Counted from the stretch's first letter, positions 1 to 64,000 are shown. The stretch is DNA of 64,000 nucleotides from Anaerohalosphaeraceae bacterium (GCA_037479115.1 JBBFLK010000010.1:1-64000); one strand, 5' to 3'. Program-made: numbers and translations. Notes: generated from the sequence alone by a model not told the origin.

Positions 1-1653
1 TACTACATTGACGACTATCCGCTCAAAGTGATGTCAGAAGTATGGACGGATACGGCCGGCTTCAATCCTGAACAAAGATACGTTGTTGAAACGCGCACAA
101 AAGTCATCGAACGCTGCCTCCTGATGGCGACCGACCCCGGGGATTTGGTTTTTGATCCGACGTGCGGCAGCGGTACGACGGCCTACGTGGCCGAGCAGTG
201 GGGCCGGCGCTGGATTACCTGCGACACCTCGCGGGTGGCGCTGGCCATCGCCCGCCAGCGTCTGATGACCGCCGTCTTCGACTACTATGAACTGGCACAT
301 CCGGAAGAAGGCGTCGGAAGCGGCTTTATGTACAAGACTGTGCCGCACGTGACGCTCAAGTCCATCGCCAACAACCCGGAGATTGACGGCATCTACGCCC
401 GCATGCACCCGGCCATCGAAAAGGCACTGGCCGACCTCAACGCCTCGCTAAAGGGGCAAAAAATCAAATTCAAGGTTACATCCGGCGGACGCGAGGGGCA
501 TTTTGCGGATTTTGCCGCGCCCGATAATGCCACTTTCACAATGCCCTCTGGTCAAATCGTCAAGGTCAACGAACTCGTGGAGTGGGAAGTGCCGTTCGAG
601 TTCCCTGCCGACTGGCCTGAGTCGGCACGGCCGCCGTTTGAGGCCTTTCACCGGGAACGGCGTGCGATGCAGAAGGCGATGGATGAGGCGATTGCCCGGC
701 ATGCTGAGCAGGAAACCCTCTATGACCAGCCGTTTGTGGACCGCAAGCGGGTGCGTGTGAGCGGACCTTTTACCGTAGAAGCCGTACCGGCGCCCGCGGT
801 AAAATCTCCGGATGAGCTGCTGGAGGAAAAACCGCAGCCCGGGGATGTCTCTATCGCTCGAAGCGGGGAGACGCTTCGTCAGGCCGAGTGGCGGGATGAA
901 CTCTTACGAACCGGCATTCGCGGCAAGGGGGGGCAATACATTTATTTCAGCCGTCTGGAACCGATGCAGGGGTTCCGCTGGATAGCCGCAGAGGGAGAAA
1001 CCAAGGGAGAGCCGCCCATGCGTGCGGTGGTTTCTTTCGGACCGGAACATGCCCCGCTGGAACAGCGGCAGGTGGCTCAGGCACTTGAGGAGGCACAGAT
1101 GCTGGTACCCAAGCCCAAACTGGTGGTTTTTGCGGCGTTCCAGTTCGACCCCGAGGCGGCCAAGGATATTGATGAGACCAACTGGCCGGGAGTTACGCTG
1201 CTGAAAGTCCAGATGAATGCAGACCTCTTAACCGACGACCTGAAGAAAAAACGGGCCGGCAATGATTCGTTCTGGCTCATTGGACAGCCGGATGTGGAAA
1301 TTCGACGAAATCCGGACGGACAATATATTGTCGAAGTGCTCGGTTTTGACTACTACAATACAAAAACCGGTCAGATTGAATCCGGCAGCAAAGACAAAAT
1401 TGCCCTCTGGATGCTCGATACGGATTATGACGGACGGAGTCTTTATCCGCGTCAGGTCTTCTTTCCCCTGGCTGACGACAACGAAGCGTGGGCGAAGCTG
1501 GCCCGCAATCTCAAGGCGGAAATCGACCCCGAGCGCATCCGTGCCTACTGGGGCACCGTGTCGCTGCCCTTTGAACCGGGGGAATACAAGCGTATCGCTG
1601 TAAAAATCGTGGATGATCGAGGCATCGAGAGCTTAAAGATACTGGAGGTATAA
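1..1653 (+). CDS. DNA methyltransferase (type III Mod-like), 5'-truncated
   Basis: The reading frame is open from the first base of the window, so only the C-terminal 550 residues are seen. Near fragment residue 51 is the AdoMet-binding motif FDPTCGSGTT, followed by a CDTSRVALAIARQR stretch, as in N6-adenine/N4-cytosine methyltransferases. Motif I follows the expected position of the catalytic DPPY box, which would lie off-window; this order fits beta-class Mod enzymes. A long extension of about 450 residues after motif I is unusual and of unknown role. The stop is 2 bases before the start of the restriction helicase-nuclease, so the pair is an operon. Role: methylates the recognition site to protect it from the partner. 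Family is clear; sequence specificity cannot be read. Confidence 0.88.
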   Translation, partial: YYIDDYPLKVMSEVWTDTAGFNPEQRYVVETRTKVIERCLLMATDPGDLVFDPTCGSGTTAYVAEQWGRRWITCDTSRVALAIARQRLMTAVFDYYELAHPEEGVGSGFMYKTVPHVTLKSIANNPEIDGIYARMHPAIEKALADLNASLKGQKIKFKVTSGGREGHFADFAAPDNATFTMPSGQIVKVNELVEWEVPFEFPADWPESARPPFEAFHRERRAMQKAMDEAIARHAEQETLYDQPFVDRKRVRVSGPFTVEAVPAPAVKSPDELLEEKPQPGDVSIARSGETLRQAEWRDELLRTGIRGKGGQYIYFSRLEPMQGFRWIAAEGETKGEPPMRAVVSFGPEHAPLEQRQVAQALEEAQMLVPKPKLVVFAAFQFDPEAAKDIDETNWPGVTLLKVQMNADLLTDDLKKKRAGNDSFWLIGQPDVEIRRNPDGQYIVEVLGFDYYNTKTGQIESGSKDKIALWMLDTDYDGRSLYPRQVFFPLADDNEAWAKLARNLKAEIDPERIRAYWGTVSLPFEPGEYKRIAVKIVDDRGIESLKILEV

Positions 1654-1655
1654 AG

Positions 1656-4457
1656 ATGGGTAAGACCACGATTGACCGGCTGATCATCAACTCGCCCTAC
1701 GAAGAACCGCAGCACCACTGGCGCTACGAGCGGCAGACACGTATGTTTGAATTGGCGGACGGGCGGCGGCCGGCGGGCTATGTGACAGCCACACCGGATT
1801 CAAAATCTTTTGATGATCCGGGGATTTTTGTGGAAATTCCGCTGGTCAACCAGATTCGCCCGCGTGTGAAACAGTGGCGCCAAGCGGGGTACCCGGGTAT
1901 CACGAGCATTACCAAACGGCTTCTGGAGCATTGGACGAATCCAGAAAACTTTGAACAGCGGCGTTTTTTCTTCTGTCAGCTGGAAGCGGTAGAGACGCTG
2001 ATTTGGCTTACCGAGGCCCCTGCCTCGGAACGGACAGGGATTGACATTCCCGGCGACGGCGGAAAGTTTCTGCGGCAGTGCTGCAAAATGGCAACCGGTT
2101 CAGGAAAAACCATTGTGATGGCTATGGTAATCGCCTGGCATATTCTAAACAAGGTTGCAAATCCTCAGGATGCACGGTTTTCCAAAAACGTGCTGGTGAT
2201 TGCGCCCGGACTTACAGTCAAGAAGCGGCTGGAAGTGCTGTATCCTTCGGCAGAACACAATTACTATGAAGCATTTGACATTGTCCCGTCGGCGCTGCTG
2301 GAAAAACTTCGTCAGGGTCGTGTGCTCGTGCGCAACTGGCATGCCCTGTCGTGGGAAAGCGAGGAGCAAATCAAGAGAAAAAAGGGGGTGGACAAACGCG
2401 GCGCTAAAAGTGACGAGGCCTATACCCGCGAGGTACTTGGAGAAATGGCAAATGCTCACAATCTTCTGGTCATCAATGATGAAGCCCATCATGCCTGGCG
2501 TGTGAACCCGGAAGCGACCGGCAAATACCTGCGGCAACGAGACCTAAAAGACAGCGCTGAAGAGGCAACTGTTTGGATCGGCGGGCTTGATCGTCTGCAT
2601 CGTTCCCGCGGTATTTTGAAATGCTATGACTTTACAGCCACCCCCTTTGCTCCATCAGGAGGCCGCAGCGGAGAAGAAACATTGTTCGGCTGGATTGTCA
2701 GCGACTTCGGTCTGAACGACGCCATTGAATCCGGACTGGTCAAAACCCCGCGTGTTGTGGTCCGGGATGATGCTGTGCCTGATGCGCAGACGTATAAATC
2801 ACGACTCTATCACATTTACAATGACCCTGAAGTCCGAGATGACCTAAGCCGTTCCGCCAAACCTGAAGAGCCGCTGCCTGATTTGGTGCTGAATGCATAC
2901 TATTTGCTGGGATACGACTGGCGTGAGACGTTGAGGGCCTGGCGGGATGCAGGGCATGAGTTGCCGCCGGTGATGATTAGTGTGTGCAATCGTACCGAAA
3001 CAGCGGCACGGGTAAAACACGCTTTTGAAACCAGACGAATCCACATTGATGAACTGTGCGATCCGGCCCGTATTCTTCATATCGACTCAAAAGTACTGGA
3101 AAAAGCAGAAGCCCAAGAGGAAGCCGCCGTTTCAACCGAGTCTGAAAAAAATCCGGATGAGGAAGAAGAAAGAAAGGAGCCCAAATTAAAGAAGAGTGAA
3201 CAAGCAGAACTGCTGCGTCGCATGGTCGACTCCGTAGGCAAACCTGGGCAGCCGGGGGAAAAGATTCAGAATGTGATTTCCGTGGGGATGCTGTCGGAAG
3301 GGTGGGACACCAAAACTGTCACACACATTATGGGCTTGCGGGCTTTTACCAGCCAGCTTCTCTGTGAACAGGTGGTTGGTCGAGGTCTGCGCCGCACTTC
3401 CTACGAAATTAATCCGCAAACGGGCTTATATAATCCGGAATATGTCAACATCTTCGGTGTCCCCTTCACTTTTCTTCCGCACGAAGAGGCACAAGACGGA
3501 CCGCCCAAGCCGCCTGCTCCTAAAACCGCTGTTTATCCTGATCCTGCAAAAGCACAGTATGAAATTCGCTGGCCGAATGTTGTGCGCATCGAACGGGTTT
3601 ATCAACCCAAACTGACGCTGGATTGGTCCCATGTACGCCCGCTCGAATTGGATGCAACCAAAACAGCAAAAATTGCCGAATTAGCCCCTATTCTCGAAGG
3701 CAAACCGGATGTAACAAATATTGCCCGGATTGAGCTGGAGCGTCTGGCAAAAGAATTTCGCACTCAACGGATTATCTTTGAAACAGCCAGAGACGTGTTT
3801 GACCAGATGAAACATACATGGAAAGGCGGGAGAGAAATTTTACTGGCCCAGCTGGTAAAACTTATCGAACAATTTATTCGGTCAGACAGGATTTCTATTT
3901 TCCCGCCTCTTTTTAGTCAAGATGATTTGTTCCGCCGTCTGATCATCACATTAAACATGTCCCGTGTTGTTCAGCACATTTGGGATTCTATACGGCAGGA
4001 AAATACCGAGCGACTTGTGCCTGTGTTTGACCGCGACCATCCGATTCGCTCTACAGGGGAAATGCGTACCTGGTACACAAGCAAACCCTGTGAAAGAACT
4101 TTAAAATCCCATATCAACGTGTGCGTTTATGACAGTACATGGGAAGCAACGGATGCATTTGTACTGGACAACAGTGACAAAGTAACGTCCTGGGTCAAAA
4201 ACGATCATCTTAATTTTGAGATTCTTTATCTTTATAAAGGTATTGTATACAAATACCGCCCAGATTTTCTTATACGACTTGCTGACGGACAGATGCTTGT
4301 ACTGGAAACAAAAGGAGAAGAATCCGAAAAAGATAAAGTGAAACATCAATATTTAGATGAATGGTGTCAAGCCGTAACCAGCCATGGAGGATTTGGAAGA
4401 TGGTCATGGTTTGCTGTCAGACGGCCCGGAGAAATCCATGAGATTCTAAATGGTTGA
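1656..4457 (+). CDS. Type III-like restriction enzyme, Res helicase-nuclease subunit
   Basis: 933 residues with superfamily-2 helicase motifs in order: Walker A ATGSGKT (146-152), Walker B/motif II INDEAHH (around 263-269), motif III FTATPF, and motif VI QVVGRGLRR. The C-terminus carries a PD-(D/E)xK nuclease: RPDF with Asp at about 870, then LETK with Glu 884 and Lys 886. This combination defines Res-type restriction subunits that translocate and cleave unmethylated DNA. A ribosome-binding site GGAGG precedes the ATG and overlaps the end of the methyltransferase gene, so the two are co-translated. All motifs look intact, so the system is probably active. A charged Glu/Lys-rich insert lies near residues 485-515. 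Confidence 0.9.
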   Translation: MGKTTIDRLIINSPYEEPQHHWRYERQTRMFELADGRRPAGYVTATPDSKSFDDPGIFVEIPLVNQIRPRVKQWRQAGYPGITSITKRLLEHWTNPENFEQRRFFFCQLEAVETLIWLTEAPASERTGIDIPGDGGKFLRQCCKMATGSGKTIVMAMVIAWHILNKVANPQDARFSKNVLVIAPGLTVKKRLEVLYPSAEHNYYEAFDIVPSALLEKLRQGRVLVRNWHALSWESEEQIKRKKGVDKRGAKSDEAYTREVLGEMANAHNLLVINDEAHHAWRVNPEATGKYLRQRDLKDSAEEATVWIGGLDRLHRSRGILKCYDFTATPFAPSGGRSGEETLFGWIVSDFGLNDAIESGLVKTPRVVVRDDAVPDAQTYKSRLYHIYNDPEVRDDLSRSAKPEEPLPDLVLNAYYLLGYDWRETLRAWRDAGHELPPVMISVCNRTETAARVKHAFETRRIHIDELCDPARILHIDSKVLEKAEAQEEAAVSTESEKNPDEEEERKEPKLKKSEQAELLRRMVDSVGKPGQPGEKIQNVISVGMLSEGWDTKTVTHIMGLRAFTSQLLCEQVVGRGLRRTSYEINPQTGLYNPEYVNIFGVPFTFLPHEEAQDGPPKPPAPKTAVYPDPAKAQYEIRWPNVVRIERVYQPKLTLDWSHVRPLELDATKTAKIAELAPILEGKPDVTNIARIELERLAKEFRTQRIIFETARDVFDQMKHTWKGGREILLAQLVKLIEQFIRSDRISIFPPLFSQDDLFRRLIITLNMSRVVQHIWDSIRQENTERLVPVFDRDHPIRSTGEMRTWYTSKPCERTLKSHINVCVYDSTWEATDAFVLDNSDKVTSWVKNDHLNFEILYLYKGIVYKYRPDFLIRLADGQMLVLETKGEESEKDKVKHQYLDEWCQAVTSHGGFGRWSWFAVRRPGEIHEILNG

Positions 4458-4537
4458 GACCATTTTCTACTCTGTTGCCGTCGCGAAAAAGGGCTTGCAA
4501 AGCGAAGCAAATTCACGATACTGGGAAGGAAAGAAAG

Positions 4538-4601
4538 CAGGAATACAGGAATACAGGAAGACAGGTATACAAGAATACAGGTAGGCAAGGAATCAGGGAA
4601 A
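4538..4601. repeat. 8-bp tandem repeat array, consensus CAGGAATA
   Basis: Eight head-to-tail 8-mers can be read without gaps: CAGGAATA twice, then CAGGAAGA, CAGGTATA, CAAGAATA, CAGGTAGG, CAAGGAAT and CAGGGAAA. The units diverge progressively toward the right. The array lies in the 324-base gene-free gap after the restriction gene and is not part of a convincing reading frame on either strand. Confidence 0.85.
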
Positions 4602-4648
4602 AATTCGAAATCCGATCCGTCTTCGCTGCGCTTCGACGCGACAAGAAG

Positions 4649-4680
4649 CAGGAAGACAGGTAATCAGGTGGAAAGGGAAA
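4649..4680. repeat. Second block of 8-bp repeats (CAGG-type)
   Basis: Four more units in the same register family follow after a 47-base interruption: CAGGAAGA, CAGGTAAT, CAGGTGGA, AAGGGAAA. The interruption contains a GC-rich stretch (4618-4641) that is unlike the arrays around it. A lone CAGGAAGA recurs at about 4765, directly before the next gene. Confidence 0.7.
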
Positions 4681-4763
4681 AAATCCGAAATCCGAAATCC
4701 TAAACAAATTCGAAGTACGAAACTCGAAATACGAAACAAATACGAAACACGAAATACGAAATA
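4681..4763. repeat. 7-bp degenerate tandem repeat array (CGAAATA/CGAAATC)
   Basis: About eleven degenerate 7-mers of the type AAATCCG, then CGAAATA, CGAAACA and CGAAACT, interrupted by short AAACAA spacers. A single unit also occurs at about 4604-4611. Read on the minus strand this gives phenylalanine/arginine/serine-rich frames, but there is no supporting start signal, so it is not treated as coding. The array ends about 18 bases before the start of the PLP enzyme, so the ribosome-binding region of that gene (AGGAAG) sits in repeat-derived sequence. Confidence 0.8.
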
Positions 4764-4781
4764 ACAGGAAGACAAGAAGCG

Positions 4782-5987
4782 ATGGCAGCGAAGAGAACGG
4801 ACAGCGTGGGCAAGCGCGGGCTTTCGATGGCCGCCCGGGCGGTGCATGCGGGGGAGCCGCGAAAGCGGTATGCGGACTCGATCACGACGCCGATTGTGCA
4901 GACGTCGACGTTTGTGTTTGCCGACAGCCGGGAGATTGAACGGTACACGCACGGGGGCAAAAAGCGGTACGAATACGGGCGGTACGGGAACCCGACGGCG
5001 ACGATTGCGGAACGGCGGCTGGCGGATTTGGAGGGGGCCGAGGACTGCGTGGTGTTTTCGTCGGGGATGAGCGCGATTACGACGACGATTCTGTCGCTGG
5101 TACAGTCGGGCGACCATATTGTGATTACCGACGACAGCTACAAGAAGACGCTGGAGTTCTGCCGGTCGTACCTGAAGCAGTTCGGGATCGGCTGCACGAT
5201 TGTGCCGTTCGGGGATTATGGGGCGCTGGAGAAGGCGATTCGGAAGAATACGCGGTTTATCTTTTCGGAGTCGCCGACGAATCCGTATCTGAATATTTTC
5301 GATTTGGTGAAGCTGAAGGCGATTGCGCGGCGGCATCGGGTGCTGACGCTGATTGACAGCACGTTTGCGACGCCGCTGAACCAGCGGCCGCTGGAGTTCG
5401 GGATTGATTTGGTGCTGCACAGCTGCACGAAGTATCTGGCGGGGCATAATGATATTCTGGCGGGGGCGGTGCTGGGGCGGACGGAGCTGGTGGACAAGAT
5501 TCGCAACCTGCACAAGTCGATGGGGGGCACGATTGACCCGCACTGCTGCTATCTGCTGCTGCGGGGGCTGAAGACGTTTCCGCTGCGGGTGGCCAAGCAG
5601 AACGAGACGGCGCTGAAGGTGGCGCGGTATCTGGAGGGGCATCCGAAGATTCAGCGGGTGTATTATCCGTTTCTGGAGAGCCATCCGCATTATGAGGTGG
5701 CCAAAAGCCAGATGAGCGGGGGCGGCGGCGTGGTGACGTTTGAGACGAAGGGGACGCTGCGGTCGGCCAAGCGGTTTCTGGATGCGCTGCGGCTGTGCTA
5801 TATCGGGCCGAGTCTGGGGGGCGTGGAGACGCTGATTACGCATCCGGCACTGGTCAGCTATTACGACTATTCGCGGAAGGAGCGGTACGAGCTGGGGATA
5901 ACGGATACGCTGTTTCGGCTGGCGGTGGGAATTGAGGACGCCGAGGATATTATTGCGGACCTGGAGCGCGGGCTGCGGCAGCTGTGA
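4782..5987 (+). CDS. PLP-dependent Cys/Met metabolism enzyme (trans-sulfuration family)
   Basis: 401 residues, the usual length of cystathionine gamma-synthase, cystathionine beta/gamma-lyase, methionine gamma-lyase and O-acylhomoserine sulfhydrylase. The PLP-binding lysine is in HSCTKYLAGHND (Lys 217). Other family marks are RYGNPT near the N-terminus, SSGMSAI (phosphate binding), ESPTNP, and a C-terminal PSLGGVETLITHPA. The exact reaction within the family cannot be assigned. The start ATG is chosen because the family's N-terminal region begins just after it; AGGAAG lies about 14 bases upstream. Third codon positions are unusually often G (gcg, acg, ctg, ggg, cgg), unlike the C/T-balanced neighbours, which may indicate transfer or a local mutation bias. 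Confidence 0.88.
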   Translation: MAAKRTDSVGKRGLSMAARAVHAGEPRKRYADSITTPIVQTSTFVFADSREIERYTHGGKKRYEYGRYGNPTATIAERRLADLEGAEDCVVFSSGMSAITTTILSLVQSGDHIVITDDSYKKTLEFCRSYLKQFGIGCTIVPFGDYGALEKAIRKNTRFIFSESPTNPYLNIFDLVKLKAIARRHRVLTLIDSTFATPLNQRPLEFGIDLVLHSCTKYLAGHNDILAGAVLGRTELVDKIRNLHKSMGGTIDPHCCYLLLRGLKTFPLRVAKQNETALKVARYLEGHPKIQRVYYPFLESHPHYEVAKSQMSGGGGVVTFETKGTLRSAKRFLDALRLCYIGPSLGGVETLITHPALVSYYDYSRKERYELGITDTLFRLAVGIEDAEDIIADLERGLRQL

Positions 5988-6048
5988 AGAATTTCGGTTG
6001 CATATTCGGCGATTTGCCGTACTGTATATCCAAAAGGATAGTTTCCCG

Positions 6049-6477
6049 ATGAGAAAACGGCTTTGCGTGTTTGCTTTCGCGGTTTTTCTGGCCGGGTGCA
6101 GCCGCTATCAGGCCGCCCGCATCGCCCAGCCAGCGGGGCCGTATGTGCCGGCGATTTATGCGGCCGCCCAGATTAACGATGCGGAACTTCGCAACGAGGG
6201 TCTTCGCAACCTGGCCGCACGAAAGGACTTAACAGAAGGCGAGCTGGATTATCTGGTTTGCCTGCTGGCCGTGCGAAAAGGCACCAGCCCGCAGGTCCGG
6301 GATGTCCTGCTGCAGGTACTGAATCATCCGGCGGTGTCCTACCGGATAAAACACCGCATCTCCAGCGTTCTGCCGAACTTAGGGCTTCTGCCGGCCGACC
6401 AGAAACAGATTGCGGACGCTTTGGCCCCCGTGCCGACGGAAAGCCAATCCTCCCGGGCGGAAACATCAGCGAATTGA
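6049..6477 (+). CDS. Small predicted lipoprotein, unknown function
   Basis: 142 residues. The ATG at 6049 is preceded by AAAGGATAG and opens a lipoprotein signal: basic MRKR, hydrophobic core, then LAGC with the lipidated Cys at 17. The mature part is alpha-helical, with QINDAELRNEGLRNLAARKDLTEGELDYLV and a HEAT-like look, and no motif I can name. It follows the PLP enzyme by about 60 bases on the same strand and could be co-transcribed. Its 3' end abuts the tRNA gene on the opposite strand. I do not recognise the family. Confidence 0.65.
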   Translation: MRKRLCVFAFAVFLAGCSRYQAARIAQPAGPYVPAIYAAAQINDAELRNEGLRNLAARKDLTEGELDYLVCLLAVRKGTSPQVRDVLLQVLNHPAVSYRIKHRISSVLPNLGLLPADQKQIADALAPVPTESQSSRAETSAN

Positions 6478-6504
6478 CCCAAGTGCCCCCCTGCCGGTGA
6501 AAAC

Positions 6505-6575
6505 TGGAGCTGGCGGGAATCGAACCCGCATCCCCGCGATGCGACCGCGGTGTACTCCCATTATACGACAGCCCC
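6505..6575 (-). tRNA. tRNA-Ala (anticodon CGC)
   Basis: 71 nt fold into a full cloverleaf on the minus strand: 7-bp acceptor GGGGCTG/CAGCTCC, 4-bp D stem GTAT/GTAC, 5-bp anticodon stem CCGCG/CGCGG, 4-nt variable loop and T arm GCGGG-TTCGATT-CCCGC. The anticodon loop GTCGCAT gives anticodon CGC. The acceptor has a G3-U70 wobble pair and A73, the identity elements of alanine tRNA. No CCA end is encoded. The purine at position 32 is unusual. Confidence 0.9.
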
Positions 6576-6594
6576 TGAACGCAACAGGCCCCGC

Positions 6595-6623
6595 AGTATA
6601 TCGGGACCTTTCGAAAAGTGCAA
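6595..6623 (-). promoter_or_regulatory. sigma70-type promoter of tRNA-Ala
   Basis: On the minus strand TTGCAC (6618-6623) and TATACT (6595-6600) are 17 bases apart. The -10 box lies 19 bases before the mature tRNA 5' end, leaving a short GC-rich leader. The same TTGCAC -35 box is found ahead of the initiator tRNA. Confidence 0.75.
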
Positions 6624-6751
6624 TCTTTTTTCCTCCGATTCCCCGGACAAACCTTTGGAAAAAGAGCGGTCCTTGCGATGAGTGGAACCCGACAGCAGGA
6701 CGCTCCGGTACGGCGGTTTGCCTGGTTCCGCCCTTGTTCCAAAAACTTGTT

Positions 6752-7264
6752 TCAAAAACTCCAGGTTTCAAAACAGGCAATCTTTTCCAGCGGGACACGG
6801 GCAGGACTTTTGAATTCGTCGGCCGGATAGCCCAGCGTCAAAAGCTCTACAACAACAGCGTCCGTGGGTATTTGCAGAATCTTTCGCACCTCGTGGGGCA
6901 TAAAAGAGCCAATCCAGCAGGTTGCCAGGCCTAATTCGACCGCTTCCAGTGCCATATGCTCGAGGGCAATGGAGACATCGATCGGGGCTACGGGCTGTCC
7001 GCACCGCATGATGTAGGAGCTGACGGAACAGGCCGCTATCACCACCGGGGCCTGGGCCACGAAGGCCTGATTGTACGACGCCTGGGCCAGTGCGGTTCGC
7101 TTCTGCTGGTCTGTGACAACCACAAACCGCCAGTCCTGCAGATTGCGGGCGGAGGGAGCCAGCCGTGCCGCCTCCAATATCCGCATTAGTTTGTCTTTTT
7201 CAACCGGTTTGGGCAAATAAGCCCGACAGGAATACCGATTTTCAATCGCCTTCATCACATCCAT
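6752..7264 (-). CDS. Nitroreductase-family FMN oxidoreductase
   Basis: 170 residues beginning MDVMKAIENRYSCRAY, the typical nitroreductase opening in which the Arg-Ser-x-Arg pattern contacts FMN phosphate. SARNLQDWRFVVV and the late WIGSF...LQIPTDAVVVELLTLGYPAD are family landmarks. The ATG at 7264 is preferred over an upstream in-frame start because GAGGAG stands 8 bases before it. Expected to use NAD(P)H to reduce quinones or nitro compounds; the substrate is unknown. It is monocistronic, divergent from the glycosyltransferase gene, with 142 bases between them. Confidence 0.88.
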   Translation of the reverse strand: MDVMKAIENRYSCRAYLPKPVEKDKLMRILEAARLAPSARNLQDWRFVVVTDQQKRTALAQASYNQAFVAQAPVVIAACSVSSYIMRCGQPVAPIDVSIALEHMALEAVELGLATCWIGSFMPHEVRKILQIPTDAVVVELLTLGYPADEFKSPARVPLEKIACFETWSF

Positions 7265-7406
7265 TTTTCTGACTCCTCTTTTCTGTAGTTCGGCAGTGTA
7301 CTGTATCATAATCGGCCTCGGCGGAAAAGGGAGTCTCTTCCGTCAATTTTTTCTTACATAAAATCTTCTTTTGAAGTATCTTATTGCTCCGGACAGAGGA
7401 AAAAAG

Positions 7407-8522
7407 ATGGCATTTTTTCTTGTTTCAGGTTTGCTTTTAGGAATTGCTTCCTTCGGGCTGACGGTGATTCTGACTGCTGTCGTTCGGCGGGCGGCCGTCC
7501 GGTACGGCTTTGCCGCACACCCTCAGCCGGACCGCTATCACCAATCCGTAATCGCACTCGGAGGCGGCATCGCCCTTTTTGGAACCCTTCTGATTCTGCT
7601 GCTTTCGGCGGTCCTTTCCGTGCAGTTCGGCTCGGAATTTATCCGCCGCAGTTTTCCCGCTCTGAGCCCCTATTTGAGAGGGTTTGCGGACAAACAGAGG
7701 GATTTGCTTATCGTGCTGGGCTGCGGTCTGGTGCTGCATCTTGTCGGACTCTGGGACGACAAAAAGCGTCTGGGCCCCTTTCTGAAGCTGGCGGTCCAAA
7801 TCCTGGTCTCCGCCGCTGCGGCTGTTTGGGCAGATATCCGCCTCGAATTCTTTATCCAAAACCGGCTGATTACACTTATCCTGTCTGTGCTGTGGATGGT
7901 TTTGTTGATTAACGCCTTCAATTTTCTCGACAATATGGATGGGGTTTCAGCCGGAATTGCCGCCATCGTCTCCGCCGTCCTGCTGGCGGCAGCCGCACGC
8001 AGCGGACAGGTCTTTGTCGGAGGGCTGGCGGTGCTGCTGCTGGGAAGTCTGCTGGGCTTCCTGACGTTCAACTTTCCGCCTGCGCGGATTTTTATGGGGG
8101 ATGCAGGCTCGCTGGTGGTCGGTTTTTTTGTGGCCGTGCTCTCGCTTCGCACAACGTATTACAACCCGGCCCTTGAGCTGCCCCTCAGTGCCGTGTTTAT
8201 GCCGCTGGTTGTGATGGCCGTTCCTCTTTATGATTTCAGCAGCGTCCTGTTTCTTCGGCTTCGGCAGGGGAAAAACCCCCTCATCGGCGATACGCAGCAT
8301 TTCTCGCATCGGCTTCGCCGCCGCGGATTGTCCGACCGGCAGGTTGCCCTGACTCTTTATCTGACAACGCTCTGTACATCGGCCGGAGCCGTGGTTCTCC
8401 AGAAAACCGACTGGGTGGGTGCGGTTTTGATTTTTCTCCAGACGCTGATGGTGCTCGGCGTCATCGCCGTCCTCGAAAGCAGCGGACAGGCCAATCAGAT
8501 TTCGTCTAAAGAACCCAAATGA
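7407..8522 (+). CDS. Polyprenyl-phosphate sugar-1-phosphate transferase (WecA/TagO/MraY-like)
   Basis: 371 residues with about 10 hydrophobic segments. Family motifs: HPQPDRYHQSVIALGGG at the N-terminus, Mg-binding FLDNMDGVSAG (around 172-182), ARIFMGDAGSLVVGF (around 224-238) and the HFSHRLRRRGLS loop (around 298-309). It transfers a sugar-1-phosphate from a UDP-sugar to undecaprenyl phosphate at the inner membrane, the first step of O-antigen or exopolysaccharide synthesis. The ATG at 7407 follows AGAGGAAAAAAG. Its stop overlaps the next gene in an ATGA, so translation is coupled. The donor sugar is not determined by sequence alone. Confidence 0.87.
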   Translation: MAFFLVSGLLLGIASFGLTVILTAVVRRAAVRYGFAAHPQPDRYHQSVIALGGGIALFGTLLILLLSAVLSVQFGSEFIRRSFPALSPYLRGFADKQRDLLIVLGCGLVLHLVGLWDDKKRLGPFLKLAVQILVSAAAAVWADIRLEFFIQNRLITLILSVLWMVLLINAFNFLDNMDGVSAGIAAIVSAVLLAAAARSGQVFVGGLAVLLLGSLLGFLTFNFPPARIFMGDAGSLVVGFFVAVLSLRTTYYNPALELPLSAVFMPLVVMAVPLYDFSSVLFLRLRQGKNPLIGDTQHFSHRLRRRGLSDRQVALTLYLTTLCTSAGAVVLQKTDWVGAVLIFLQTLMVLGVIAVLESSGQANQISSKEPK

Positions 8523-10834
8523 AAAACACCTCAACCTGCGAAAAAACACCGTTTTTGACGGTTTCTGTTTTTTGGGAGAATGCGGCACTGCTGCTGATTC
8601 TCGGGGTGCTGGCGCTGCGGTCTGTTTTTATTGAGGTGACCTACTATACCGCTCCGGCCTCTCCCTTTCTGCTGCTGCCGGAGCCGGTCAACAGTCTGCT
8701 GATTTCGTTTGTCCTGCTTGCGGTTTTTTTTGTGCATCAGGTCCTGTTTTTTCTTCATCCACCGTCAGGTCAAATCAGCATTCGGCTGACCCTGTGGATC
8801 GGTGTTTTCGTTTTGCTGGGTTTTTTTTCGGCCGCCTCCGCCTCCAACAAACGCGATGCGATTACGGAGCTGACAACACTGGCCGCCGCCCTTCTGATTA
8901 TCCCGACGGTCTCTGAGCTCTTCCGCAAACCTGACCGGATTCTTCTGTTCCTGTGGGTCTTGACGGCCCTGGGCATCACCGCCGTCTATCAGTGTCGGGA
9001 GCAGGCCCTCTCCGACAACGAAGCCGTCCTGCGAAATTATGAACAGAATCCGCAAAAAGTCCTGGAGGAAGTGGGGATTGAACCGGGGACGCTGAAGCAC
9101 TGGCAGTTTGAGCACCGGCTCCGGTCCAAAGACATACGGGGGTTCCTGACAACCAGCAATTCGACGGGGTCTTTTCTGCTGCTTTGCCTGTTCGGCAGTC
9201 TGGGACTGCTGCGGTATGCCTTTTCGCTGCCGGCCCGTCCGGAACGGCTGATTCAGATTCTTCTGTACAGTTCTGCGGTGCTTTGTCTGGGTTACGGGCT
9301 GTTTTTGTGCCGAAGCCGCGGGGCCATCACTGCCGGCCTGTCTTGTCTGTTCGGCTGGATAGGGTGTCTTTGGCTGGGCAAACGGCTTTGGGCTTTCCGC
9401 GGGCAGCTGCTGACAGCGGCTCTGCTTTGTGCCGCCGCAGCTGTCTGCTGGGCTGTCTGGTACGGAATGCACCACGGTCGGCTGCCGGGCCCCAACGCCC
9501 TGCTGGTTCGCTGGCAGTACTGGGTGAGCACGGTTCAGATGATTGCCGAGCATCCCCTGCGGGGCATCGGCGGAGGCAACTTTACAATCTGGTATCCGCT
9601 GTACAAAATTCCGGCCGCTCCCGAATTAATCCGGGACCCGCACAACTTTCCGCTTTCTCTGGCGGCCCAATACGGCATTCCCGCCGCCCTCGTGTTTGCT
9701 GGCATTCTGATTGTGCCGCTGACCGCCGTGCTCCGGCACGGCCCCTGCCGTCCGGCCCCCTCCGGAACCGGCGGGCCGACTCTTTCGTCGGGGCTGCTCC
9801 TGATGGCGGTCTGTGCGGTCGTGCTGCTGATGGTGCGGCCCTGGGTCATCGGTCAAGTCGACGCCGAAGCAGACTCGCTGGTTCGCGGGGCGTATTTTCT
9901 GGTGTATTATCTGGCTCCGGCAGGAGTGATGCTTCTGTGCCTGTGGCTGTTCGTTTTGGCCGGACGTGTGCCGACGGATTCGGCGAATCTGCAAAGGGCC
10001 CTTCTGCCGGCACTCGGATGGGGGATTTCGGCGGTGCTGATTCACAATCTGATTGATTTTGCCCTCTTTGAAACCGCTGTGCTGACCGCTGGGATGCTCT
10101 GTCTGGGGGCGTTTTGGGCTCTGGGGGCGGCTCCTTCTTCGGTTTCCAACCGGAAAATCTCCGTGCGGCTTGCGTGTGTTTTCGGGCCGGCGGCGGTCTT
10201 TGCTGTTTGGACTTATGGGGCGGTCTGGCTGCCTCTTCGGGCAGGCCTTCTCCTTCAGCAGGCGCTGCGAACCCCTGCCCAAAGCATCTGCCTGCTGCGA
10301 GCGGCCGAAGCAAAAGACCCGCTTTCTCCACAGCCCGCCTGGTATCAGGGCCAAATTCTCTTTCAGCAGGCCGAAAAACGAACCGCTGACAGACAGCCCC
10401 TGCTCGAAGAAGCCCGCAAGGCCTTCACCCGCGCCCTGAGCCGCAACCCGATGGACTATCGGCTGATGGAGGCTCTGGGAGATTTGTTCACGGTTTGGGC
10501 CGAATCGGAAAACACAGAAGACGTCCGAACCTCTTTTTATCAAACGAGTTATGAATGGACCCTTCAGGCATGGCAGCGTTTCCCGGGCAGCGACCGGCTT
10601 GTGTATAAACTGGGGACGCTGTCCGAACGGCTGAACCGGCCTCAGGAAGCCGCCGGCTGGTACACTTTGGCCGTCCAGATTGAAGATGAATACCGCAGAC
10701 AGTTTCGGCAGATGTACCCGAATGACCCGATTTTCAGCCGGCTGGGAGAAAGCCGCTATCAATATGCCAGAGATTATGCTCTCTCCCATACAGCCGCCCC
10801 GGCGCCGCCGGAGTCTCCGCCGTCCAGGCCGTAA
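8519..10834 (+). CDS. O-antigen ligase/polymerase-like membrane protein with C-terminal TPRs
   Basis: 771 residues. About 12 membrane segments occupy residues 20-590, with a large periplasmic-type loop and HPLRGIGGGNFTIWYPLY...DPHNFPLSL, the signature of the Wzy_C/O-antigen ligase family (Arg and His implicated in catalysis). The last 170 residues are soluble and helical, with tetratricopeptide-like units (around AEAKDPLSPQPAWYQGQILF and EEARKAFTRALSRNPMDYRL). Overlap of 4 bases with the preceding transferase suggests they build and ligate the same polysaccharide. It ends 5 bases from the convergent yebC gene. Confidence 0.85.
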   Translation: MKNTSTCEKTPFLTVSVFWENAALLLILGVLALRSVFIEVTYYTAPASPFLLLPEPVNSLLISFVLLAVFFVHQVLFFLHPPSGQISIRLTLWIGVFVLLGFFSAASASNKRDAITELTTLAAALLIIPTVSELFRKPDRILLFLWVLTALGITAVYQCREQALSDNEAVLRNYEQNPQKVLEEVGIEPGTLKHWQFEHRLRSKDIRGFLTTSNSTGSFLLLCLFGSLGLLRYAFSLPARPERLIQILLYSSAVLCLGYGLFLCRSRGAITAGLSCLFGWIGCLWLGKRLWAFRGQLLTAALLCAAAAVCWAVWYGMHHGRLPGPNALLVRWQYWVSTVQMIAEHPLRGIGGGNFTIWYPLYKIPAAPELIRDPHNFPLSLAAQYGIPAALVFAGILIVPLTAVLRHGPCRPAPSGTGGPTLSSGLLLMAVCAVVLLMVRPWVIGQVDAEADSLVRGAYFLVYYLAPAGVMLLCLWLFVLAGRVPTDSANLQRALLPALGWGISAVLIHNLIDFALFETAVLTAGMLCLGAFWALGAAPSSVSNRKISVRLACVFGPAAVFAVWTYGAVWLPLRAGLLLQQALRTPAQSICLLRAAEAKDPLSPQPAWYQGQILFQQAEKRTADRQPLLEEARKAFTRALSRNPMDYRLMEALGDLFTVWAESENTEDVRTSFYQTSYEWTLQAWQRFPGSDRLVYKLGTLSERLNRPQEAAGWYTLAVQIEDEYRRQFRQMYPNDPIFSRLGESRYQYARDYALSHTAAPAPPESPPSRP

Positions 10835-10839
10835 TCCCT

Positions 10840-11598
10840 TTAGCCCTGCGATTCGATTTTGGCCAGGATGCTGTCCGGAATATCAAAGTTGGCATACACG
10901 TTCTGGACATCATCGTGGTCTTCGAAATCCTCCATCAGCCCCAGAACCTTTCTGGCGGTTTCCTCATCTGTAATCTGCACGTTGGTTTGAGGGACCATGG
11001 CAATTTCGGCGGAGTTCAAGGGGATATTTTTTTCCTGCAGGGCTTTTTTGAGGGTCTCAAAAGAAGCGGGCGCACAGGTAATTTCATACAGCCGTCCGGT
11101 ATTCTGCAAATCGTCGGCTCCGGCGGCCAGTGCCAGCTCCAGCAGCGTATCTTCGGCAATCGCCGAGGTATCGACGGTAATCAGGCCCTTCTTGGAAAAC
11201 ATCCAGCTCACACAGCCGCTGGCCCCCAGCGAGCCGCCCCGCCGTTCGAAGATTTTCTTGATTTCCGGGGCCGTTCGGTTTCGGTTGTCTGTAAGTCCTT
11301 CAATCATCACCGCGACACCGCCGGGGGCGTATCCTTCATAGAGCACCTCTTCGTAATGCACGCCGCCCAGCTCGCCGGTTCCTTTTTTGACGGCCTTTTC
11401 AATCGTGTCTTTGGGCATGTTGGCGGCTTTGGCCTTGTCAATGGCGTAGCGAAGGGGAAGATTCGCATCGGGATCGCCGCCGCCGTTTTTGGCCGCCACA
11501 ATAATCATTCTTGCGATTTTGCTCCAGAGTTTGCCGCGTTTGGCGTCATTGGCCGCCTTTTTGTGCTTGATGCCTGCCCAGTGTGAATGTCCTGCCAT
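10840..11598 (-). CDS. yebC: YebC/PmpR-family protein (translation/transcription regulator)
   Basis: 252 residues starting MAGHSHWAGIKHKKAANDAKRG, the hallmark YebC N-terminus, with NLPLRYAIDKAKAANMPKDTIEKAVKKG and the acidic C-terminal EDFEDHDDVQNVYANFD. Long annotated as a DNA-binding regulator; members have more recently been linked to relief of ribosome stalling, which would suit its place at the end of a translation-factor operon. It lies 40 bases after hisG on the same strand. Length and motifs are complete. Confidence 0.93.
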   Translation of the reverse strand: MAGHSHWAGIKHKKAANDAKRGKLWSKIARMIIVAAKNGGGDPDANLPLRYAIDKAKAANMPKDTIEKAVKKGTGELGGVHYEEVLYEGYAPGGVAVMIEGLTDNRNRTAPEIKKIFERRGGSLGASGCVSWMFSKKGLITVDTSAIAEDTLLELALAAGADDLQNTGRLYEITCAPASFETLKKALQEKNIPLNSAEIAMVPQTNVQITDEETARKVLGLMEDFEDHDDVQNVYANFDIPDSILAKIESQG

Positions 11599-11638
11599 AT
11601 GGATTTACCCGCCTTGGAACGTTCGTCGTTTTCTCGGA

Positions 11639-12574
11639 TTAATGAATCACTTTATTGAGCGAATAGGTAATAATTCCGGATGCGCCGGCATGCTTGAGCT
11701 GCGGAATGAGCTCCCGCTCGACTTTCTCTTCCACTACAATTTCCACCGCCGCATAGTCGGAATCGGCCAGCGGGGAGATGGTCGGGCTTTTCTCGGCCGG
11801 AAGAATCTGCAGAACCGCCGGCAAATCCTTCTTGGCGACGTTCATCTTCATTCCGACGAGGGTCCGGGCATCAATCGCGGCGTTCAGCAGAATCGCCAGG
11901 TTTTCGATTTTGCGTCTCTTGAAGGGATCCTTCCAGGCCTGACGGTTGGCGATAAATCGGGTGGTCGAAACCAGCACGGTATCCACAATGCGGAGATTAT
12001 TCGCCCGCAGAGAGGAGCCCGTCTCCGTCAGTTCGACAATGCCGTTGACCAGCCGGGCCTTGACTTCCGTGGCCCCCCAGCTGAACTCCACTTTTACCCG
12101 GATTTTTTTTCGTCGGAAATACCGCTGCGTAACGCCGACCAGCTCCGTGGCAATAATGCCGCCTTCGAGGTCCTCAGGCTTCTGGACAGTCGATTCATTC
12201 GGAACCGCCAGAACCCAGCGGGCCGGTGCCGAGGTTGCCTTGCTGTACTCAAGCTGACAGACCTCGTGCACTTTGGAATTGTTTTCCATAATCCAGTCAT
12301 AGCCGGTGAAGCCGGCGTCCAGGACTCCGGCCTCCACATACCGGCTCATTTCCTGGGCCCGCAGCAGAATCAGCTGAATCTGCGGGTCGTCAATCTGCGG
12401 AAAATAGCTTCGGTCCGCTCCGGTGATGGCAAAGCCGGCTTTGGCAAACAAATCAATGGTGGCCGCCTGCAGACTGCCTTTGGGGATTCCCAGCCTGAGA
12501 ATCTCGCCGGAGGAGGGCTGCGGGGCTTTCTGTGAGGTTGTCTGTCGGTTCTGCTGAGGGTTTTGTCTGCTCAT
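11639..12574 (-). CDS. hisG: ATP phosphoribosyltransferase, long form
   Basis: 311 residues. After a Gln-rich 24-residue lead comes LRLGIPKGSLQAATIDLFAKAG. The PRPP/ATP-binding core includes DAGFTGYDWI and a phosphate-binding IVDTVLVSTTRFIANRQAW region. The final 75 residues (VGMKMNVAKKDLPAVLQILP onward) form the ACT-like regulatory domain of HisG-L, expected to bind histidine. Catalyses the first step of histidine synthesis. The start ATG overlaps the preceding stop as ATGA. No other his gene is present in the window, so this is a detached hisG inside a translation operon. Confidence 0.93.
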   Translation of the reverse strand: MSRQNPQQNRQTTSQKAPQPSSGEILRLGIPKGSLQAATIDLFAKAGFAITGADRSYFPQIDDPQIQLILLRAQEMSRYVEAGVLDAGFTGYDWIMENNSKVHEVCQLEYSKATSAPARWVLAVPNESTVQKPEDLEGGIIATELVGVTQRYFRRKKIRVKVEFSWGATEVKARLVNGIVELTETGSSLRANNLRIVDTVLVSTTRFIANRQAWKDPFKRRKIENLAILLNAAIDARTLVGMKMNVAKKDLPAVLQILPAEKSPTISPLADSDYAAVEIVVEEKVERELIPQLKHAGASGIITYSLNKVIH

Positions 12575-13272
12575 TTTTTCGATGATTCTTTCCGTTTCTT
12601 CGTTTTGGTGGTTTTTTTCCCGGATTTTCCTTCCGAATCCGACGCACGGGCTTTTTCCAAAGACGACAGCGTCCCCTCCGCGGCGGCCCGCAACAGTGCA
12701 TAAAACCGCCAGGCATCCGATGCGGAAATCTGACGCTCCAGAAAGCCGTGAATCTCCTCTTCAGACGATTCCGGACAAATCAGCTGTTCACGAATCAGAT
12801 ACTCTTTCATCTTGTCGGTGAGCGGCACGGCATGTCCGCCCAGCGCAGTCAGAAAACAATAGTCCACGACAAAACGGCTGACCCCCTCTATATCCTCAAC
12901 GGCCTTGCGGCCCTGCCGTTTGCCCTGGCTTTTCAGCGAAGCCAGACTCAGCCCGTCATAACGGTCGCAAATCTGATTGAGCATGCGGGTCAGACTCTGG
13001 GCGGCCGTCTGGGCCTGCGGGCTGTGATCGCCCATCACATCCAGAATCTCCTCGCTGCGGGCGACCCGCAAATCATTCAGGTCCACAAAATGATTCTGAA
13101 TGCGTTTGTAAATCTTTTTGGTATCCGCCTCGGTATAGAACTGGCTGATATGGCCGACCACAAGCGCTTCAATCGGGTCCTCATAGGACACCGGTTCCAG
13201 GGCCGACGACAGGCGCTTCCAGGACTGAAACGCTTTTTTGAGCCGGGCGCTGTATTCCTTGCTGTTTTTCAT
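12571..13272 (-). CDS. HhH-GPD (endonuclease III-fold)-like protein, probably non-catalytic
   Basis: 233 residues, helical. The central part aligns by eye with the endonuclease III fold: VDLNDLRVARSEEILDVMGD, a helical repeat, then IEGVSRFVVDYCFLTALGG and PLTDKMKEYL, matching the helix-hairpin-helix and the segment with the catalytic Asp. At the positions of the glycosylase Lys (LPGVGRKTA) and Asp (PVDTHV) this protein has Phe and Thr, so base excision looks unlikely. The tail is Lys/Ser-rich (KSGKKTTKTKKRKESSKK), suggesting nucleic-acid contact. The gene overlaps rbfA and hisG by 4 bases each (ATGA), so it is translationally coupled. The assignment is inference at fold level. Confidence 0.5.
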   Translation of the reverse strand: MKNSKEYSARLKKAFQSWKRLSSALEPVSYEDPIEALVVGHISQFYTEADTKKIYKRIQNHFVDLNDLRVARSEEILDVMGDHSPQAQTAAQSLTRMLNQICDRYDGLSLASLKSQGKRQGRKAVEDIEGVSRFVVDYCFLTALGGHAVPLTDKMKEYLIREQLICPESSEEEIHGFLERQISASDAWRFYALLRAAAEGTLSSLEKARASDSEGKSGKKTTKTKKRKESSKK

Positions 13273-13685
13273 AAAGAGGGCTCCTCCGAGGGCCAATCGT
13301 CTTGGCGGACACTGTCGGCATCCTCCGCCTGCTCCCACTGGCGGCGAAGTTCCTCAATCAGCCGCAGCGTTTCGAGGGTTGTATGAAACTTTCGGTCCAT
13401 CTCGAAACGAAGATGCGGCACATATCGGCAGACCAGGGCCTCTCCCAGAGCGGCCTGAAACACGCCGGCGGCATGCCGAATGGCCTTCAGGGTCAGCGTC
13501 TGGGCGGCTTCATCGACACCGCTGACGCTCAGGAAGACCGTCGCCTGCCGCAAATCGGGTGTTACCTGAACCTGCGTGACGGTGACCAATCCCCTGATGC
13601 GGGGGTCGCTGAGCCGTGTCAGAATGGTGGTGCTGACCGATTCCCGGATGACCCCTGCGATTCGTTCCAGTCTGCGGCTTGCCAT
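13269..13685 (-). CDS. rbfA: Ribosome-binding factor A
   Basis: 138 residues beginning MASRRLERIAGVIRESVSTT, with the KH-like fold landmarks DPRIRGLVTVTQVQVTPDLRQA and FLSV, and a closing HLRFEMDRKFHTTLETLRLIEEL, all typical of RbfA, which assists 30S maturation. The ATG at 13685 is preferred because AGGGTGG lies 8 bases upstream; an in-frame GTG is 4 codons earlier. It follows infB by 45 bases, the conserved nusA-infB-rbfA order. Confidence 0.93.
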   Translation of the reverse strand: MASRRLERIAGVIRESVSTTILTRLSDPRIRGLVTVTQVQVTPDLRQATVFLSVSGVDEAAQTLTLKAIRHAAGVFQAALGEALVCRYVPHLRFEMDRKFHTTLETLRLIEELRRQWEQAEDADSVRQDDWPSEEPSL

Positions 13686-13730
13686 GACCGTTTCCACCCT
13701 GTCAGTCCCAACCCAATCCGCCTCAGTCTG

Positions 13731-16436
13731 CTACAGCTCCCGAGAAACCTGCACGATTTCGTAGGCCTCCAGGACATCGCCGGTCTTGACATCATCAAAG
13801 CCGGCAATTTTGATGCCGCATTCGAGGCCGGCCTTGACCTCGCGAACATCGTCTTTGAAATGCCGCAGCGACTCGATGGCACAATTGTCCTTGACGACGA
13901 TATTGTTGCGAATCAGACGCAGCTTTGCATTTTTGGTGACCAGGCCGTTCTCGACGAAGCATCCGGCGACCGTGCCGACTCCGGAAATCTTGAAGGTATT
14001 CCGCACCACCAGCCGGCCGAGCGTCTTTTCCTGCTCCACCGGCTCCAGAAGGCCCTTCATCGCGGCCTTCAAATCTTCCGTGATGCGGTAAATCACATTG
14101 TAAAGCCGGATATCCACCCGGGCCGCCTCGGCCATCTGCCGGACCCGGTCTTCGGGAACCACATTGAAGCCGATGATGATGGCATCCGAGGCCTGGGCCA
14201 GCACCACATCGCCTTCCGTGATGCCTCCGACGCCGGCGTGAATCACCTTGACTTTCACCTCCGGGGTGCTCAATTCGGTCAGATAACGAACCAGCACATC
14301 CACAGAGCCCTGCACATCGGCCCGCACAATCAGATTCAGCTCTTTGATTTTGCCGGCTTCGATATGCTTGAACAAGTTGTCCAGCGTCACCTGAGAACGG
14401 CGAGCCAGCGATTCTTCGCGGCTGAGGGTTCGGATTTCCTCCGCCGCCGCCTTGGCCCGGTTGATATCCGACAGGCAGTAAAACTTGTCGCCCGCCTGCG
14501 GAACGCCGTCCAGCCCGGTGATTTCCACCGGCATGGAAGGCAGGGCCGACTTGACGGCATGTCCCCAGCTGTCGGTAATCGTGCGGACTCGGCCCCAGGC
14601 CCCGCCGGCCAGGACAATATCCCCCTTCTTCAGCTGGCCTTCTTTAATCAGAAGCGTAGCCACCGCTCCCCGGCTGGGAGCCATCTTGGCCTCCACAACC
14701 CAGCCCATCGCAGGGAGGGTGGGGTCGGCCTGATAGTTTTTCAGTTCCGCAATATAGTCCAGATGCTCAATCAAATCCTCGATGCCCTGTCCGGTGGCGG
14801 CGCTGGTTTTGACGATTTCGGTATTGCCGCCCCACTCGGCCGGGGTCAGTTCGTGTTCGGCCAGCTGACCATAAATGCGGTGTAAATCAATCCCCGGCAG
14901 GTCGATTTTGTTCAGGGCCACAATGATTTCCACACCGGCGGCCTTGGCGTGATGAATCGCCTCGACCGTCTGCGGCATCACCCCGTCATCCGCCGCCACA
15001 ACCAGCACCACAATGTCGGTCATCTGTGCCCCGCGGGCCCGCATGGAGGTAAACGCCTCGTGGCCCGGCGTATCCAGGAAGGTGATGCGCTTGCCGTTGA
15101 TTTCCACCTGATAAGCGCCGATGTGCTGCGTAATTCCTCCGGCTTCTCCGGCCGCTACCGAGGTCTTGCGGATTCGGTCCAGCAGACTGGTCTTGCCGTG
15201 GTCCACATGACCGAGCATCGTGACAATCGGAGGCCGCTTCTGCAAATGAAGTCTCGGACGCTGCTCGAATTCCTTTTCTATCTGCTCCAAAACCGTGCGT
15301 TTGCGCTCCACAACCAGTTCTGTACCGAACTCGAGGGCTATCAGTTCCGCCGTGTCGACGGAAATGGCCTGGTTGGCAGTGGCAATCACCCCTTCCGCCA
15401 GCAGTTTGGCGATAATATCGCTGGTCTTAACCCCCAGAGCCGCCGAAAGGTCTTTGACCAAAATCGGCTCGGTCACAACCGCTTTGGCAGGCCGTTCCAC
15501 CGGCGGCGCCGGCTCTTCGGCCTTGGCTTTCGTTTCAATCCGCCGAGGCGGCCGGTTGCGAATCCATTCTCCTTCCGCAGCCGCCAGACGAGCCCGCCGC
15601 TCCTCCAGATCCCGCTCCCGAATCCGCTTCGGCCCGCCTTTGAGCAGACGATCTTCTTCTTCATCGGCGTGGTGCTTTCGGCGCCCGTGTGTTTTGTCTT
15701 TGGGCTTTTTGGCGACTGTATCCGCGTCGTCTTCCACCACAGGAATCAGCGGCTGAACAGCCCTCTCCGGCCCCTTCATCGGCGGGCGAGGCCGCTTGCC
15801 GCCGAACCGGCGAGAATCCGCTTCGGGTTTTTCGACCCGAATCACCGTCGGGCCGGTCAATTGGGCGGGTCTGGGCTTTTCAAGTTTCGGGCCGGCCGGC
15901 AGAATCGGAGCCGGCGGGGGAGGCGGAACAGCCGGGGCCGGCGGGACGGTTTGTACCTCCTGGACTGGCGGCTTGGGCGCTTCCTGAACCGGCGCGGTCT
16001 CTGCCGCAGCAGACGGCGCAGGCGCAGACGCCGCTTCGGGTTCTGTCTTTTCAGCCGCCGGCGCCTCGGCAGGACAGAGGGCCTGAGGCTGCGGGGCTTC
16101 TTTCGTCTCCGCCGGTGCCTCCGCCGCCTGAACGGTTTCAGTAGGTTCTTCCTGAACCGTCGGAACGGCGGGGGTTTCTTCCTCGGTCGGGGCAGAAACC
16201 TTTTTTCGACGGGCCACCCGCACTTTTTCCAAATCAACTCGTTCGGCGGTCTCGACAGAGGTGGTGTGCTCTCCTTCGCTGAACCACTCCCGGATGGTTG
16301 CCACCTGCCCGGCGGTCAGAGGAGACATATGCGTCTTGATATCCAGGCCTTCGGCCTGACACTTGGCCACAATCGCCTGGCTTTTGACTCCCAGCTCTTT
16401 CGCCAGAAGATAAACTTTTGTTACCGCCTTAGCCAA
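13731..16436 (-). CDS. infB: Translation initiation factor IF-2 (TTG start)
   Basis: 901 residues. The N-terminal domain starts [21 protein letters not shown], followed by a low-complexity Pro/Ala/Glu linker (about 75-190) and a second IF2-N domain ([17 protein letters not shown]). The GTPase domain has [10 protein letters not shown] (G1), LDTPGHEAF (G3) and NKIDL (G4), then domains II-IV to RDVQ-type [12 protein letters not shown] and a C-terminal beta-barrel. It places fMet-tRNA on the 30S subunit. A TTG at 16436 is chosen as start: AGGAG is 8 bases upstream and it gives the family-typical N-terminus; an earlier in-frame TTG at 16499 has no such support. It follows nusA by 63 bases. Confidence 0.95.
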
Positions 16437-16499
16437 TTTGAATTCTCCTGTACAGTCCCTGAAAAGTCCTGAAAAAGCTTCTTGGAGACGTGTACACAA

Positions 16500-17729
16500 T
16501 TAACTTTTTCGTTTTCTTTCGCTGCGGGCCTTCTCCTGCATCAGGAGCCCTTCGGCCTGCGTCATTTTTTCTTCCGCAGCCATTTCTCGGGCAGCGGTCT
16601 GGGCCGCCTGAATCACCCTGGCGGCCAATTCTTCAGAAATCTTCAGCTCCTCTACAAGCGGCTTGACTCCGACTTCCTCCAAGTCCAAAACCGAGATGAT
16701 TCCCAACGCCAGCAGTTTATCGACGAAGGAATCATCCAGTCCCTCAATCTTTCCGATGCAGGCGGAAAGCCGCTCGACCTCTCGGTTATACTCCGGCGGG
16801 GTCAAAATATCAATATCCCAGTTGGTCAGACGAGCCGCCAGGCGGACGTTCTGCCCGTGCTTGCCGATTGCCAAACTCAGCTGGTCTTCAGGAACCACCA
16901 CCGTCGCCCGTCCCAGCTCAAAACAAATCGCAATCTCGCTGACCTTGGCGGGCCGAAGCGCGTTGGCAATAAAGACCTGCGAGGAATCGCTCCAGGGAAC
17001 GATGTCGATTTTTTCCCCACCCAGTTCATCGACAATATTCTTAATCCGGCTTCCTCGAACTCCGACACAGGCCCCAACGGGATCCACCTTGTCATCGGTC
17101 GAATCAACGGCTATCTTGGTTCGATAGCCCGCCTCTCGGGCCAACGCCTTGATTTCAATAATCCCTTCGCTGACCTCCGGGACTTCCAATTCAAAAAGAC
17201 GGCGAATAAAATCCGGATGAGTGCGGGACAAAACAATCTTCACCTGGCTGGAAGCCTCCCGCACGTCCAGAATCATCGCCCGGATTCGTTCGCCGGGGTG
17301 GTGCGTTTCACCGGTAATTTGTTCAGACTTGGGCAAAATCGCCTCGACTCGAGGGCTGAGGTTTACCACAAGAACCCCGCCTTCAAAACGGGCGACGGTT
17401 CCGTTGACGATCTCCCCTTTCCTTTGAGCATATTCACTAAAAATACTTTCCCGTTCGTCCTCGCGGAGTTTCTGAATCATCACCTGACGGGCTGTCTGGG
17501 CCGAAATCCGTCCCAATCTTTGGATATCAATCGGAGTGCCGTCCTTAAAAGCGGAAATATCTCCCGTTTTTCGGTCGATATGGACGGTAATATCACTTTC
17601 CGGCGGAGCCCCGAAGTGCTTGCGTGCTGCCGAAACCATCGCGGCTTCAAGGTCCTGAAAAACGGATTCCTTGTCAATATTCTTGTCCCGCGAGATGTTC
17701 TCCACGATTCGTAATACATCCTGATTCAT
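16500..17729 (-). CDS. nusA: Transcription termination/antitermination factor NusA
   Basis: 409 residues: RNAP-binding N-domain (MNQDVLRIVENISRDKN...), S1 domain (around 130-200, GEIVNGTVARFEGGVLVV), KH1-KH2 (GACVGVRGSRIKNIVDEL and LSLAIGKHGQNVRLAARLT) and a C-terminal helix-hairpin-helix (IEGLDDSFVDKLLALGI). It binds nascent RNA and RNA polymerase and modulates pausing and termination. First gene of the nusA-infB-rbfA operon; the usual rimP is not upstream. The preceding leader contains an intrinsic terminator, so self-control is plausible. Confidence 0.95.
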   Translation of the reverse strand: MNQDVLRIVENISRDKNIDKESVFQDLEAAMVSAARKHFGAPPESDITVHIDRKTGDISAFKDGTPIDIQRLGRISAQTARQVMIQKLREDERESIFSEYAQRKGEIVNGTVARFEGGVLVVNLSPRVEAILPKSEQITGETHHPGERIRAMILDVREASSQVKIVLSRTHPDFIRRLFELEVPEVSEGIIEIKALAREAGYRTKIAVDSTDDKVDPVGACVGVRGSRIKNIVDELGGEKIDIVPWSDSSQVFIANALRPAKVSEIAICFELGRATVVVPEDQLSLAIGKHGQNVRLAARLTNWDIDILTPPEYNREVERLSACIGKIEGLDDSFVDKLLALGIISVLDLEEVGVKPLVEELKISEELAARVIQAAQTAAREMAAEEKMTQAEGLLMQEKARSERKRKS

Positions 17730-18054
17730 AAAATCCGCATCCTTAATCCAATAAAAACAAAAAAGTGGAAACCTTCAGGTTACCACTTTTTCCTGCAAAC
17801 CGTCGGCCCTTTTCTAACCGGAATCGCGAAGGCGGGCCGAAAAAATTGTCCGTTTAGTCGGCCATAACTTCGGTTCTCCGGAATCGCCGCCGTTTCTGCA
17901 GGTTCCCTGAAGAATCATTATCTATAGCAACAAGCCGTCCGTGCACCCTGCACCGCTGCACAATACAGGATGTAACACTATGCAACCGCACGGCTTATAG
18001 TTCCTTTAACTGTCATAACTCACCCTTTCCGCCTGAAAATCCAGCGTCGGCTGA
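17730..18054 (-). promoter_or_regulatory. Structured nusA leader or separate small RNA, unknown class
   Basis: About 325 bases without a convincing gene between the predicted start of transcription and nusA. A long stem closes with AAGCCGT/ACGGCTT and an inner TGCA/TGCA (17932-17997). Two similar stretches carry GGAATCGC and GTCGGCC (17802-17827 and 17848-17887). A 12-codon open frame (18016-17978, MTVKGTISRAVA) preceded by GGGTGAG might be a leader peptide. The leader ends in the terminator at 17752-17791. It does not show the conserved cores of tmRNA, RNase P RNA, SRP RNA or common riboswitches. Either a nusA attenuator region or an independent sRNA of about 290 nt. Confidence 0.5.
17752..17791 (-). 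terminator. Intrinsic terminator/attenuator about 30 nt before nusA
   Basis: On the minus strand AAAAAGTGG pairs with CCACTTTTT. One A-A mismatch separates this from an inner AACC/GGTT stem with a 4-nt loop, and the hairpin is followed directly by T7-G-T5. The hairpin is at 17760-17791 and the T-tract at 17752-17760. It lies between a good promoter (18061-18088) and the nusA ATG (17729), so transcripts from that promoter must read through it to express the operon. Confidence 0.8.
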
Positions 18055-18060
18055 TTCTGA

Positions 18061-18088
18061 ATTATAGAACAGTTTTTTTGAAAGTCAA
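18061..18088 (-). promoter_or_regulatory. sigma70-type promoter for the nusA operon/leader RNA
   Basis: Minus strand TTGACT (18083-18088), 16-base spacer, TATAAT (18061-18066). The bases upstream toward 18143 are strongly A/T-rich (18105-18141), resembling an UP-element region, though they also form the 3' flank of the GH106-CE12 gene. Predicted transcription start near 18054. Confidence 0.8.
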
Positions 18089-18143
18089 GAAATGTTTGAA
18101 TTTCTGAAGAATATATATCTATATACTATATCTTGTTATAGCA

Positions 18144-21100
18144 TTATTTCAAATATAGTCCCAGAGGGCATTTGTCCAGCCGTCGTATTTCCTGAACCAC
18201 AATTTCCGCACTCAGACGGGCCCCGGCCGGGGTCGTATGGGTATGGTCTTCTAAGAAAAACTCCTGCGTGACCTTTTCCTGTCCCTGCTGTTCATAAACA
18301 CAGGCAATCGATTCATTTAAATTGATAAAAGGAACCCCCTCGGCCTGTGCAACCTGCTCCGCCCACGCGGCATAATCGGAACCGGCCCTCGTTAACCTGC
18401 CGTCTTTCCAGATGTTGCGGGGAACCGGTGATAAAAGAATCGGCTGAACCCCCTTTTCTTTCGCTTCGCGCACGTATTTTCGCAGATACCACCCATAGGT
18501 ATGAACCACCTCTTTTTGTCCCGTCGCTTCCAACACCACTTCTTGCGTCTCGTCACCGATTCCCTTCAGAGAAGCACGAGCCCTGCCTGTCGCCAATGGC
18601 CCGCTGTCGTTATGCCCAAACTGAATCAGCAGAAAATCGCCCTCCTTCATCTCCTCCAGCACTTTTTGCCATCGCCCTTCTGTTAAAAAGGTGCGGCTGC
18701 TGCGTCCGCCGATAGCCCGATTTTGGACAGATATTTTCGACAAATCAAAAAAGTCTGCTATCGGGTCTCCCCAGCCCTGCAGACCAGAGGTGCCGTTCTT
18801 CACTGTGGAATCCCCAATAATAAAAAGAGTCGGCTTATCCGCATTTCGGCTTGGTTCTTCAAGCGGATTCAAAATCTTTGCCGGAATCAGACGCACCGGT
18901 CCCAACAGGCCTGAATCCCGAAGCGGCCAGTCCGCCGCATTCAGAGGCTTATAGTCGATATTCACTACATTAATATCATAGAAATATTTCCAGCGAACCT
19001 GCCGACGGTCCAAATCCCGGATGCGGTTGGCCGCCAGGTTGGTCACATCAATCTCCAGTTTATTGAGGCCCTCACGCAGCAGTCCGCCGATTCGGCACGC
19101 ATACGGCGGCGTCCAGAAAATCCCAACTTCTTTGCCGTTCAGATGCACCCGAGCACTCTCGCAAACCGTCCCCAAATCGAGAATCCAATCCTCGGCGGTG
19201 CCGGCGGGCTTTTCAAACTCGAGCGTATAACGAGCCGTCCCCGCAAACCGCTCGGCCTCGTCATCGCCCCACTGAGTCCAGGAACTGAGCTGCTCAATCT
19301 GACGCGGCTTCGGCAGCGATGGACCACCCTGGATAAACTCAACCGTCCATCGCCCTTCTAAAGAAACCGAACCTGAGCTCGGACGCAGATAGGTCCACGC
19401 AGACGCATTCGGCATCTCCCTGGAGAAGGTTTTCAAAATCAGCGACTGTCCCGCCGTCATCTGGATGTACACCTGCGTTTGTCCATCTTTGTTCCGAACG
19501 GCTGCCAACCCCACTTGGTCTGAATGCAGCGGGTCCATCAAAACAACGGAACGGGCCGGCCTGCCCAGCGGGAGCCACTGCTCCAGCGGCTTTTGGCTCT
19601 GATTCACCAGAAAGTAATAGTACCCCTCCGGATGACTTCTTCGAACGACCTGGATGCCCGCATCCGTGAATGCCTCCCGGGAAATCCCGACGGACTGGAG
19701 CATCGGCTCGATGTCCCCAACCAAAATCTTTCCTTTCCTGCGCAAACAGGAACGGAAGGAACCGGCTGTTTCCTGCCGGAAAGCAAGAGATTGCAGCGTG
19801 CTGTTCAGCTTTTCCCGTCTCTTTTGCCAATCTTTCAGTCCGGGAACGTCCGAAGGCAGGCCCGAATCGAACAAAATCACAGCCCCCTTGTCGGCCAGTT
19901 TCAGCAGCGTATCGAGGGTCTCCGTCGGCATCAGGCGGCAGGCCGGAACCAAAACCGCCGAATAAGAATTGCCTCCGAGAACAATTTTTCCATCCCGAAC
20001 GGCGCTCTTTTGGAGAAACCTGTCGGAAACGGCATCATATCCGTATCCCCGGCTCCACAGGGCCATCGCGGTCTTATAAAAGGCACTGTCATAAAACCAC
20101 TGTTCCTGGTTGTGGATTCGAAAGGCCTGATAGAAGCCCTTCGAATCCTGCCACAAATCATAGACCGGCCAGTACAGCAGGATCTCATTGTCCGGCCGGC
20201 CCGCCTGCAGGATGGATTGACAGCGGGTCAGGTAGTCCGCAAACGCCGGCAGGTCCTGCCACAGCCCGCCGCCGGGTCCGAAATTGACCGACGCATAAAA
20301 CTGCCAGCCCGGCCAGGGGGCCTCCTGCGGGGAATACGGAATCCCATGAAAGAAAATATGATTGACGCCGGACAAAAACAGGAAATCCGCCGCGGCTTTG
20401 GCATCCGCCAGCGAGGCCTGAAAATGCTCTTTGAGCCAGGTAAAAGACTCGGCGGAGGTCAGGGGCTGCCCTTTCAGATGGGCCGCCGAAGAGGCCATCT
20501 TCATCATCGGAATCTGCCGGCTGTCCACGGAACGGAAGATTTCCGTTTCCGGAATGTCCGCTGCGGCATACAAATCAATCAGATTGGCCGGCGCCCCGTG
20601 GGCCTGATTGCGGGAGAGCCCTTTGTATCGATGACACCACTGCGTCCACCGCTCGATATAGGCAATATGCAGGTCAGAAAGCGTCCGGCGGTAGTCGCAC
20701 TTCACGCGGGCGGCTGTATCGGATGAATCCTCCCCGAACAAAAACTCAACGTAGTCCCGGAGGTCATAGCCCCGCCGCTTCTGAAACTCCCGAAAGAACT
20801 CCGCCGTCCAGTCCGCCTCGAAATACTCAAACGAATCATGGAAATGGGCTCGCGGCATCTGTCCGCGGTACCCGGCGAAGGCCTTGTCAAAAGCCGCCAG
20901 GTATTTTTCAAGGGCCGACACCGAAAACGGGTCCACGACGTTTCCCGCTCCGCCCGGGGCGGCGCGCTTGACTTTCTGCACCGGACGCCGGCCCGACAAT
21001 TCATAAATTGTCCAGCTGCCCTGCGGCGCTTCCCAGCGGAGCCGGCCCTCTTTGACCTTTGCCGTCAAATCCATCCGGCGTCCATCGGCCGCAACGGCAA

Positions 21101-21599
21101 TCACGGCCATCAGATAAGCCCTCGAATTTTTCGGAACCGACACTTCAAAGACCTGCCCGCCGGAAACCGAATACCGCTCGCAAAGCACCTTCATCGAGGC
21201 CAGCTCATCCGGAATATGCGGCCCGCCGAACGGCCAGCCCGTCCCCGTGGTCAAATCCACCTCCATTCCCAGCCGCTGTGCCTCCGCCGTCGTGTGGGCC
21301 AGCATCTTCATCCACTTCGGCGAAAGAAAATCAATAAACTGCTCCTCATATCCCTTGACGCCGTAAATCGGACAGATTTCAACTCCTCCGATGCCCGCCC
21401 GGCTGTACTCTTCCAGCAGGAAAGATAAATCGGCTTCGTTGACTGCACTGCCCAGCCACCACCATCGGGTCCACGGTTTGTTTTCCGCCGTCGGTGTCGG
21501 CCAGCCGACCTGCGTTTGTGCCGCAAAGACCCATCCGGACAATCCAATCGCAATCATCAGCCCGGCCGTCTGCCGAGCCAATCGGCCCCATCGATTCAT
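18144..21599 (-). CDS. Secreted GH106-like alpha-L-rhamnosidase fused to CE12 rhamnogalacturonan acetylesterase
   Basis: 1151 residues with a signal peptide (about 1-27). Residues 30-900 match the large GH106 family: RWWWLGSAVNEADLSFLLEE, GVEICPIYGVKGYE, LTTGTGWPFGGP, FLFLSGVNHIFFHGIPYSP, and a C-terminal beta-sandwich. Residues 923-1151 are an SGNH/CE12 esterase: IIGDSTVKNG (Ser nucleophile), IGGRSSRTF, QFGHND (Asn), and DHTHTTPAGA (Asp/His). Together they would remove rhamnose and acetyl groups from rhamnogalacturonan-I. AGGAG lies 6 bases before the ATG. Last gene of the five-gene pectin operon, 15 bases after the SASA esterase. Fusion is clear; substrate is inferred from families. Confidence 0.85.
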   Translation of the reverse strand: MNRWGRLARQTAGLMIAIGLSGWVFAAQTQVGWPTPTAENKPWTRWWWLGSAVNEADLSFLLEEYSRAGIGGVEICPIYGVKGYEEQFIDFLSPKWMKMLAHTTAEAQRLGMEVDLTTGTGWPFGGPHIPDELASMKVLCERYSVSGGQVFEVSVPKNSRAYLMAVIAVAADGRRMDLTAKVKEGRLRWEAPQGSWTIYELSGRRPVQKVKRAAPGGAGNVVDPFSVSALEKYLAAFDKAFAGYRGQMPRAHFHDSFEYFEADWTAEFFREFQKRRGYDLRDYVEFLFGEDSSDTAARVKCDYRRTLSDLHIAYIERWTQWCHRYKGLSRNQAHGAPANLIDLYAAADIPETEIFRSVDSRQIPMMKMASSAAHLKGQPLTSAESFTWLKEHFQASLADAKAAADFLFLSGVNHIFFHGIPYSPQEAPWPGWQFYASVNFGPGGGLWQDLPAFADYLTRCQSILQAGRPDNEILLYWPVYDLWQDSKGFYQAFRIHNQEQWFYDSAFYKTAMALWSRGYGYDAVSDRFLQKSAVRDGKIVLGGNSYSAVLVPACRLMPTETLDTLLKLADKGAVILFDSGLPSDVPGLKDWQKRREKLNSTLQSLAFRQETAGSFRSCLRRKGKILVGDIEPMLQSVGISREAFTDAGIQVVRRSHPEGYYYFLVNQSQKPLEQWLPLGRPARSVVLMDPLHSDQVGLAAVRNKDGQTQVYIQMTAGQSLILKTFSREMPNASAWTYLRPSSGSVSLEGRWTVEFIQGGPSLPKPRQIEQLSSWTQWGDDEAERFAGTARYTLEFEKPAGTAEDWILDLGTVCESARVHLNGKEVGIFWTPPYACRIGGLLREGLNKLEIDVTNLAANRIRDLDRRQVRWKYFYDINVVNIDYKPLNAADWPLRDSGLLGPVRLIPAKILNPLEEPSRNADKPTLFIIGDSTVKNGTSGLQGWGDPIADFFDLSKISVQNRAIGGRSSRTFLTEGRWQKVLEEMKEGDFLLIQFGHNDSGPLATGRARASLKGIGDETQEVVLEATGQKEVVHTYGWYLRKYVREAKEKGVQPILLSPVPRNIWKDGRLTRAGSDYAAWAEQVAQAEGVPFINLNESIACVYEQQGQEKVTQEFFLEDHTHTTPAGARLSAEIVVQEIRRLDKCPLGLYLK

Positions 21600-21614
21600 T
21601 TCTTACTCCTGTTT

Positions 21615-23189
21615 CTATTCAAAAGAATCTGTGCGGAATGGAACGGCAGGCAATCCTTCCGCGTTATACAGGCTCACAACAGGAAAATCATCCCACGCAT
21701 AACGCACCGCCAGCGGCTCCTGAACCTGCGGCGAACAGACCACCACCGTATCGCCCTCGATCCGGGCATCGGCCCAGTGAAATTTTCGGTCCGGACCCGC
21801 GACGGCAAATCCGCTCGGACTGCGTTCTTTCAAGACCAGCCCGCCTCCGATATGTGTAAAAGACAGACGAATGCAGCTGTCCTCCACCGCCATATTTTCA
21901 AAGACGGGGCCGGAGTATTCAATCTTTTCCCCATAGGCCAGCGCACGAGCCGCCAGGGCCAAACGCCTGCCGACTTCCTGTTTGTTCTTGGGATGAATGT
22001 TGTCCGATTCCCCGATATCGACCGCCGTAACCATCGCAGCATTGGGGAGCGTTCGATTTTTCGCCTGGGCCTGGCGCACCCGTGTCGTCCCTCCGCCCCG
22101 GCAGGGCTCCGCCGGCGGCTTGCCGTAGCCGGCCAGCTGCACATACACAAACGGAAAATCCCCCTGTCCCCAGCGGCTTCTCCAGTCGCGGATGAGTGTT
22201 TCCATAATCCGGTCATACACCGCCGCCGTCGGAATATTGGACTCTCCCTGATACCACAGGGCCCCGCGAATGGCATAGGGAATCAGCGGGGAAACCATCG
22301 CATTGAACAGCACGCAGGGGCTGTGCTGGTCCAGATGCGGATTTTTCGGAGCAGCGGGTTTTCGCGGCGGCTTTTCTCCGGCGGCTTCGGCTCTGGCGGC
22401 GGCCTCTTTCCAGGCGGCCAAATCCGCTTCATACTTCTTTTGAGCCGCCCCGCTGTCAAACTCCTGACATTTTCGGGCGTACTCCTCCAGCAGAAAATGC
22501 AGGTCTGTTTCGGCTTCGAGGGCTTTTCGGCTGACCCAGGCCTCGGCGGTGCTGCCTCCGTAAGCCGTTGTAATCAGCCCGACCGGCACATTCAGTTTTT
22601 TATGAATCTCACGGGCAAAAAAATACGCAACCGCCGAAAAATGCCCCACCGTCGCCGGCGAACAGACCTCCCAGCGGCCTTCGACATCATCGAGGGGCTC
22701 ATCACAGGTGCCGAACGGCACATCAAAGACCCGAATGCCCGGCCAGTCGGCCGCCGCCACCTCCGCCTCCTCGTTGAGCACGCCGCACCAGTACCGGTCC
22801 TCCCGAGCGACCGTCATATCCATATTCGACTGGCCCGAGCAAAGCCAGACCTCGCCTATCCATACATCCGCAAAGAGCCGCTGTTCGCTCCTGCCGGAAA
22901 CCGTCATTTCATACGGCCCGCCGGCCAGCATCGGCTCCAGTACAATCCGCCAACGGCCCGACGCATCGGCCAGGACGCTTTTTTCCTGTCCAGCCAGCCG
23001 CACGGTGATTTCCTCCCCCGACGATGCCTTCCCCCAGACCGGAATCGGCCGGCCCTGCTGGAGCACCATCGAATCCCCGAACACCCCGCAAACTTCAAGG
23101 GCAAGTGCCGGACCGGAAAGAACGGAAATAATCCAAAGAAGGACCGCTGTTCTGTGCGCCTTCCTGCAAAAGAGCGCTGCTGTGTTCAT
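21615..23189 (-). CDS. Secreted SASA-type carbohydrate O-acetylesterase
   Basis: 524 residues with a signal peptide (about 1-30, ending near PALALE). LCSGQSNMDM carries the Ser nucleophile of sialate-O-acetylesterase-like enzymes; FGDSMVLQQGRPIPVWGKA is the typical beta-domain opening; YGGSTAEAWVS and ESDNIHPKNK (catalytic Asp/His) follow. An Ala/Glu-rich insert (around 210-240) precedes NPHLDQHSPCVLFNAM. Despite the family name, these enzymes often deacetylate plant polysaccharides, and the surrounding pectin genes support that here. Its ATG overlaps the GH28 stop by 4 bases. Confidence 0.87.
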   Translation of the reverse strand: MNTAALFCRKAHRTAVLLWIISVLSGPALALEVCGVFGDSMVLQQGRPIPVWGKASSGEEITVRLAGQEKSVLADASGRWRIVLEPMLAGGPYEMTVSGRSEQRLFADVWIGEVWLCSGQSNMDMTVAREDRYWCGVLNEEAEVAAADWPGIRVFDVPFGTCDEPLDDVEGRWEVCSPATVGHFSAVAYFFAREIHKKLNVPVGLITTAYGGSTAEAWVSRKALEAETDLHFLLEEYARKCQEFDSGAAQKKYEADLAAWKEAAARAEAAGEKPPRKPAAPKNPHLDQHSPCVLFNAMVSPLIPYAIRGALWYQGESNIPTAAVYDRIMETLIRDWRSRWGQGDFPFVYVQLAGYGKPPAEPCRGGGTTRVRQAQAKNRTLPNAAMVTAVDIGESDNIHPKNKQEVGRRLALAARALAYGEKIEYSGPVFENMAVEDSCIRLSFTHIGGGLVLKERSPSGFAVAGPDRKFHWADARIEGDTVVVCSPQVQEPLAVRYAWDDFPVVSLYNAEGLPAVPFRTDSFE

Positions 23190-24562
23190 TCAAGCCCCGT
23201 CATATTTCGGCAGTTTTCAAAGCGAACCTTTGAGCCGTCCTCCGCCTGAATTCGGACATTCCGAAAGACCCAGTTTTCTGCGTTCTTAATCACACCGGCC
23301 TTTTTGGCGGTGATGTCGATGTTTTCCAGCAAGAAGAAACCGGCGGGCTGATTTTTGCGTCCGCTGACGGAAATTGCCGTTTCCGAATCCACCGCCTTGA
23401 TGTTGCGAATGGTAATATCGCGAATATACGGCGTGCCCAAATCCTCCGGCACCTGCTGGAGCAGCGCCTTCCAGTGTTTGGGAAATTCCCGGCCCTCCGC
23501 TTCCAGCTGCCTGCGCACCTCCTCCGGCACCGTGTTGTAGGCCGGATACCAGTCATAATCCAGCTTAATGGCCTCACGGACATTGTGCATCTGAATATCG
23601 TGCAGGTAGGCATCCCGCACCGTGCCGCCGCGTCCCTGCGTGGATTTGAACCGAATGCCGGTGCTGGTCCCGTAGGCCTTCAGATTGTACGCTTCCACGT
23701 TGTAGATGCCGCCGGAGGTCTCGCTGCCGAAGGTAATCAGCCCGTGTCCGCGGCGGGCGATGCAGTCCCGAATCACCACATTGTACGTCGGACGGTTCAC
23801 CCGAAGCCCGTCGGCATCCCGTCCGGCCTTCAGACAGAAATTGTCATCGTTGCAGTCAATATCGCAGTTCTGCACCAGCACGTTGGAGGAGGAATCAATG
23901 TCAATCCCGTCCGAACTGGGGCCGACCCGCTCATCGAGGTTGGCCCGAATCGTCAGCCCGTCCACGACGACATTGGTGCTGTAGCAGATATGAACCGTCC
24001 AAAAGCCCGGCTCCTGAAGCGTCAGGCCCTCCAGCTTCACATTGGAGGCATTGTAAATCAGAATCAGCCGCGGCCGCTTGCAGTCATAATCCACCACCCA
24101 GCGCAGGCCCTTGGGGTCATACTCCCGCCGCATCATCCAGTATTTGTCCCACCACATCGAGCCGGAGCCGTCAATCGTCCCCTTGCCGTAAATCCGTACG
24201 TTGGACACGTTGTGGGCATTAATCAGCGCTGCGGGCCAGTCCGTCTCGATCCCCGCCACGCGCGTATAGATTTCCGGATACTCCGACTCATCCTGAACCC
24301 CCTTAATGAGTACCCCCTCATCCACCCGCAAATCCACCCGCTCTTTGAGAAAAATCGAACCGGTCAGATACGTGCCGGGCGAAAACATCACCGTTCCGCC
24401 CCCCGCCTGTGCACAGGCGTCTATCGCTTTCTGAATGGCCTTGGTATTGACGGTCTTTCCGTCCGGCACCGCCCCGTATTCACAGGCGTTAAACTCTCCG
24501 GCTGCGGCCGCTGCGGAAAGTCCCAGCAGCCCCAGAAACAAAACGAGTCTCTGCAAATTCAT
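23186..24562 (-). CDS. Secreted GH28 polygalacturonase/rhamnogalacturonase
   Basis: 458 residues: signal peptide (about 1-20), then the pectate-lyase-like beta-helix opening CEYGAVPDGKTVNTKAIQKAI. GH28 catalytic motifs are present in order: SDGIDID, CNDDNFCLK, RRGHGLITFGSE and IRFKST (Asp, Asp-Asp, His, Arg-x-Lys). Hydrolyses alpha-1,4 bonds of homogalacturonan or of rhamnogalacturonan. The start at 24562 is supported by GAGGAG 5 bases upstream; in-frame codons upstream belong to the spacer from the previous gene. Spacing of 35 bases to the GH43-like gene indicates the same transcript. Confidence 0.9.
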   Translation of the reverse strand: MNLQRLVLFLGLLGLSAAAAAGEFNACEYGAVPDGKTVNTKAIQKAIDACAQAGGGTVMFSPGTYLTGSIFLKERVDLRVDEGVLIKGVQDESEYPEIYTRVAGIETDWPAALINAHNVSNVRIYGKGTIDGSGSMWWDKYWMMRREYDPKGLRWVVDYDCKRPRLILIYNASNVKLEGLTLQEPGFWTVHICYSTNVVVDGLTIRANLDERVGPSSDGIDIDSSSNVLVQNCDIDCNDDNFCLKAGRDADGLRVNRPTYNVVIRDCIARRGHGLITFGSETSGGIYNVEAYNLKAYGTSTGIRFKSTQGRGGTVRDAYLHDIQMHNVREAIKLDYDWYPAYNTVPEEVRRQLEAEGREFPKHWKALLQQVPEDLGTPYIRDITIRNIKAVDSETAISVSGRKNQPAGFFLLENIDITAKKAGVIKNAENWVFRNVRIQAEDGSKVRFENCRNMTGLE

Positions 24563-24597
24563 AAAAACTCCTCTGCACAGTTTTCTATCAGTACGGC

Positions 24598-26613
24598 TTA
24601 CGGTTCCGCCGTCTTTTTCAGGTCTTTTGAAGCCGCCAGAGCAATCGCCCGGCCCTTTTGTCCGACCGCACAGTAAAAATGATAAACGATTCCGTTCCAA
24701 TAGACAACCCAAGGCTTGTGGGCATAGGTCTGGTCCCACGGTTCGGAGGAGGCAATCAAATCCGGGCCGTCCCATTTGGTCCAGTTTACTAAATCATAGG
24801 AGCAGGCAAAGGTATCAAACGCACCCGGCCGCCAGAAGGCCCCGAAATAAAACATCACCCACAGGTCGCCGATTTTGGCAATCTGCGGGTCCCCGCTGAT
24901 GCCGGGTTTTCCGGAGGGCGAGCGGTTTTCCACAACCGGACCCGGCCCGAACCGCTTCCACTGCACCATATCGTGCGAAACGGCCATTCCGATGCGTTCT
25001 CCGCCTTCCCGGGCGGCCGCATTGTAAAACATCACATACGGAGCCCCAACCGTCAGCTGAGGGTCATAAATAATATGGCTCTTAAACAAAGTCCTTCTCT
25101 CAAAAGGACGTGCATCCGGGTCTGAGGGCCGCAGAACCGGCTCGGCCAGACGCTGCCAGGGTTTGGCCGACGTCGGGTCATCCGTCCAGGCCAGCCCGAT
25201 GGACAGCGGCGGCGTTTCGTACCCTTCCTTCTCCCCGCCCAGATAAGACAGCCAATACTTGCCGTCATGGGTGCGCAGTCCATAATCCCCACCCCACCGA
25301 TAATCGTAAAGAGCAATCCCGCCGGCGGCCTGGACCCAGTCCCAGGCCCCCTTTTGGCCGTGCGGCAGAATCACCCCCAGGGGATTCCAGTGCACCAAAT
25401 CATCGCTGACCGCCAGATGGGTGGTATAGCCGGCGGGGTTGTCTTCCATCTGAAAATAAATCATATACCAACGGCCCTGATGACGAAAGACCGTCGGCCC
25501 GTCGACCATCTTGCCCGCAGGCGGTTCAATTACGATACCATACTTATACGGCGTCTTGACCTGCTCATAAACCGCCTGCATGTCCCGGCGGCTCACGGAG
25601 GTTCCTTTCAAGTCAATTCTCACCGGCCGGTTGCGGTCGCAGAAAAGCTGTCCGTCTTTCTCAAAAAGTTCCGCGACCTGAATCGAGCTGCGCCGCTGCT
25701 CAAACCCGTCTTTTCGGGCATCTTCTCCCCGCCGGCCGGGATGCGTGAAATAAAACACAAACGCCCGGTCGCCGCTGACCACCACATCCGGATGGCCGCC
25801 TTTGACCTGGTCATCCGCTCCCGTTCCCGGCTCTCGAAGCAGGTTGTCTTTCTGCCGCTGCCAGTTCAAAGCATCGGACGAGCGGTACACGCCCAGCCCG
25901 TCCCAGACATCCACCAGCATCCAATAGAACCCCCTCCACCAGAAGACCTTCGGCCCCTCGCCCCGCCACTGTCCGGGCACTTTTCCTTTGTCCTGCCACT
26001 GATACAAATCCCGGCTGTCCGCATAATAGATGGACTTGCCGTCGCGTTCGTTGTTGTACCACATCCGCCACGTGCCGTCGGGCAGCCGAAACACACAGGC
26101 ATCAATCACCCGGTCGGAGGCAAGCGAAAGGGTGGATTGATACTCCCAGTTGATTAAGTTTCGGCTGGTCAAATGAAGAATCTGCCGCGGATGGTTCCAG
26201 TCGCGGAAAATCCCCGGCACATAGGTCAGATACATATGCCAGGTGCCTTCGTGATGGACAATCTCGGGGGCCCAGTAGGTATCATCTCCTTTTTTATAGC
26301 CGATGTCGGCCGTTCCGCGATAGGTCCAGGTCGCTCCGCCGTCAGCGGATTCGGCTATCCCAATCGGCGTTCCGTGCACCCAGCTGACTCCTTCGGCGTC
26401 GGCGGCATTGGCCCGGCGGTTGGTATAAAACATCAGCCATTTTTTTTCCTCCGGATGCCAGACCAGCACGGGGTCCGCCGCCCCGTCATACACTGGGTCC
26501 CGATACAGCGGTTTGGCGGCGATTTTCTCTTCTCCTGCTTCAGCCTTGTCCTGCGCGTTTGAAAGGCCTGACGCCAAAATACCCAAAACCCAAATCCATC
26601 CAAGCCCTCTCAT
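24598..26613 (-). CDS. Secreted double five-bladed beta-propeller glycosidase (GH43-like)
   Basis: 671 residues with a signal peptide (about 1-21, ending SNAQ). Two similar halves, about 40-330 and 335-671, each begin with an Asp-Pro or Asp-Gly-Pro blade (DGAADPVLVWHPEEKKW and DGPTVFRHQGRWYMIYF) and carry repeated W-x-M-(F/Y)-Y blades. This is the clan-F propeller plan of GH43/GH117/GH130-like enzymes. The likely target is an arabinan or similar pectin side chain, judged by neighbours. GGAGG is 7 bases upstream of the chosen ATG. I cannot say whether both halves are catalytic. Confidence 0.72.
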   Translation of the reverse strand: MRGLGWIWVLGILASGLSNAQDKAEAGEEKIAAKPLYRDPVYDGAADPVLVWHPEEKKWLMFYTNRRANAADAEGVSWVHGTPIGIAESADGGATWTYRGTADIGYKKGDDTYWAPEIVHHEGTWHMYLTYVPGIFRDWNHPRQILHLTSRNLINWEYQSTLSLASDRVIDACVFRLPDGTWRMWYNNERDGKSIYYADSRDLYQWQDKGKVPGQWRGEGPKVFWWRGFYWMLVDVWDGLGVYRSSDALNWQRQKDNLLREPGTGADDQVKGGHPDVVVSGDRAFVFYFTHPGRRGEDARKDGFEQRRSSIQVAELFEKDGQLFCDRNRPVRIDLKGTSVSRRDMQAVYEQVKTPYKYGIVIEPPAGKMVDGPTVFRHQGRWYMIYFQMEDNPAGYTTHLAVSDDLVHWNPLGVILPHGQKGAWDWVQAAGGIALYDYRWGGDYGLRTHDGKYWLSYLGGEKEGYETPPLSIGLAWTDDPTSAKPWQRLAEPVLRPSDPDARPFERRTLFKSHIIYDPQLTVGAPYVMFYNAAAREGGERIGMAVSHDMVQWKRFGPGPVVENRSPSGKPGISGDPQIAKIGDLWVMFYFGAFWRPGAFDTFACSYDLVNWTKWDGPDLIASSEPWDQTYAHKPWVVYWNGIVYHFYCAVGQKGRAIALAASKDLKKTAEP

Positions 26614-26642
26614 TTTTGTCCTCCCTGACAAAAAACGTTGTT

Positions 26643-29378
26643 CTATGAACCCGGCAGAGGCGAAACGCCGGTCACTGACATCCAGTCAATATTGGCCAGA
26701 CCTTCGGACATTTCTGCAATCAGCCGAATCCGATTGTTTCCGGCGGACAAAGACACAGGAACCAAAGCCGACGTGGTCCACGATGTCCAGCTGCCGGTGC
26801 TCGGAAAACTGATATTCGCCGCCTGGGTGACTCCGCCGACACTCACGGCAGCCGTTCGGTTGTTGCTGCTGCCGTTGGCATACCGCCACTGCAGCTGGAC
26901 CGTGCCGGCTGAGGCCGCATACACGGACCACTCAATATACATCCCGACGGCATTGGTCGTATTGGCAAAACCGGTACCGGTAAAGCCCGCGTTATTGCTG
27001 TCAATCGTCCCGGTGAAGACTCCGATAAATCCCGGCTCGTTTTCCTGAATGACAATCGTGGTGATGCTGTTCGGCGCCGCCAAAACTTCACTCGAATACG
27101 CCGACTCATTGGCCCGCTTGTCCACAGCCGTCACCACATAATAATAAGTCAATCCGTTTTGAACGGACGTATCCACATACGCCGAAGCCGTCAGCGGATT
27201 CGGATTGAGCAGGATATACCCGCTCCCGGAGGTTTCCGAACGATACACATTGTATCCGAGCAGGTCGGATTCCGTATTATCCGCCCAGTCCAGCGTCACC
27301 ATTCCGTCTCCGGCCCAGGCCAGCAACCCCGTCGGAACCGCCGGCGGAACCCGCTCCGGACCTTCCCAGTTTTCGGCAAACACTGCAAACTCATAATAAT
27401 TAATCAGGCAGTCCTCATTCAAGTCCAGTCCGGTGGTCAGACCGCAATCGTTCAGAAGCCAGATGTCTGCAAACGAAGGCAAATCATCCAGATTCACAAC
27501 CCCGTCGTCCGTGAAATCGCCGTAGACCCAATTGTCGCCGGCTAAAATAATATTCGGTACCGGCGGAGGCGCCATTCCGTCTCCCAGGTAAAAACTCGGA
27601 TGCGGCGGCTGATTGTAGCCCACATTCTGCCAGGCAATCGCCACACGGTATTGCGAATCATGCATCAGTGTATAGAGCCGATGGTTGGTAACCGCTGTAG
27701 TCGTATAAATCCGCAAAGCCGTATTGTCATTCGTTCGCCAAATCACTTCCTCCCGCCAATCCCCGAAAAGGTCAGCCGACAGACACGGGGTCGATTTGGT
27801 CCCGTTGTTAGCCGAGCAGCCGGTTGCCGTCAGGAGTGTGCCAACACCGTATTTGCTGATTACGTTGCTGTTGAGAAATTCCCGCAATAAATCCCCATCC
27901 CACCACACCATAAAATTGATGGGATTGGAGTGACTGCCGAGGCTGATTCCGGTGCAGGTCGATAACGGCACACCGGTGGAAGCCCAGACTTCGTATCCTC
28001 GATAATCGGCCCGGATGTCGCCGGCACAGGCCCGGCCCGTATCCCCGCTCGCCGTATAACGGAAAATGACTTCACCGGTTCCTGCATCCCGGAACGTGGC
28101 CCCATAAGGCGAAGATTCGTGGCACTGCCAGACCTCCAGCCCCGGCCGGTCCGGATCCATATCTGATACATGCAGGGCATCGCCGTGCCCCAGTCCAGTC
28201 GAATAGAGCGGCTTTCCGTCATGGTCAATCGCGCAGGCCCCGTAAATAATCTCATCGAAGCCGTCCCCGTCCACATCGGCAATACTCAAACTGTGACAGC
28301 CTTGGCCGATATAATTGCTGTTGGGGCCGCTGGTGTGGGCCTTAAACCACCAGCGCAGCGTAAGTTGTCCGCTGCGCCAGTCCCAGGCGGTAATCTCATT
28401 TCGGGCCGAGTACCCGCTTTGGGGACCGTAATATCCGCGGGCCATAATAATACTCGGCCGCTGTCCATCCAGGTAGGCGACACCAGCCAGAAAACGATCG
28501 CACCGGTTGCCGTAATTGTCCCCCCACTGACTGGCGCTGCCCCGGTCCGGCAAAAATCTCGTTGTCGCCAGTGCGGCCCCCGTCAGCCCGTCAAAAACCG
28601 TCAGATATTCCGGACCGGTAATGATATACCCACTGGAATTGCGATAATCCGTCAGCGTATCGCCCGGCATCAGGACATAATTGCCCTGTCCATCCCTGGT
28701 AAAAGGAGCTGTTCGACAGACCACTTCCGCCCGTCCGTCACTGTCAAAATCATACACCAGAAACTGGGTGTAATGAGCCCCGGCCCGAATATTGATTCCC
28801 AAATCAATCCGCCACAGAAACGTCCCGTCCAGTTTATAGGCATCCAGATAAACATTCCCCGTATATCCGGATTGGGCATTGTCTTTTGAATTATCCGGGT
28901 CCCATTTGACAATAATCTCATACTGCCCGTCCCCGTCCAGGTCGCCCACACTGCAGTCGTTTGGACTGTAGGTGCAGGTATAACCGTCCGGTGTCGTTAC
29001 GCCGGCAGGCACCTGAAGAGGAATCGTCAGATAGGGGGTGGACCAAACGCTGACCGGGTCAGTGGCTTTGCGTTCGATTCCGTTAATCACGGGAGCAATT
29101 CGATACGTGCTCGAAAGGGTTCCGCCGGTATCTAAATAATTGGTGGAGTTCGTAATGGGGGTGGAATTCAGCTTTACGGAGCCCCGATAAACATTAAATC
29201 CGATATCAGCCGGGTCAGTTCCAAGCAATCTCCATCCAATATAATTAGAATTTCCCGACCGTACGGCAATCACCCCCCTGTCGAGTTTTTCCATATATCG
29301 GGGACCGGAAAATCCAGTCGACGCAAGAATAAAAAATACGGCAGCACACGCACAGAAAGTTCCCCAGCGTTCTCTCAT
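26643..29378 (-). CDS. Secreted PL11 rhamnogalacturonan endolyase with dockerin-like, FN3 and CBM modules
   Basis: 911 residues. Signal peptide about 1-26. PL11 catalytic propeller about 27-620: RYMEKLDRGVIAV, SNYIGWRLLGTDP, and calcium-binding DLDGDGQYEIIVKWD, DFDSDGRAEVV and DVDGDGFDEIIYG. A dockerin-like pair of EF-hand repeats follows (GDFTDDGVVNLDDL and DLNEDCLINYYEF), then one FN3 domain (about 695-785) and a CBM6/35-like beta-sandwich (about 790-911). It cleaves the rhamnogalacturonan-I backbone by beta-elimination. First gene of the operon. Start chosen at the ATG giving a signal peptide, after GGGGG; upstream in-frame codons lack one. Confidence 0.9.
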   Translation of the reverse strand: MRERWGTFCACAAVFFILASTGFSGPRYMEKLDRGVIAVRSGNSNYIGWRLLGTDPADIGFNVYRGSVKLNSTPITNSTNYLDTGGTLSSTYRIAPVINGIERKATDPVSVWSTPYLTIPLQVPAGVTTPDGYTCTYSPNDCSVGDLDGDGQYEIIVKWDPDNSKDNAQSGYTGNVYLDAYKLDGTFLWRIDLGINIRAGAHYTQFLVYDFDSDGRAEVVCRTAPFTRDGQGNYVLMPGDTLTDYRNSSGYIITGPEYLTVFDGLTGAALATTRFLPDRGSASQWGDNYGNRCDRFLAGVAYLDGQRPSIIMARGYYGPQSGYSARNEITAWDWRSGQLTLRWWFKAHTSGPNSNYIGQGCHSLSIADVDGDGFDEIIYGACAIDHDGKPLYSTGLGHGDALHVSDMDPDRPGLEVWQCHESSPYGATFRDAGTGEVIFRYTASGDTGRACAGDIRADYRGYEVWASTGVPLSTCTGISLGSHSNPINFMVWWDGDLLREFLNSNVISKYGVGTLLTATGCSANNGTKSTPCLSADLFGDWREEVIWRTNDNTALRIYTTTAVTNHRLYTLMHDSQYRVAIAWQNVGYNQPPHPSFYLGDGMAPPPVPNIILAGDNWVYGDFTDDGVVNLDDLPSFADIWLLNDCGLTTGLDLNEDCLINYYEFAVFAENWEGPERVPPAVPTGLLAWAGDGMVTLDWADNTESDLLGYNVYRSETSGSGYILLNPNPLTASAYVDTSVQNGLTYYYVVTAVDKRANESAYSSEVLAAPNSITTIVIQENEPGFIGVFTGTIDSNNAGFTGTGFANTTNAVGMYIEWSVYAASAGTVQLQWRYANGSSNNRTAAVSVGGVTQAANISFPSTGSWTSWTTSALVPVSLSAGNNRIRLIAEMSEGLANIDWMSVTGVSPLPGS

Positions 29379-29688
29379 AAAACCCCCAGATTGATTGTTT
29401 TCGCTGCAGCCAAAACGTCTATGCCGGACAAAAAAGACAAGTTTTTCCTTAAACCTACCCCACATACTGGGTTTGTCTCATAGGGAAATAGAACACGAAT
29501 CGCTTTTTTGCCTAACTTTTTTGGAAAAAAAAGCAATTTCTGTCAACGTATATTTCCTTTTTCATGCCAAAGTACATCTTGAATCTGTGACTGAATAAAA
29601 AATGGGTAATTTTTTTAAAAAACCTCTAATTTTTTCGGAAAACTTCTATATCCAAGAACGGAGAAATCTGTATGGAACTGGAGTAAAT
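29379..29688. other. Divergent intergenic region between PL11 operon and ECF sigma operon
   Basis: 310 bases, A/T-rich, controlling both directions. On the minus strand a TTGACA (29541-29546) has no matching -10 box at 16-18 bases. On the plus strand no sigma70 pair is convincing. The 12-mer ATGGGTAATTTT at 29603-29614 recurs upstream of the first DNRLRE gene (32749-32760). Homopolymer runs of T and A are frequent. No RNA gene seen. Confidence 0.6.
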
Positions 29689-30228
29689 ATGCCGGAAGAA
29701 AGAAAAAATCTTACATCGGAAGACTACCGGCTTTTTATCAAACTCTATCTGGCTAACGAACGCCGGCTCTATGGGTTTGTACGGGCCCTGATTCCAAACT
29801 GGTCGGATGTAGATGACGTTATCCAGGAAACGGCCGCCGTCCTCTGGTCCAAATTTGACCAGTTTGACAAATCTACGAATTTTTCCGCCTGGGCCCTGAA
29901 AATAGCCCATTTCCAGATCCTGAATTACTATAAACACCAAAAAAAGGATAAAGTTTACTTCAGCGAAGATATGCTGAATCTTCTGGCAGAGAAAAACCAC
30001 GAACACCCCAATATCGATGAACGGCTGCCGATTCTGAAAAAATGCCTTCAGCAATTGAAGGATTATGAATTGTCTTTGATACAGATGCGTTATGAACCGG
30101 GCGGTTCGACCCGACGGATGGCCGAACAAACCGGCAAGGAGCTGCATGTGCTGTATCGGACGCTCAATAAAATTCATGCCAAACTGCTGCTGTGTATTCG
30201 GCAGCATCTACGGGAGGTTTATTCATAG
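29689..30228 (+). CDS. ECF-type sigma-70 family sigma factor
   Basis: 179 residues. Region 2 is visible as LYLANERRLYGFVRALIPNWSDVDDVIQETAAVLW and FSAWALKIAHFQILNYYK; region 4 as QLKDYELSLIQMRYEPGGSTRRMAEQTGKELHVLYRTLNKIH. This matches the planctomycete/verrucomicrobial ECF groups that pair with FecR-type regulators. The ATG at 29689 follows CTGGAG by 6 bases. The next gene, a FecR-domain membrane protein, starts 4 bases after the stop, the usual sigma/anti-sigma arrangement. It likely directs transcription of its own cluster and possibly of the divergent pectin operon. Confidence 0.88.
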   Translation: MPEERKNLTSEDYRLFIKLYLANERRLYGFVRALIPNWSDVDDVIQETAAVLWSKFDQFDKSTNFSAWALKIAHFQILNYYKHQKKDKVYFSEDMLNLLAEKNHEHPNIDERLPILKKCLQQLKDYELSLIQMRYEPGGSTRRMAEQTGKELHVLYRTLNKIHAKLLLCIRQHLREVYS

Positions 30229-30232
30229 GGCT

Positions 30233-31948
30233 ATGGAACTTTCGAATATCCAGCTGAATCGTCTTTTTACGCTTTTGGGTGCCCTTCGGGATGAAATCAT
30301 CACCCCGCAGGAGTTTGATGAGTTAACGGCTCTTCTGAAGAATTATCCCCAGGCGCGGGAACTTTATCTGGACTATATCTATCTATGCACGGACCTTTGC
30401 AATCTGCAGGCGGCCATTCGTCATACCCCCGCCCTGGCTTCCCCGCTGTCCTGCAGCACTCAAGAGCCGGAGGATTCCGGAGCCCCTCTGACCCTCGAAT
30501 TCCTTCAGGTTCTTGGCGATTATGAGAAAAATGCAGAGGCCGTGGAACTGCCTCCAGTGGAACTGCCGGCTTTGCAGAGCCCTCGTCCGGTTCCGGCTGT
30601 TAAAACCAAACCTCAGGTATCCAAATTATCCCTGTTTGCCCTGCTTACGTCGCTGGCGGCTCTTTTGATGATTCTGGCGTATCCGCTGATTTTTCCTGCC
30701 CCGCAGCCCGGAGTTGCCTCGGTCCTCGATACACTCGGAGCCGCCTGGTCCTCCCGCGAACCCCTCGAAAAAGGCGTTCGTCTATCTGCCGGAGCCGCTC
30801 CGGTTCAGCTGATCAAGGGGCTGGTCAAGATTCAGACCGACAACGGTGTACATCTGGTTATTGAAGCGCCGGCAGAGTTTCGATTCGTCAACTCCGATGA
30901 GCTGTCGATGACCTACGGGCGTGTTTTTGTCAACATTCGGCAGGCCCCCAACGGCTTTGCCGTGCAGACCCAAAAATCCAAAATCATCGACCTGGGCACC
31001 CAGTTCGGCGTCTATACGGACATGCGGGGAGACATTGAGCTGCATGTATTTGAGGGCAAAACCGTCCTGATTGCCGGACTGAGCAATAAAACCAAACAGG
31101 TGATGGATGTCATGGCCGGCCAGGCCAAGCGATTCGGCGAGTCCAGCGGCGAAGTGCAGTCCATTCGCCTCAGCGAGGGTTTCTTCGCACGCGATATCCA
31201 GTCCCAGACCAACCTTGTCTGGCGTCAGGAAAAACAGATTGACCTGGCGGACATTCTCGGCGGCGGCACCGGATTAGGCGACGGCCAAAGAGGCGCCGGC
31301 ATTAACCCCTCCAACCGACCGGCTGATGCCCTCGGGGAAATGCGTGACCGCCGCAGCGGCAATGCCTATAACAAAGTTCCCTCCAATCCGTATATTGACG
31401 GGGTGTTTGTGCCGAACGGAACAAGCCCGCAGGTGGTCAGTTCCGCCGGCCATATCTTCCGGGAATGCCCGGTTACCAGCGGCTACTTCTTCGCCGACAT
31501 CCTCCATTCTCCGGCGGAAAAACTGCTGCAAAACAGCCAAAGCAAAACCGCCTCGCTTCGGCTCGGCTCCATTGATTACAGCGACGCAGGACAAACATTC
31601 CTGTGCATGCACGCCAACAGCGGCATTACGTTTGACCTGAACGCCTTTCGAAGCCGGCTGCAGTCCCCCATCCGCCGATTTAAGGCCCAGGCGGGTCTGC
31701 TGGACTTTGTCCCGGCGCACTTGAGGGCCGGGTATGCAGAATGCTGGATTTTGCTGGATGGTCAGGTGCGTTTTCACGCTGCTCTGGATGCAGGACAGAC
31801 GGAGCCGATTGAGATTGACATTTCCGATTCGCAGCGGTTCCTGACGCTGGTGGTCACCGACGGCGGAAGCCGCGACCCCGAGCTGGACCGCAATGCCATC
31901 GGATATGACTGGTGCATTTTCGGACAACCCAAACTGATTTTGGAGTAA
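30233..31948 (+). CDS. FecR-domain anti-sigma-like membrane protein with C-terminal NPCBM-type domain
   Basis: 571 residues. A cytoplasmic helical N-terminus of about 130 residues (possible sigma-binding part) is followed by one membrane helix (LSLFALLTSLAALLMILAYP, about 133-152). Then comes a FecR domain (VQLIKGLVKIQTDNGVHLVIEAPAEF ... IDLGTQFGVYTDM ... LHVFEGKTVLI). The C-terminus (about 430-571) resembles the NPCBM/NEW2 carbohydrate-binding fold, ending WCIFGQPKLIL. This plan would let a periplasmic carbohydrate signal control the adjacent sigma factor. The ATG was chosen at 30233, 4 bases after the sigma stop; an in-frame ATG further upstream lies inside the sigma gene. Confidence 0.8.
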   Translation: MELSNIQLNRLFTLLGALRDEIITPQEFDELTALLKNYPQARELYLDYIYLCTDLCNLQAAIRHTPALASPLSCSTQEPEDSGAPLTLEFLQVLGDYEKNAEAVELPPVELPALQSPRPVPAVKTKPQVSKLSLFALLTSLAALLMILAYPLIFPAPQPGVASVLDTLGAAWSSREPLEKGVRLSAGAAPVQLIKGLVKIQTDNGVHLVIEAPAEFRFVNSDELSMTYGRVFVNIRQAPNGFAVQTQKSKIIDLGTQFGVYTDMRGDIELHVFEGKTVLIAGLSNKTKQVMDVMAGQAKRFGESSGEVQSIRLSEGFFARDIQSQTNLVWRQEKQIDLADILGGGTGLGDGQRGAGINPSNRPADALGEMRDRRSGNAYNKVPSNPYIDGVFVPNGTSPQVVSSAGHIFRECPVTSGYFFADILHSPAEKLLQNSQSKTASLRLGSIDYSDAGQTFLCMHANSGITFDLNAFRSRLQSPIRRFKAQAGLLDFVPAHLRAGYAECWILLDGQVRFHAALDAGQTEPIEIDISDSQRFLTLVVTDGGSRDPELDRNAIGYDWCIFGQPKLILE

Positions 31949-31958
31949 TGACATCCTT

Positions 31959-32717
31959 ATGAAAAAGGCCTTTACCCTCATTGAACTGCTGGTCGTAATC
32001 GCCATTATCGCCCTGCTGCTGAGCATCGTGATGCCCTCTTTGAAAATGGCCAAAGAGCACGCCGGGCGGCTGGCCTGTGCCGACCATCTGAAAATCATCG
32101 GTCAGGTGCTTCATCTCTACACGCAGGCGAACGCCGATTCCCTGCCGGAGGCCTATTATACGGAAACGCGAACAGGCGGAGCGGCGACCTATTTTATTTT
32201 TAACGTGGACCCGACCAAACCGCCGCAGACCCGCATCACCGGCACCTTCAATCTGGCTCCGCTGTGGACCCAGGGGTATATTGACAACGGCGCTGTATTC
32301 TACTGCCCGAGCAATAAGCGGACGGCCTTCAGCTATGAGGCCTATTTGGGGCCGCAGGACTGGCCTTCCGTGGACCCGGCATATGCCAATCCGAGCAATC
32401 CCAACTCGGTCCGAATCAGCTTTTCGTACCTGCCGCAGTCCTCACAGCGGAAAATGACCGTCGGCACCAAACAGTTCCCGGCCGTAGCCAAGAAGCTTTC
32501 CCAGACACACCCGAGCCGTTCCATCTGTCTGGATGTGCTTCAGGCCCGCGAGCGGATGTCTCATCGGCGGGGCGGCTATGCCGGCGCCAATCTGCTCTAT
32601 ACAGATGCCAGCGTAAAATTCCGGCAGAATCCGCAGGTGCTCGATCAGCAGGTGTACGGCTCCGACCCCATGCAGGACCCGGAATTGTGGAGAACCATTG
32701 TCCAGGGACTTGAATAA
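31959..32717 (+). CDS. Prepilin-type N-terminal cleavage/methylation protein (DUF1559/type II pseudopilin-like)
   Basis: 252 residues. N-terminus MKKAFTLIELLVVIAIIALL is the classic type IV prepilin peptidase site with Glu at +5 and a hydrophobic helix. The globular part has CPSNKRT and, near the C-terminus, RRGGYAGANLLYTDASVKF, a signature common in the expanded planctomycete prepilin-like families. Expected to be processed and assembled in, or anchored to, the envelope. 10 bases after the FecR gene. The function of these expanded families is poorly understood. Confidence 0.87.
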   Translation: MKKAFTLIELLVVIAIIALLLSIVMPSLKMAKEHAGRLACADHLKIIGQVLHLYTQANADSLPEAYYTETRTGGAATYFIFNVDPTKPPQTRITGTFNLAPLWTQGYIDNGAVFYCPSNKRTAFSYEAYLGPQDWPSVDPAYANPSNPNSVRISFSYLPQSSQRKMTVGTKQFPAVAKKLSQTHPSRSICLDVLQARERMSHRRGGYAGANLLYTDASVKFRQNPQVLDQQVYGSDPMQDPELWRTIVQGLE

Positions 32718-32790
32718 CCGCATGCGCAACAGAGAGGCCAAAAAACGGATGGGTAATTTTCATAATAACTCTTTTGTGGAGGATTTGGTT

Positions 32791-34854
32791 ATGAAAGCAC
32801 GTATTGTATGGTTCGCAATTATCTTGTGCATGTTCGGGCTCGTGGCCCGCGCAGAAGTGGTCGTCACGACCGAGTTCGGTCAGGGAGCCGATACCTACCT
32901 GACCAATGACAGCCAGCAGGGCCCGACGGTCAACGTCGCCGGAGAGGAGCGGATTCGGGCCTTCCGTCAGCTGGCCAACACCCGTTCCAAAACGGGTTTT
33001 ATCCGCTTTGATTTAAGCGGCATCGACGGGGACCTTGAAGGGGCCTTTATCACCTTTGACGCCACCTATCTGAAAGGCGGTGAGAAATCCGTCACGGTTT
33101 ATGGGCTGATTGACGGGCCGATGGATATCTGGAACGAAAGCACCATCACCTACAACACGGCCCCCTGTATGGTCCCGAATCCGCCGACAACGCTTGGGAA
33201 TTACCAGTTTGCTGATGGAACGGTTGTCCAGCTGGGAACCTTAACGACACCATCCGCACCGGCGGACCCAATCACCTACCCGGTGGCATTTTCTTCGAAT
33301 CCGACCGCCCTGCCGCTGAAGGATTTCCTCTCCAAAGACACCAACGGCCTTGTCACCCTGATTTTCATCGGCGGCGACAATGAAGTCGAAGTGGCCTCCA
33401 AAGAACACGCTACGTTTAATCCGCCAATGCTGACGCTTCCGAATGCCTATGCCGTCCGACGGGCCTCCAATCCCGTACCGGCCAACAATGTCAAAGTCAC
33501 AATCGGACAGTATTCGACCCTGAGCTGGACCAATCCGGAACCGAACCTTCCGGAAGGCCAAATTACCTGCGATGTGTACTTCGGCGAAACCGAGCCAAAC
33601 GCCCTGCTGCCGCACTACGGCCTGACCCTGCTGGCTTCCGGCGTCACCGGCAATTCCGTTCCGATGCCGCAGCTTGCGCCCTACAAGACGTATTACTGGG
33701 TGGTGGACACCTATGACACCAGCCGCACTCCTGAATACGTTCAGGGCAAGGTCTGGACTTTCAACACCAACAACAGCGCCCCGGTCGTCAATGCCGGCCC
33801 GGACCAGTTTGTCTGGCTGACCCGGACCATCGTAGATACCACCAGTGAAGCCGACACGTACATTCGGGATAATGTGGTGCGAGGTTCCTATGAATTTATG
33901 GATATTCGCGGCGGGTCCGTCGATTTCGTCGGGTATCTGCGGTTCAATCTGTCGGAACTGAAGGCCTTAGGTCCCGGCACCATCAAAAACGCAACCCTGA
34001 CTTTGACTGTTTCCGGCGGGGCCTCCCGTAATGATGCCGTCACCAATGCCCGCTTTGCGCTGCAGGGACTGAACAATGTGGCCGGCAACACCCCGCAAAA
34101 CTGGAGCGAGGCCGCACTCACCAAAACCGGTGAAGTGATTCCCGGCGCCGAGTGGGACGGGGCAGCTCCCCTGACCAACGCCATTGCATCCGGGCGTGTG
34201 ACCGACCTGGATGACAACGTGGCAGGCATCAGCGAAGTGATTACACCGGCCGGAGGCAACGCCGCTAATCCGGGAACCAAGATCGCTATCTCCGGCGCTG
34301 CTCTCGAGGCCTTCCTGCAGAGCCGTCTGGAAGATAACGGTCTGGTAACCTTCATCATCACCAATGATGACGGAAACGATCGCGGCTACGGACTGGGCAC
34401 CAAAGAAAATCAGAATCCGGATTACCGTCCGCGTCTGCAGCTGACGTATCTGCTCGAAGGAGCAACAGGCAGCGGCGATGCCGTGGTAACTCTGGTCGGA
34501 ACCGTGACGGATGACGGGCTTCCCAGCGGACAGATTACGGTTCAGTGGACGCAGGTGAGCGGACCCGAAGGGGCAGAGCCGGTCGTGATTGATCCCGATG
34601 ACCAGTTGGAAACCACAGTTACCCTCGCATCCGCCGGCTGGTATGAATTCCAGCTGGAAGCCAGCGATGGAGAGCTGAGCAGCACCGACAACGTCCGGGT
34701 TTATGTCGGCATCGACCCCTGCGATGCGGCTCATCAGGTTCCGGGCTATACGCGGCTGATTTCCGATTTGAACGACGACTGCTTCGTCAACCTTAAAGAT
34801 GTCGCGATTCTTGCCTCGCAGTGGCTGAACTGCAGCAGTCTGGATTGTCCCTAA
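32791..34854 (+). CDS. Secreted DNRLRE/CBM96-type protein with C-terminal dockerin-like repeat
   Basis: 687 residues with a signal peptide (about 1-21, ending VARA). It starts with a DNRLRE/CBM96-like beta-sandwich (TEFGQGADTYLTNDSQQGP ... GFIRFDLSGIDG, about 22-220). A central FN3-like segment (about 225-330, PYKTYYWVVDTYDTS) follows, then a second DNRLRE domain (about 345-580, SEADTYIRDN) and an Ig/PKD-like domain (about 585-660). The tail SDLNDDCFVNLKDVAILAS is a single dockerin-like EF-hand repeat. GGAGG stands 8 bases before the ATG. No catalytic motif; likely a surface-binding or matrix protein. Paralogous with the next two genes. Confidence 0.8.
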   Translation: MKARIVWFAIILCMFGLVARAEVVVTTEFGQGADTYLTNDSQQGPTVNVAGEERIRAFRQLANTRSKTGFIRFDLSGIDGDLEGAFITFDATYLKGGEKSVTVYGLIDGPMDIWNESTITYNTAPCMVPNPPTTLGNYQFADGTVVQLGTLTTPSAPADPITYPVAFSSNPTALPLKDFLSKDTNGLVTLIFIGGDNEVEVASKEHATFNPPMLTLPNAYAVRRASNPVPANNVKVTIGQYSTLSWTNPEPNLPEGQITCDVYFGETEPNALLPHYGLTLLASGVTGNSVPMPQLAPYKTYYWVVDTYDTSRTPEYVQGKVWTFNTNNSAPVVNAGPDQFVWLTRTIVDTTSEADTYIRDNVVRGSYEFMDIRGGSVDFVGYLRFNLSELKALGPGTIKNATLTLTVSGGASRNDAVTNARFALQGLNNVAGNTPQNWSEAALTKTGEVIPGAEWDGAAPLTNAIASGRVTDLDDNVAGISEVITPAGGNAANPGTKIAISGAALEAFLQSRLEDNGLVTFIITNDDGNDRGYGLGTKENQNPDYRPRLQLTYLLEGATGSGDAVVTLVGTVTDDGLPSGQITVQWTQVSGPEGAEPVVIDPDDQLETTVTLASAGWYEFQLEASDGELSSTDNVRVYVGIDPCDAAHQVPGYTRLISDLNDDCFVNLKDVAILASQWLNCSSLDCP

Positions 34855-34871
34855 TTCCTGACCTTTGAACC

Positions 34872-34898
34872 GGGGGCAGAGCAGGGCGTTCTGCCCCC
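34872..34898 (+). promoter_or_regulatory. Intergenic hairpin between DNRLRE paralogues 1 and 2
   Basis: GGGGGCAGA (34872-34880) pairs perfectly with TCTGCCCCC (34890-34898) around a 9-base loop. No immediate T-tract follows (the next run of T is 13 bases away), so it is more likely an mRNA-stabilising or processing element than a full terminator. Confidence 0.7.
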
Positions 34899-34928
34899 AT
34901 TTACGAAACACTTTTTCGGAGGACATTT

Positions 34929-36917
34929 ATGAGAACAAGCATCATCTGGGGAGGAATCATCCTGCTGTGTTCTTTTGGACTTGCGGCCCGGGCATCGGTT
35001 ACCCGCACGACCGCTTTCGGCCGCGGAGCGGATACCTACCTGACCAATGACAGTCAGCAGGGGCCGAACACCAACACCGGGACAGAAGTTCGGATGCGGG
35101 CCTGGCGGCAGCTGGCCAACACCCGCTGCAAAATCGGATACATCCGGTTTGACATCGAGGGAGTAGCCGGAGACTTCAGCAATGCCACGCTGACGCTGCA
35201 TTATACGTATATGAAAGGCGGACAAAGTACAATAACCGTCTATGGCGTTAAGGACGGACCGGATGATTTCTGGATTGAAAGCGGGACCGGCGGCATCACC
35301 TACAACACCGCTCCGGGCGTTCTTCCCACGACACTCGGAAATTATTCAATTGACACCAGCAAGGCCGTTCAGCTGGGGACCTTCATCAGCCCGGCGGCGC
35401 AAACCCTGCCGTTTTCCGTAACCACCAACCCCGCCACTCTGGATCTGGCTTCTTTCCTGGCCTCCGACACAAACGGTCTGGTCACCTTCTTCTTTATCGG
35501 TCCGGATGACGAAGACGAAATCGCCACCAAGGAGCGTACAGACGGAACCCCGCCTCCCACACTGAATATGCCCAACGCTTCTCTGGGCAAGGCCATTAAT
35601 CCCAATCCGGCTCATGATTCCTATGTCAACCGTTTCTCCCTGACCCAGCTGCAGTGGGAGCTTCTGCCGGGAGTGGGCAAATGTGATGTTTATTTCGGAA
35701 CAGACCCGAATACGGCCGTGATGAGCAAACTGACCTTTGCACCGGCCGTAACGTCCGTGAATATCAATTCCTTCGCCGGCTACAGCACACCGCTGACGGA
35801 AGGAACGTATTACTGGCGTGTGGACTGCTACGATACCCACCCGACGGACCCGAACAAATTTGTCGGACCGTTCTGGAAATTCACCGCCACCGCCGCTCCG
35901 ATTTTTGAGAGCATTTCCCCGGCTTACCAGGCCAAGTTTGTCGGCGAAACGGCGGACATCATAACGGCCAACTTTACCAGCGGCTCTTCGATGACGTACA
36001 CCTGGTACCGAAGTGCCGACAACGCCACCAACACGGCGGCGGATGATGTGGTCGTGGGGACCAACTCGAACACCCTTGCCCTCGGAACCCTTGCCAAGAC
36101 CCATGCCGGCTGGTATTACTGCGTGGCCTCCGGTGCCGGCGGCCAGACAGCCAGCAGCACCGTGCGGGTTTCCATCAAGCAGCAGATTGCCCATTACACC
36201 TTTGACGGGAATGCCAATGATTCCTCCGGCAACAATCTGCACGGAACCCTTCTGGGTGAACCGACGTTTGCAGCCGGCATCTTCGGACAGGCCCTGTTGT
36301 TTGACGGCATCGATGATTATGTTCAGCTGCCTGCCGGATTTGACGACTTCTCGCCGGGCCTGACCATTTCCGTCTGGGCCAGACCCGCTGCCGTCACATC
36401 CTGGGCACGATTTGTCGATTTCGGCAACGGCGCCAACAGCGACAACATCTTCCTGACCCGAAACGGCACAACGACAAACCTGAGCTACAGCCATTACCGC
36501 GGAACGACCAGTGCGGGTACGGTCACAGCCACCGCCGCTCTGAACCTGAATGAATGGCAGATGTATGTCGCTGTGATGGATGCTTCGGGCAGTGTGACCC
36601 TGTATCGAAACGGCGTGCCGGTCCAGACAGGCGTTATTCCCCAGATGCCGAATATTATTGTCCGCAACAACAACTACATCGGCGAGAGCAACTGGGCGGA
36701 TGACGCCTTCTACAGCGGCCTGATGGATGATGTCCAGATTTGGAACTATCCGCTGACGGCCGACCAGATTGCTGATATGTACGCTGCCGGCGCCGGCAGC
36801 TTCTGCCGGTTCCGTCCGCAGCTGGACTTCAGCGGCAACTGCATTGTGGACCTGGCCGACCTGGCCATCTTTGCTCAAAGCTGGCTCCAGTGCGGTATCC
36901 ATCCGGACTGCCAGTAA
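34929..36917 (+). CDS. Secreted DNRLRE protein with LamG-like lectin domain and dockerin-like tail
   Basis: 662 residues. Signal peptide about 1-22 (LAARAS). DNRLRE domain (about 23-215) shares RGADTYLTNDSQQGP with the upstream paralogue; FN3-like segment about 220-315; Ig-like domain about 320-415 (AGWYYCVASGAGGQTASS). A LamG/concanavalin-type jelly roll follows (about 420-625, AHYTFDGNANDSSGNNLHG ... DDVQIWNYPLTADQI), then a single EF-hand repeat DFSGNCIVDLADLAIFAQ. GGAGG lies 6 bases before the ATG. Likely an exported carbohydrate-binding or adhesion protein. It shares its first domain with the flanking genes but has a different C-terminal half, indicating domain shuffling after duplication. 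Confidence 0.82.
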   Translation: MRTSIIWGGIILLCSFGLAARASVTRTTAFGRGADTYLTNDSQQGPNTNTGTEVRMRAWRQLANTRCKIGYIRFDIEGVAGDFSNATLTLHYTYMKGGQSTITVYGVKDGPDDFWIESGTGGITYNTAPGVLPTTLGNYSIDTSKAVQLGTFISPAAQTLPFSVTTNPATLDLASFLASDTNGLVTFFFIGPDDEDEIATKERTDGTPPPTLNMPNASLGKAINPNPAHDSYVNRFSLTQLQWELLPGVGKCDVYFGTDPNTAVMSKLTFAPAVTSVNINSFAGYSTPLTEGTYYWRVDCYDTHPTDPNKFVGPFWKFTATAAPIFESISPAYQAKFVGETADIITANFTSGSSMTYTWYRSADNATNTAADDVVVGTNSNTLALGTLAKTHAGWYYCVASGAGGQTASSTVRVSIKQQIAHYTFDGNANDSSGNNLHGTLLGEPTFAAGIFGQALLFDGIDDYVQLPAGFDDFSPGLTISVWARPAAVTSWARFVDFGNGANSDNIFLTRNGTTTNLSYSHYRGTTSAGTVTATAALNLNEWQMYVAVMDASGSVTLYRNGVPVQTGVIPQMPNIIVRNNNYIGESNWADDAFYSGLMDDVQIWNYPLTADQIADMYAAGAGSFCRFRPQLDFSGNCIVDLADLAIFAQSWLQCGIHPDCQ

Positions 36918-36933
36918 GATAAGGATTCTGTTT

Positions 36934-36970
36934 CTTCTCAGGGCAGGTCTTTCCGGCCTGCCCTGAGAAG
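36934..36970 (+). promoter_or_regulatory. Strong intergenic hairpin between DNRLRE paralogues 2 and 3
   Basis: CTTCTCAGGGCAGG (36934-36947) pairs over 14 bp without mismatch with CCTGCCCTGAGAAG (36957-36970) around a 9-base loop. The 3' flank CTTTGTGTGTGG is only weakly T-rich, so it may give partial termination or protect the upstream mRNA. Confidence 0.75.
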
Positions 36971-37042
36971 CTTTGTGTGTGGAGTGTGTGAAAGAAAAAA
37001 CGTTCAGAATGCAACAAATGAAAACTTTTTTGGAGGTTGGTT

Positions 37043-37792
37043 ATGGAAAGAAAAATCTTTTACCTGCTCTTAATGCTTTTGTTTTTTGTGCCCTCTTCTC
37101 GGGCTCTGGTCATCACCACAGAATACGGCAATGGCGCCGATGCGTATATCGGCAATGACACGCAGGTTCGCTCCACGTCCACAGCCGGCGCCGCTGCGAC
37201 AGAACTTCGAGCCCGCTACAACGGCGGCGGTTCTCGGTTCCAGTGCACCTATCTCCGATTTGATTTGAGCGGGATGACGAACGAAACCTTCGTCGGTGCC
37301 CTTCTGCAGCTGGAAGCCACATACATCAAAAGCTCAACCGGACGCCGACTGGATGTCTACGGGCTGACTGATGAGTCGCTGGACAACTGGACGGAATCGA
37401 CCCTCTGCTATCAGAACGCCCCCGGAATGCTTCAGCCGGCATCCGGCTGGGACACCGGAGACTATCTGATTGATGAAACCAAGTTGACCTGGCTGGGTTT
37501 CCTGAACACTCCCGGAACCGGCGGCCAAACCCCGACATATCCCATCACATTCAGTTCCAACACCACCGATTTGGGAACGGCCTTCAGCAATTTCCTGGCT
37601 TCGGACACCAACAAACTGGTTACTCTGGTGATTATCAATTCGACCGGCACATCTTCGATCAACTGTGAAGACCGCTTCGCTTCCAAGGAACATGCAACGT
37701 TCACAGCACCGGCACTGGTTCTTGTGCCGGAACCGGCAACACTGGCATTGGTAGGCCTGGGCGGTTTGATTTCACTTCGGCGGCGCGGATAA
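37043..37792 (+). CDS. DNRLRE-domain protein with PEP-CTERM sorting signal
   Basis: 249 residues: signal peptide (about 1-22), one DNRLRE domain (TEYGNGADAYIGNDTQ ... TYLRFDLSGM ... FASKEHATFTAPALVL), and a C-terminal VPEPATLALVGLGGLISLRRRG. This is the PEP motif, membrane helix and Arg-rich end of a PEP-CTERM signal, which is recognised by exosortase systems and links export to exopolysaccharide. GGAGG is 6 bases before the ATG. Third paralogue in the series, but surface-sorted rather than dockerin-tailed. Followed by a terminator, so it ends the operon. Confidence 0.9.
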   Translation: MERKIFYLLLMLLFFVPSSRALVITTEYGNGADAYIGNDTQVRSTSTAGAAATELRARYNGGGSRFQCTYLRFDLSGMTNETFVGALLQLEATYIKSSTGRRLDVYGLTDESLDNWTESTLCYQNAPGMLQPASGWDTGDYLIDETKLTWLGFLNTPGTGGQTPTYPITFSSNTTDLGTAFSNFLASDTNKLVTLVIINSTGTSSINCEDRFASKEHATFTAPALVLVPEPATLALVGLGGLISLRRRG

Positions 37793-37809
37793 CCCACCCG
37801 CGTGCAGAA

Positions 37810-37852
37810 AAAAGGGGAATCCGTCTAACGGCGGACTCCCCTTTTCTTTTTT
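37810..37852. terminator. Bidirectional intrinsic terminator between convergent genes
   Basis: AAAAGGGGA-x-TCCG (37810-37823) pairs with CGGA-x-TCCCCTTTT (37832-37845), one mismatch, 8-base loop. The plus side continues with a T-rich tail (CTTTTTT) and the minus side with an A6/T6 run. It serves the DNRLRE operon and the convergent GH97 gene. Confidence 0.85.
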
Positions 37853-37872
37853 AAACCGGACTGCAAACAGCC

Positions 37873-39831
37873 CTATCGGGGCTTTGAATACAGCACAAAT
37901 CCTCCCTGCGGCGGCAGGCTAATGGTCAGTTTCCGGACATCTCGGGCTGACACATCCCTGGCTTCCAGCCGGTCGGAGTCCGCCCCGTCAGTGATTAAGA
38001 CTCCCTGAAAATTCCGGGGCAGAAAAGACAGGTCCAGCGTGAGGGTTTTGGCGGTCTTTTCACCATTGATGCCCGCTGCAAACCATTGTTTGCCTTTCCG
38101 CCTCGCCAGCACAACCTCTTTGGCCGGATAGCCGGATACGAAACGCGTTTCATCCCAACAGGTCGGCACCGCCTTGAAATACTCCAGTGCAAATGCCGGC
38201 AGGGCCTCCGCCTCAAACGGCGCCAGGCCGAAATGCTGAATGCCCGACTCAAAAATGACCGGCAGCGCCATCTCAAAGGCCGGCGTGGTCCGGCGCTGCA
38301 CCCCGCGAATCCGGCGGCTCATCACCACCGGCGTAAAATCCATTGGAGCGACGACATTTCGCGTAAACGGCAGAATACAGCTGTGTTCGGCCTGCCGGTC
38401 GGCGTTGCGCTGGTCAAAGGTGCAGAACTCCATCCCCATCACCGCCTCGGTTGTCACCAGATTGGGCCAGGTGCGGTGCCAGCCGCGCGGCAGCGTCGCC
38501 CCGTGGAAATTGGCCAGCAGCTGATACGCCGCCGCATCCCGCAGAATATCCAGATACAGCTGCATTGTCGCCTGTTTGTCCCCGCCGAAAAAGTCCACCT
38601 TTATCCCTCGGATGCCCATTTGGCGGAGCCGCTCGAACTCCTCCCGCCGCACGTCCGGCAGATGCACCCGGTTTTTCGGTGTCATCGGCGCTGTATTCCA
38701 CTCCCCGTTGGAATTGTACCACAAAATCAGCTCCACGCCCTTTTGACGGGCCTGCTTCGCCAGCTCGGCAATCTTCTCATAGCCGACCAGACGGTCCCAG
38801 TCGGCATCCACCAGCATATATTCCCAGCCGAGCTTGCCGGCCATTTCCAGATACTCCTGCAGATACGGCAGTTTCGTCCCTTCCGTATCATACCGCAGCC
38901 AGCTCCAGGCCGCCCGGCCCGGCTTGACAAAAGAAACATCCTTCACCTTCGAGGGGGCCGCTACATCCGTCGCCAGCGTGGACTGGACGATTGTGCCTAA
39001 ATCCCGCCCTACGATAACCAGCCGCCACGGAGTGGAAAACGGAATGACGGCTGAAGGAGCAACCGGGTCCTGCGGTCCGCGGTGCTCGTTGACCTGCGGG
39101 AAGGCAATCCGATAGACGCCGCCGTCCGAATGCTGCGCCAGCCGGCAGCCGCAGTAATTCTCATCCACCGCTGTTTCACTCAGCAAAACCCAGCCGGCCT
39201 GTCCCACCCGAAACAGCGCCGGAAACGCCCAGCCCGCCGAATACGGCGAAGGAAGCCCGACGGGTTTTTCAATCTCATAATGGGCCTCATACGAAGGATA
39301 GGTCTTCTCCCAGCCCGTTTTGGAATCGTGCATCGGATGCAGCCAGCTGACCGTCCCGGCCGGAAAGGCAAAACCGGTGTGTTCTTCCTCCACCGAAACC
39401 TTCCGCCCGCTCGGCTCCGGAAAATGATAGCGGAATGCCAGCCCGTCATTGGAGACCTGAAAGACAATCTGAATGAGCTGTCCCTGCGGATTGGCCAGGG
39501 TTGCCGTCCGCCGGTTGGCCCGATAGGTGATATGACTCTGCTTGCCGTGCGGCATCGTATATTTATCTGACACCTTTTCTGTTTTGGAAAAACGCTTCAG
39601 GGTCAGCTGCCCGGTAAAATCCGCATCGCTTCGCTTGATTCCCAGCGGCGATTTCTCCAGAAGGACATCCTCACCCAGCCGAACGGAATAAAACGGCCTG
39701 CCCTCTTCCAGCAGAAAATCCACCCGCACGCGTCCGTCCGGACTCTGAATCGTATGGCTCCGTTCCATGGCATACCCCATCTGAACCAAAGCAGCCCCAC
39801 AGAACAAACACACCGCCAACCGCAATTTCAT
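37873..39831 (-). CDS. Secreted GH97 alpha-glycosidase
   Basis: 652 residues. Signal peptide about 1-22; N-terminal beta-sandwich with IQSPDGRVRVDF; catalytic barrel from about 285 with AAWSWLRYDTEG, YMLVDADWD, GVELILWYNSNGEW, MGIRGIKVDFFGGDKQ and TTEAVMGMEF; C-terminal beta domain (FAAGINGEKTAKTL). GH97 contains inverting alpha-glucosidases and retaining alpha-galactosidases. The Asp in KVDFF is at the place expected for a retaining nucleophile, so alpha-galactosidase is the better guess. AAAGGAG precedes the ATG at 39831 by 5 bases. It lies 218 bases after the GH2 gene, with repeats between them. Confidence 0.87.
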   Translation of the reverse strand: MKLRLAVCLFCGAALVQMGYAMERSHTIQSPDGRVRVDFLLEEGRPFYSVRLGEDVLLEKSPLGIKRSDADFTGQLTLKRFSKTEKVSDKYTMPHGKQSHITYRANRRTATLANPQGQLIQIVFQVSNDGLAFRYHFPEPSGRKVSVEEEHTGFAFPAGTVSWLHPMHDSKTGWEKTYPSYEAHYEIEKPVGLPSPYSAGWAFPALFRVGQAGWVLLSETAVDENYCGCRLAQHSDGGVYRIAFPQVNEHRGPQDPVAPSAVIPFSTPWRLVIVGRDLGTIVQSTLATDVAAPSKVKDVSFVKPGRAAWSWLRYDTEGTKLPYLQEYLEMAGKLGWEYMLVDADWDRLVGYEKIAELAKQARQKGVELILWYNSNGEWNTAPMTPKNRVHLPDVRREEFERLRQMGIRGIKVDFFGGDKQATMQLYLDILRDAAAYQLLANFHGATLPRGWHRTWPNLVTTEAVMGMEFCTFDQRNADRQAEHSCILPFTRNVVAPMDFTPVVMSRRIRGVQRRTTPAFEMALPVIFESGIQHFGLAPFEAEALPAFALEYFKAVPTCWDETRFVSGYPAKEVVLARRKGKQWFAAGINGEKTAKTLTLDLSFLPRNFQGVLITDGADSDRLEARDVSARDVRKLTISLPPQGGFVLYSKPR

Positions 39832-39907
39832 ACAGACTCCTTTCTTAAAAATGCCCAACTCTTTCATTCCAATCGCTTATCCCCTTCCGCTTTTGCATAA
39901 TTTGCAT

Positions 39908-40022
39908 AAGGAGGAAGGCGGGATTCAAACCGACACGTCATTCCCGCGCAGGCGGGAATCCATTGTACTCTCCCGTGCCTCGTCCTTCGAATCTTCAGCA
40001 AAGGAGGAAGGCGGGAATTCAA
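39908..40022. repeat. dRS3-like palindrome flanked by 21-22-bp direct repeats
   Basis: The 20-mer ATTCCCGCGCAGGCGGGAAT (39940-39959) is an 8-bp perfect inverted repeat around GCAG, in the context CGTC...CCA. On either side are near-identical copies of AAGGAGGAAGGCGGGATTCA (39908-39928 and 40001-40022, one base inserted in the second). A pair of TTGCATAA repeats lies just to the left (39894-39909). The whole lies in the gap between GH2 and GH97. It looks like a small non-coding repetitive element. Confidence 0.75.
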
Positions 40023-40049
40023 TCCTTTCAGCACAGCTTCATCAGCCCC

Positions 40050-43000
40050 TTAATCAATCCCTTCAAACATCTCTTCCGTAGCCGTTCGAACCCTTTGGTA
40101 CACTCCCCCCTGCGAGGGCTGACCGGGTTGCGGCGTTTCATCGGCAATCACGGCGATTTCGGCGACCGAAGCCGTCAGGTCATCCCCAAAGCCCGACAAA
40201 GCCCGGATTTTCATCCTTTGGACACGAACCGTTCCGCCGAAATCCATTTGCTGCGGATGAAACGTGGATTCCAGACGGCCTTTCAGCGGCTCGGTCCATT
40301 CCTGCCCGTCCTCGCTGAAGCAGATTTCGTACTCGCGAACATCTCCTTCGTGCCCGCGATGGTCCTGCCGATTCATCCATATCAGTCCTTTCATTCGAAC
40401 CGGCTGTTCAAACTGAATCGTCAGCTCAAACGGATGGCGTCTTTCGCGGCTCGCCCGCCCCGTAAACCAATATGTATTGGGATTGCCGTCAATGGCATTG
40501 GCCGCCGCATTGCGTCCATCCTCCCACTGGCTCTGAATCGTCGCACCCAGTTTCTTCATAATCTGGTTGTCAAAAATCAGGCCGCGCAGCTGTTCGACAG
40601 AAACAGCGGTCTTCGGAGCAAACCGTTCGCTGTTCATATAATTCAGCAGACTGTACCGCAGCTGCCGGGCCGCCGGACGTTCGGAAAGATTTGTTTCCAA
40701 ATCCGCCGCACAAACCAGAAGCTTCCCCGCACCGACCCGGCACTCAAAAATCGCCGCCAGTTTATAATTTCGATGCCAATCGTCAATCACCTGAACAATC
40801 GGCTCCAGTTCCGCCGGCATATCCGCCAAATTGAGAACCCGGCAGGCGGGCTGGAAAACCTGCTCCCACTGCCAGTCATAATAAAACTCCGTCGCAAAGC
40901 CCGCCAGGGCCGGATGGCTCGGCTCACAGACAATCCCCAGAAAGCGCTCCCAATTCGGCCCCATCAGCCGGTTCCAGAATATCGGCAGCCGGCCGATCGG
41001 CGGACAGTCCCAGCGCAGCCGGTTATAATGCGGCATCCACAGCACTTTGCCGCCTGCCTGAAGCCGTTCAAAGGCCTCCTGTTCCGAGCGGGTTATCAAA
41101 ATATCCGCTCCGGCCGGCTCCGACACACCCTTCGGATACACCCAGAAATTCCAGTCATTCTCAAACGGCGTCCCCGTCAGGCCGACAATCAGCCGATACA
41201 TCGCCGGGGCGGGCAAATCAGCCAAATCCGTCCGGACCCGTCCGAGCGGCATTGCACTGCCCAGCTCGACGACATCCACCTTCCAGCCGCCCTGGCGAAC
41301 GATGTGTCCGTTTCTGTCTGCAATCCGCCAATAGACCTCCGTCCTGCCCATCGGTTTTGCCCCATAATGAGCGATTCGGACCTCCGGCTCAAAGGGCTCA
41401 TTCTGCGTGAAAATCCGCTTCTTCAGCACTGCCAGCGGGACCGTCGTTGTGCAGAACCGCCGCCACTGCCGTGCCGAAACATACCCTTTCTCCTCCCAAA
41501 AAGCATCCAAAACCCCCACAAGGGCCGTGCCCTGCCCGAGGTAGTCATGCAAATCCAGCAGCTGAAAGCCCGCCAGACCGGGCGTTCGCAGGTTGGCTTC
41601 AATTTCCTCCTTATAACAGGCCGTCTGAAACATCCCGCTGGCCAGGGCAAATTGCTTGTTTTTGGCCAGCAGTCCGGCCGCCGCCGTAGACTCCCGGAAA
41701 ATCTCATAATTGCCCGGCCGCAGATACCCCGTAAACTTCCGGATGATGTCAAAATCCGGATACGCGCACCACTGCCCGAGTTCGTGAACAATGATGGGAA
41801 CATCCACCCCCTCAATCGAGGACAGATAATCGCCGCCGAACCAGGCCCGATTGCCCCGCACCGGCCGCAAACCGACCCGATGCACCGCCAGAAAATCCGC
41901 CCCCTTGACAGGTCCCGGGTCGTCTATCAGCGGCCAGCCCGTGCCCGTCGTATAAAGCCGGCGGGGGTCTTTTTGGCGGTAATGCTCGACCCACTTCGGC
42001 AGGGATTCCTTCCAGCGTCCGGCCGGCTCGTTGCTCGGGGAACACAGCACAAACGACGGATGATTTCCGTAGGCCCGAATCATCCGCTCCGTTTCCTCGT
42101 ACATCCGTGCCTCCATCGCCGTGCCCGGACTGATGGCATTCCACATCCCCGCCTCCGGCTGCAGATAAAAGCCCAGCTCATCGGCCGCCTCAAACGCCGC
42201 CTCAGGCGGACAGAACGAATGGAACCGCATATGGTTTAAGCCCCATTCCCGGCAGGTCTTAAACAGATTCCGCCAATACGCCACATCCGTCGCCGGATAT
42301 CCGGTGAGGGGAAAATCGCCGCCCGAATGCGTCCCCCGAAAATGACTCCTTCGCCCGTTGACCAGCAGATGGGGGCCGTCGGTGCTGATTTGCCGCAGTC
42401 CAAAGCGAATCTCCCTGCGGTCATCCGCCCCTCTGCCTGTCAATTCCACCGTCAGCCGATGCAGCACCGGCTCGAACTCATCCCAAAGGCGGGCATTCTT
42501 TCCTAACGACACCGTCAGCTCGGCTTGTCCGCCGTCCGCTGTCCAGGAAACGGGCACACGAACCCGTCCGGCTTTCAGGGTCCCTTTTCCCGGCTGGCCC
42601 GTGCTGTTCCCGATTTGCACCTGAACCCGCACCGTTTTGTCCTGAATATTCGGATACACCTGGACATCCTCCAGCCAAACCGGCGAGGTGGACTTCAGTT
42701 CTATGCGTCCGACAATGCCGTTCCACGTACTGCCCAGCGAATCTGAAACACTGTGGGCATCCGGCCGATAATCCATCAGCATTCGATTGTCCAGCCGAAT
42801 CGTCAGCCGATAGCGGCCGGGTTCCAAGAGCCCCAAATCAAACACGTGAGGAGCCACGAGAGAATTTTCCGAGCCGACCTGCTGCTCATTCAGCCAAACT
42901 GTGGAAAGCCACCGTGTCCTCTCCAAAAACAGCACTACCCGCCGGCCCTTCCAGTTTTTTGGGATTTCAATATCCCTCTGATACCAGGCCGCTCCCAAAT

Positions 43001-43352
43001 AATGACGAGGGGGCTGGGAAAGAAACGGAACCTTCACATCTCCTTCCGCATAGGGCTGATACTCCTTCCTCAAATACCAAAACTTGTCATACAAAGACAA
43101 CACCCAGGGCGTGTCCTTGCTGATTGGGTTGCCGTATCCCTGGGCCTGGAGAACGCCGGGCAGCTGAATTTCATCCGACAGAACTTTTCGAAACCACTCC
43201 TCCCGCAAACCGACATCCTGCGGGTCCAGGGCAAAACGCCATTTTCCGGACAGGTCAAGAGAGAATGGAGCCGCCTGAGTAAAAGCCGACACAATCCATA
43301 CAAAAAGAATAGAGTACATCGCGATTTGCCTTTGCTTCCGTTCCATGGACAT
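40050..43352 (-). CDS. Secreted GH2-family glycosidase with C-terminal discoidin/CBM32-like domain
   Basis: 1100 residues. Signal peptide about 1-27. GH2 sugar-binding sandwich (FSLDLSGKWRFALDP ... WYQRDIEIPKNWKGRRVVLFLER), immunoglobulin-like domain, and TIM barrel from about 330 (LVNGRRSHFRGTHSGGDFP). The acid/base is expected at Glu in CSPSNEPAG and the nucleophile at Glu in VPIIVHELGQW. Residues about 940-1085 form an F5/8 type C-like domain (AIDGNPNTYWFTGRA, RHPFELTIQFEQPVRMKGLIW). Beta-galactosidase and beta-glucuronidase are both possible. AAGGA precedes two closely spaced ATGs; the upstream one is given. Likely same transcription unit as GH97. Confidence 0.85.
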   Translation of the reverse strand: MSMERKQRQIAMYSILFVWIVSAFTQAAPFSLDLSGKWRFALDPQDVGLREEWFRKVLSDEIQLPGVLQAQGYGNPISKDTPWVLSLYDKFWYLRKEYQPYAEGDVKVPFLSQPPRHYLGAAWYQRDIEIPKNWKGRRVVLFLERTRWLSTVWLNEQQVGSENSLVAPHVFDLGLLEPGRYRLTIRLDNRMLMDYRPDAHSVSDSLGSTWNGIVGRIELKSTSPVWLEDVQVYPNIQDKTVRVQVQIGNSTGQPGKGTLKAGRVRVPVSWTADGGQAELTVSLGKNARLWDEFEPVLHRLTVELTGRGADDRREIRFGLRQISTDGPHLLVNGRRSHFRGTHSGGDFPLTGYPATDVAYWRNLFKTCREWGLNHMRFHSFCPPEAAFEAADELGFYLQPEAGMWNAISPGTAMEARMYEETERMIRAYGNHPSFVLCSPSNEPAGRWKESLPKWVEHYRQKDPRRLYTTGTGWPLIDDPGPVKGADFLAVHRVGLRPVRGNRAWFGGDYLSSIEGVDVPIIVHELGQWCAYPDFDIIRKFTGYLRPGNYEIFRESTAAAGLLAKNKQFALASGMFQTACYKEEIEANLRTPGLAGFQLLDLHDYLGQGTALVGVLDAFWEEKGYVSARQWRRFCTTTVPLAVLKKRIFTQNEPFEPEVRIAHYGAKPMGRTEVYWRIADRNGHIVRQGGWKVDVVELGSAMPLGRVRTDLADLPAPAMYRLIVGLTGTPFENDWNFWVYPKGVSEPAGADILITRSEQEAFERLQAGGKVLWMPHYNRLRWDCPPIGRLPIFWNRLMGPNWERFLGIVCEPSHPALAGFATEFYYDWQWEQVFQPACRVLNLADMPAELEPIVQVIDDWHRNYKLAAIFECRVGAGKLLVCAADLETNLSERPAARQLRYSLLNYMNSERFAPKTAVSVEQLRGLIFDNQIMKKLGATIQSQWEDGRNAAANAIDGNPNTYWFTGRASRERRHPFELTIQFEQPVRMKGLIWMNRQDHRGHEGDVREYEICFSEDGQEWTEPLKGRLESTFHPQQMDFGGTVRVQRMKIRALSGFGDDLTASVAEIAVIADETPQPGQPSQGGVYQRVRTATEEMFEGID

Positions 43353-43624
43353 CCTTTCCTTTCTTGAAACCCCGCAGTCAATATCAGAACGTCCTTATTG
43401 TAATCAAAGGGCGCTGAAAAGCCAGTTTTAGACAAAAACAAAGAAAAAGACAAAAACAATTTTTTTCTTTCCCTGCCCGTCCAAAAAAGATATAATTTAT
43501 AGGACTTAGACAAGAATTAACCAATCGCTAATGGGGATTCGGATTGTCGTAAACTTGGATTGCATTTCTTCCGATGAACATCCTAATGAGAACTGGAAGG
43601 GACTTTTTTAAAACCGGAGGTCTT

Positions 43625-46600
43625 GTGAAACGATTTCTTCTCGTCCTACTGGCATTGTCGTTGTCCATTTGCGCAGCCGCCGAGATGGTTCACCGCTACT
43701 CCTTCAACACGAATGCCAACGATTTGGTTGGCACTGCCCATGGCGTATTAAAAGGGACAGCGGCCGTTTCCGGAGGTGCCCTGGTCCTGGACGGCTCCAA
43801 TGCCTGGCTGGAGCTTCCCGCGTCCGTCATCGGCATCAATAAGTATCACAGCATTACAATCGAAGCCTGGTTCACCTTGAACGTCTCAACCGGCTGGAAC
43901 CGGCTTTTCGACTTCGGAGATACCTACGCTGATGCCGGGGGATACTATCTTTTTTACAGCCCCTCGGCCGGCGGCAGCGGCTCTCGATTCTGCATCTCCA
44001 CAACCGGTTTCCCCGGCTATCAGACGGGGGAAGAATCGGTAAATGCCTCGATTGTTTCCTCCGGGGCAGCCACTCACATCGCCTGCGTGTATGACGGAAT
44101 CAATCGTCAGATGCGAATCTACCGAAACGGCTATCTGGCCGCTACAGCAAGCAATATCACACATTTACTGACTGATGTGCGGACGGCGTTTGCTTTTATC
44201 GGAAAATCCTGCTACACGTGGGACCCTCTTTTGAATGGGTCCGTCGATGAATTCCGCATCTACAATATCCCGTTTGATGCATCAATGGCCCTGGCCAGTT
44301 ATCAAGCCGGTCCGAACTCTCCCATCAGCACTTACGCCGTTCCGTCCAATCCGAGTCCGGCCAACGGTCAAAACACCGGCATCCTGCCGACCCTCACCTG
44401 GGACGCCGATCCCAACCCGGCTATTTTGTACCATCGTGTATATCTGGGGACAGATTACAAAACCGTTCTGACGGCCACCACGACTACAACCGGGGTTTAT
44501 CAAACTACAAAGCCCTCTTCAGACAGGACGTTTACCCCGTCCGCTCCACTGGAAAAAGACCAGATTTATTACTGGCGCATCGAAGAAGTCACCTCCTCCG
44601 GATACATTTTCAGCGGCCCGGTCTGGAGTTTCCGCGCCGTCAATCCCAAAGCCAACAATCCGAATCCGATATCCGGGGCAATGGGAATCTCTCCGGCCGG
44701 TGTGACCCTGCAATGGGAGGCCGGATACGAAGCCGTCGGACACCGCATTCTGTTCGGCACCTCTCCTTCCGCCCTTCAGGTGCTTGAGGAAAATTATCCG
44801 CAAACATCATATTGGGTCGGTCCTCTGACGGCGGGAATCGATTATTTCTGGCGGATTGATGAAATCGCCGCCTCCGGTCCGCCTGTTATAGGCGACGTCT
44901 GGATGTTCTCCACCAGCGATGTCATTCCGGCCTGTCTGCCGGGTGATTTGGATGGAAACTGCGTCGTGGATTTAAATGATTTGTTCCTCTTTGCTCAGCA
45001 ATGGCTCCGGACAACGGACTGCCGCGGATACGACTGTGCCGACTTTGACAACAATCAAACGGTCGATTTGCAGGACTTCTCCGTCGTCGCCGCCGGCTGG
45101 CAAAACAGCGGCAAACCCCTGATTGTCATCAACGAAATCCATTTCCATCCGGATTCCAACAAAGAACCGGTTGAATTTATTGAACTGTATAACGCCGGGG
45201 CCCAGCCGGTCGATTTGAACGGCTGGTATTTTGAAGATGCTGTCGAATACCGTTTCACAGAGTCCTTCGTGCTGGCACCGGGCTCTTTTGCGGTGATTGC
45301 GGGCAATCCGGCCGCCGTCTTTCAAAAGTTTGGAGTCTCTGCTTTCGGTCCCTGGCAGGGCAAACTCAGCAACGAAGGCGAGCGAATCGTCCTGCGAAAC
45401 GCTCTGGGACAGAAAATCGATGAGGTCACCTACGGAAGAGGCTTCCCCTGGCCGGTCGCCGCCTGCGGCGAAGGGGCCTCAATGGAGCTGCTCAATCCCT
45501 ATCTGGACAACGATTTGGGAGGCAGCTGGCGGAGCTCCGGCTATCAGCCGAATGCGACGCGCCCGGAACTGGCCTTTGGTCCGCCGACCCCGGGCCGAAT
45601 CAACAGTGTTCTGACCAATAACGCCCCGCCGCAAATCCGTCAGGTTCGGCACACTCCCAAGCAGCCCAAATCGACGGAGCCGATTGTTATTACAGCCAAA
45701 ATCACCGACCCGGACGGCGTGGCTTCCGTCAATCTGAAAGTCCAAATCGTCCTGCCGGGACAGTACATCCCCGCCTATCTGCCGATTCCCATCGCCTCCC
45801 TGCTGGCCAATCCGCATCAGATTCAGCCCCAAAATCCGGCGTTTGAAGACCCGGCCAACTGGCAGAGCTATCCGATGCGGGATGACGGAACCGGCGGAGA
45901 TGCCGTCGCGGGCGATTCCATTTACACCGCGGTCCTGCCGGCCCAAATCAACAGAACTCTCGTGCGCTACCGCATCGAGGCCACCGACAATACCGGCCGC
46001 TCGGTCCGAGTTCCCTACGCCGATGACGGTTCGCTGAACTTTGCCTGTTTTGTGTACAACGGCGTACCGCCCTATGTAGCCAGCAAAGATACCGTACAGC
46101 CCTCCGGACCGGGCTATGTGTACAGCTCGGAGATTCTCACTTCCGTTCCGGTGTATCATCTGATTACCCGGGCGGAAGACTTCTTCCAATGCCACGGCTA
46201 CAACAGCGCCGACCGAATCGATCAGGGCACCACCAACTACAACAATCAGGAAGCCGGCAAGGTCTATAACTGGTCCGGCACCTTCGTGTATGACGGCGAG
46301 GTCTATGACAACATCGGCTATCGGCTGCGGGGCGGAAACGGACGCTACAACTACGGTCAGGGCGGAAAACGCTCGATGAAGTTCCGGTTCAACCGCGGCA
46401 ACTACTTCCAGGCCCGCGACCTGTACGGCAACAAATTCCCCAACCGCTGGCAGCATCTGGTTACCGCCAAAATGTTCGGCAACCGCCTCCAGGGCCGCTA
46501 CGCCATCAACGAAGTGCTCGATATGATGCTCTGGAATCAGGTCGGAGTCCCGGCTCCAATGGGCTGGTGGTTCCACTTCCGCGTAATTGACGGCCCCGAG

Positions 46601-49600
46601 GAAGCCCCCAATACCCTCAACGGACAGTATGAAGGCGACTTTTGGGGCCTGTATCTGGCGTGGGAGGATTATGACAACGCCTTCCTCGAAAATCACGGCA
46701 TGCCCAAAGGCAACCTTTACAAACTCTCGGACAAAATCTACGAAGGCTGGCGGCAGCGGCGGTACCAGGGCCCTGATGCCGTAGATGACGCCTCTGATTA
46801 TGAAAACATCCGCTGGAACCTGAACGCCGAGGCAACCGCTCAGCAGGTCCAGGCCTGGCTGGATGTGGATATGTGGATTCGCTACCACACGGTTGTGGAG
46901 GCCGTTCGGCATTATGACATCTTCTCCGGCCCCAATTGTTTCCACTGTCTGAAAAACGCCGCCTGGTACTTCTATCCGGACTACAAACCGGAAAACCAGT
47001 ACTGGGGCCGTCTGTGGATTCTGCCCTATGATGTCGACGACACCTGGGGGCCGTTCTTCAATCAGGGAGTTGACCACGGCAAAGCCGCCGTGTTCGACCA
47101 ATACTACGTCACGGAAGGCCAGCCCGTCCAGCGAACGATTCAGCCCGAAAAAGCCCCGCTCCGGCAGGCCTATCGGAACTACATCCGCGAGTTTGTTGAT
47201 TTGCACTGGAAGCCGGAAATCATCAACGGAATGATTGATGAGCTGGCTTATCATATCTCCCAGCTGGTGCCGGCAGACCGCGACCGGTGGCGGCTCAACC
47301 CCCTTCCGGAAGGCGCCCGGGATGACGGTCCGCTGAGCAATGTGGTGGCGGATTTGAAAAAATTCGCCTGGCAGGGCGGAAGCTGGACCGGCGATCCGTG
47401 GTTCGGAGACCCGCCGTGGCCGGGTACCGTGGCCAATCTCGAAGCCCTCGCCGGGGCCGAAGGCGATTCTACCTCTATTCCCTATACGCCGACGATTTCC
47501 TACATCGGGACCGCCGGTTATCCGCTCAACGACCTGCGGTTCCAGACCAGTCCATTCAATGACCCGCAGGGCAGCAATACCTTCGGAGCCATCCAGTGGC
47601 GGATTGCGGAACATCGGCTCAATTTTTCCGTCCCCGCCGCCACAACCGAACTGACGCTCGTTCCCCAGGAAAGCCAGTGGCGCTACTTCAAAGGCACTCA
47701 GGAACCTTCCAGCGTGTTCGGGGAATGGAGGCAGCTGCATTTCAATGATGAAGAGTGGCTCATCGGGCAGACGGCCATCGGTTATGGAGACCGCGACCTT
47801 AATACCATCCTGACCGATATGAACCGCAACTACTACACCGTCTATCTGCGCAAGAAATTTGAAGTGCCCAACAAAAACTTAATCCAGTCGCTCAAGCTTC
47901 GCGTCCGGATTGATGACGGCTGCATCATCTGGATTAACGGGGTCGAAGTCGCGCGTCTGTACTGCACCGCCGGCGACAAATACTACAACAGCCTGACCGG
48001 AAGCACCAACCACGAGGCGGATGATGCGACGGCCTATGAAGAAGTGGTCTTGACCGGGCCCTATCCGTATCTGCTTACCGGCGAAAACATAATCGCTGTC
48101 CACGGCCTGCAGGTGTCCACGACCAGCAGCGATTTCTCTGTGGATGTCTCCCTGATTGCCCAAACCACCGAACCGGTGCAGCCCGGACTGGCCTCTCAAT
48201 CGAACCGCTATGAAATTCAGCCGGTCTGGGTCAGCGAGGAAATCACCGACCCGGCCAATCGGACCATCCAGATTCCTGGCGAGGTCCTTCGCACGGGCCG
48301 CACCTACCGTGTCCGATGCCGGATGAAAGACAACACAGGCCGCTGGAGCCGCTGGTCGGAGCCGATCGAATTTGTCGCCGGCCGGCCAATAGGAGCAGAC
48401 CTCCTGCAGTACCTGCGAGTCAGTGAGCTGATGTATCATCCGGCCCCGGACCCGCTCGGCCGCTATGACAAAGAGGAGTTTGAATTTATTGAACTGACCA
48501 ACATCAGCACTGACAAAACGCTGGATTTAAGCACCGTGTCCATCAGCAACGGAATCACCTTCTCCTTTGCCGGGGCTTCCGTCACAACCCTGGCTCCCGG
48601 TGACTATGTGCTGGTGGTTCGAAATCGAAATGCGTTTAATCTGCGTTACCCGGGTCTGAACTCCAAAATCGCCGGCCAGTATTCGGGCCGTCTGAACAAC
48701 GACGGAGAGCAGATTGACATCTCCGATACCTGGAATGGGATGATTGTATCCTTTACCTACAACGACGGCTTCGGGTGGCCGCAGGCGGCGGACGGCGCCG
48801 GACATTCTCTTGTGCCCGCCGGCTGGTGGACCATGGAAGACCAGCAGGCCGGCATCCTTGATTACGGCGGAAACTGGCGTGCGAGCGCTTATATCGGCGG
48901 CTCCCCCGGCGCCCCCGACCCGACTCCGCCTTCCTCGCTGCTGATCAACGAGTTTATGGCCCATACCGACTTCAGCGACCCGATGTATCCGGGCTATGAC
49001 AGCAACGACTGGATAGAGCTGTATAATCCGACGGCTTCTCCGATTGCTTTTGACGGGTCCTGGTATCTGAGCGATGAGATTACCAACCTGAAAAAATGGG
49101 CCATTCCGACGCAGTCTGTTCCGGCCTACGGCTTTGTCAGTTTTGACGAGGTCACCGGCTTCCACAATCCGCTCACCAGCGGCTTCGGTCTGGACAAAGC
49201 CGGAGAACGAATCTTCCTGTCCTATCTGCCCGGCATCGTCGGAGTGGACCGGGTCGTGGACTGCATCCGTTTCAAAGGGCAGGAAAACGGCATCTCGATG
49301 GGACGGTATCCGGACGGCGGCGCCTACTGGTTCCGGATGACCGGCACACGGGGGCTCCCGAACTCCTATCCGCTGGCGGACCTTGTTATCTCAGAGCTGA
49401 TGTACAATCCGCCGAATGCTATCGGCGCGGAAGAATACATCGAACTGTTTAACCCCACCAGCCGAACGATCGTTCTGACCAGCCCTGACGGCTCCGGCAA
49501 CTGGAGGCTGGACAATGCCGTGTCGTTTACATTCCCATCCGGACTGTCGATGGCACCCGGGGCCAGAATCGTCATCGTTCCCTTTGACCCGGTCTTCGAA

Positions 49601-49924
49601 CCCGGCCGTCTGGATGCCTTCAATGCCTATTACGGCTCTTCGCTGGCGGCCGGATTCAACGTTTTCGGCCCCTGGAGCGGCAATCTGTCCAATGGAGGCG
49701 AACGGCTGGCCCTCGAAAAACCGCAGGCGTCCGATATTCCGGGGGATCCGTCGGCGATTTCCTGGATTGTCATCGACCAGGTGTACTACAGCGATTATCA
49801 TCCGTGGCCGGCTGAAGCGGACGGACAGGGTGCTTCTCTGACTCGGCTCTATCCGTTTAATCCGGCCCGTTCCGGAGATGACCCGACAAACTGGACGGCT
49901 GCTGCTCCGACTCCCGGCTTCTAA
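43625..49924 (+). CDS. Giant secreted CotH-kinase protein with LamG, dockerin and four lamin-tail domains
   Basis: 2099 residues from a GTG start 4 bases after GGAGG. The signal peptide (KRFLLVLLALSLSICAAAE) depends on this start. Order: LamG jelly roll (about 20-230), two FN3-like segments (240-435), a dockerin-like pair (LPGDLDGNCVVDLNDLF, DFDNNQTVDLQDF; about 437-495), lamin-tail domain 1 (498-640), a beta domain, and the CotH kinase core (about 840-1215). The core has LRGGNGRYNY, KRSMKFRFNR, MPKGNLYKL, VRHYDIFSG and ILPYDVDDTWG. Then come a galactose-binding-like domain (about 1350-1510) and lamin-tail domains at about 1597, 1772 and 1919. CotH proteins are atypical kinases first described from spore coats. 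The Asp residues expected in the active site are present. Confidence 0.85.
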   Translation: MKRFLLVLLALSLSICAAAEMVHRYSFNTNANDLVGTAHGVLKGTAAVSGGALVLDGSNAWLELPASVIGINKYHSITIEAWFTLNVSTGWNRLFDFGDTYADAGGYYLFYSPSAGGSGSRFCISTTGFPGYQTGEESVNASIVSSGAATHIACVYDGINRQMRIYRNGYLAATASNITHLLTDVRTAFAFIGKSCYTWDPLLNGSVDEFRIYNIPFDASMALASYQAGPNSPISTYAVPSNPSPANGQNTGILPTLTWDADPNPAILYHRVYLGTDYKTVLTATTTTTGVYQTTKPSSDRTFTPSAPLEKDQIYYWRIEEVTSSGYIFSGPVWSFRAVNPKANNPNPISGAMGISPAGVTLQWEAGYEAVGHRILFGTSPSALQVLEENYPQTSYWVGPLTAGIDYFWRIDEIAASGPPVIGDVWMFSTSDVIPACLPGDLDGNCVVDLNDLFLFAQQWLRTTDCRGYDCADFDNNQTVDLQDFSVVAAGWQNSGKPLIVINEIHFHPDSNKEPVEFIELYNAGAQPVDLNGWYFEDAVEYRFTESFVLAPGSFAVIAGNPAAVFQKFGVSAFGPWQGKLSNEGERIVLRNALGQKIDEVTYGRGFPWPVAACGEGASMELLNPYLDNDLGGSWRSSGYQPNATRPELAFGPPTPGRINSVLTNNAPPQIRQVRHTPKQPKSTEPIVITAKITDPDGVASVNLKVQIVLPGQYIPAYLPIPIASLLANPHQIQPQNPAFEDPANWQSYPMRDDGTGGDAVAGDSIYTAVLPAQINRTLVRYRIEATDNTGRSVRVPYADDGSLNFACFVYNGVPPYVASKDTVQPSGPGYVYSSEILTSVPVYHLITRAEDFFQCHGYNSADRIDQGTTNYNNQEAGKVYNWSGTFVYDGEVYDNIGYRLRGGNGRYNYGQGGKRSMKFRFNRGNYFQARDLYGNKFPNRWQHLVTAKMFGNRLQGRYAINEVLDMMLWNQVGVPAPMGWWFHFRVIDGPEEAPNTLNGQYEGDFWGLYLAWEDYDNAFLENHGMPKGNLYKLSDKIYEGWRQRRYQGPDAVDDASDYENIRWNLNAEATAQQVQAWLDVDMWIRYHTVVEAVRHYDIFSGPNCFHCLKNAAWYFYPDYKPENQYWGRLWILPYDVDDTWGPFFNQGVDHGKAAVFDQYYVTEGQPVQRTIQPEKAPLRQAYRNYIREFVDLHWKPEIINGMIDELAYHISQLVPADRDRWRLNPLPEGARDDGPLSNVVADLKKFAWQGGSWTGDPWFGDPPWPGTVANLEALAGAEGDSTSIPYTPTISYIGTAGYPLNDLRFQTSPFNDPQGSNTFGAIQWRIAEHRLNFSVPAATTELTLVPQESQWRYFKGTQEPSSVFGEWRQLHFNDEEWLIGQTAIGYGDRDLNTILTDMNRNYYTVYLRKKFEVPNKNLIQSLKLRVRIDDGCIIWINGVEVARLYCTAGDKYYNSLTGSTNHEADDATAYEEVVLTGPYPYLLTGENIIAVHGLQVSTTSSDFSVDVSLIAQTTEPVQPGLASQSNRYEIQPVWVSEEITDPANRTIQIPGEVLRTGRTYRVRCRMKDNTGRWSRWSEPIEFVAGRPIGADLLQYLRVSELMYHPAPDPLGRYDKEEFEFIELTNISTDKTLDLSTVSISNGITFSFAGASVTTLAPGDYVLVVRNRNAFNLRYPGLNSKIAGQYSGRLNNDGEQIDISDTWNGMIVSFTYNDGFGWPQAADGAGHSLVPAGWWTMEDQQAGILDYGGNWRASAYIGGSPGAPDPTPPSSLLINEFMAHTDFSDPMYPGYDSNDWIELYNPTASPIAFDGSWYLSDEITNLKKWAIPTQSVPAYGFVSFDEVTGFHNPLTSGFGLDKAGERIFLSYLPGIVGVDRVVDCIRFKGQENGISMGRYPDGGAYWFRMTGTRGLPNSYPLADLVISELMYNPPNAIGAEEYIELFNPTSRTIVLTSPDGSGNWRLDNAVSFTFPSGLSMAPGARIVIVPFDPVFEPGRLDAFNAYYGSSLAAGFNVFGPWSGNLSNGGERLALEKPQASDIPGDPSAISWIVIDQVYYSDYHPWPAEADGQGASLTRLYPFNPARSGDDPTNWTAAAPTPGF

Positions 49925-49929
49925 AGCGC

Positions 49930-52900
49930 TTAATTGCCTGGAGCGGGCAGTCCGGCCCGCCAGTTGATAACGTCATCCCCGTACTGGGCGGGAACAATCC
50001 GTTGCAGGGAATGACCGCCGCCGTCCGCACTGGTCGGCCAAGGCGGCGCATCATCGTAGGAAATCTGTTCCACACAGATCCAGAAACGTTCCCTGCCGTA
50101 TTCCTGATCTCCAGGCCGAACCAGCCGAATCGTCTCTCCGCCGTTATCGAGTTTTGTCCCGCCGGCAAACGGCCCTAAAACCTGCACGCCCGAAGGCATC
50201 GTACCGTAATACGCCGTAAAAGCCGTCGGATTTTCCGCCACAATCAGAATCCCGCCGGCGGGAATTGTCGTACCCGCCGGAAACACAAAATCAATTCCCC
50301 GGTCAAACCTCCACGGAACCGACTCGGTGATGAAATTGCCCGGAGCAATTTCGGTCGAAACCTCGTCCTGCAGCACAACCGGCTGAGAACTGATATTGCG
50401 CAGTTCCAGAAACTCTCCCCCTGTATTGGCGGCGGACGGATGATACTGAATCTCCGAAATCACCACAGGCCCCACCAGCGGATAGGCATTGGCCGCTCCC
50501 GGCGTCGGACTGCTCATCGCCGTAAAAGCCGTGCCCCCGTCCAGCGTGCTTTTCTGATAGCGTCCGAAGGTAACCCCTGTGGCGGAGGCTCCGAAACTCT
50601 GTGCCGCCTCATAGCCCCCGATTTCCCCGTTCAGACCGCTTCGCAGATAAACGGTTTCGCCGCCTTCGCTGAGGGCAAACGGCTGATTCACACCCGGGGC
50701 AGACGGATTCCCAAAATGCAAATCCTCATAAAACACCAAATAGCCGCCGGCGGGCACCGTTGTTCCTGCAGGAATCTCATACTTTTTGATACGACTTTCA
50801 TCTCCTGTGCTGTCGCTGAGGAACCAGCCGCCGATGGCAATCGGCTGAGACGTCGTGTTGTACAATTCAATCCAGTCCGGCTGTCCGCCGTGAGAATGGG
50901 CCAGCAGTTCATTGATTACAATCGCCCCCGGGTCCGGCACCATCCCCGAATCGTCCGTTCCCGGTGAACCGCCGGCCAAGGCACTGGCCCGCCACCCGTC
51001 CTTTCGGCTCCACGCCCCCAAATCCGTCTGAGCGGGGTTGCGGACCGTCAACGAAAAACCCTGTCCGTCCGTAATCGGATACCAGCTGTCCTTGTAGGCA
51101 AACTCCTGAATGACCGCCCCCAGGGCATCCTCCAGACGAATCGTCTCTCCGGCATTGTCCAGCCGGCCCGTATATTCTCCGGCAATCCGACCGCTGAAGG
51201 AAGGATACCGCTGGAGAAAAGCCGCCCGATTGACAACGACGACAATCCGCTCACCGGCGGCCAGAGTCTGGGGCCCAAAGGCAAAATCTATTCCCTTGGT
51301 AAATCGAACCAGATTTAGATTGATGGTCTCCGGACCGATATTGACCAGTTCGATGAATTCGTGATTTGGGTCCGGCGGATTGTACATCAGTTCCGAAACC
51401 CGCAGATTCTGTTTGACCGGCCCGACCGCGTAAACCGCTTCATTGAGCACGCTCCACTGGCCGGTGCTGCTTCGAATCCTCGCCTTGACGGGAACGCTGG
51501 CCGTCAGCTGGATCGGACCGGTATAGGCCGCCGCCGTCGGGGCAATGCCCGCCGGAATGGTTGTATAAACGGAAGGCGCTTCCAACTCCGCCGAAATCAG
51601 AAAATCGGAACTGGTGAGATTTACGTTCAGACCGTGAATGGCCAGAATGTTCGTCCCGGCCCGCAGTGCGCTTCTATACGAGGAAATATCAAAAGAATCC
51701 CACGCAGAGGAGGCCTCTCGATTGGCGGTAGCCGCCGAGTTCCAGCTCAGGGAAGCAGGGGCGTTTACCCGCCTGACTTCGATTCCGTTCAAAAAAGCCA
51801 CAAAACCGTCGTCATAGCGAACCCGCAGCGTCAGTGTGGTATAATGCGGCAAAGCGGCGCCGTCCACAGTGAACGGAATCCGGATATAACAGGTTGTATT
51901 CTTGTTGTACATCGCCGCTCCGACATCAATTCCAATCATGCTCTCATAGCCGGTCTGCCGTTCGTAGCCGACCCCGCCCGTGCCGCCGGTCCAGCCGGCA
52001 TCATTGAAAGGTTCGCTGCTGCCCCGCCAGGCCGTCCCGATATCCCCTGTGGGGACCAGCACTTTCTTCGGGGCGCTGTCGGGCACAACAAACCCCTGCG
52101 CAACCAGCTGGGTGGATGAAGGCAGACGCGGGTCTGTGCCGTCCAGCGTATAGTAAAGCGTCCCCGAAGGGGTGGATTGCGTCATTGTCAGAATCGAGCC
52201 GGAGCTGACATATCCGCCGTGCTGGTACACCCCATTGATATAAAAAATCGGATAACCGAACGATGTGCTGAATAAATTATTGTTGGCAAAGGCCGCCAGG
52301 ATATACGGTTCACGCTTGGGAATAAAAATATCCGGCACGTAGCGGACCGGAAACGCCGTCGTTTCCGGCAGCACAGCAGATACCTCACCGAAGACCTCCC
52401 ACCACTTCGACAGAAGATTGGCCTGAGTCAGAACCCCTCCGTTGCGAAAATGCCGGTGCACCCGGTCGGCAAACATCTGCCGAAACTCCGGATTGTTCCG
52501 CAGGGCCCGGTACAGCTGAGAAATCGGACACCAGGACAGGTTGTTCAGCCCTGTCGGAGATGTCCAGCTGGGAAAATGCTCAAAAGAATTTTTCTGCAGA
52601 TTTTCCCCGTTGTTTCCGAATATCCACGTTTCCGCCAGTCCTTCCGCATCCCAAATGCTGAATGCAAATTTCCCATCCGGAGTCCTTCGCCGATGCACAT
52701 CCCAGTTGTTGCCGGGCCAGTCAAAATTGCCGATGTAATTCTGAAGAATCAGCATATCGATAAAGGACGGAAGGTCCAGCCGGCTTGCCACATACTCATA
52801 ATCAGCCATATTGCTCAGATTGCGGTTGTTGGCATACCAAAGCAGACTGCTCCAGGCCGCATCGTCCCCGTCCCGCACGCCGGACTGTGTAATGACGTCA

Positions 52901-54510
52901 AAGTCGTCTTTGGTGTTGTACCATTCCTGATAAAACTCCTTGTCACCGCGGGCGGTTGGATTGTAATAGCCGCGATAGACGCCATTGATGTACAGATTGG
53001 CAAAGAAGCCGGTCACCTGCGCATGCCCCATGTCCCGAAACAGCCGACGGGCCCATTCATCCTTGACAAACGGCGTGCAGGCGTCGTTATGACCCGCGCG
53101 CAAAACAATGCTCTCAAACGAATCCACATTCAGAAACGGAAACAGCGGATACTCCAGCCGCCCTGTTCCGTACACATTTCGAAACCAGAGATTGAAACTG
53201 AACTTGTTGGTGTTCCAGCCAGGCCACCAGTTTACCCAGCAGGTAATCCAGTCCTCCCCGCGCGTATAGCGGGGCCGCGTAAAATCGCTGCCGTGAACCC
53301 GAATCCCGCAATCCTGCTGAAAAGCCGCTCCCGTATTCCGATTCAGATATTCAAACGAGACGGGCCGCTCATAGCTTCGTCCGCGCTGCAGCGGATTGTT
53401 ATAGCTGCCCGGGCCGCTGGACTGCCAGACGCCGTCGCTGTATGTGCCGCCGACAATCGCCATCACCCCATCCGGCTCGTACAGAGATTTCTGCGGGTCT
53501 CCGACAATGGAGATAACCGGCATCGACCGTATCGCTGCAGAAGCCCCGAAAAGGTACGTGTGCGTGCCGACAGGACTCGGCTTCCAGCCGGTCTTGACCG
53601 CCGCCGCACGAATACAGCGCGTGGAAGAGACCGAAATCGGTCCCGTGTACCGCACGGCTGACGCCGTTGGGGCCTCATTTTCAATCGGAGTGCTGCTGTT
53701 GGTTGTATAATAAATCGTCACCCCAGGCGTATCACAGCTTAAAATCAGGCTGAACGGTGCATCATAAAACCCCCGCTTGTGGCTGAACTCCACATCGCCG
53801 ACAAGACCGCTGTATGCGCTGCTGTTGGCCGCTCCGGGGGTGGGCACAGCAAAAAACCGCTGGTCAGAACCTCCATCCGGCCAGCGTCCGTACGAAAGAT
53901 TGGTTGTCTGGGTTCCGAAAACGACGGTATCAATCGGCTTGACCCCGTCCGTATCAAACAATCCGATTTGCTCGCCTGCCGCACTCAGACTGAATGAGGC
54001 GTGCAGTCCGGGACTGTCCTGAACGTGCCCATCCGCCCAGACCACCAAAAACCCCTTTGGAGGAATCGTCGTTTCCGACGGCCGACCGAAGGGAAACCGC
54101 CAGGCGGTCGGATTGTTCAGATTGTCGGTCAGATACATCCCGGCCAAATCAATCGGCACATCGCCGGCATTGTAAATCTCAATCCAGTCATCAAAATGTC
54201 CCTGCGGATCGCTGATGCCGCTGGCGCTGTTGCTGGATGCCATAAATTCATTAATCAGCAGCGGCGGATGATACAAATCGGTCAGCCAGTTCATCGCAAA
54301 CTGCTGGAAATCCGACAGGGTCACGCCGGAAAGACTGTCCAAATCCGCACAAAACAGACCGGAACAGGACACGTCGGTCAGCCACTGTTCTCCAAAAATA
54401 ACCAGGTCGGTCAGGTCCACCCGCCAATCCTGATTTAAATCGCCGACCGGATAGGAACCGCCTGCGGCCGCCGCCAAAGAGACAGCCGCCCACAGCAGAA
54501 ATCGTTTCAT
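49930..54510 (-). CDS. Giant secreted CotH-kinase protein with N-terminal dockerin and four lamin-tail domains
   Basis: 1526 residues. Signal peptide about 1-18 (MKRFLLWAAVSLAAAAGG); dockerin-like pair at the N-terminus (VGDLNQDWRVDLTDLVIF, ADLDSLSGVTLSDF; 22-75); lamin-tail 1 (83-235); chitobiase-C-like segment (245-320). The CotH kinase core is at about 330-700: CGIRVHGSDFTRPRYTRG, YPLFPFLNVDSFESIVLRAG, DWPGNNWDVHRRR and FSIWDAEG. A second chitobiase-like segment (YYTLDGTDPRLPSS), a galactose-binding-like domain and lamin-tails at about 1033, 1197 and 1348 follow. Last gene of the VTC-DUF4956-HlyD-TolC operon (27 bases after TolC). Convergent with the other CotH gene, 5 bases apart. Putative kinase Asp/Asn residues are kept. 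Confidence 0.85.
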   Translation of the reverse strand: MKRFLLWAAVSLAAAAGGSYPVGDLNQDWRVDLTDLVIFGEQWLTDVSCSGLFCADLDSLSGVTLSDFQQFAMNWLTDLYHPPLLINEFMASSNSASGISDPQGHFDDWIEIYNAGDVPIDLAGMYLTDNLNNPTAWRFPFGRPSETTIPPKGFLVVWADGHVQDSPGLHASFSLSAAGEQIGLFDTDGVKPIDTVVFGTQTTNLSYGRWPDGGSDQRFFAVPTPGAANSSAYSGLVGDVEFSHKRGFYDAPFSLILSCDTPGVTIYYTTNSSTPIENEAPTASAVRYTGPISVSSTRCIRAAAVKTGWKPSPVGTHTYLFGASAAIRSMPVISIVGDPQKSLYEPDGVMAIVGGTYSDGVWQSSGPGSYNNPLQRGRSYERPVSFEYLNRNTGAAFQQDCGIRVHGSDFTRPRYTRGEDWITCWVNWWPGWNTNKFSFNLWFRNVYGTGRLEYPLFPFLNVDSFESIVLRAGHNDACTPFVKDEWARRLFRDMGHAQVTGFFANLYINGVYRGYYNPTARGDKEFYQEWYNTKDDFDVITQSGVRDGDDAAWSSLLWYANNRNLSNMADYEYVASRLDLPSFIDMLILQNYIGNFDWPGNNWDVHRRRTPDGKFAFSIWDAEGLAETWIFGNNGENLQKNSFEHFPSWTSPTGLNNLSWCPISQLYRALRNNPEFRQMFADRVHRHFRNGGVLTQANLLSKWWEVFGEVSAVLPETTAFPVRYVPDIFIPKREPYILAAFANNNLFSTSFGYPIFYINGVYQHGGYVSSGSILTMTQSTPSGTLYYTLDGTDPRLPSSTQLVAQGFVVPDSAPKKVLVPTGDIGTAWRGSSEPFNDAGWTGGTGGVGYERQTGYESMIGIDVGAAMYNKNTTCYIRIPFTVDGAALPHYTTLTLRVRYDDGFVAFLNGIEVRRVNAPASLSWNSAATANREASSAWDSFDISSYRSALRAGTNILAIHGLNVNLTSSDFLISAELEAPSVYTTIPAGIAPTAAAYTGPIQLTASVPVKARIRSSTGQWSVLNEAVYAVGPVKQNLRVSELMYNPPDPNHEFIELVNIGPETINLNLVRFTKGIDFAFGPQTLAAGERIVVVVNRAAFLQRYPSFSGRIAGEYTGRLDNAGETIRLEDALGAVIQEFAYKDSWYPITDGQGFSLTVRNPAQTDLGAWSRKDGWRASALAGGSPGTDDSGMVPDPGAIVINELLAHSHGGQPDWIELYNTTSQPIAIGGWFLSDSTGDESRIKKYEIPAGTTVPAGGYLVFYEDLHFGNPSAPGVNQPFALSEGGETVYLRSGLNGEIGGYEAAQSFGASATGVTFGRYQKSTLDGGTAFTAMSSPTPGAANAYPLVGPVVISEIQYHPSAANTGGEFLELRNISSQPVVLQDEVSTEIAPGNFITESVPWRFDRGIDFVFPAGTTIPAGGILIVAENPTAFTAYYGTMPSGVQVLGPFAGGTKLDNGGETIRLVRPGDQEYGRERFWICVEQISYDDAPPWPTSADGGGHSLQRIVPAQYGDDVINWRAGLPAPGN

Positions 54511-54537
54511 GGTTTCCCGCCTTCCTCTCCTTCTGTC

Positions 54538-56190
54538 CTACGGCTGAATACCGGCCGATGACGCCGTCCGCACCTCCCATCCTCCGCCGGATTTCACCCA
54601 CAGCATTCCGGTATCCCGATAAAACTGCAACAGGGCCGTCGAATACGCAAAAACGGCCTCCGTAAAGGCCCGATGGGCCTGATAAGAATCCTTCTGGGCA
54701 TCGAGGACATCGCGGCTTTTGGCCCGGGCAACCTGCATCAGCTCGAGGGTCTTTTCCAGCCGCTCCTGTGCCAGCCGGCAGGCCTCCTTTTGAACCTGAT
54801 ATCGCTGCCGGGCTTCCTGACAGTCCCGATAGGCCTTCCGCACCTCCAGAACCACCTGCTCGGTCAGCTGCTGATGAATCCGCTGCTGCTGCGCCCAGGC
54901 AATCAGGGCCCGCTTGTAGTTATTTTTCTCCCTTTCCCGGTCCAGCGGCAGGTCCAGCCGAAGCGTTGCCTCGTAGCGGTCGCGAACCCGCTGCAAATCG
55001 CCCGGGTCGGCCCCGAACGCATACCGTCTGGCGCCGTCGTTGGCGGGGCTGTAAAAACCCACGAAGGTCAAATCCGCCTTCAGGGCATCCGCCGCTATTT
55101 CTGCATGCCGCTGTGCATCGAGCGTGCGGTCAAAGGCATTGGCCAAATCCAGACGCTGATTCAGGGCCGCCTCAATTGCCTGCTCCTCCGTCAGAGGCAG
55201 CTCGCGGAGCCCATCGGCCAGGGCCGCCCATTCATTCACATCCGGTTCAATCGGCGCCTCCTGCGGAATATTGAGCATCCGTTTGAGCACATCTTTCTGG
55301 GTTTCATACTGCTGCCGTGCCTGAAGGTAGCTGTCCCAGGCGCGGATTTTGTCCTGATGGGCCTGCTCCAGTTCAAACGCCGCTAAACGGCCGGCCTGAA
55401 CCAGCGGAGCCATCCTGTCATAGATCGACAGCATCTGCAGGTAGTGCTCCCGGCTGTATTTCAGCTGCATCTGATAAAAAAGCAGGCGGTAATACTCCGT
55501 CACGACAGACACCAGAAAGGTCTGGCGAAACCGATTGAAGTCCCGAATGGCATACAGCGTATCCTGCTCAGCCTGCGTCAGGGCCTCCAGAACAACCTTT
55601 CGGTCCGCCCCGCGAAGAAGCGGCTGGGTCACCGCCGCCTGAAAGATAGTCTGCAGACCGCTGCGGAAGTCCCCCGACAAGACATCCATATAGCCGACCG
55701 ACAAACCGCTTGTCAGAACCGTACCGCTCGCCAGCAGTCTGCGGATGCCTCCTTCTCCGGAACCCCCCAGGGCCTCCCGCCCGCCCTCCCCTCCCTGGTC
55801 GCCTTCTTTGGCATATCCCCCCGTGGCCCGCGCAAACGGCGTCCACTCATACAAATGCTGCGCATCCCGCAGATTCAGGGCCGCCAGATACAGCTGCTCC
55901 TTGGCGGTCTGATATTCATGGGTCCTCGTCACCGCCAGCTCGGCCGCCCGGGCCAGCGACAGAACAGGGTTTTGTTCAAATTCCTGGAGGCGCTCCGGCC
56001 GGCTGGGAGATGAAAAGGGGTCTATCCGGTAATCTGCTCCGTCTCCGAAAGACTCCTTCCAGCGGTCTTCCAAAAGGGAATACACAACGTCATCCGTCTG
56101 ACGGCTCACTCGTTCCGGGTCCAGCGAACATCCGGCAAACCATAAAAGCAGATAACAAATCCCCCCGGCTGTGAGAACCGTGTTTTTCAT
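54538..56190 (-). CDS. TolC-type outer-membrane channel lipoprotein
   Basis: 550 residues. Lipoprotein signal with lipidated Cys 21 (LLLWFAGC). Long coiled-coil helices with OEP-family repeats: LSLARAAELAVTRTHEYQTAKEQLYLAALNLRDA in the first half and the related QAIEAALNQRLDLANAFDRTLDAQRHAEIAADAL in the second, the internal duplication of TolC-like trimers. Forms the outer-membrane duct of a tripartite conduit. The partner adaptor gene is immediately upstream (35 bases) and no inner-membrane ABC or RND pump is encoded; the DUF4956 protein takes that place in the operon. Confidence 0.87.
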   Translation of the reverse strand: MKNTVLTAGGICYLLLWFAGCSLDPERVSRQTDDVVYSLLEDRWKESFGDGADYRIDPFSSPSRPERLQEFEQNPVLSLARAAELAVTRTHEYQTAKEQLYLAALNLRDAQHLYEWTPFARATGGYAKEGDQGGEGGREALGGSGEGGIRRLLASGTVLTSGLSVGYMDVLSGDFRSGLQTIFQAAVTQPLLRGADRKVVLEALTQAEQDTLYAIRDFNRFRQTFLVSVVTEYYRLLFYQMQLKYSREHYLQMLSIYDRMAPLVQAGRLAAFELEQAHQDKIRAWDSYLQARQQYETQKDVLKRMLNIPQEAPIEPDVNEWAALADGLRELPLTEEQAIEAALNQRLDLANAFDRTLDAQRHAEIAADALKADLTFVGFYSPANDGARRYAFGADPGDLQRVRDRYEATLRLDLPLDREREKNNYKRALIAWAQQQRIHQQLTEQVVLEVRKAYRDCQEARQRYQVQKEACRLAQERLEKTLELMQVARAKSRDVLDAQKDSYQAHRAFTEAVFAYSTALLQFYRDTGMLWVKSGGGWEVRTASSAGIQP

Positions 56191-56225
56191 GGATTTCGGA
56201 GGTTCCTGTTCATAAAAACCGACGG

Positions 56226-57392
56226 CTAAATGCCGCGAATTCCCACCAGTTCATTCGGGAGCAGCTGCATATCCGGATGCACCGGAATCCGAACGGGTCG
56301 GCCCCATTCCGGAATCGTCGGATTTTTCCAGAGCCGTTCCGGCATCAGTTCCACCATTGGGCCGATTTCAGCCACCTCGGAACGCAGGACCTTTCGGGGA
56401 GCGGACGTCTTGATGATTTCGACCGGCTGACGCAGTGTGATGGAAGCGCCTTGTTCCTGAGGCACCCAGGCCGTCACAAAATCGACGGACGGGGCCACCA
56501 GTGTCAGAATCGGCATATCCCGGCTGACGGTCTGGCCGGGTGTACAGCCGACGGAGGCAACAATCCCATCAAAAGGAGCCTCGAGAACCACATCAAAATG
56601 CACGGCCGAAAGCTCCTCCAGCCGCTTTTCCTGCTGAACAATGGCCCGCCGAAGCGGCTCCAGAGACAGCATCGGCTCCGGAGAAACCGAACCAGCCGAA
56701 GCCCGGAAGGCCTCCAGACGCTCCTGAAGAGTCTGATAATCCTGTCGGGCCTGCTCCAGCCGCTGCTGGTCCTGAGCAATCTGAACCGCCAGGGCCTCCG
56801 CCTGAACCCGGACTTTCTGCAGTTCGTACGGTTCTATCGCCTTCCTGGCCAACAGCTCTTCGAGGACCCGCTGTTCGTTTTCGAGGTCTTTGAGCTGAAT
56901 GCGAGCCGGCTCAAGACGCGTCTGAATCTCCAGAATCAGCAGGCGAGTTCGTTCTGCATCCAGGGCCATCTGGTGCTCGCGATAGAGCTGCTCGAGGCGC
57001 TCGCGTGACTGTCCGGCGGCCAGCTGTCGAATCATCTGTTCGGCCTGCAGTTTCCGATATTCGAGCTCCGTCAGGGCCGCCGCTTTCTCCGCTTCCAGCT
57101 GGGCCCGCGTCCGCTCAATTTCCGCCGGCGCCAGAAGCCGCAGAACCGCCAGGGGCTGTCCCCGGCGGACTGACTGATACAGATGAACCGGCACCGAGAT
57201 GACCCATCCGGAATCCGGTGCGGTGAAGACACAGGTCTGCGAACCGGCGATTCCCACCGTTGAAAACCGCCCGTGACGATAAAAGAAAAGATAACAAACC
57301 GCCGCCAGCGCCGCCAGCCAGACCAGTACCGGCAGCAGCCCCGTCAGGATATGCCCCTTTCTCTTCGAAATGATTCTCCGGTCAGAGTTCAA
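56226..57392 (-). CDS. HlyD/EmrA-type periplasmic adaptor protein (TTG start)
   Basis: 388 residues: one N-terminal membrane helix (about 15-38), lipoyl/beta-barrel halves (TAPDSGWVISVPVHLYQSVRRGQPLAVL and VVLEAPFDGIVASVGCTPGQTVS), and a long antiparallel coiled coil between them (about 90-250, rich in Gln/Glu/Leu/Arg). This is the membrane-fusion protein fold linking inner-membrane partners to TolC. The TTG at 57392 is supported by AGGAG 7 bases upstream and overlaps the end of the DUF4956 gene by 11 bases, which implies coupled translation. Confidence 0.87.
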   Translation of the reverse strand: MNSDRRIISKRKGHILTGLLPVLVWLAALAAVCYLFFYRHGRFSTVGIAGSQTCVFTAPDSGWVISVPVHLYQSVRRGQPLAVLRLLAPAEIERTRAQLEAEKAAALTELEYRKLQAEQMIRQLAAGQSRERLEQLYREHQMALDAERTRLLILEIQTRLEPARIQLKDLENEQRVLEELLARKAIEPYELQKVRVQAEALAVQIAQDQQRLEQARQDYQTLQERLEAFRASAGSVSPEPMLSLEPLRRAIVQQEKRLEELSAVHFDVVLEAPFDGIVASVGCTPGQTVSRDMPILTLVAPSVDFVTAWVPQEQGASITLRQPVEIIKTSAPRKVLRSEVAEIGPMVELMPERLWKNPTIPEWGRPVRIPVHPDMQLLPNELVGIRGI

Positions 57393-58080
57393 GGATTTGC
57401 TCCTGAATGGCTATGCTCAGATTCTCAATTCCTTCGATTTTCCGCAGTTCGGAAAGCATCTGCTGATTCAGAGAGGCCTTCCGCAGAGTAATCTGATAGG
57501 CGTAATCCATCCGGGAACGGTCCGGCCCGCGGCTTTGGGAAGAGGTCAGGACAATCGTCCGGCAAAACCGCCGGAGCACCTTAAAAAGCGGATGGTCCGG
57601 ACTCAGCTCGCCGTGAAAGGTAAACCGAAGCAGCGCATTGCTTGAATGAAACGCCCCGAAATCCGCCCAGTACAGATAGAGCAGCACCAGCCCGAGAACC
57701 GCCGTGCCGATGACGGCAATCGCATATCGTCCGGACCCGCAGGCCATGCCGATCACCAGAGCGCAGAACAAAAAAGCAATGTCCCGCGTGTCCTTAATCA
57801 TGTTTCGAAACCGGATAATCGACAGCGCCCCCATCAAACCGACCGCCACGACAAAGCTGCCGGCAATCGTCGTCATCACAAGGGCCACCACTATCGTAAT
57901 CACAATCAGCGACTGCACAAAGGATTTGGAATACGACAGTCCGTGATGCGTAAACGAATAAATCCACGCCAGCACCTGTCCGAGCACAAACGCCAGCAGC
58001 AGCGACAGAATCACTGTCAGAGCATCCGCTCCCGACTGCGAAGAATAATCATCAAATAGATGCCGTAATCCGTCCATCAT
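57382..58080 (-). CDS. DUF4956 multi-pass membrane protein
   Basis: 232 residues with at least four membrane helices (about 20-40, 55-90, 105-125, 128-145). The conserved core is VVALVMTTIAGSFVVAVGLMGALSIIRFRNMIKDTRD and FLFCALVIGMACGSGRYA, the DUF4956 signature. The C-terminal 80 residues form a soluble domain ending YQITLRKASLNQQMLSELRKIEGIENLSI, resembling an ACT/ferredoxin-like end. DUF4956 genes are known as neighbours of bacterial VTC-domain polymerases and CotH proteins; their role is unproven. A translocation role for the product of the VTC enzyme is an inference. ATGA overlap with the VTC gene. Confidence 0.85.
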   Translation of the reverse strand: MMDGLRHLFDDYSSQSGADALTVILSLLLAFVLGQVLAWIYSFTHHGLSYSKSFVQSLIVITIVVALVMTTIAGSFVVAVGLMGALSIIRFRNMIKDTRDIAFLFCALVIGMACGSGRYAIAVIGTAVLGLVLLYLYWADFGAFHSSNALLRFTFHGELSPDHPLFKVLRRFCRTIVLTSSQSRGPDRSRMDYAYQITLRKASLNQQMLSELRKIEGIENLSIAIQEQILEL

Positions 58081-58991
58081 TCCAGATATCGGAAGAGGAC
58101 CCCTTCCGAAAAACAGGATACAGAGGAGACATATTTGGACATTGACGACAGATTCAGTTCAAACAGGCGAATCATCGTCTCCAGCCAGGCCGGATAATGG
58201 TCCGTAAACTTGATTTCCAAAACGACAAACGGAACCGGCACGGTCTGCCAGCCCGGTCCATTCAGCGTCACCTCCAGCCCGTGCGGTTTGCGGAAATGAA
58301 GCTGCCGATCAAAAGTAACCCGCACCCGATGGTCGCCCTCCCCTTCATAGGCCTCCCGCATATACCGAACCAGAACGACCGGCTGAGCCTGCAGCGCCTG
58401 TTTGTAAAACAAAAACTGCTTGAGGGCCTGGCGGTCTTTCTCCGAGCGGCCGTGAAGGTCCAGCGTCCCCTCCAGGGCAGCCTGCAGTTCTGAGCGTTCA
58501 ACTCGAGCCCGGCTTTTGACAATTACTTTATTCACCCGCCGCTTGACTTCCAAAAACAGCGGGGTCTGCGGCAGGTCATTGTACGTTCGAATCCGCAATT
58601 TAAACCGGTTCGACTTGCCCGAAAGCGTTTCCCGGCACAGCTGAAGGTCTGGAGAGTCCCAATACAGACTCGAAATAGGGTACTGACGGTCCGGATACAT
58701 CAGGGCATATTTATCCACCGACAAATAGTGCTGAACAAAATCTCGAATGGCCTGAGCTTTTCCCTCCGTAATTCGGTACTTCAATTCATAGCGGCAGCAG
58801 GTTAAATCTTTGCGGCCCAGAGAACAGACCGGAGCGATTTCCTCCCTGGATGGGCCGGCGAGTTCTGCCTGAATTGGAGAGGGGCCGGAAAGCTCAGCGG
58901 GTTCGAGGGGAACGGTATCTTTTCCCGGCGACCTCTTGACCGGTTCTACCACCTTCTTATCTTTTCTCCCTGTCAGAAAGCTTCGAAACAT
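58077..58991 (-). CDS. VTC-domain polyphosphate polymerase
   Basis: 304 residues. An acidic/proline-rich N-terminal tail (1-60) precedes the VTC tunnel domain (about 65-300). Basic and acidic tunnel-lining motifs are all kept: ELKY (Lys 71), FKLRIRTY (Arg 133, Arg 135), LEVKRRVNKVIVKSRARV (Lys 150, Lys 159), RVTFDRQL, LEIKF (Glu 259, Lys 261) and SKY (Lys 286). The family makes inorganic polyphosphate from ATP. There is no membrane segment, so the enzyme should be cytosolic or tethered by the co-translated DUF4956 protein. First gene of a five-gene operon with its own sigma70-type promoter 144-173 bases upstream. Confidence 0.88.
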   Translation of the reverse strand: MFRSFLTGRKDKKVVEPVKRSPGKDTVPLEPAELSGPSPIQAELAGPSREEIAPVCSLGRKDLTCCRYELKYRITEGKAQAIRDFVQHYLSVDKYALMYPDRQYPISSLYWDSPDLQLCRETLSGKSNRFKLRIRTYNDLPQTPLFLEVKRRVNKVIVKSRARVERSELQAALEGTLDLHGRSEKDRQALKQFLFYKQALQAQPVVLVRYMREAYEGEGDHRVRVTFDRQLHFRKPHGLEVTLNGPGWQTVPVPFVVLEIKFTDHYPAWLETMIRLFELNLSSMSKYVSSVSCFSEGVLFRYLE

Positions 58992-59134
58992 TTGTGTGAA
59001 TCAGCAAAAGCTTCTAAAAAAGAAGTCCCATTCGGACGAAATTTATCTTCTTCCACACCCTGACGAACCCCACACTCTTCTGTATGCAAGAAAAACCGCC
59101 CCTCTTGAGTTTATTTTAATCCATTTCTAATCGA

Positions 59135-59164
59135 ATTATAACGAAAAAACAAGAAAAAAGTCAA
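59135..59164 (-). promoter_or_regulatory. sigma70-type promoter of the VTC operon
   Basis: Minus strand TTGACT (59159-59164), 18-base spacer, TATAAT (59135-59140), giving a leader of about 137 bases before the VTC start. The leader contains a small CTTCT/AGAAG hairpin (near 59010-59025) but no open frame with a good start. The -35 and -10 boxes are identical to those of the nusA promoter. The rest of the 392-base gap holds only the tRNA terminator. Confidence 0.75.
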
Positions 59165-59334
59165 CACCAATATCTGAATATTCTGGAACAAAAAAGTAAA
59201 AAACCTTTGCTGAAAAAGATTTTGAGCCGCTCAAGAATCAGGAAAAGATTATCGGGCCTGTTTGGACTCTTTCCATTCCGGAAACCCTTTTTGTGATAGG
59301 GTGCAAAATCGGGTACATTTGGCCCTTTTTCGAC

Positions 59335-59373
59335 AAAAAAAGGACTTGCCGATTTTTCTGCAAGTCCTTTTTT
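59335..59373 (-). terminator. Intrinsic terminator after initiator tRNA
   Basis: A perfect 14-bp stem, AAAAAAGGACTTGC (59336-59349) with GCAAGTCCTTTTTT (59360-59373), 10-base loop. On the minus strand it begins 10 bases after the tRNA 3' end and finishes in a T7 run. Confidence 0.9.
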
Positions 59374-59383
59374 GATAAGCATT

Positions 59384-59457
<74 letters not shown>

Positions 59458-59471
59458 ATCAGGTTTTGTCT

Positions 59472-59500
59472 TCTATACCACAGTTTGCGGCCTTGTGCAA
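59472..59500 (-). promoter_or_regulatory. sigma70-type promoter of tRNA-fMet
   Basis: Minus strand TTGCAC (59495-59500), 17-base spacer, TATAGA (59472-59477), 14 bases before the tRNA. Shares its -35 box and spacer length with the tRNA-Ala promoter. Confidence 0.7.
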
Positions 59501-59512
59501 CCGCTCATTCAA

Positions 59513-59929
59513 TTATTTTTCGAGCATCCGGCGAATTTGTTCGGCTATCTGAGCGGCCTTTCCTTCCGGATAGGAATAGGAAGGCCAGTTCCGGAACAGC
59601 CCATCCCCTGTCTTTCTGGGAATAATATGAAAATGCAGATGCTCGACAATTTGTCCGGCCGCTCGGCCGTTGTTGCAAAGCACATTGTATCCATCCGCTT
59701 TCATCGCCTTTTGGACGGCCCCGGAAACTTGAGATAAAACGGCCGCCAGACTCGAAAGCGTCGAGGCCGGGCATTCATCCAGCCGGTTGTAATGCCGCCT
59801 GGGGATTACCAGTGTATGCCCATCCGATACCGGGCCAATATCCAGAAAGGCCAGAACCTCCTCGTTTTCAAAAACCTTTGCGGAGGGAATCTGCCCTGCG
59901 GCGATTCGGCAAAATACACATTCATCCAT
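59513..59929 (-). CDS. HIT-family nucleotide hydrolase/transferase
   Basis: 138 residues: ECVFCRIAAGQIPSAKVFENE at the start (with a CxxC), DGHTLVIPRRHY, and the histidine triad EHLHFHIIPR near residue 100-109. HIT proteins of this branch hydrolyse nucleoside phosphoramidates or adenylylated nucleotides (Hint/HinT type). GGGAGG lies 6 bases before the ATG. It sits 68 bases after rplQ with a strong terminator between, so expression probably depends on read-through or a weak internal promoter. Confidence 0.92.
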   Translation of the reverse strand: MDECVFCRIAAGQIPSAKVFENEEVLAFLDIGPVSDGHTLVIPRRHYNRLDECPASTLSSLAAVLSQVSGAVQKAMKADGYNVLCNNGRAAGQIVEHLHFHIIPRKTGDGLFRNWPSYSYPEGKAAQIAEQIRRMLEK

Positions 59930-59953
59930 CTGAATCCTCCCGCCTGAACCGAC

Positions 59954-59986
59954 AAAAAAAGCGGACGCAGTACCGCCGTCCGCTTT
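59954..59986 (-). terminator. Intrinsic terminator of the alpha operon
   Basis: AAAGCGGACG and CGTCCGCTTT form a 10-bp perfect stem (59958-59967 with 59977-59986), 9-base loop, followed on the minus strand by a T7 run (59954-59960). It starts 12 bases after the rplQ stop and ends 25 bases before the HIT start. Confidence 0.9.
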
Positions 59987-59997
59987 GGAAAATCCGC

Positions 59998-60435
59998 TTA
60001 GGACTTCTTGGAGGTCTTTTCCGGTTCTGATTTGCCCTGCTCAACCAGCTGAAGCAGAACCAGACGCCCGTTGTCGCCGAGCCGGTGCCTGGGCAGGCGA
60101 ATAATTCGCGTATAGCCGCCCGGCCGGTCCAGGAAACGGGGGCCGATATCACTGAAAAGCTTTCCAATCACCGTGCCCACCTTGACCATTCGGCCGTCCT
60201 CTTCTTTGTAAATCGCCCGGTCGTTCAGCAGACGAAGTGCCTGCCGACGGGCGTGAAGATTCCCCTTTTTGGCCAGCGTAATCAGCTTCTCGGCAAATCC
60301 GCGGACCTCTTTGGCTTTTTCCAGCGTCGTCGAAATCGTCTCATGCTCAAACAGAGAAGCCGCCAGATTCCGACGCAGGGCGAGCCGATGCTCGCTGGTT
60401 CGTCCCAATTGTCTTCCTGCTATCCGATGACGCAT
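59998..60435 (-). CDS. rplQ: 50S ribosomal protein L17
   Basis: 145 residues. MRHRIAGRQLGRTSEHRLALRRNLAASLFEHETISTT is the highly conserved L17 start, with the later GGYTRIIRLPRHRLGDNGRLVLLQLV. A charged tail (GKSEPEKTSKKS) extends beyond the common core. The ATG at 60435 follows GAGG; an in-frame TTG two codons earlier is unlikely. Last gene of the alpha operon, 38 bases after rpoA. Confidence 0.97.
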   Translation of the reverse strand: MRHRIAGRQLGRTSEHRLALRRNLAASLFEHETISTTLEKAKEVRGFAEKLITLAKKGNLHARRQALRLLNDRAIYKEEDGRMVKVGTVIGKLFSDIGPRFLDRPGGYTRIIRLPRHRLGDNGRLVLLQLVEQGKSEPEKTSKKS

Positions 60436-60473
60436 ATCCAATCACCTCAATTTTGTCTTTTTTCCGCTTTGTT

Positions 60474-61472
60474 TTAGACTCCGGTCATCCCTAAGGACAA
60501 TCCGAGTTCCGCCAGTTTCCGCTTGACCTCACGCAGACTGGTTTTCCCGAAGCTGCGAATCTTCAGCAGGTCCGCTTCCGTCATCTTCACCAGCTGTCCG
60601 ACGGTCTGAATATTGTTCGACTCCAGGCAGTTGCTCGAGCGGACCGTCAGCTCCAGCTGCTCAATCGGCATCGCCAGTTTGGCCGCCAGTTCCTCATTGA
60701 CCGCCTTGGACGGCTGCGGCTCGGCCTGGACCGCCTCTTCCACAGTCTCTTTGCCCAGCTGGTCATACTGAACAATCGGGTTGATGTACTTGCGGAGAAT
60801 CTTGCCCGCTTCCACCAGAGCCATTTCCGGCGTGACGGTGCCGTCCGTCCAGATTTCCAGAATCAGCTTGTCATAGTTGGTGCGCTGGCCGACTCGTGTA
60901 TCCTCCGTCTTATAGCGTACGCGCAGAACCGGCGAATAAATCGCATCGACCTCAATCCGCCCGATTTCCTGCTCTGCGCGGTCGGAGGCCGCAATCCGCT
61001 CGGAAGCCGGCGAATAGCCGCGGCCGTTGCCCACCACCATTTCCATCTCAAAGTTTACATTTTCCGTCAGCGTCGCCAGCACCAGATCCTTGTTGATGAT
61101 TTCAATCGCCGGGTCGCACTCAATCATGCCCGCCGTCACAGGACCGACCTGATTCGCACGCACTTTCATCGTGCGGCGCTGGTCGCCCTGCATCCGAACC
61201 ACCAGACGCTTGACGTTCAAAACGATATCCGTCACGTCCTCCATCACCCCCGGGATGGACGTAAATTCATGCGTGACATTCTGAATCTTAATGGATTCAA
61301 CGGCGCTGCCTTCCAGCGAAGAAAGCAGAATCCGCCGAAGACTGTTTCCGATTGTCGTGCCGAATCCCCGTTCAAACGGCTCGATAATAAACCGGCCGTA
61401 CCGGTCGGTGGACACATCCGTGTCCTTCTGCACACGCGTCGGCAGTTCCAAACCTCTCCAGGTAATTCTCAT
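60474..61472 (-). CDS. rpoA: RNA polymerase alpha subunit
   Basis: 332 residues. N-terminal dimerisation domain (FIIEPFERGFGTTIGNSLRRILLSSLEGSAV, GPVTAGMI) and C-terminal HhH domain (ELTVRSSNCLESNNIQTVGQLVKMTEADLLKIRSFGKTSLREVKRKLAELGL), which contacts UP elements and regulators. Length is standard. 102 bases separate it from rpsD. This spacer holds an 8-bp inverted repeat (TTTTCTTC 61510-61517 with GAAGAAAA 61530-61537) of unknown role. Confidence 0.97.
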   Translation of the reverse strand: MRITWRGLELPTRVQKDTDVSTDRYGRFIIEPFERGFGTTIGNSLRRILLSSLEGSAVESIKIQNVTHEFTSIPGVMEDVTDIVLNVKRLVVRMQGDQRRTMKVRANQVGPVTAGMIECDPAIEIINKDLVLATLTENVNFEMEMVVGNGRGYSPASERIAASDRAEQEIGRIEVDAIYSPVLRVRYKTEDTRVGQRTNYDKLILEIWTDGTVTPEMALVEAGKILRKYINPIVQYDQLGKETVEEAVQAEPQPSKAVNEELAAKLAMPIEQLELTVRSSNCLESNNIQTVGQLVKMTEADLLKIRSFGKTSLREVKRKLAELGLSLGMTGV

Positions 61473-61574
61473 ACATAGGCCTCCAGCAGCGGGCGAATGT
61501 TCTCAGTGCTTTTCTTCGGGCCGAAAGGAGAAGAAAACCACTCTCTGGAATCCGCCCGGTTTTCCAATAATTCG

Positions 61575-62207
61575 TTATTTCGAACAGAACTCCACAACCA
61601 GATGTTCTTCAATCGCCAGCTGGACATCCTCACGGGACGGCAGAGCCACGACAGTGGCCGCCGGCTTGGAGGCATCCAGCTGAAGCCAGCCCTGCACCTG
61701 AAAATTCGGATTGGCCTCCAGCTGGGCCTTGACCAGCTTGCGGGTCCGTTCCGAGTTCTTCAGGGTAATCTTGTCGCCGATATTGACTAGTCGGTCCGGA
61801 ATATCCACCCGCCGGCCGTTCAGATAAATATGCCCATGGGCAATCAGCTGCCGGGCCGCCTTGCGGGAGGGAGCAAAGTTCAGCTTAAACACCACATTAT
61901 CCAGACGCCGTTCGAGAAGCTCCAGCAGCGTACGTCCAGTGTTGCCTTTCCGGCGGGCGGCTTCGCGGAAAATGCTCATAAACTGCTTTTCCATCAGCCC
62001 GTAATACCGTTTGACCTTCTGCTTTTCGCGAAGGCGAACGCCGTAATCGCTGTAGCGTCCTCTCCGCCAGCCGTGCATTCCGGGAGCCATGCTCTTTTCC
62101 CGCCGCTCAATCGCACACTTGGCGGTTTCGCACCGTGTGCCCTTGAGCATCAGCTTCATTCCTTCTCGCCGGCATAACCGACATGTAGGTTCAAGATAAC
62201 GTGCCAT
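61575..62207 (-). CDS. rpsD: 30S ribosomal protein S4, zinc-binding form
   Basis: 210 residues. MARYLEPTCRLCRREGMKL contains the first pair of four cysteines (Cys 9, 12, 26, 31), the C+ zinc-ribbon version of S4. The S4 RNA-binding domain is seen as LLERRLDNVVFKLNFA and ARQLIAHGHIYLNGRRVDIP. An assembly initiator of the 30S subunit and, in some bacteria, translational repressor of its operon. 48 bases after rpsK. Confidence 0.97.
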   Translation of the reverse strand: MARYLEPTCRLCRREGMKLMLKGTRCETAKCAIERREKSMAPGMHGWRRGRYSDYGVRLREKQKVKRYYGLMEKQFMSIFREAARRKGNTGRTLLELLERRLDNVVFKLNFAPSRKAARQLIAHGHIYLNGRRVDIPDRLVNIGDKITLKNSERTRKLVKAQLEANPNFQVQGWLQLDASKPAATVVALPSREDVQLAIEEHLVVEFCSK

Positions 62208-62255
62208 ATTCTGTCAGCTTCCTCTTTGTAAGGTTCAATTGTTCCGTTGTCCGGA

Positions 62256-62636
62256 TTAAACACGCCGACGCTTGCGGGGACGGCACCCGTTGTGCGGAAT
62301 CGGCGTGACATCCTCAATGGAGGCAATCCGAAGACCCGCCTGCTGAATCGCGGCAATCGCCGATTCCCGGCCGGACCCGGGCCCTTTGACGCGGATTTCC
62401 ACCTCGCGCAGGCCGCTGCGCATCGCCGTACGGGCCGCCTTTTCCGCCGCCCGCTGTGCCGCAAACGGCGTACTCTTCCGCGAGCCCTTAAAGCCCACGC
62501 TGCCGCCGGAATCCTGACAAATCGTATCGCCGTCCATATCCGTGACCGTAATCAGGGTGTTGTTGAACGTCGCCGTGATATGAACAATCCCGCGAACCAC
62601 ATTTTTCCGAACTTTTCGTTTTACGCTTTTGGCCAT
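62256..62636 (-). CDS. rpsK: 30S ribosomal protein S11
   Basis: 126 residues: [64 protein letters not shown] and the C-terminal [18 protein letters not shown], all diagnostic for S11. The ATG is preceded by GAGGAG about 10 bases upstream; an in-frame TTG two codons earlier is the alternative. Confidence 0.97.
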
Positions 62637-62687
62637 AACCAATCAACTCCTCTATTCCGTCTCCGCTGCGACGGCTGGTCTTAGCGG

Positions 62688-63071
62688 TTACCGCATTTCT
62701 TTGACGCTCTTCTTGCCGGCCACGGTTTTCCGTTTGCCTTTCCGCGTACGGGCATTGCTTTGCGTCTGCTGACCGCGAACCGGAAGACCGCGGCGGTGAC
62801 GAATGCCCCGATAGCAGCCGATTTCCTTCAGACGAGCGATATCCTGCGAAACCTTTCTCCGCAGCTGCCCTTCCACGAGGTAGTCCCGGTCGATAATCTG
62901 GGTGATTCGGCTGACCTCATCTTCCGTCAATTGCCCGGCCCGCACCTGCGGATTGACCTTGGCTTCCTCCAGAATCTTGCAGGCCAGATAGCGTCCGATG
63001 CCGTGGATGTAGCTTAAGGCAATCCACGCCGGCTTGTTGTTCGGTACATCTACACCAATGATACGGGGCAT
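62688..63071 (-). CDS. rpsM: 30S ribosomal protein S13
   Basis: 127 residues. [26 protein letters not shown], then a helical middle and [28 protein letters not shown], the conserved tRNA-contacting tail, with a basic end KKSVKEMR. 51 bases before rpsK, 31 bases after rpmJ. Confidence 0.97.
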
Positions 63072-63102
63072 ATGAACTCCTGTCGCTTAGAAAGACTCGT
63101 TA

Positions 63103-63216
63103 TCAGCCCTGACGCTGCTTATGACGGGGATTCGAACAAATCACTCGCAAAACCCCTTTGCGTCGGACCAACTTGCAGTTTTCACAAATTCGTTTTACGG
63201 AACTTCGTACTTTCAT
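63103..63216 (-). CDS. rpmJ: 50S ribosomal protein L36
   Basis: 37 residues, short but unmistakable: [20 protein letters not shown], followed by [17 protein letters not shown]. The zinc ligands Cys 11, Cys 14, Cys 27 and His 32 are all present (C+ form). Located in the standard infA-rpmJ-rpsM order with gaps of 25 and 31 bases. Confidence 0.97.
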
Positions 63217-63241
63217 AGATTTTTCCCTGTCCAACCGGGTG

Positions 63242-63457
63242 TTAACTTCTCGTAATAATCCGTCCTCGGGTCAAATCATAAGGACTCATCTCCACCAGCA
63301 CCTTATCCCCCGGCAGTATCCGGATAAAATGCATCCGCATTTTTCCGGACACATGGGCCAGGATGCGATGGCCGTTCTGCAGCTCTACCCGAAACATGGC
63401 ATTCGGAAGAGCTTCTACGACCGTCGCTTCCAGTCTGATGGCATCTTTTTTCGCCAT
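63242..63457 (-). CDS. infA: Translation initiation factor IF-1
   Basis: 71 residues: [67 protein letters not shown], the OB-fold of IF-1 at standard length. The ATG at 63457 comes right after GAGGGAT; upstream in-frame codons belong to the spacer from map. Confidence 0.97.
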
Positions 63458-63488
63458 ATCCCTCTGTTTTTTTTCTCCTGACGGCTGA

Positions 63489-64000
63489 TTACCCGGCCTT
63501 CTCATCGAGCGTTAAAACCTCACAGCCGCCTTTTACCACTGCTATTGTATGTTCAAAATGGGCCGAATACTGCCGATCTTTTGTCACAACGGTCCATCCG
63601 TCTTTCAGCGTCCGAACGCCCGGCTTGCCCATATTGACCATCGGTTCTACCGCCAGCACCATCCCCTCCTGAAGCACGATATCCTCGCGAAGCAGTTCCG
63701 GGCTGACAAAATTCGGCACCTTGGGCTCCTCATGCATTTCCGTCCCGATGCCGTGCCCGACATAATCCTTCACCACGGAAAATCGGGCTTCTTTCGCACA
63801 GGCCTCCATCTGGGCCGCTATCGTACTCCACCGAACCCCCGGCGCCATCCGCTCGATCGCAATCTGGAGCATCCGCTCCGTCACCTCCAGCAGCCGCCGA
63901 TGTGCCGGAGCAATGGGGCCGATTCCGATGGTAAAGGCTGCATCGCCGCAGTATCCATCCAGTTTCACCCCGAAATCGACGCTCAGAATATCGCCCGGCC
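63489..64000 (-). CDS. map: Methionine aminopeptidase type I, N-terminus beyond the window
   Basis: About 170 C-terminal residues; the frame stays open through base 64000. Metal-ligand motifs are present: [20 protein letters not shown] (two Asp), [13 protein letters not shown] (His), VLAVEPMVN (Glu) and [10 protein letters not shown] (Glu). It removes the initiator methionine from nascent proteins. It leads into infA by 31 bases, the usual map-infA-rpmJ order. Confidence 0.96.

Follow-up and report, generated by a model that had tools for sequence, protein, structure and literature searches.

A conserved VTC-DUF4956-HlyD-TolC gene cluster as a possible pump-less polyphosphate export system in diderm bacteria

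A five-gene operon and its surroundings

We analyzed a stretch of 64,000 nucleotides (hereafter, the window) from a planctomycete, Anaerohalosphaeraceae bacterium (GCA_037479115.1 JBBFLK010000010.1:1-64000), in which five genes on the minus strand, coding for VTC, DUF4956, HlyD, TolC and CotH/lamin-tail-domain (LTD) proteins, form a single run. The VTC and DUF4956 genes overlap by 4 nt and those of DUF4956 and HlyD by 11 nt, and gaps of 35 nt and 27 nt separate HlyD from TolC and TolC from CotH, respectively. Our ORF calling agrees exactly with the original prediction in these coordinates, overlaps and gaps, and all five families score above the curated Pfam cut-offs. The features of the locus are the following.

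58077..58991, minus strand: VTC-domain protein, predicted soluble polyphosphate polymerase (304 aa, triphosphate-tunnel fold, PF09359)
57382..58080, minus strand: DUF4956 membrane protein (232 aa, PF16316)
56226..57392, minus strand: HlyD-type periplasmic adaptor (388 aa, TTG start, PF13437 and PF16576)
54538..56190, minus strand: TolC-family outer membrane channel (550 aa, PF02321)
49930..54510, minus strand: CotH-kinase/lamin-tail-domain secreted giant, last gene of the run (1526 aa, PF08757 and PF00932)
43574..49924, plus strand: second CotH/lamin-tail/LamG giant (2116 aa, PF08757, PF00932 and PF13385)
59164-59135, minus strand: sigma70-like promoter TTGACT-18-TATAAT upstream of VTC (11/12 match)

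A single sigma70-like promoter had been predicted ahead of the operon, and one was indeed found there; this site is the best of six candidates in the region, although shuffled sequence yields a mean of 3.8 promoter-like sites, so the match by itself is no proof. It lies downstream of a tRNA-Met gene (59383-59458). The operon adjoins an essential, stable region on the minus strand (59505-63968) with what appear, from their translations, to be ribosomal-protein genes, rpoA and a gene for a HIT-family protein. Upstream of the CotH pair, the region 18144-43352 encodes many carbohydrate-active enzymes (GH106, rhamnogalacturonan lyase family 11, GH97 and GH2) together with secreted LamG/CBM96 proteins. 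Elsewhere in the window, ARAGORN placed a permuted tmRNA at 6017-6598 (minus strand) with an overlapping tRNA-Ala call, which may be real or a false positive.

The two CotH giants are convergent, with 5 nt between their stop codons. The protein that closes the operon matches PF08757 with 62.9 bits (cut-off 23.8) and PF00932 (LTD) with 190.6 bits in four stretches, and its neighbor at 43574-49924 matches PF08757 with 57.2 bits (cut-off 23.8), PF00932 with 171.6 bits and PF13385 with 67.3 bits. Their additional domains differ in part, LamG being found in one giant and CHB_HEX_C_1 and Fn3-associated domains in the other. The operon protein starts with a Sec-type signal sequence, as judged by eye, and contains the motif NFD..NNW..WDAE, which by eye resembles the D..N..D motif of B. 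cereus CotH; a phmmer search of the PDB with its CotH domain returned no match. The protein had also been described as carrying a dockerin, a label that we do not retain, as the resemblance of its N-terminal stretch to Dockerin_1 (PF00404) is sub-threshold (13.9 bits against a cut-off of 22.9, E 0.065).

Properties of the polymerase, the membrane protein, the adaptor and the channel

The VTC protein scores 157.6 bits with PF09359 (cut-off 23). The family profile matches Vtc4 structures with an E-value of 9e-15 and prefers Vtc4 over the other Vtc subunits, and the top fold matches of the structure model (pLDDT 83) in the PDB are the Vtc4 entries 3g3r/3g3q (E about 1e-12). In an alignment with Vtc4, R133, R135 and E259 correspond to R264, R266 and E426, the residues exchanged to inactivate that enzyme (PMC9911596); all three are identical across 42 sequences. 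We infer that the product of the VTC protein is polyphosphate. Apart from VTC, Pfam matched no domain in this protein, SPX included, and it has no predicted TM segment; the protein may therefore work like the eukaryotic VTC complex, but it is not a member of that group, as it has neither SPX nor Vtc1-like TM helices. In bacteria, PPK1 and PPK2 are usually held responsible for polyphosphate. Since PPK1 is also present in this genome, the second polyphosphate enzyme calls for a distinct role.

The DUF4956 protein matches PF16316 with 56.8 bits (cut-off 30.6) and an NCBIfam MgtC/SapB-like family with an E-value of 1.7e-10. It has four predicted TM helices, an RFR motif (R90-F91-R92) and a C-terminal ACT-like domain. 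The structure model (pLDDT 82.7) consists of four long helices and the C-terminal ACT-like domain, for which 3ibw is the ACT fold match, and agrees with how the streptococcal relative SIR_1592 has been described, namely as an MgtC-like protein with four TM segments and an ACT domain (PMC12345266). In the fold search with this model, which as a monomer cannot show a pore, the ACT domain alone was matched and the TM region matched no solved channel. R90 and R92 are found in 100% of the compared DUF4956 proteins, HlyD-linked and CotH-linked alike, whereas W39, H45, G47, Y50 and S51, in the turn between TM1 and TM2, are near-invariant only in the HlyD-linked lineage, although part of this contrast is expected as that lineage is narrower than the comparison set.

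The HlyD protein matches PF13437 (HlyD_3) with 45.4 bits and PF16576 (HlyD_D23) with 41.8 bits, and has one N-terminal TM helix, a coiled-coil hairpin, and lipoyl and beta-barrel domains; its profile matches EmrA/MacA/HlyD-like chains in the PDB. The TolC protein matches PF02321 (OEP) with 77.4 bits in two stretches, and its N-terminus carries an apparent lipoprotein signal (LWFAGC). Of the three parts of a tripartite TolC exporter, the adaptor and the channel are present, but no ABC, RND or MFS pump is linked to them in the window operon.

Conservation of the HlyD-linked cluster and a second architecture

We surveyed 198 genomes of the class, 49 of which encode DUF4956, and annotated the hit regions with profiles grown from the window proteins. 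The order VTC, DUF4956, HlyD and often TolC recurs in several families and orders of the class, mostly with overlapping or closely spaced genes. A wider scan with one genome per species gave 80 loci, with DUF4956 annotated in 79, mostly from Phycisphaerae/Sedimentisphaerales, and in addition from Sumerlaeota, Hydrogenedentota, Rhodothermota, Verrucomicrobiota, Acidobacteriota and a deltaproteobacterium (Myxococcota), so that the HlyD-linked arrangement occurs in at least seven bacterial phyla. In 76 of the 79 loci, the gene immediately 3' of DUF4956 is HlyD, the remaining three being at a contig edge, and TolC lies within four genes in 46; the adaptor and the channel are hence neighbors of VTC-DUF4956 in related genomes, as the original prediction implied. 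VTC was called directly upstream of DUF4956 in 73 loci; in the other six, VTC was found by tblastn in four (L113, L153, L155 and L158, where its apparent absence is an ORF-calling artefact), was truncated at a contig edge in one, and lies two ORFs away in one. Because the gene order recurs in related loci of several phyla, it is not due to chance, and this conservation together with the single origin described below rules out a chance neighborhood.

To what extent a pump accompanies the adaptor was screened by motif and hydropathy within five genes of 110 HlyD-linked clusters, a local rather than genome-wide screen of a partly redundant set, as some loci are present in both collections, and no recurrent pump was found. 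An ABC-type ATPase occurs in a single locus (counted twice), and proteins with at least eight predicted TM segments are only sporadic and mostly on the opposite strand. The earlier suggestion that the adaptor has no partner pump nearby therefore stands for these neighborhoods. In two loci (L097:2743-4656 and L098:7397-9541), the gene after VTC-DUF4956-HlyD, on the same strand, codes for a secretin-family protein in place of TolC; this may serve as another type of outer membrane channel or be an unrelated neighbor. A predicted arylsulfotransferase gene (L153:6478-8571) lies upstream of a VTC-DUF4956-HlyD-CotH-TolC cluster. Other neighbors (leucyl-tRNA synthetase, isocitrate dehydrogenase, secretin, T2SSE and others) vary from lineage to lineage and were set aside.

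Among 60 further loci of the phylum, VTC is among the displayed neighbors in 55, HlyD directly follows DUF4956 in 14, and most of the others have CotH nearby. A second architecture, CotH-VTC-DUF4956 without HlyD, also recurs, and CotH lies directly beside VTC-DUF4956 in most HlyD-free loci. The genome of the window has such a locus itself on another contig (C1, 89000-108900), where VTC-DUF4956 has an upstream CotH gene with a higher Pfam score (233.6 bits) and neither HlyD nor TolC; three of the four CotH proteins of the genome are located in its two VTC-DUF4956 loci. In the genus, CotH is directly downstream of TolC in three of four genomes. The original prediction counted CotH as part of the cluster, which is correct for the window operon, but the gene is not a fixed component, being found within five genes in 32 of the 79 HlyD-linked loci; CotH is a frequent, not an obligatory, partner of the HlyD-linked cluster.

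Single origin and co-variation of the HlyD-linked lineage

The maximum likelihood tree of 127 DUF4956 sequences, a quick tree that has some long branches elsewhere and is built without Gram-positive sequences, places all 60 HlyD-linked sequences on one branch (SH-aLRT 99). Four other sequences fall on this branch, two of them from contig ends, one with HlyD about 8.5 kb away and one from a CotH-linked locus. When 101 genomes of the class were searched with a profile of the linked HlyDs, 17 genomes had a match of at least 109 bits and all 17 also encode DUF4956, whereas all other HlyDs scored at most 95 bits, a specificity that is in part by construction, as the profile was built from linked HlyDs. 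No member of the linked-HlyD clade was found by this search in those of the 101 genomes that have no DUF4956. In addition, over 61 loci the pairwise distances of VTC are correlated with those of DUF4956 (r 0.91), and the distances of either protein with those of HlyD (0.79-0.80), these values still including the shared species phylogeny.

These results support the notion that the adaptor/channel pair, which has no linked pump, has long been a genuine partner specific to one DUF4956 lineage, as would be predicted if DUF4956 were the inner-membrane component of a conduit. Of the original proposal that DUF4956 serves in this way for polyphosphate, the association is borne out by the tie of HlyD to one DUF4956 lineage and by the Vtc4 residues and fold of the polymerase, while the product, its export and a contact between DUF4956 and HlyD are what we infer from it.

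Comparison with known systems

The eukaryotic VTC complex (Vtc1/Vtc3/Vtc4; PMC9911596; PDB 8i6v, 7ytj and 3g3q) resembles the system described here in its TTM-fold polymerase with the same catalytic residues, in having a separate TM module as the expected path of the polymer and, under the mechanism proposed below, in the coupling of synthesis to transport. However, the polymerase here has no SPX domain and no TM helices of its own, the TM module is DUF4956 (MgtC-like with an ACT domain), for which we found no match to the Vtc1 bundle in either sequence or fold, and the path would continue across the periplasm and the outer membrane by way of HlyD and TolC. EmrAB-TolC, MacAB-TolC and HlyBD-TolC share with our cluster an HlyD-family adaptor and a TolC-family channel, but here no pump is linked, and in the gene order DUF4956 stands where the inner-membrane part would be. 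In synthase-dependent polysaccharide exporters with an adaptor-like periplasmic part (e.g. Alg44), the shared principle would be that polymer synthesis itself powers export via an adaptor and an outer membrane channel. Unlike in these, polymerisation here falls to a VTC enzyme, with inorganic polyphosphate as the expected polymer.

That VTC, DUF4956 and CotH genes are neighbors in other bacteria, as had been noted, is published for Gram-positive Pel loci (PMC7112168; SIR_1592-1594 in PMC12345266), in which CotH, polymerase and DUF4956 genes are mutually adjacent. Our cluster differs from these loci in that PelG was not found, HlyD/TolC are added and DUF4956 belongs to a separate lineage, in a tree without Gram-positive sequences; the closer equivalent of the Gram-positive accessory module is the HlyD-free C1 locus of this genome. 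While the CotH-polymerase-DUF4956 synteny was not found outside Pel loci in the earlier work (PMC12345266), it is widespread outside them among the loci studied here. Literature searches for polyphosphate with TolC export and for the polymerase with HlyD, from whose coverage subscription papers and preprints were mostly absent, found no description of the HlyD-linked form, in line with the original remark that no pathway with the full gene set had been described, and found no biochemistry of bacterial VTC-DUF4956 pairs. What is already known is therefore the CotH-polymerase-DUF4956 trio of Pel loci, and what appears to be new is the HlyD/TolC-linked lineage, possibly a new secretion route.

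Proposed mechanism and alternative explanations

We propose that the operon encodes a coupled polyphosphate synthase-exporter, analogous to the VTC synthase-translocase of yeast but lengthened across the periplasm by HlyD and TolC, and give this reading an even chance of being correct. In yeast, synthesis and translocation are coupled, the Vtc4 polymerase being placed above a TM channel with positive charge (PMC9911596). In the analogous scheme for this operon, the cytosolic VTC protein would build polyphosphate from the gamma-phosphate of ATP on the cytoplasmic side of DUF4956, which, probably as an oligomer, would move the growing chain across the inner membrane as the yeast Vtc1/3/4 TM bundle does; its invariant arginines appear suited to a polyanion. 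A dedicated HlyD docked onto DUF4956 would join it to TolC, the chain would exit the outer membrane without an ABC, RND or MFS pump, and polymerisation itself would power the transport. Outside the cell, the polymer might serve as matrix or as a phosphate donor for CotH-type proteins. For the wider claim that this is a dedicated pump-less, polymerisation-powered machine for trans-envelope polyphosphate secretion that is present in seven or more diderm phyla and partly coupled to surface proteins of the CotH type, our confidence falls slightly short of even.

Three observations would be accounted for by such a mechanism: the adaptor goes with DUF4956 and not with a pump, monoderms manage with the HlyD-free form (PMC7112168), and a second enzyme is retained despite the presence of PPK1. 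Left unexplained are the lack of TolC in some clusters, for which a shared TolC encoded elsewhere is plausible, and the retention of the HlyD-free form in diderms too.

HlyD adaptors normally need a pump, and the nearest solved relatives of the HlyD studied here are MFS, ABC and RND adaptors such as EmrA and MacA. The VTC-DUF4956 pair might accordingly make polyphosphate for internal or periplasmic use, as a store or in phosphate control, with the HlyD/TolC pair serving a pump encoded elsewhere and linked by co-regulation only. That TolC is missing from a good part of the clusters (present in 46/79) would fit such a use, as would a link of MgtC to phosphate control cited in PMC12345266. However, HlyD directly follows DUF4956 in every untruncated locus, in seven phyla, from one origin and with no recurrent pump, and co-regulation alone rarely keeps such strict adjacency, so we regard this explanation as rather unlikely. 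Somewhat less probable still is that the product is chiefly a phosphate donor for surface CotH kinases, polyphosphate being delivered where ATP is scarce and used on surface proteins or glycans. The location of CotH beside VTC-DUF4956 in most HlyD-free loci, within five genes in 32/79 HlyD-linked ones and, for this genome, of 3/4 of its CotH proteins in the two VTC-DUF4956 loci, speaks for it, and so do the occurrence of the same trio in Gram-positive Pel loci (PMC7112168) and the changed Pel level and reduced aggregation of mutants in the CotH and DUF4956 genes there (PMC12345266). On the other hand, no CotH gene lies within five genes of the cluster in over half of the HlyD-linked loci, and our literature search found no report of polyphosphate as a CotH donor, which counts against this explanation.

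In streptococci and clostridia, pelDEADAFG is contiguous with genes for CotH, a polyphosphate polymerase, DUF4956 and DUF4832 (PMC7112168, PMC12345266), which might further suggest that the cluster belongs as an accessory unit to Pel or another exopolysaccharide system and affects polymer modification rather than exporting polyphosphate. As PelG is absent from the genome, we rejected the Pel accessory module, and no polysaccharide synthase recurs beside the HlyD-linked clusters among the neighbors examined, making an accessory unit of this general kind improbable. Most improbable is that HlyD and TolC are the remnant of a type I secretion system exporting the CotH giant, even though CotH is in the same transcription run, 27 nt after TolC: type I secretion of CotH was rejected since there is no ABC ATPase gene nearby and CotH has a Sec-type signal, and most HlyD-linked clusters have no adjacent CotH.

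To our knowledge, no dedicated bacterial polyphosphate exporter has been described. If the proposed coupled synthase-exporter is correct, polyphosphate would have a direct way out of the cell, the uncharacterised DUF4956 family would gain a function, and the synthase-translocase of yeast would have a counterpart in bacteria. Such a system could also explain the phosphate supply of extracytoplasmic CotH kinases.
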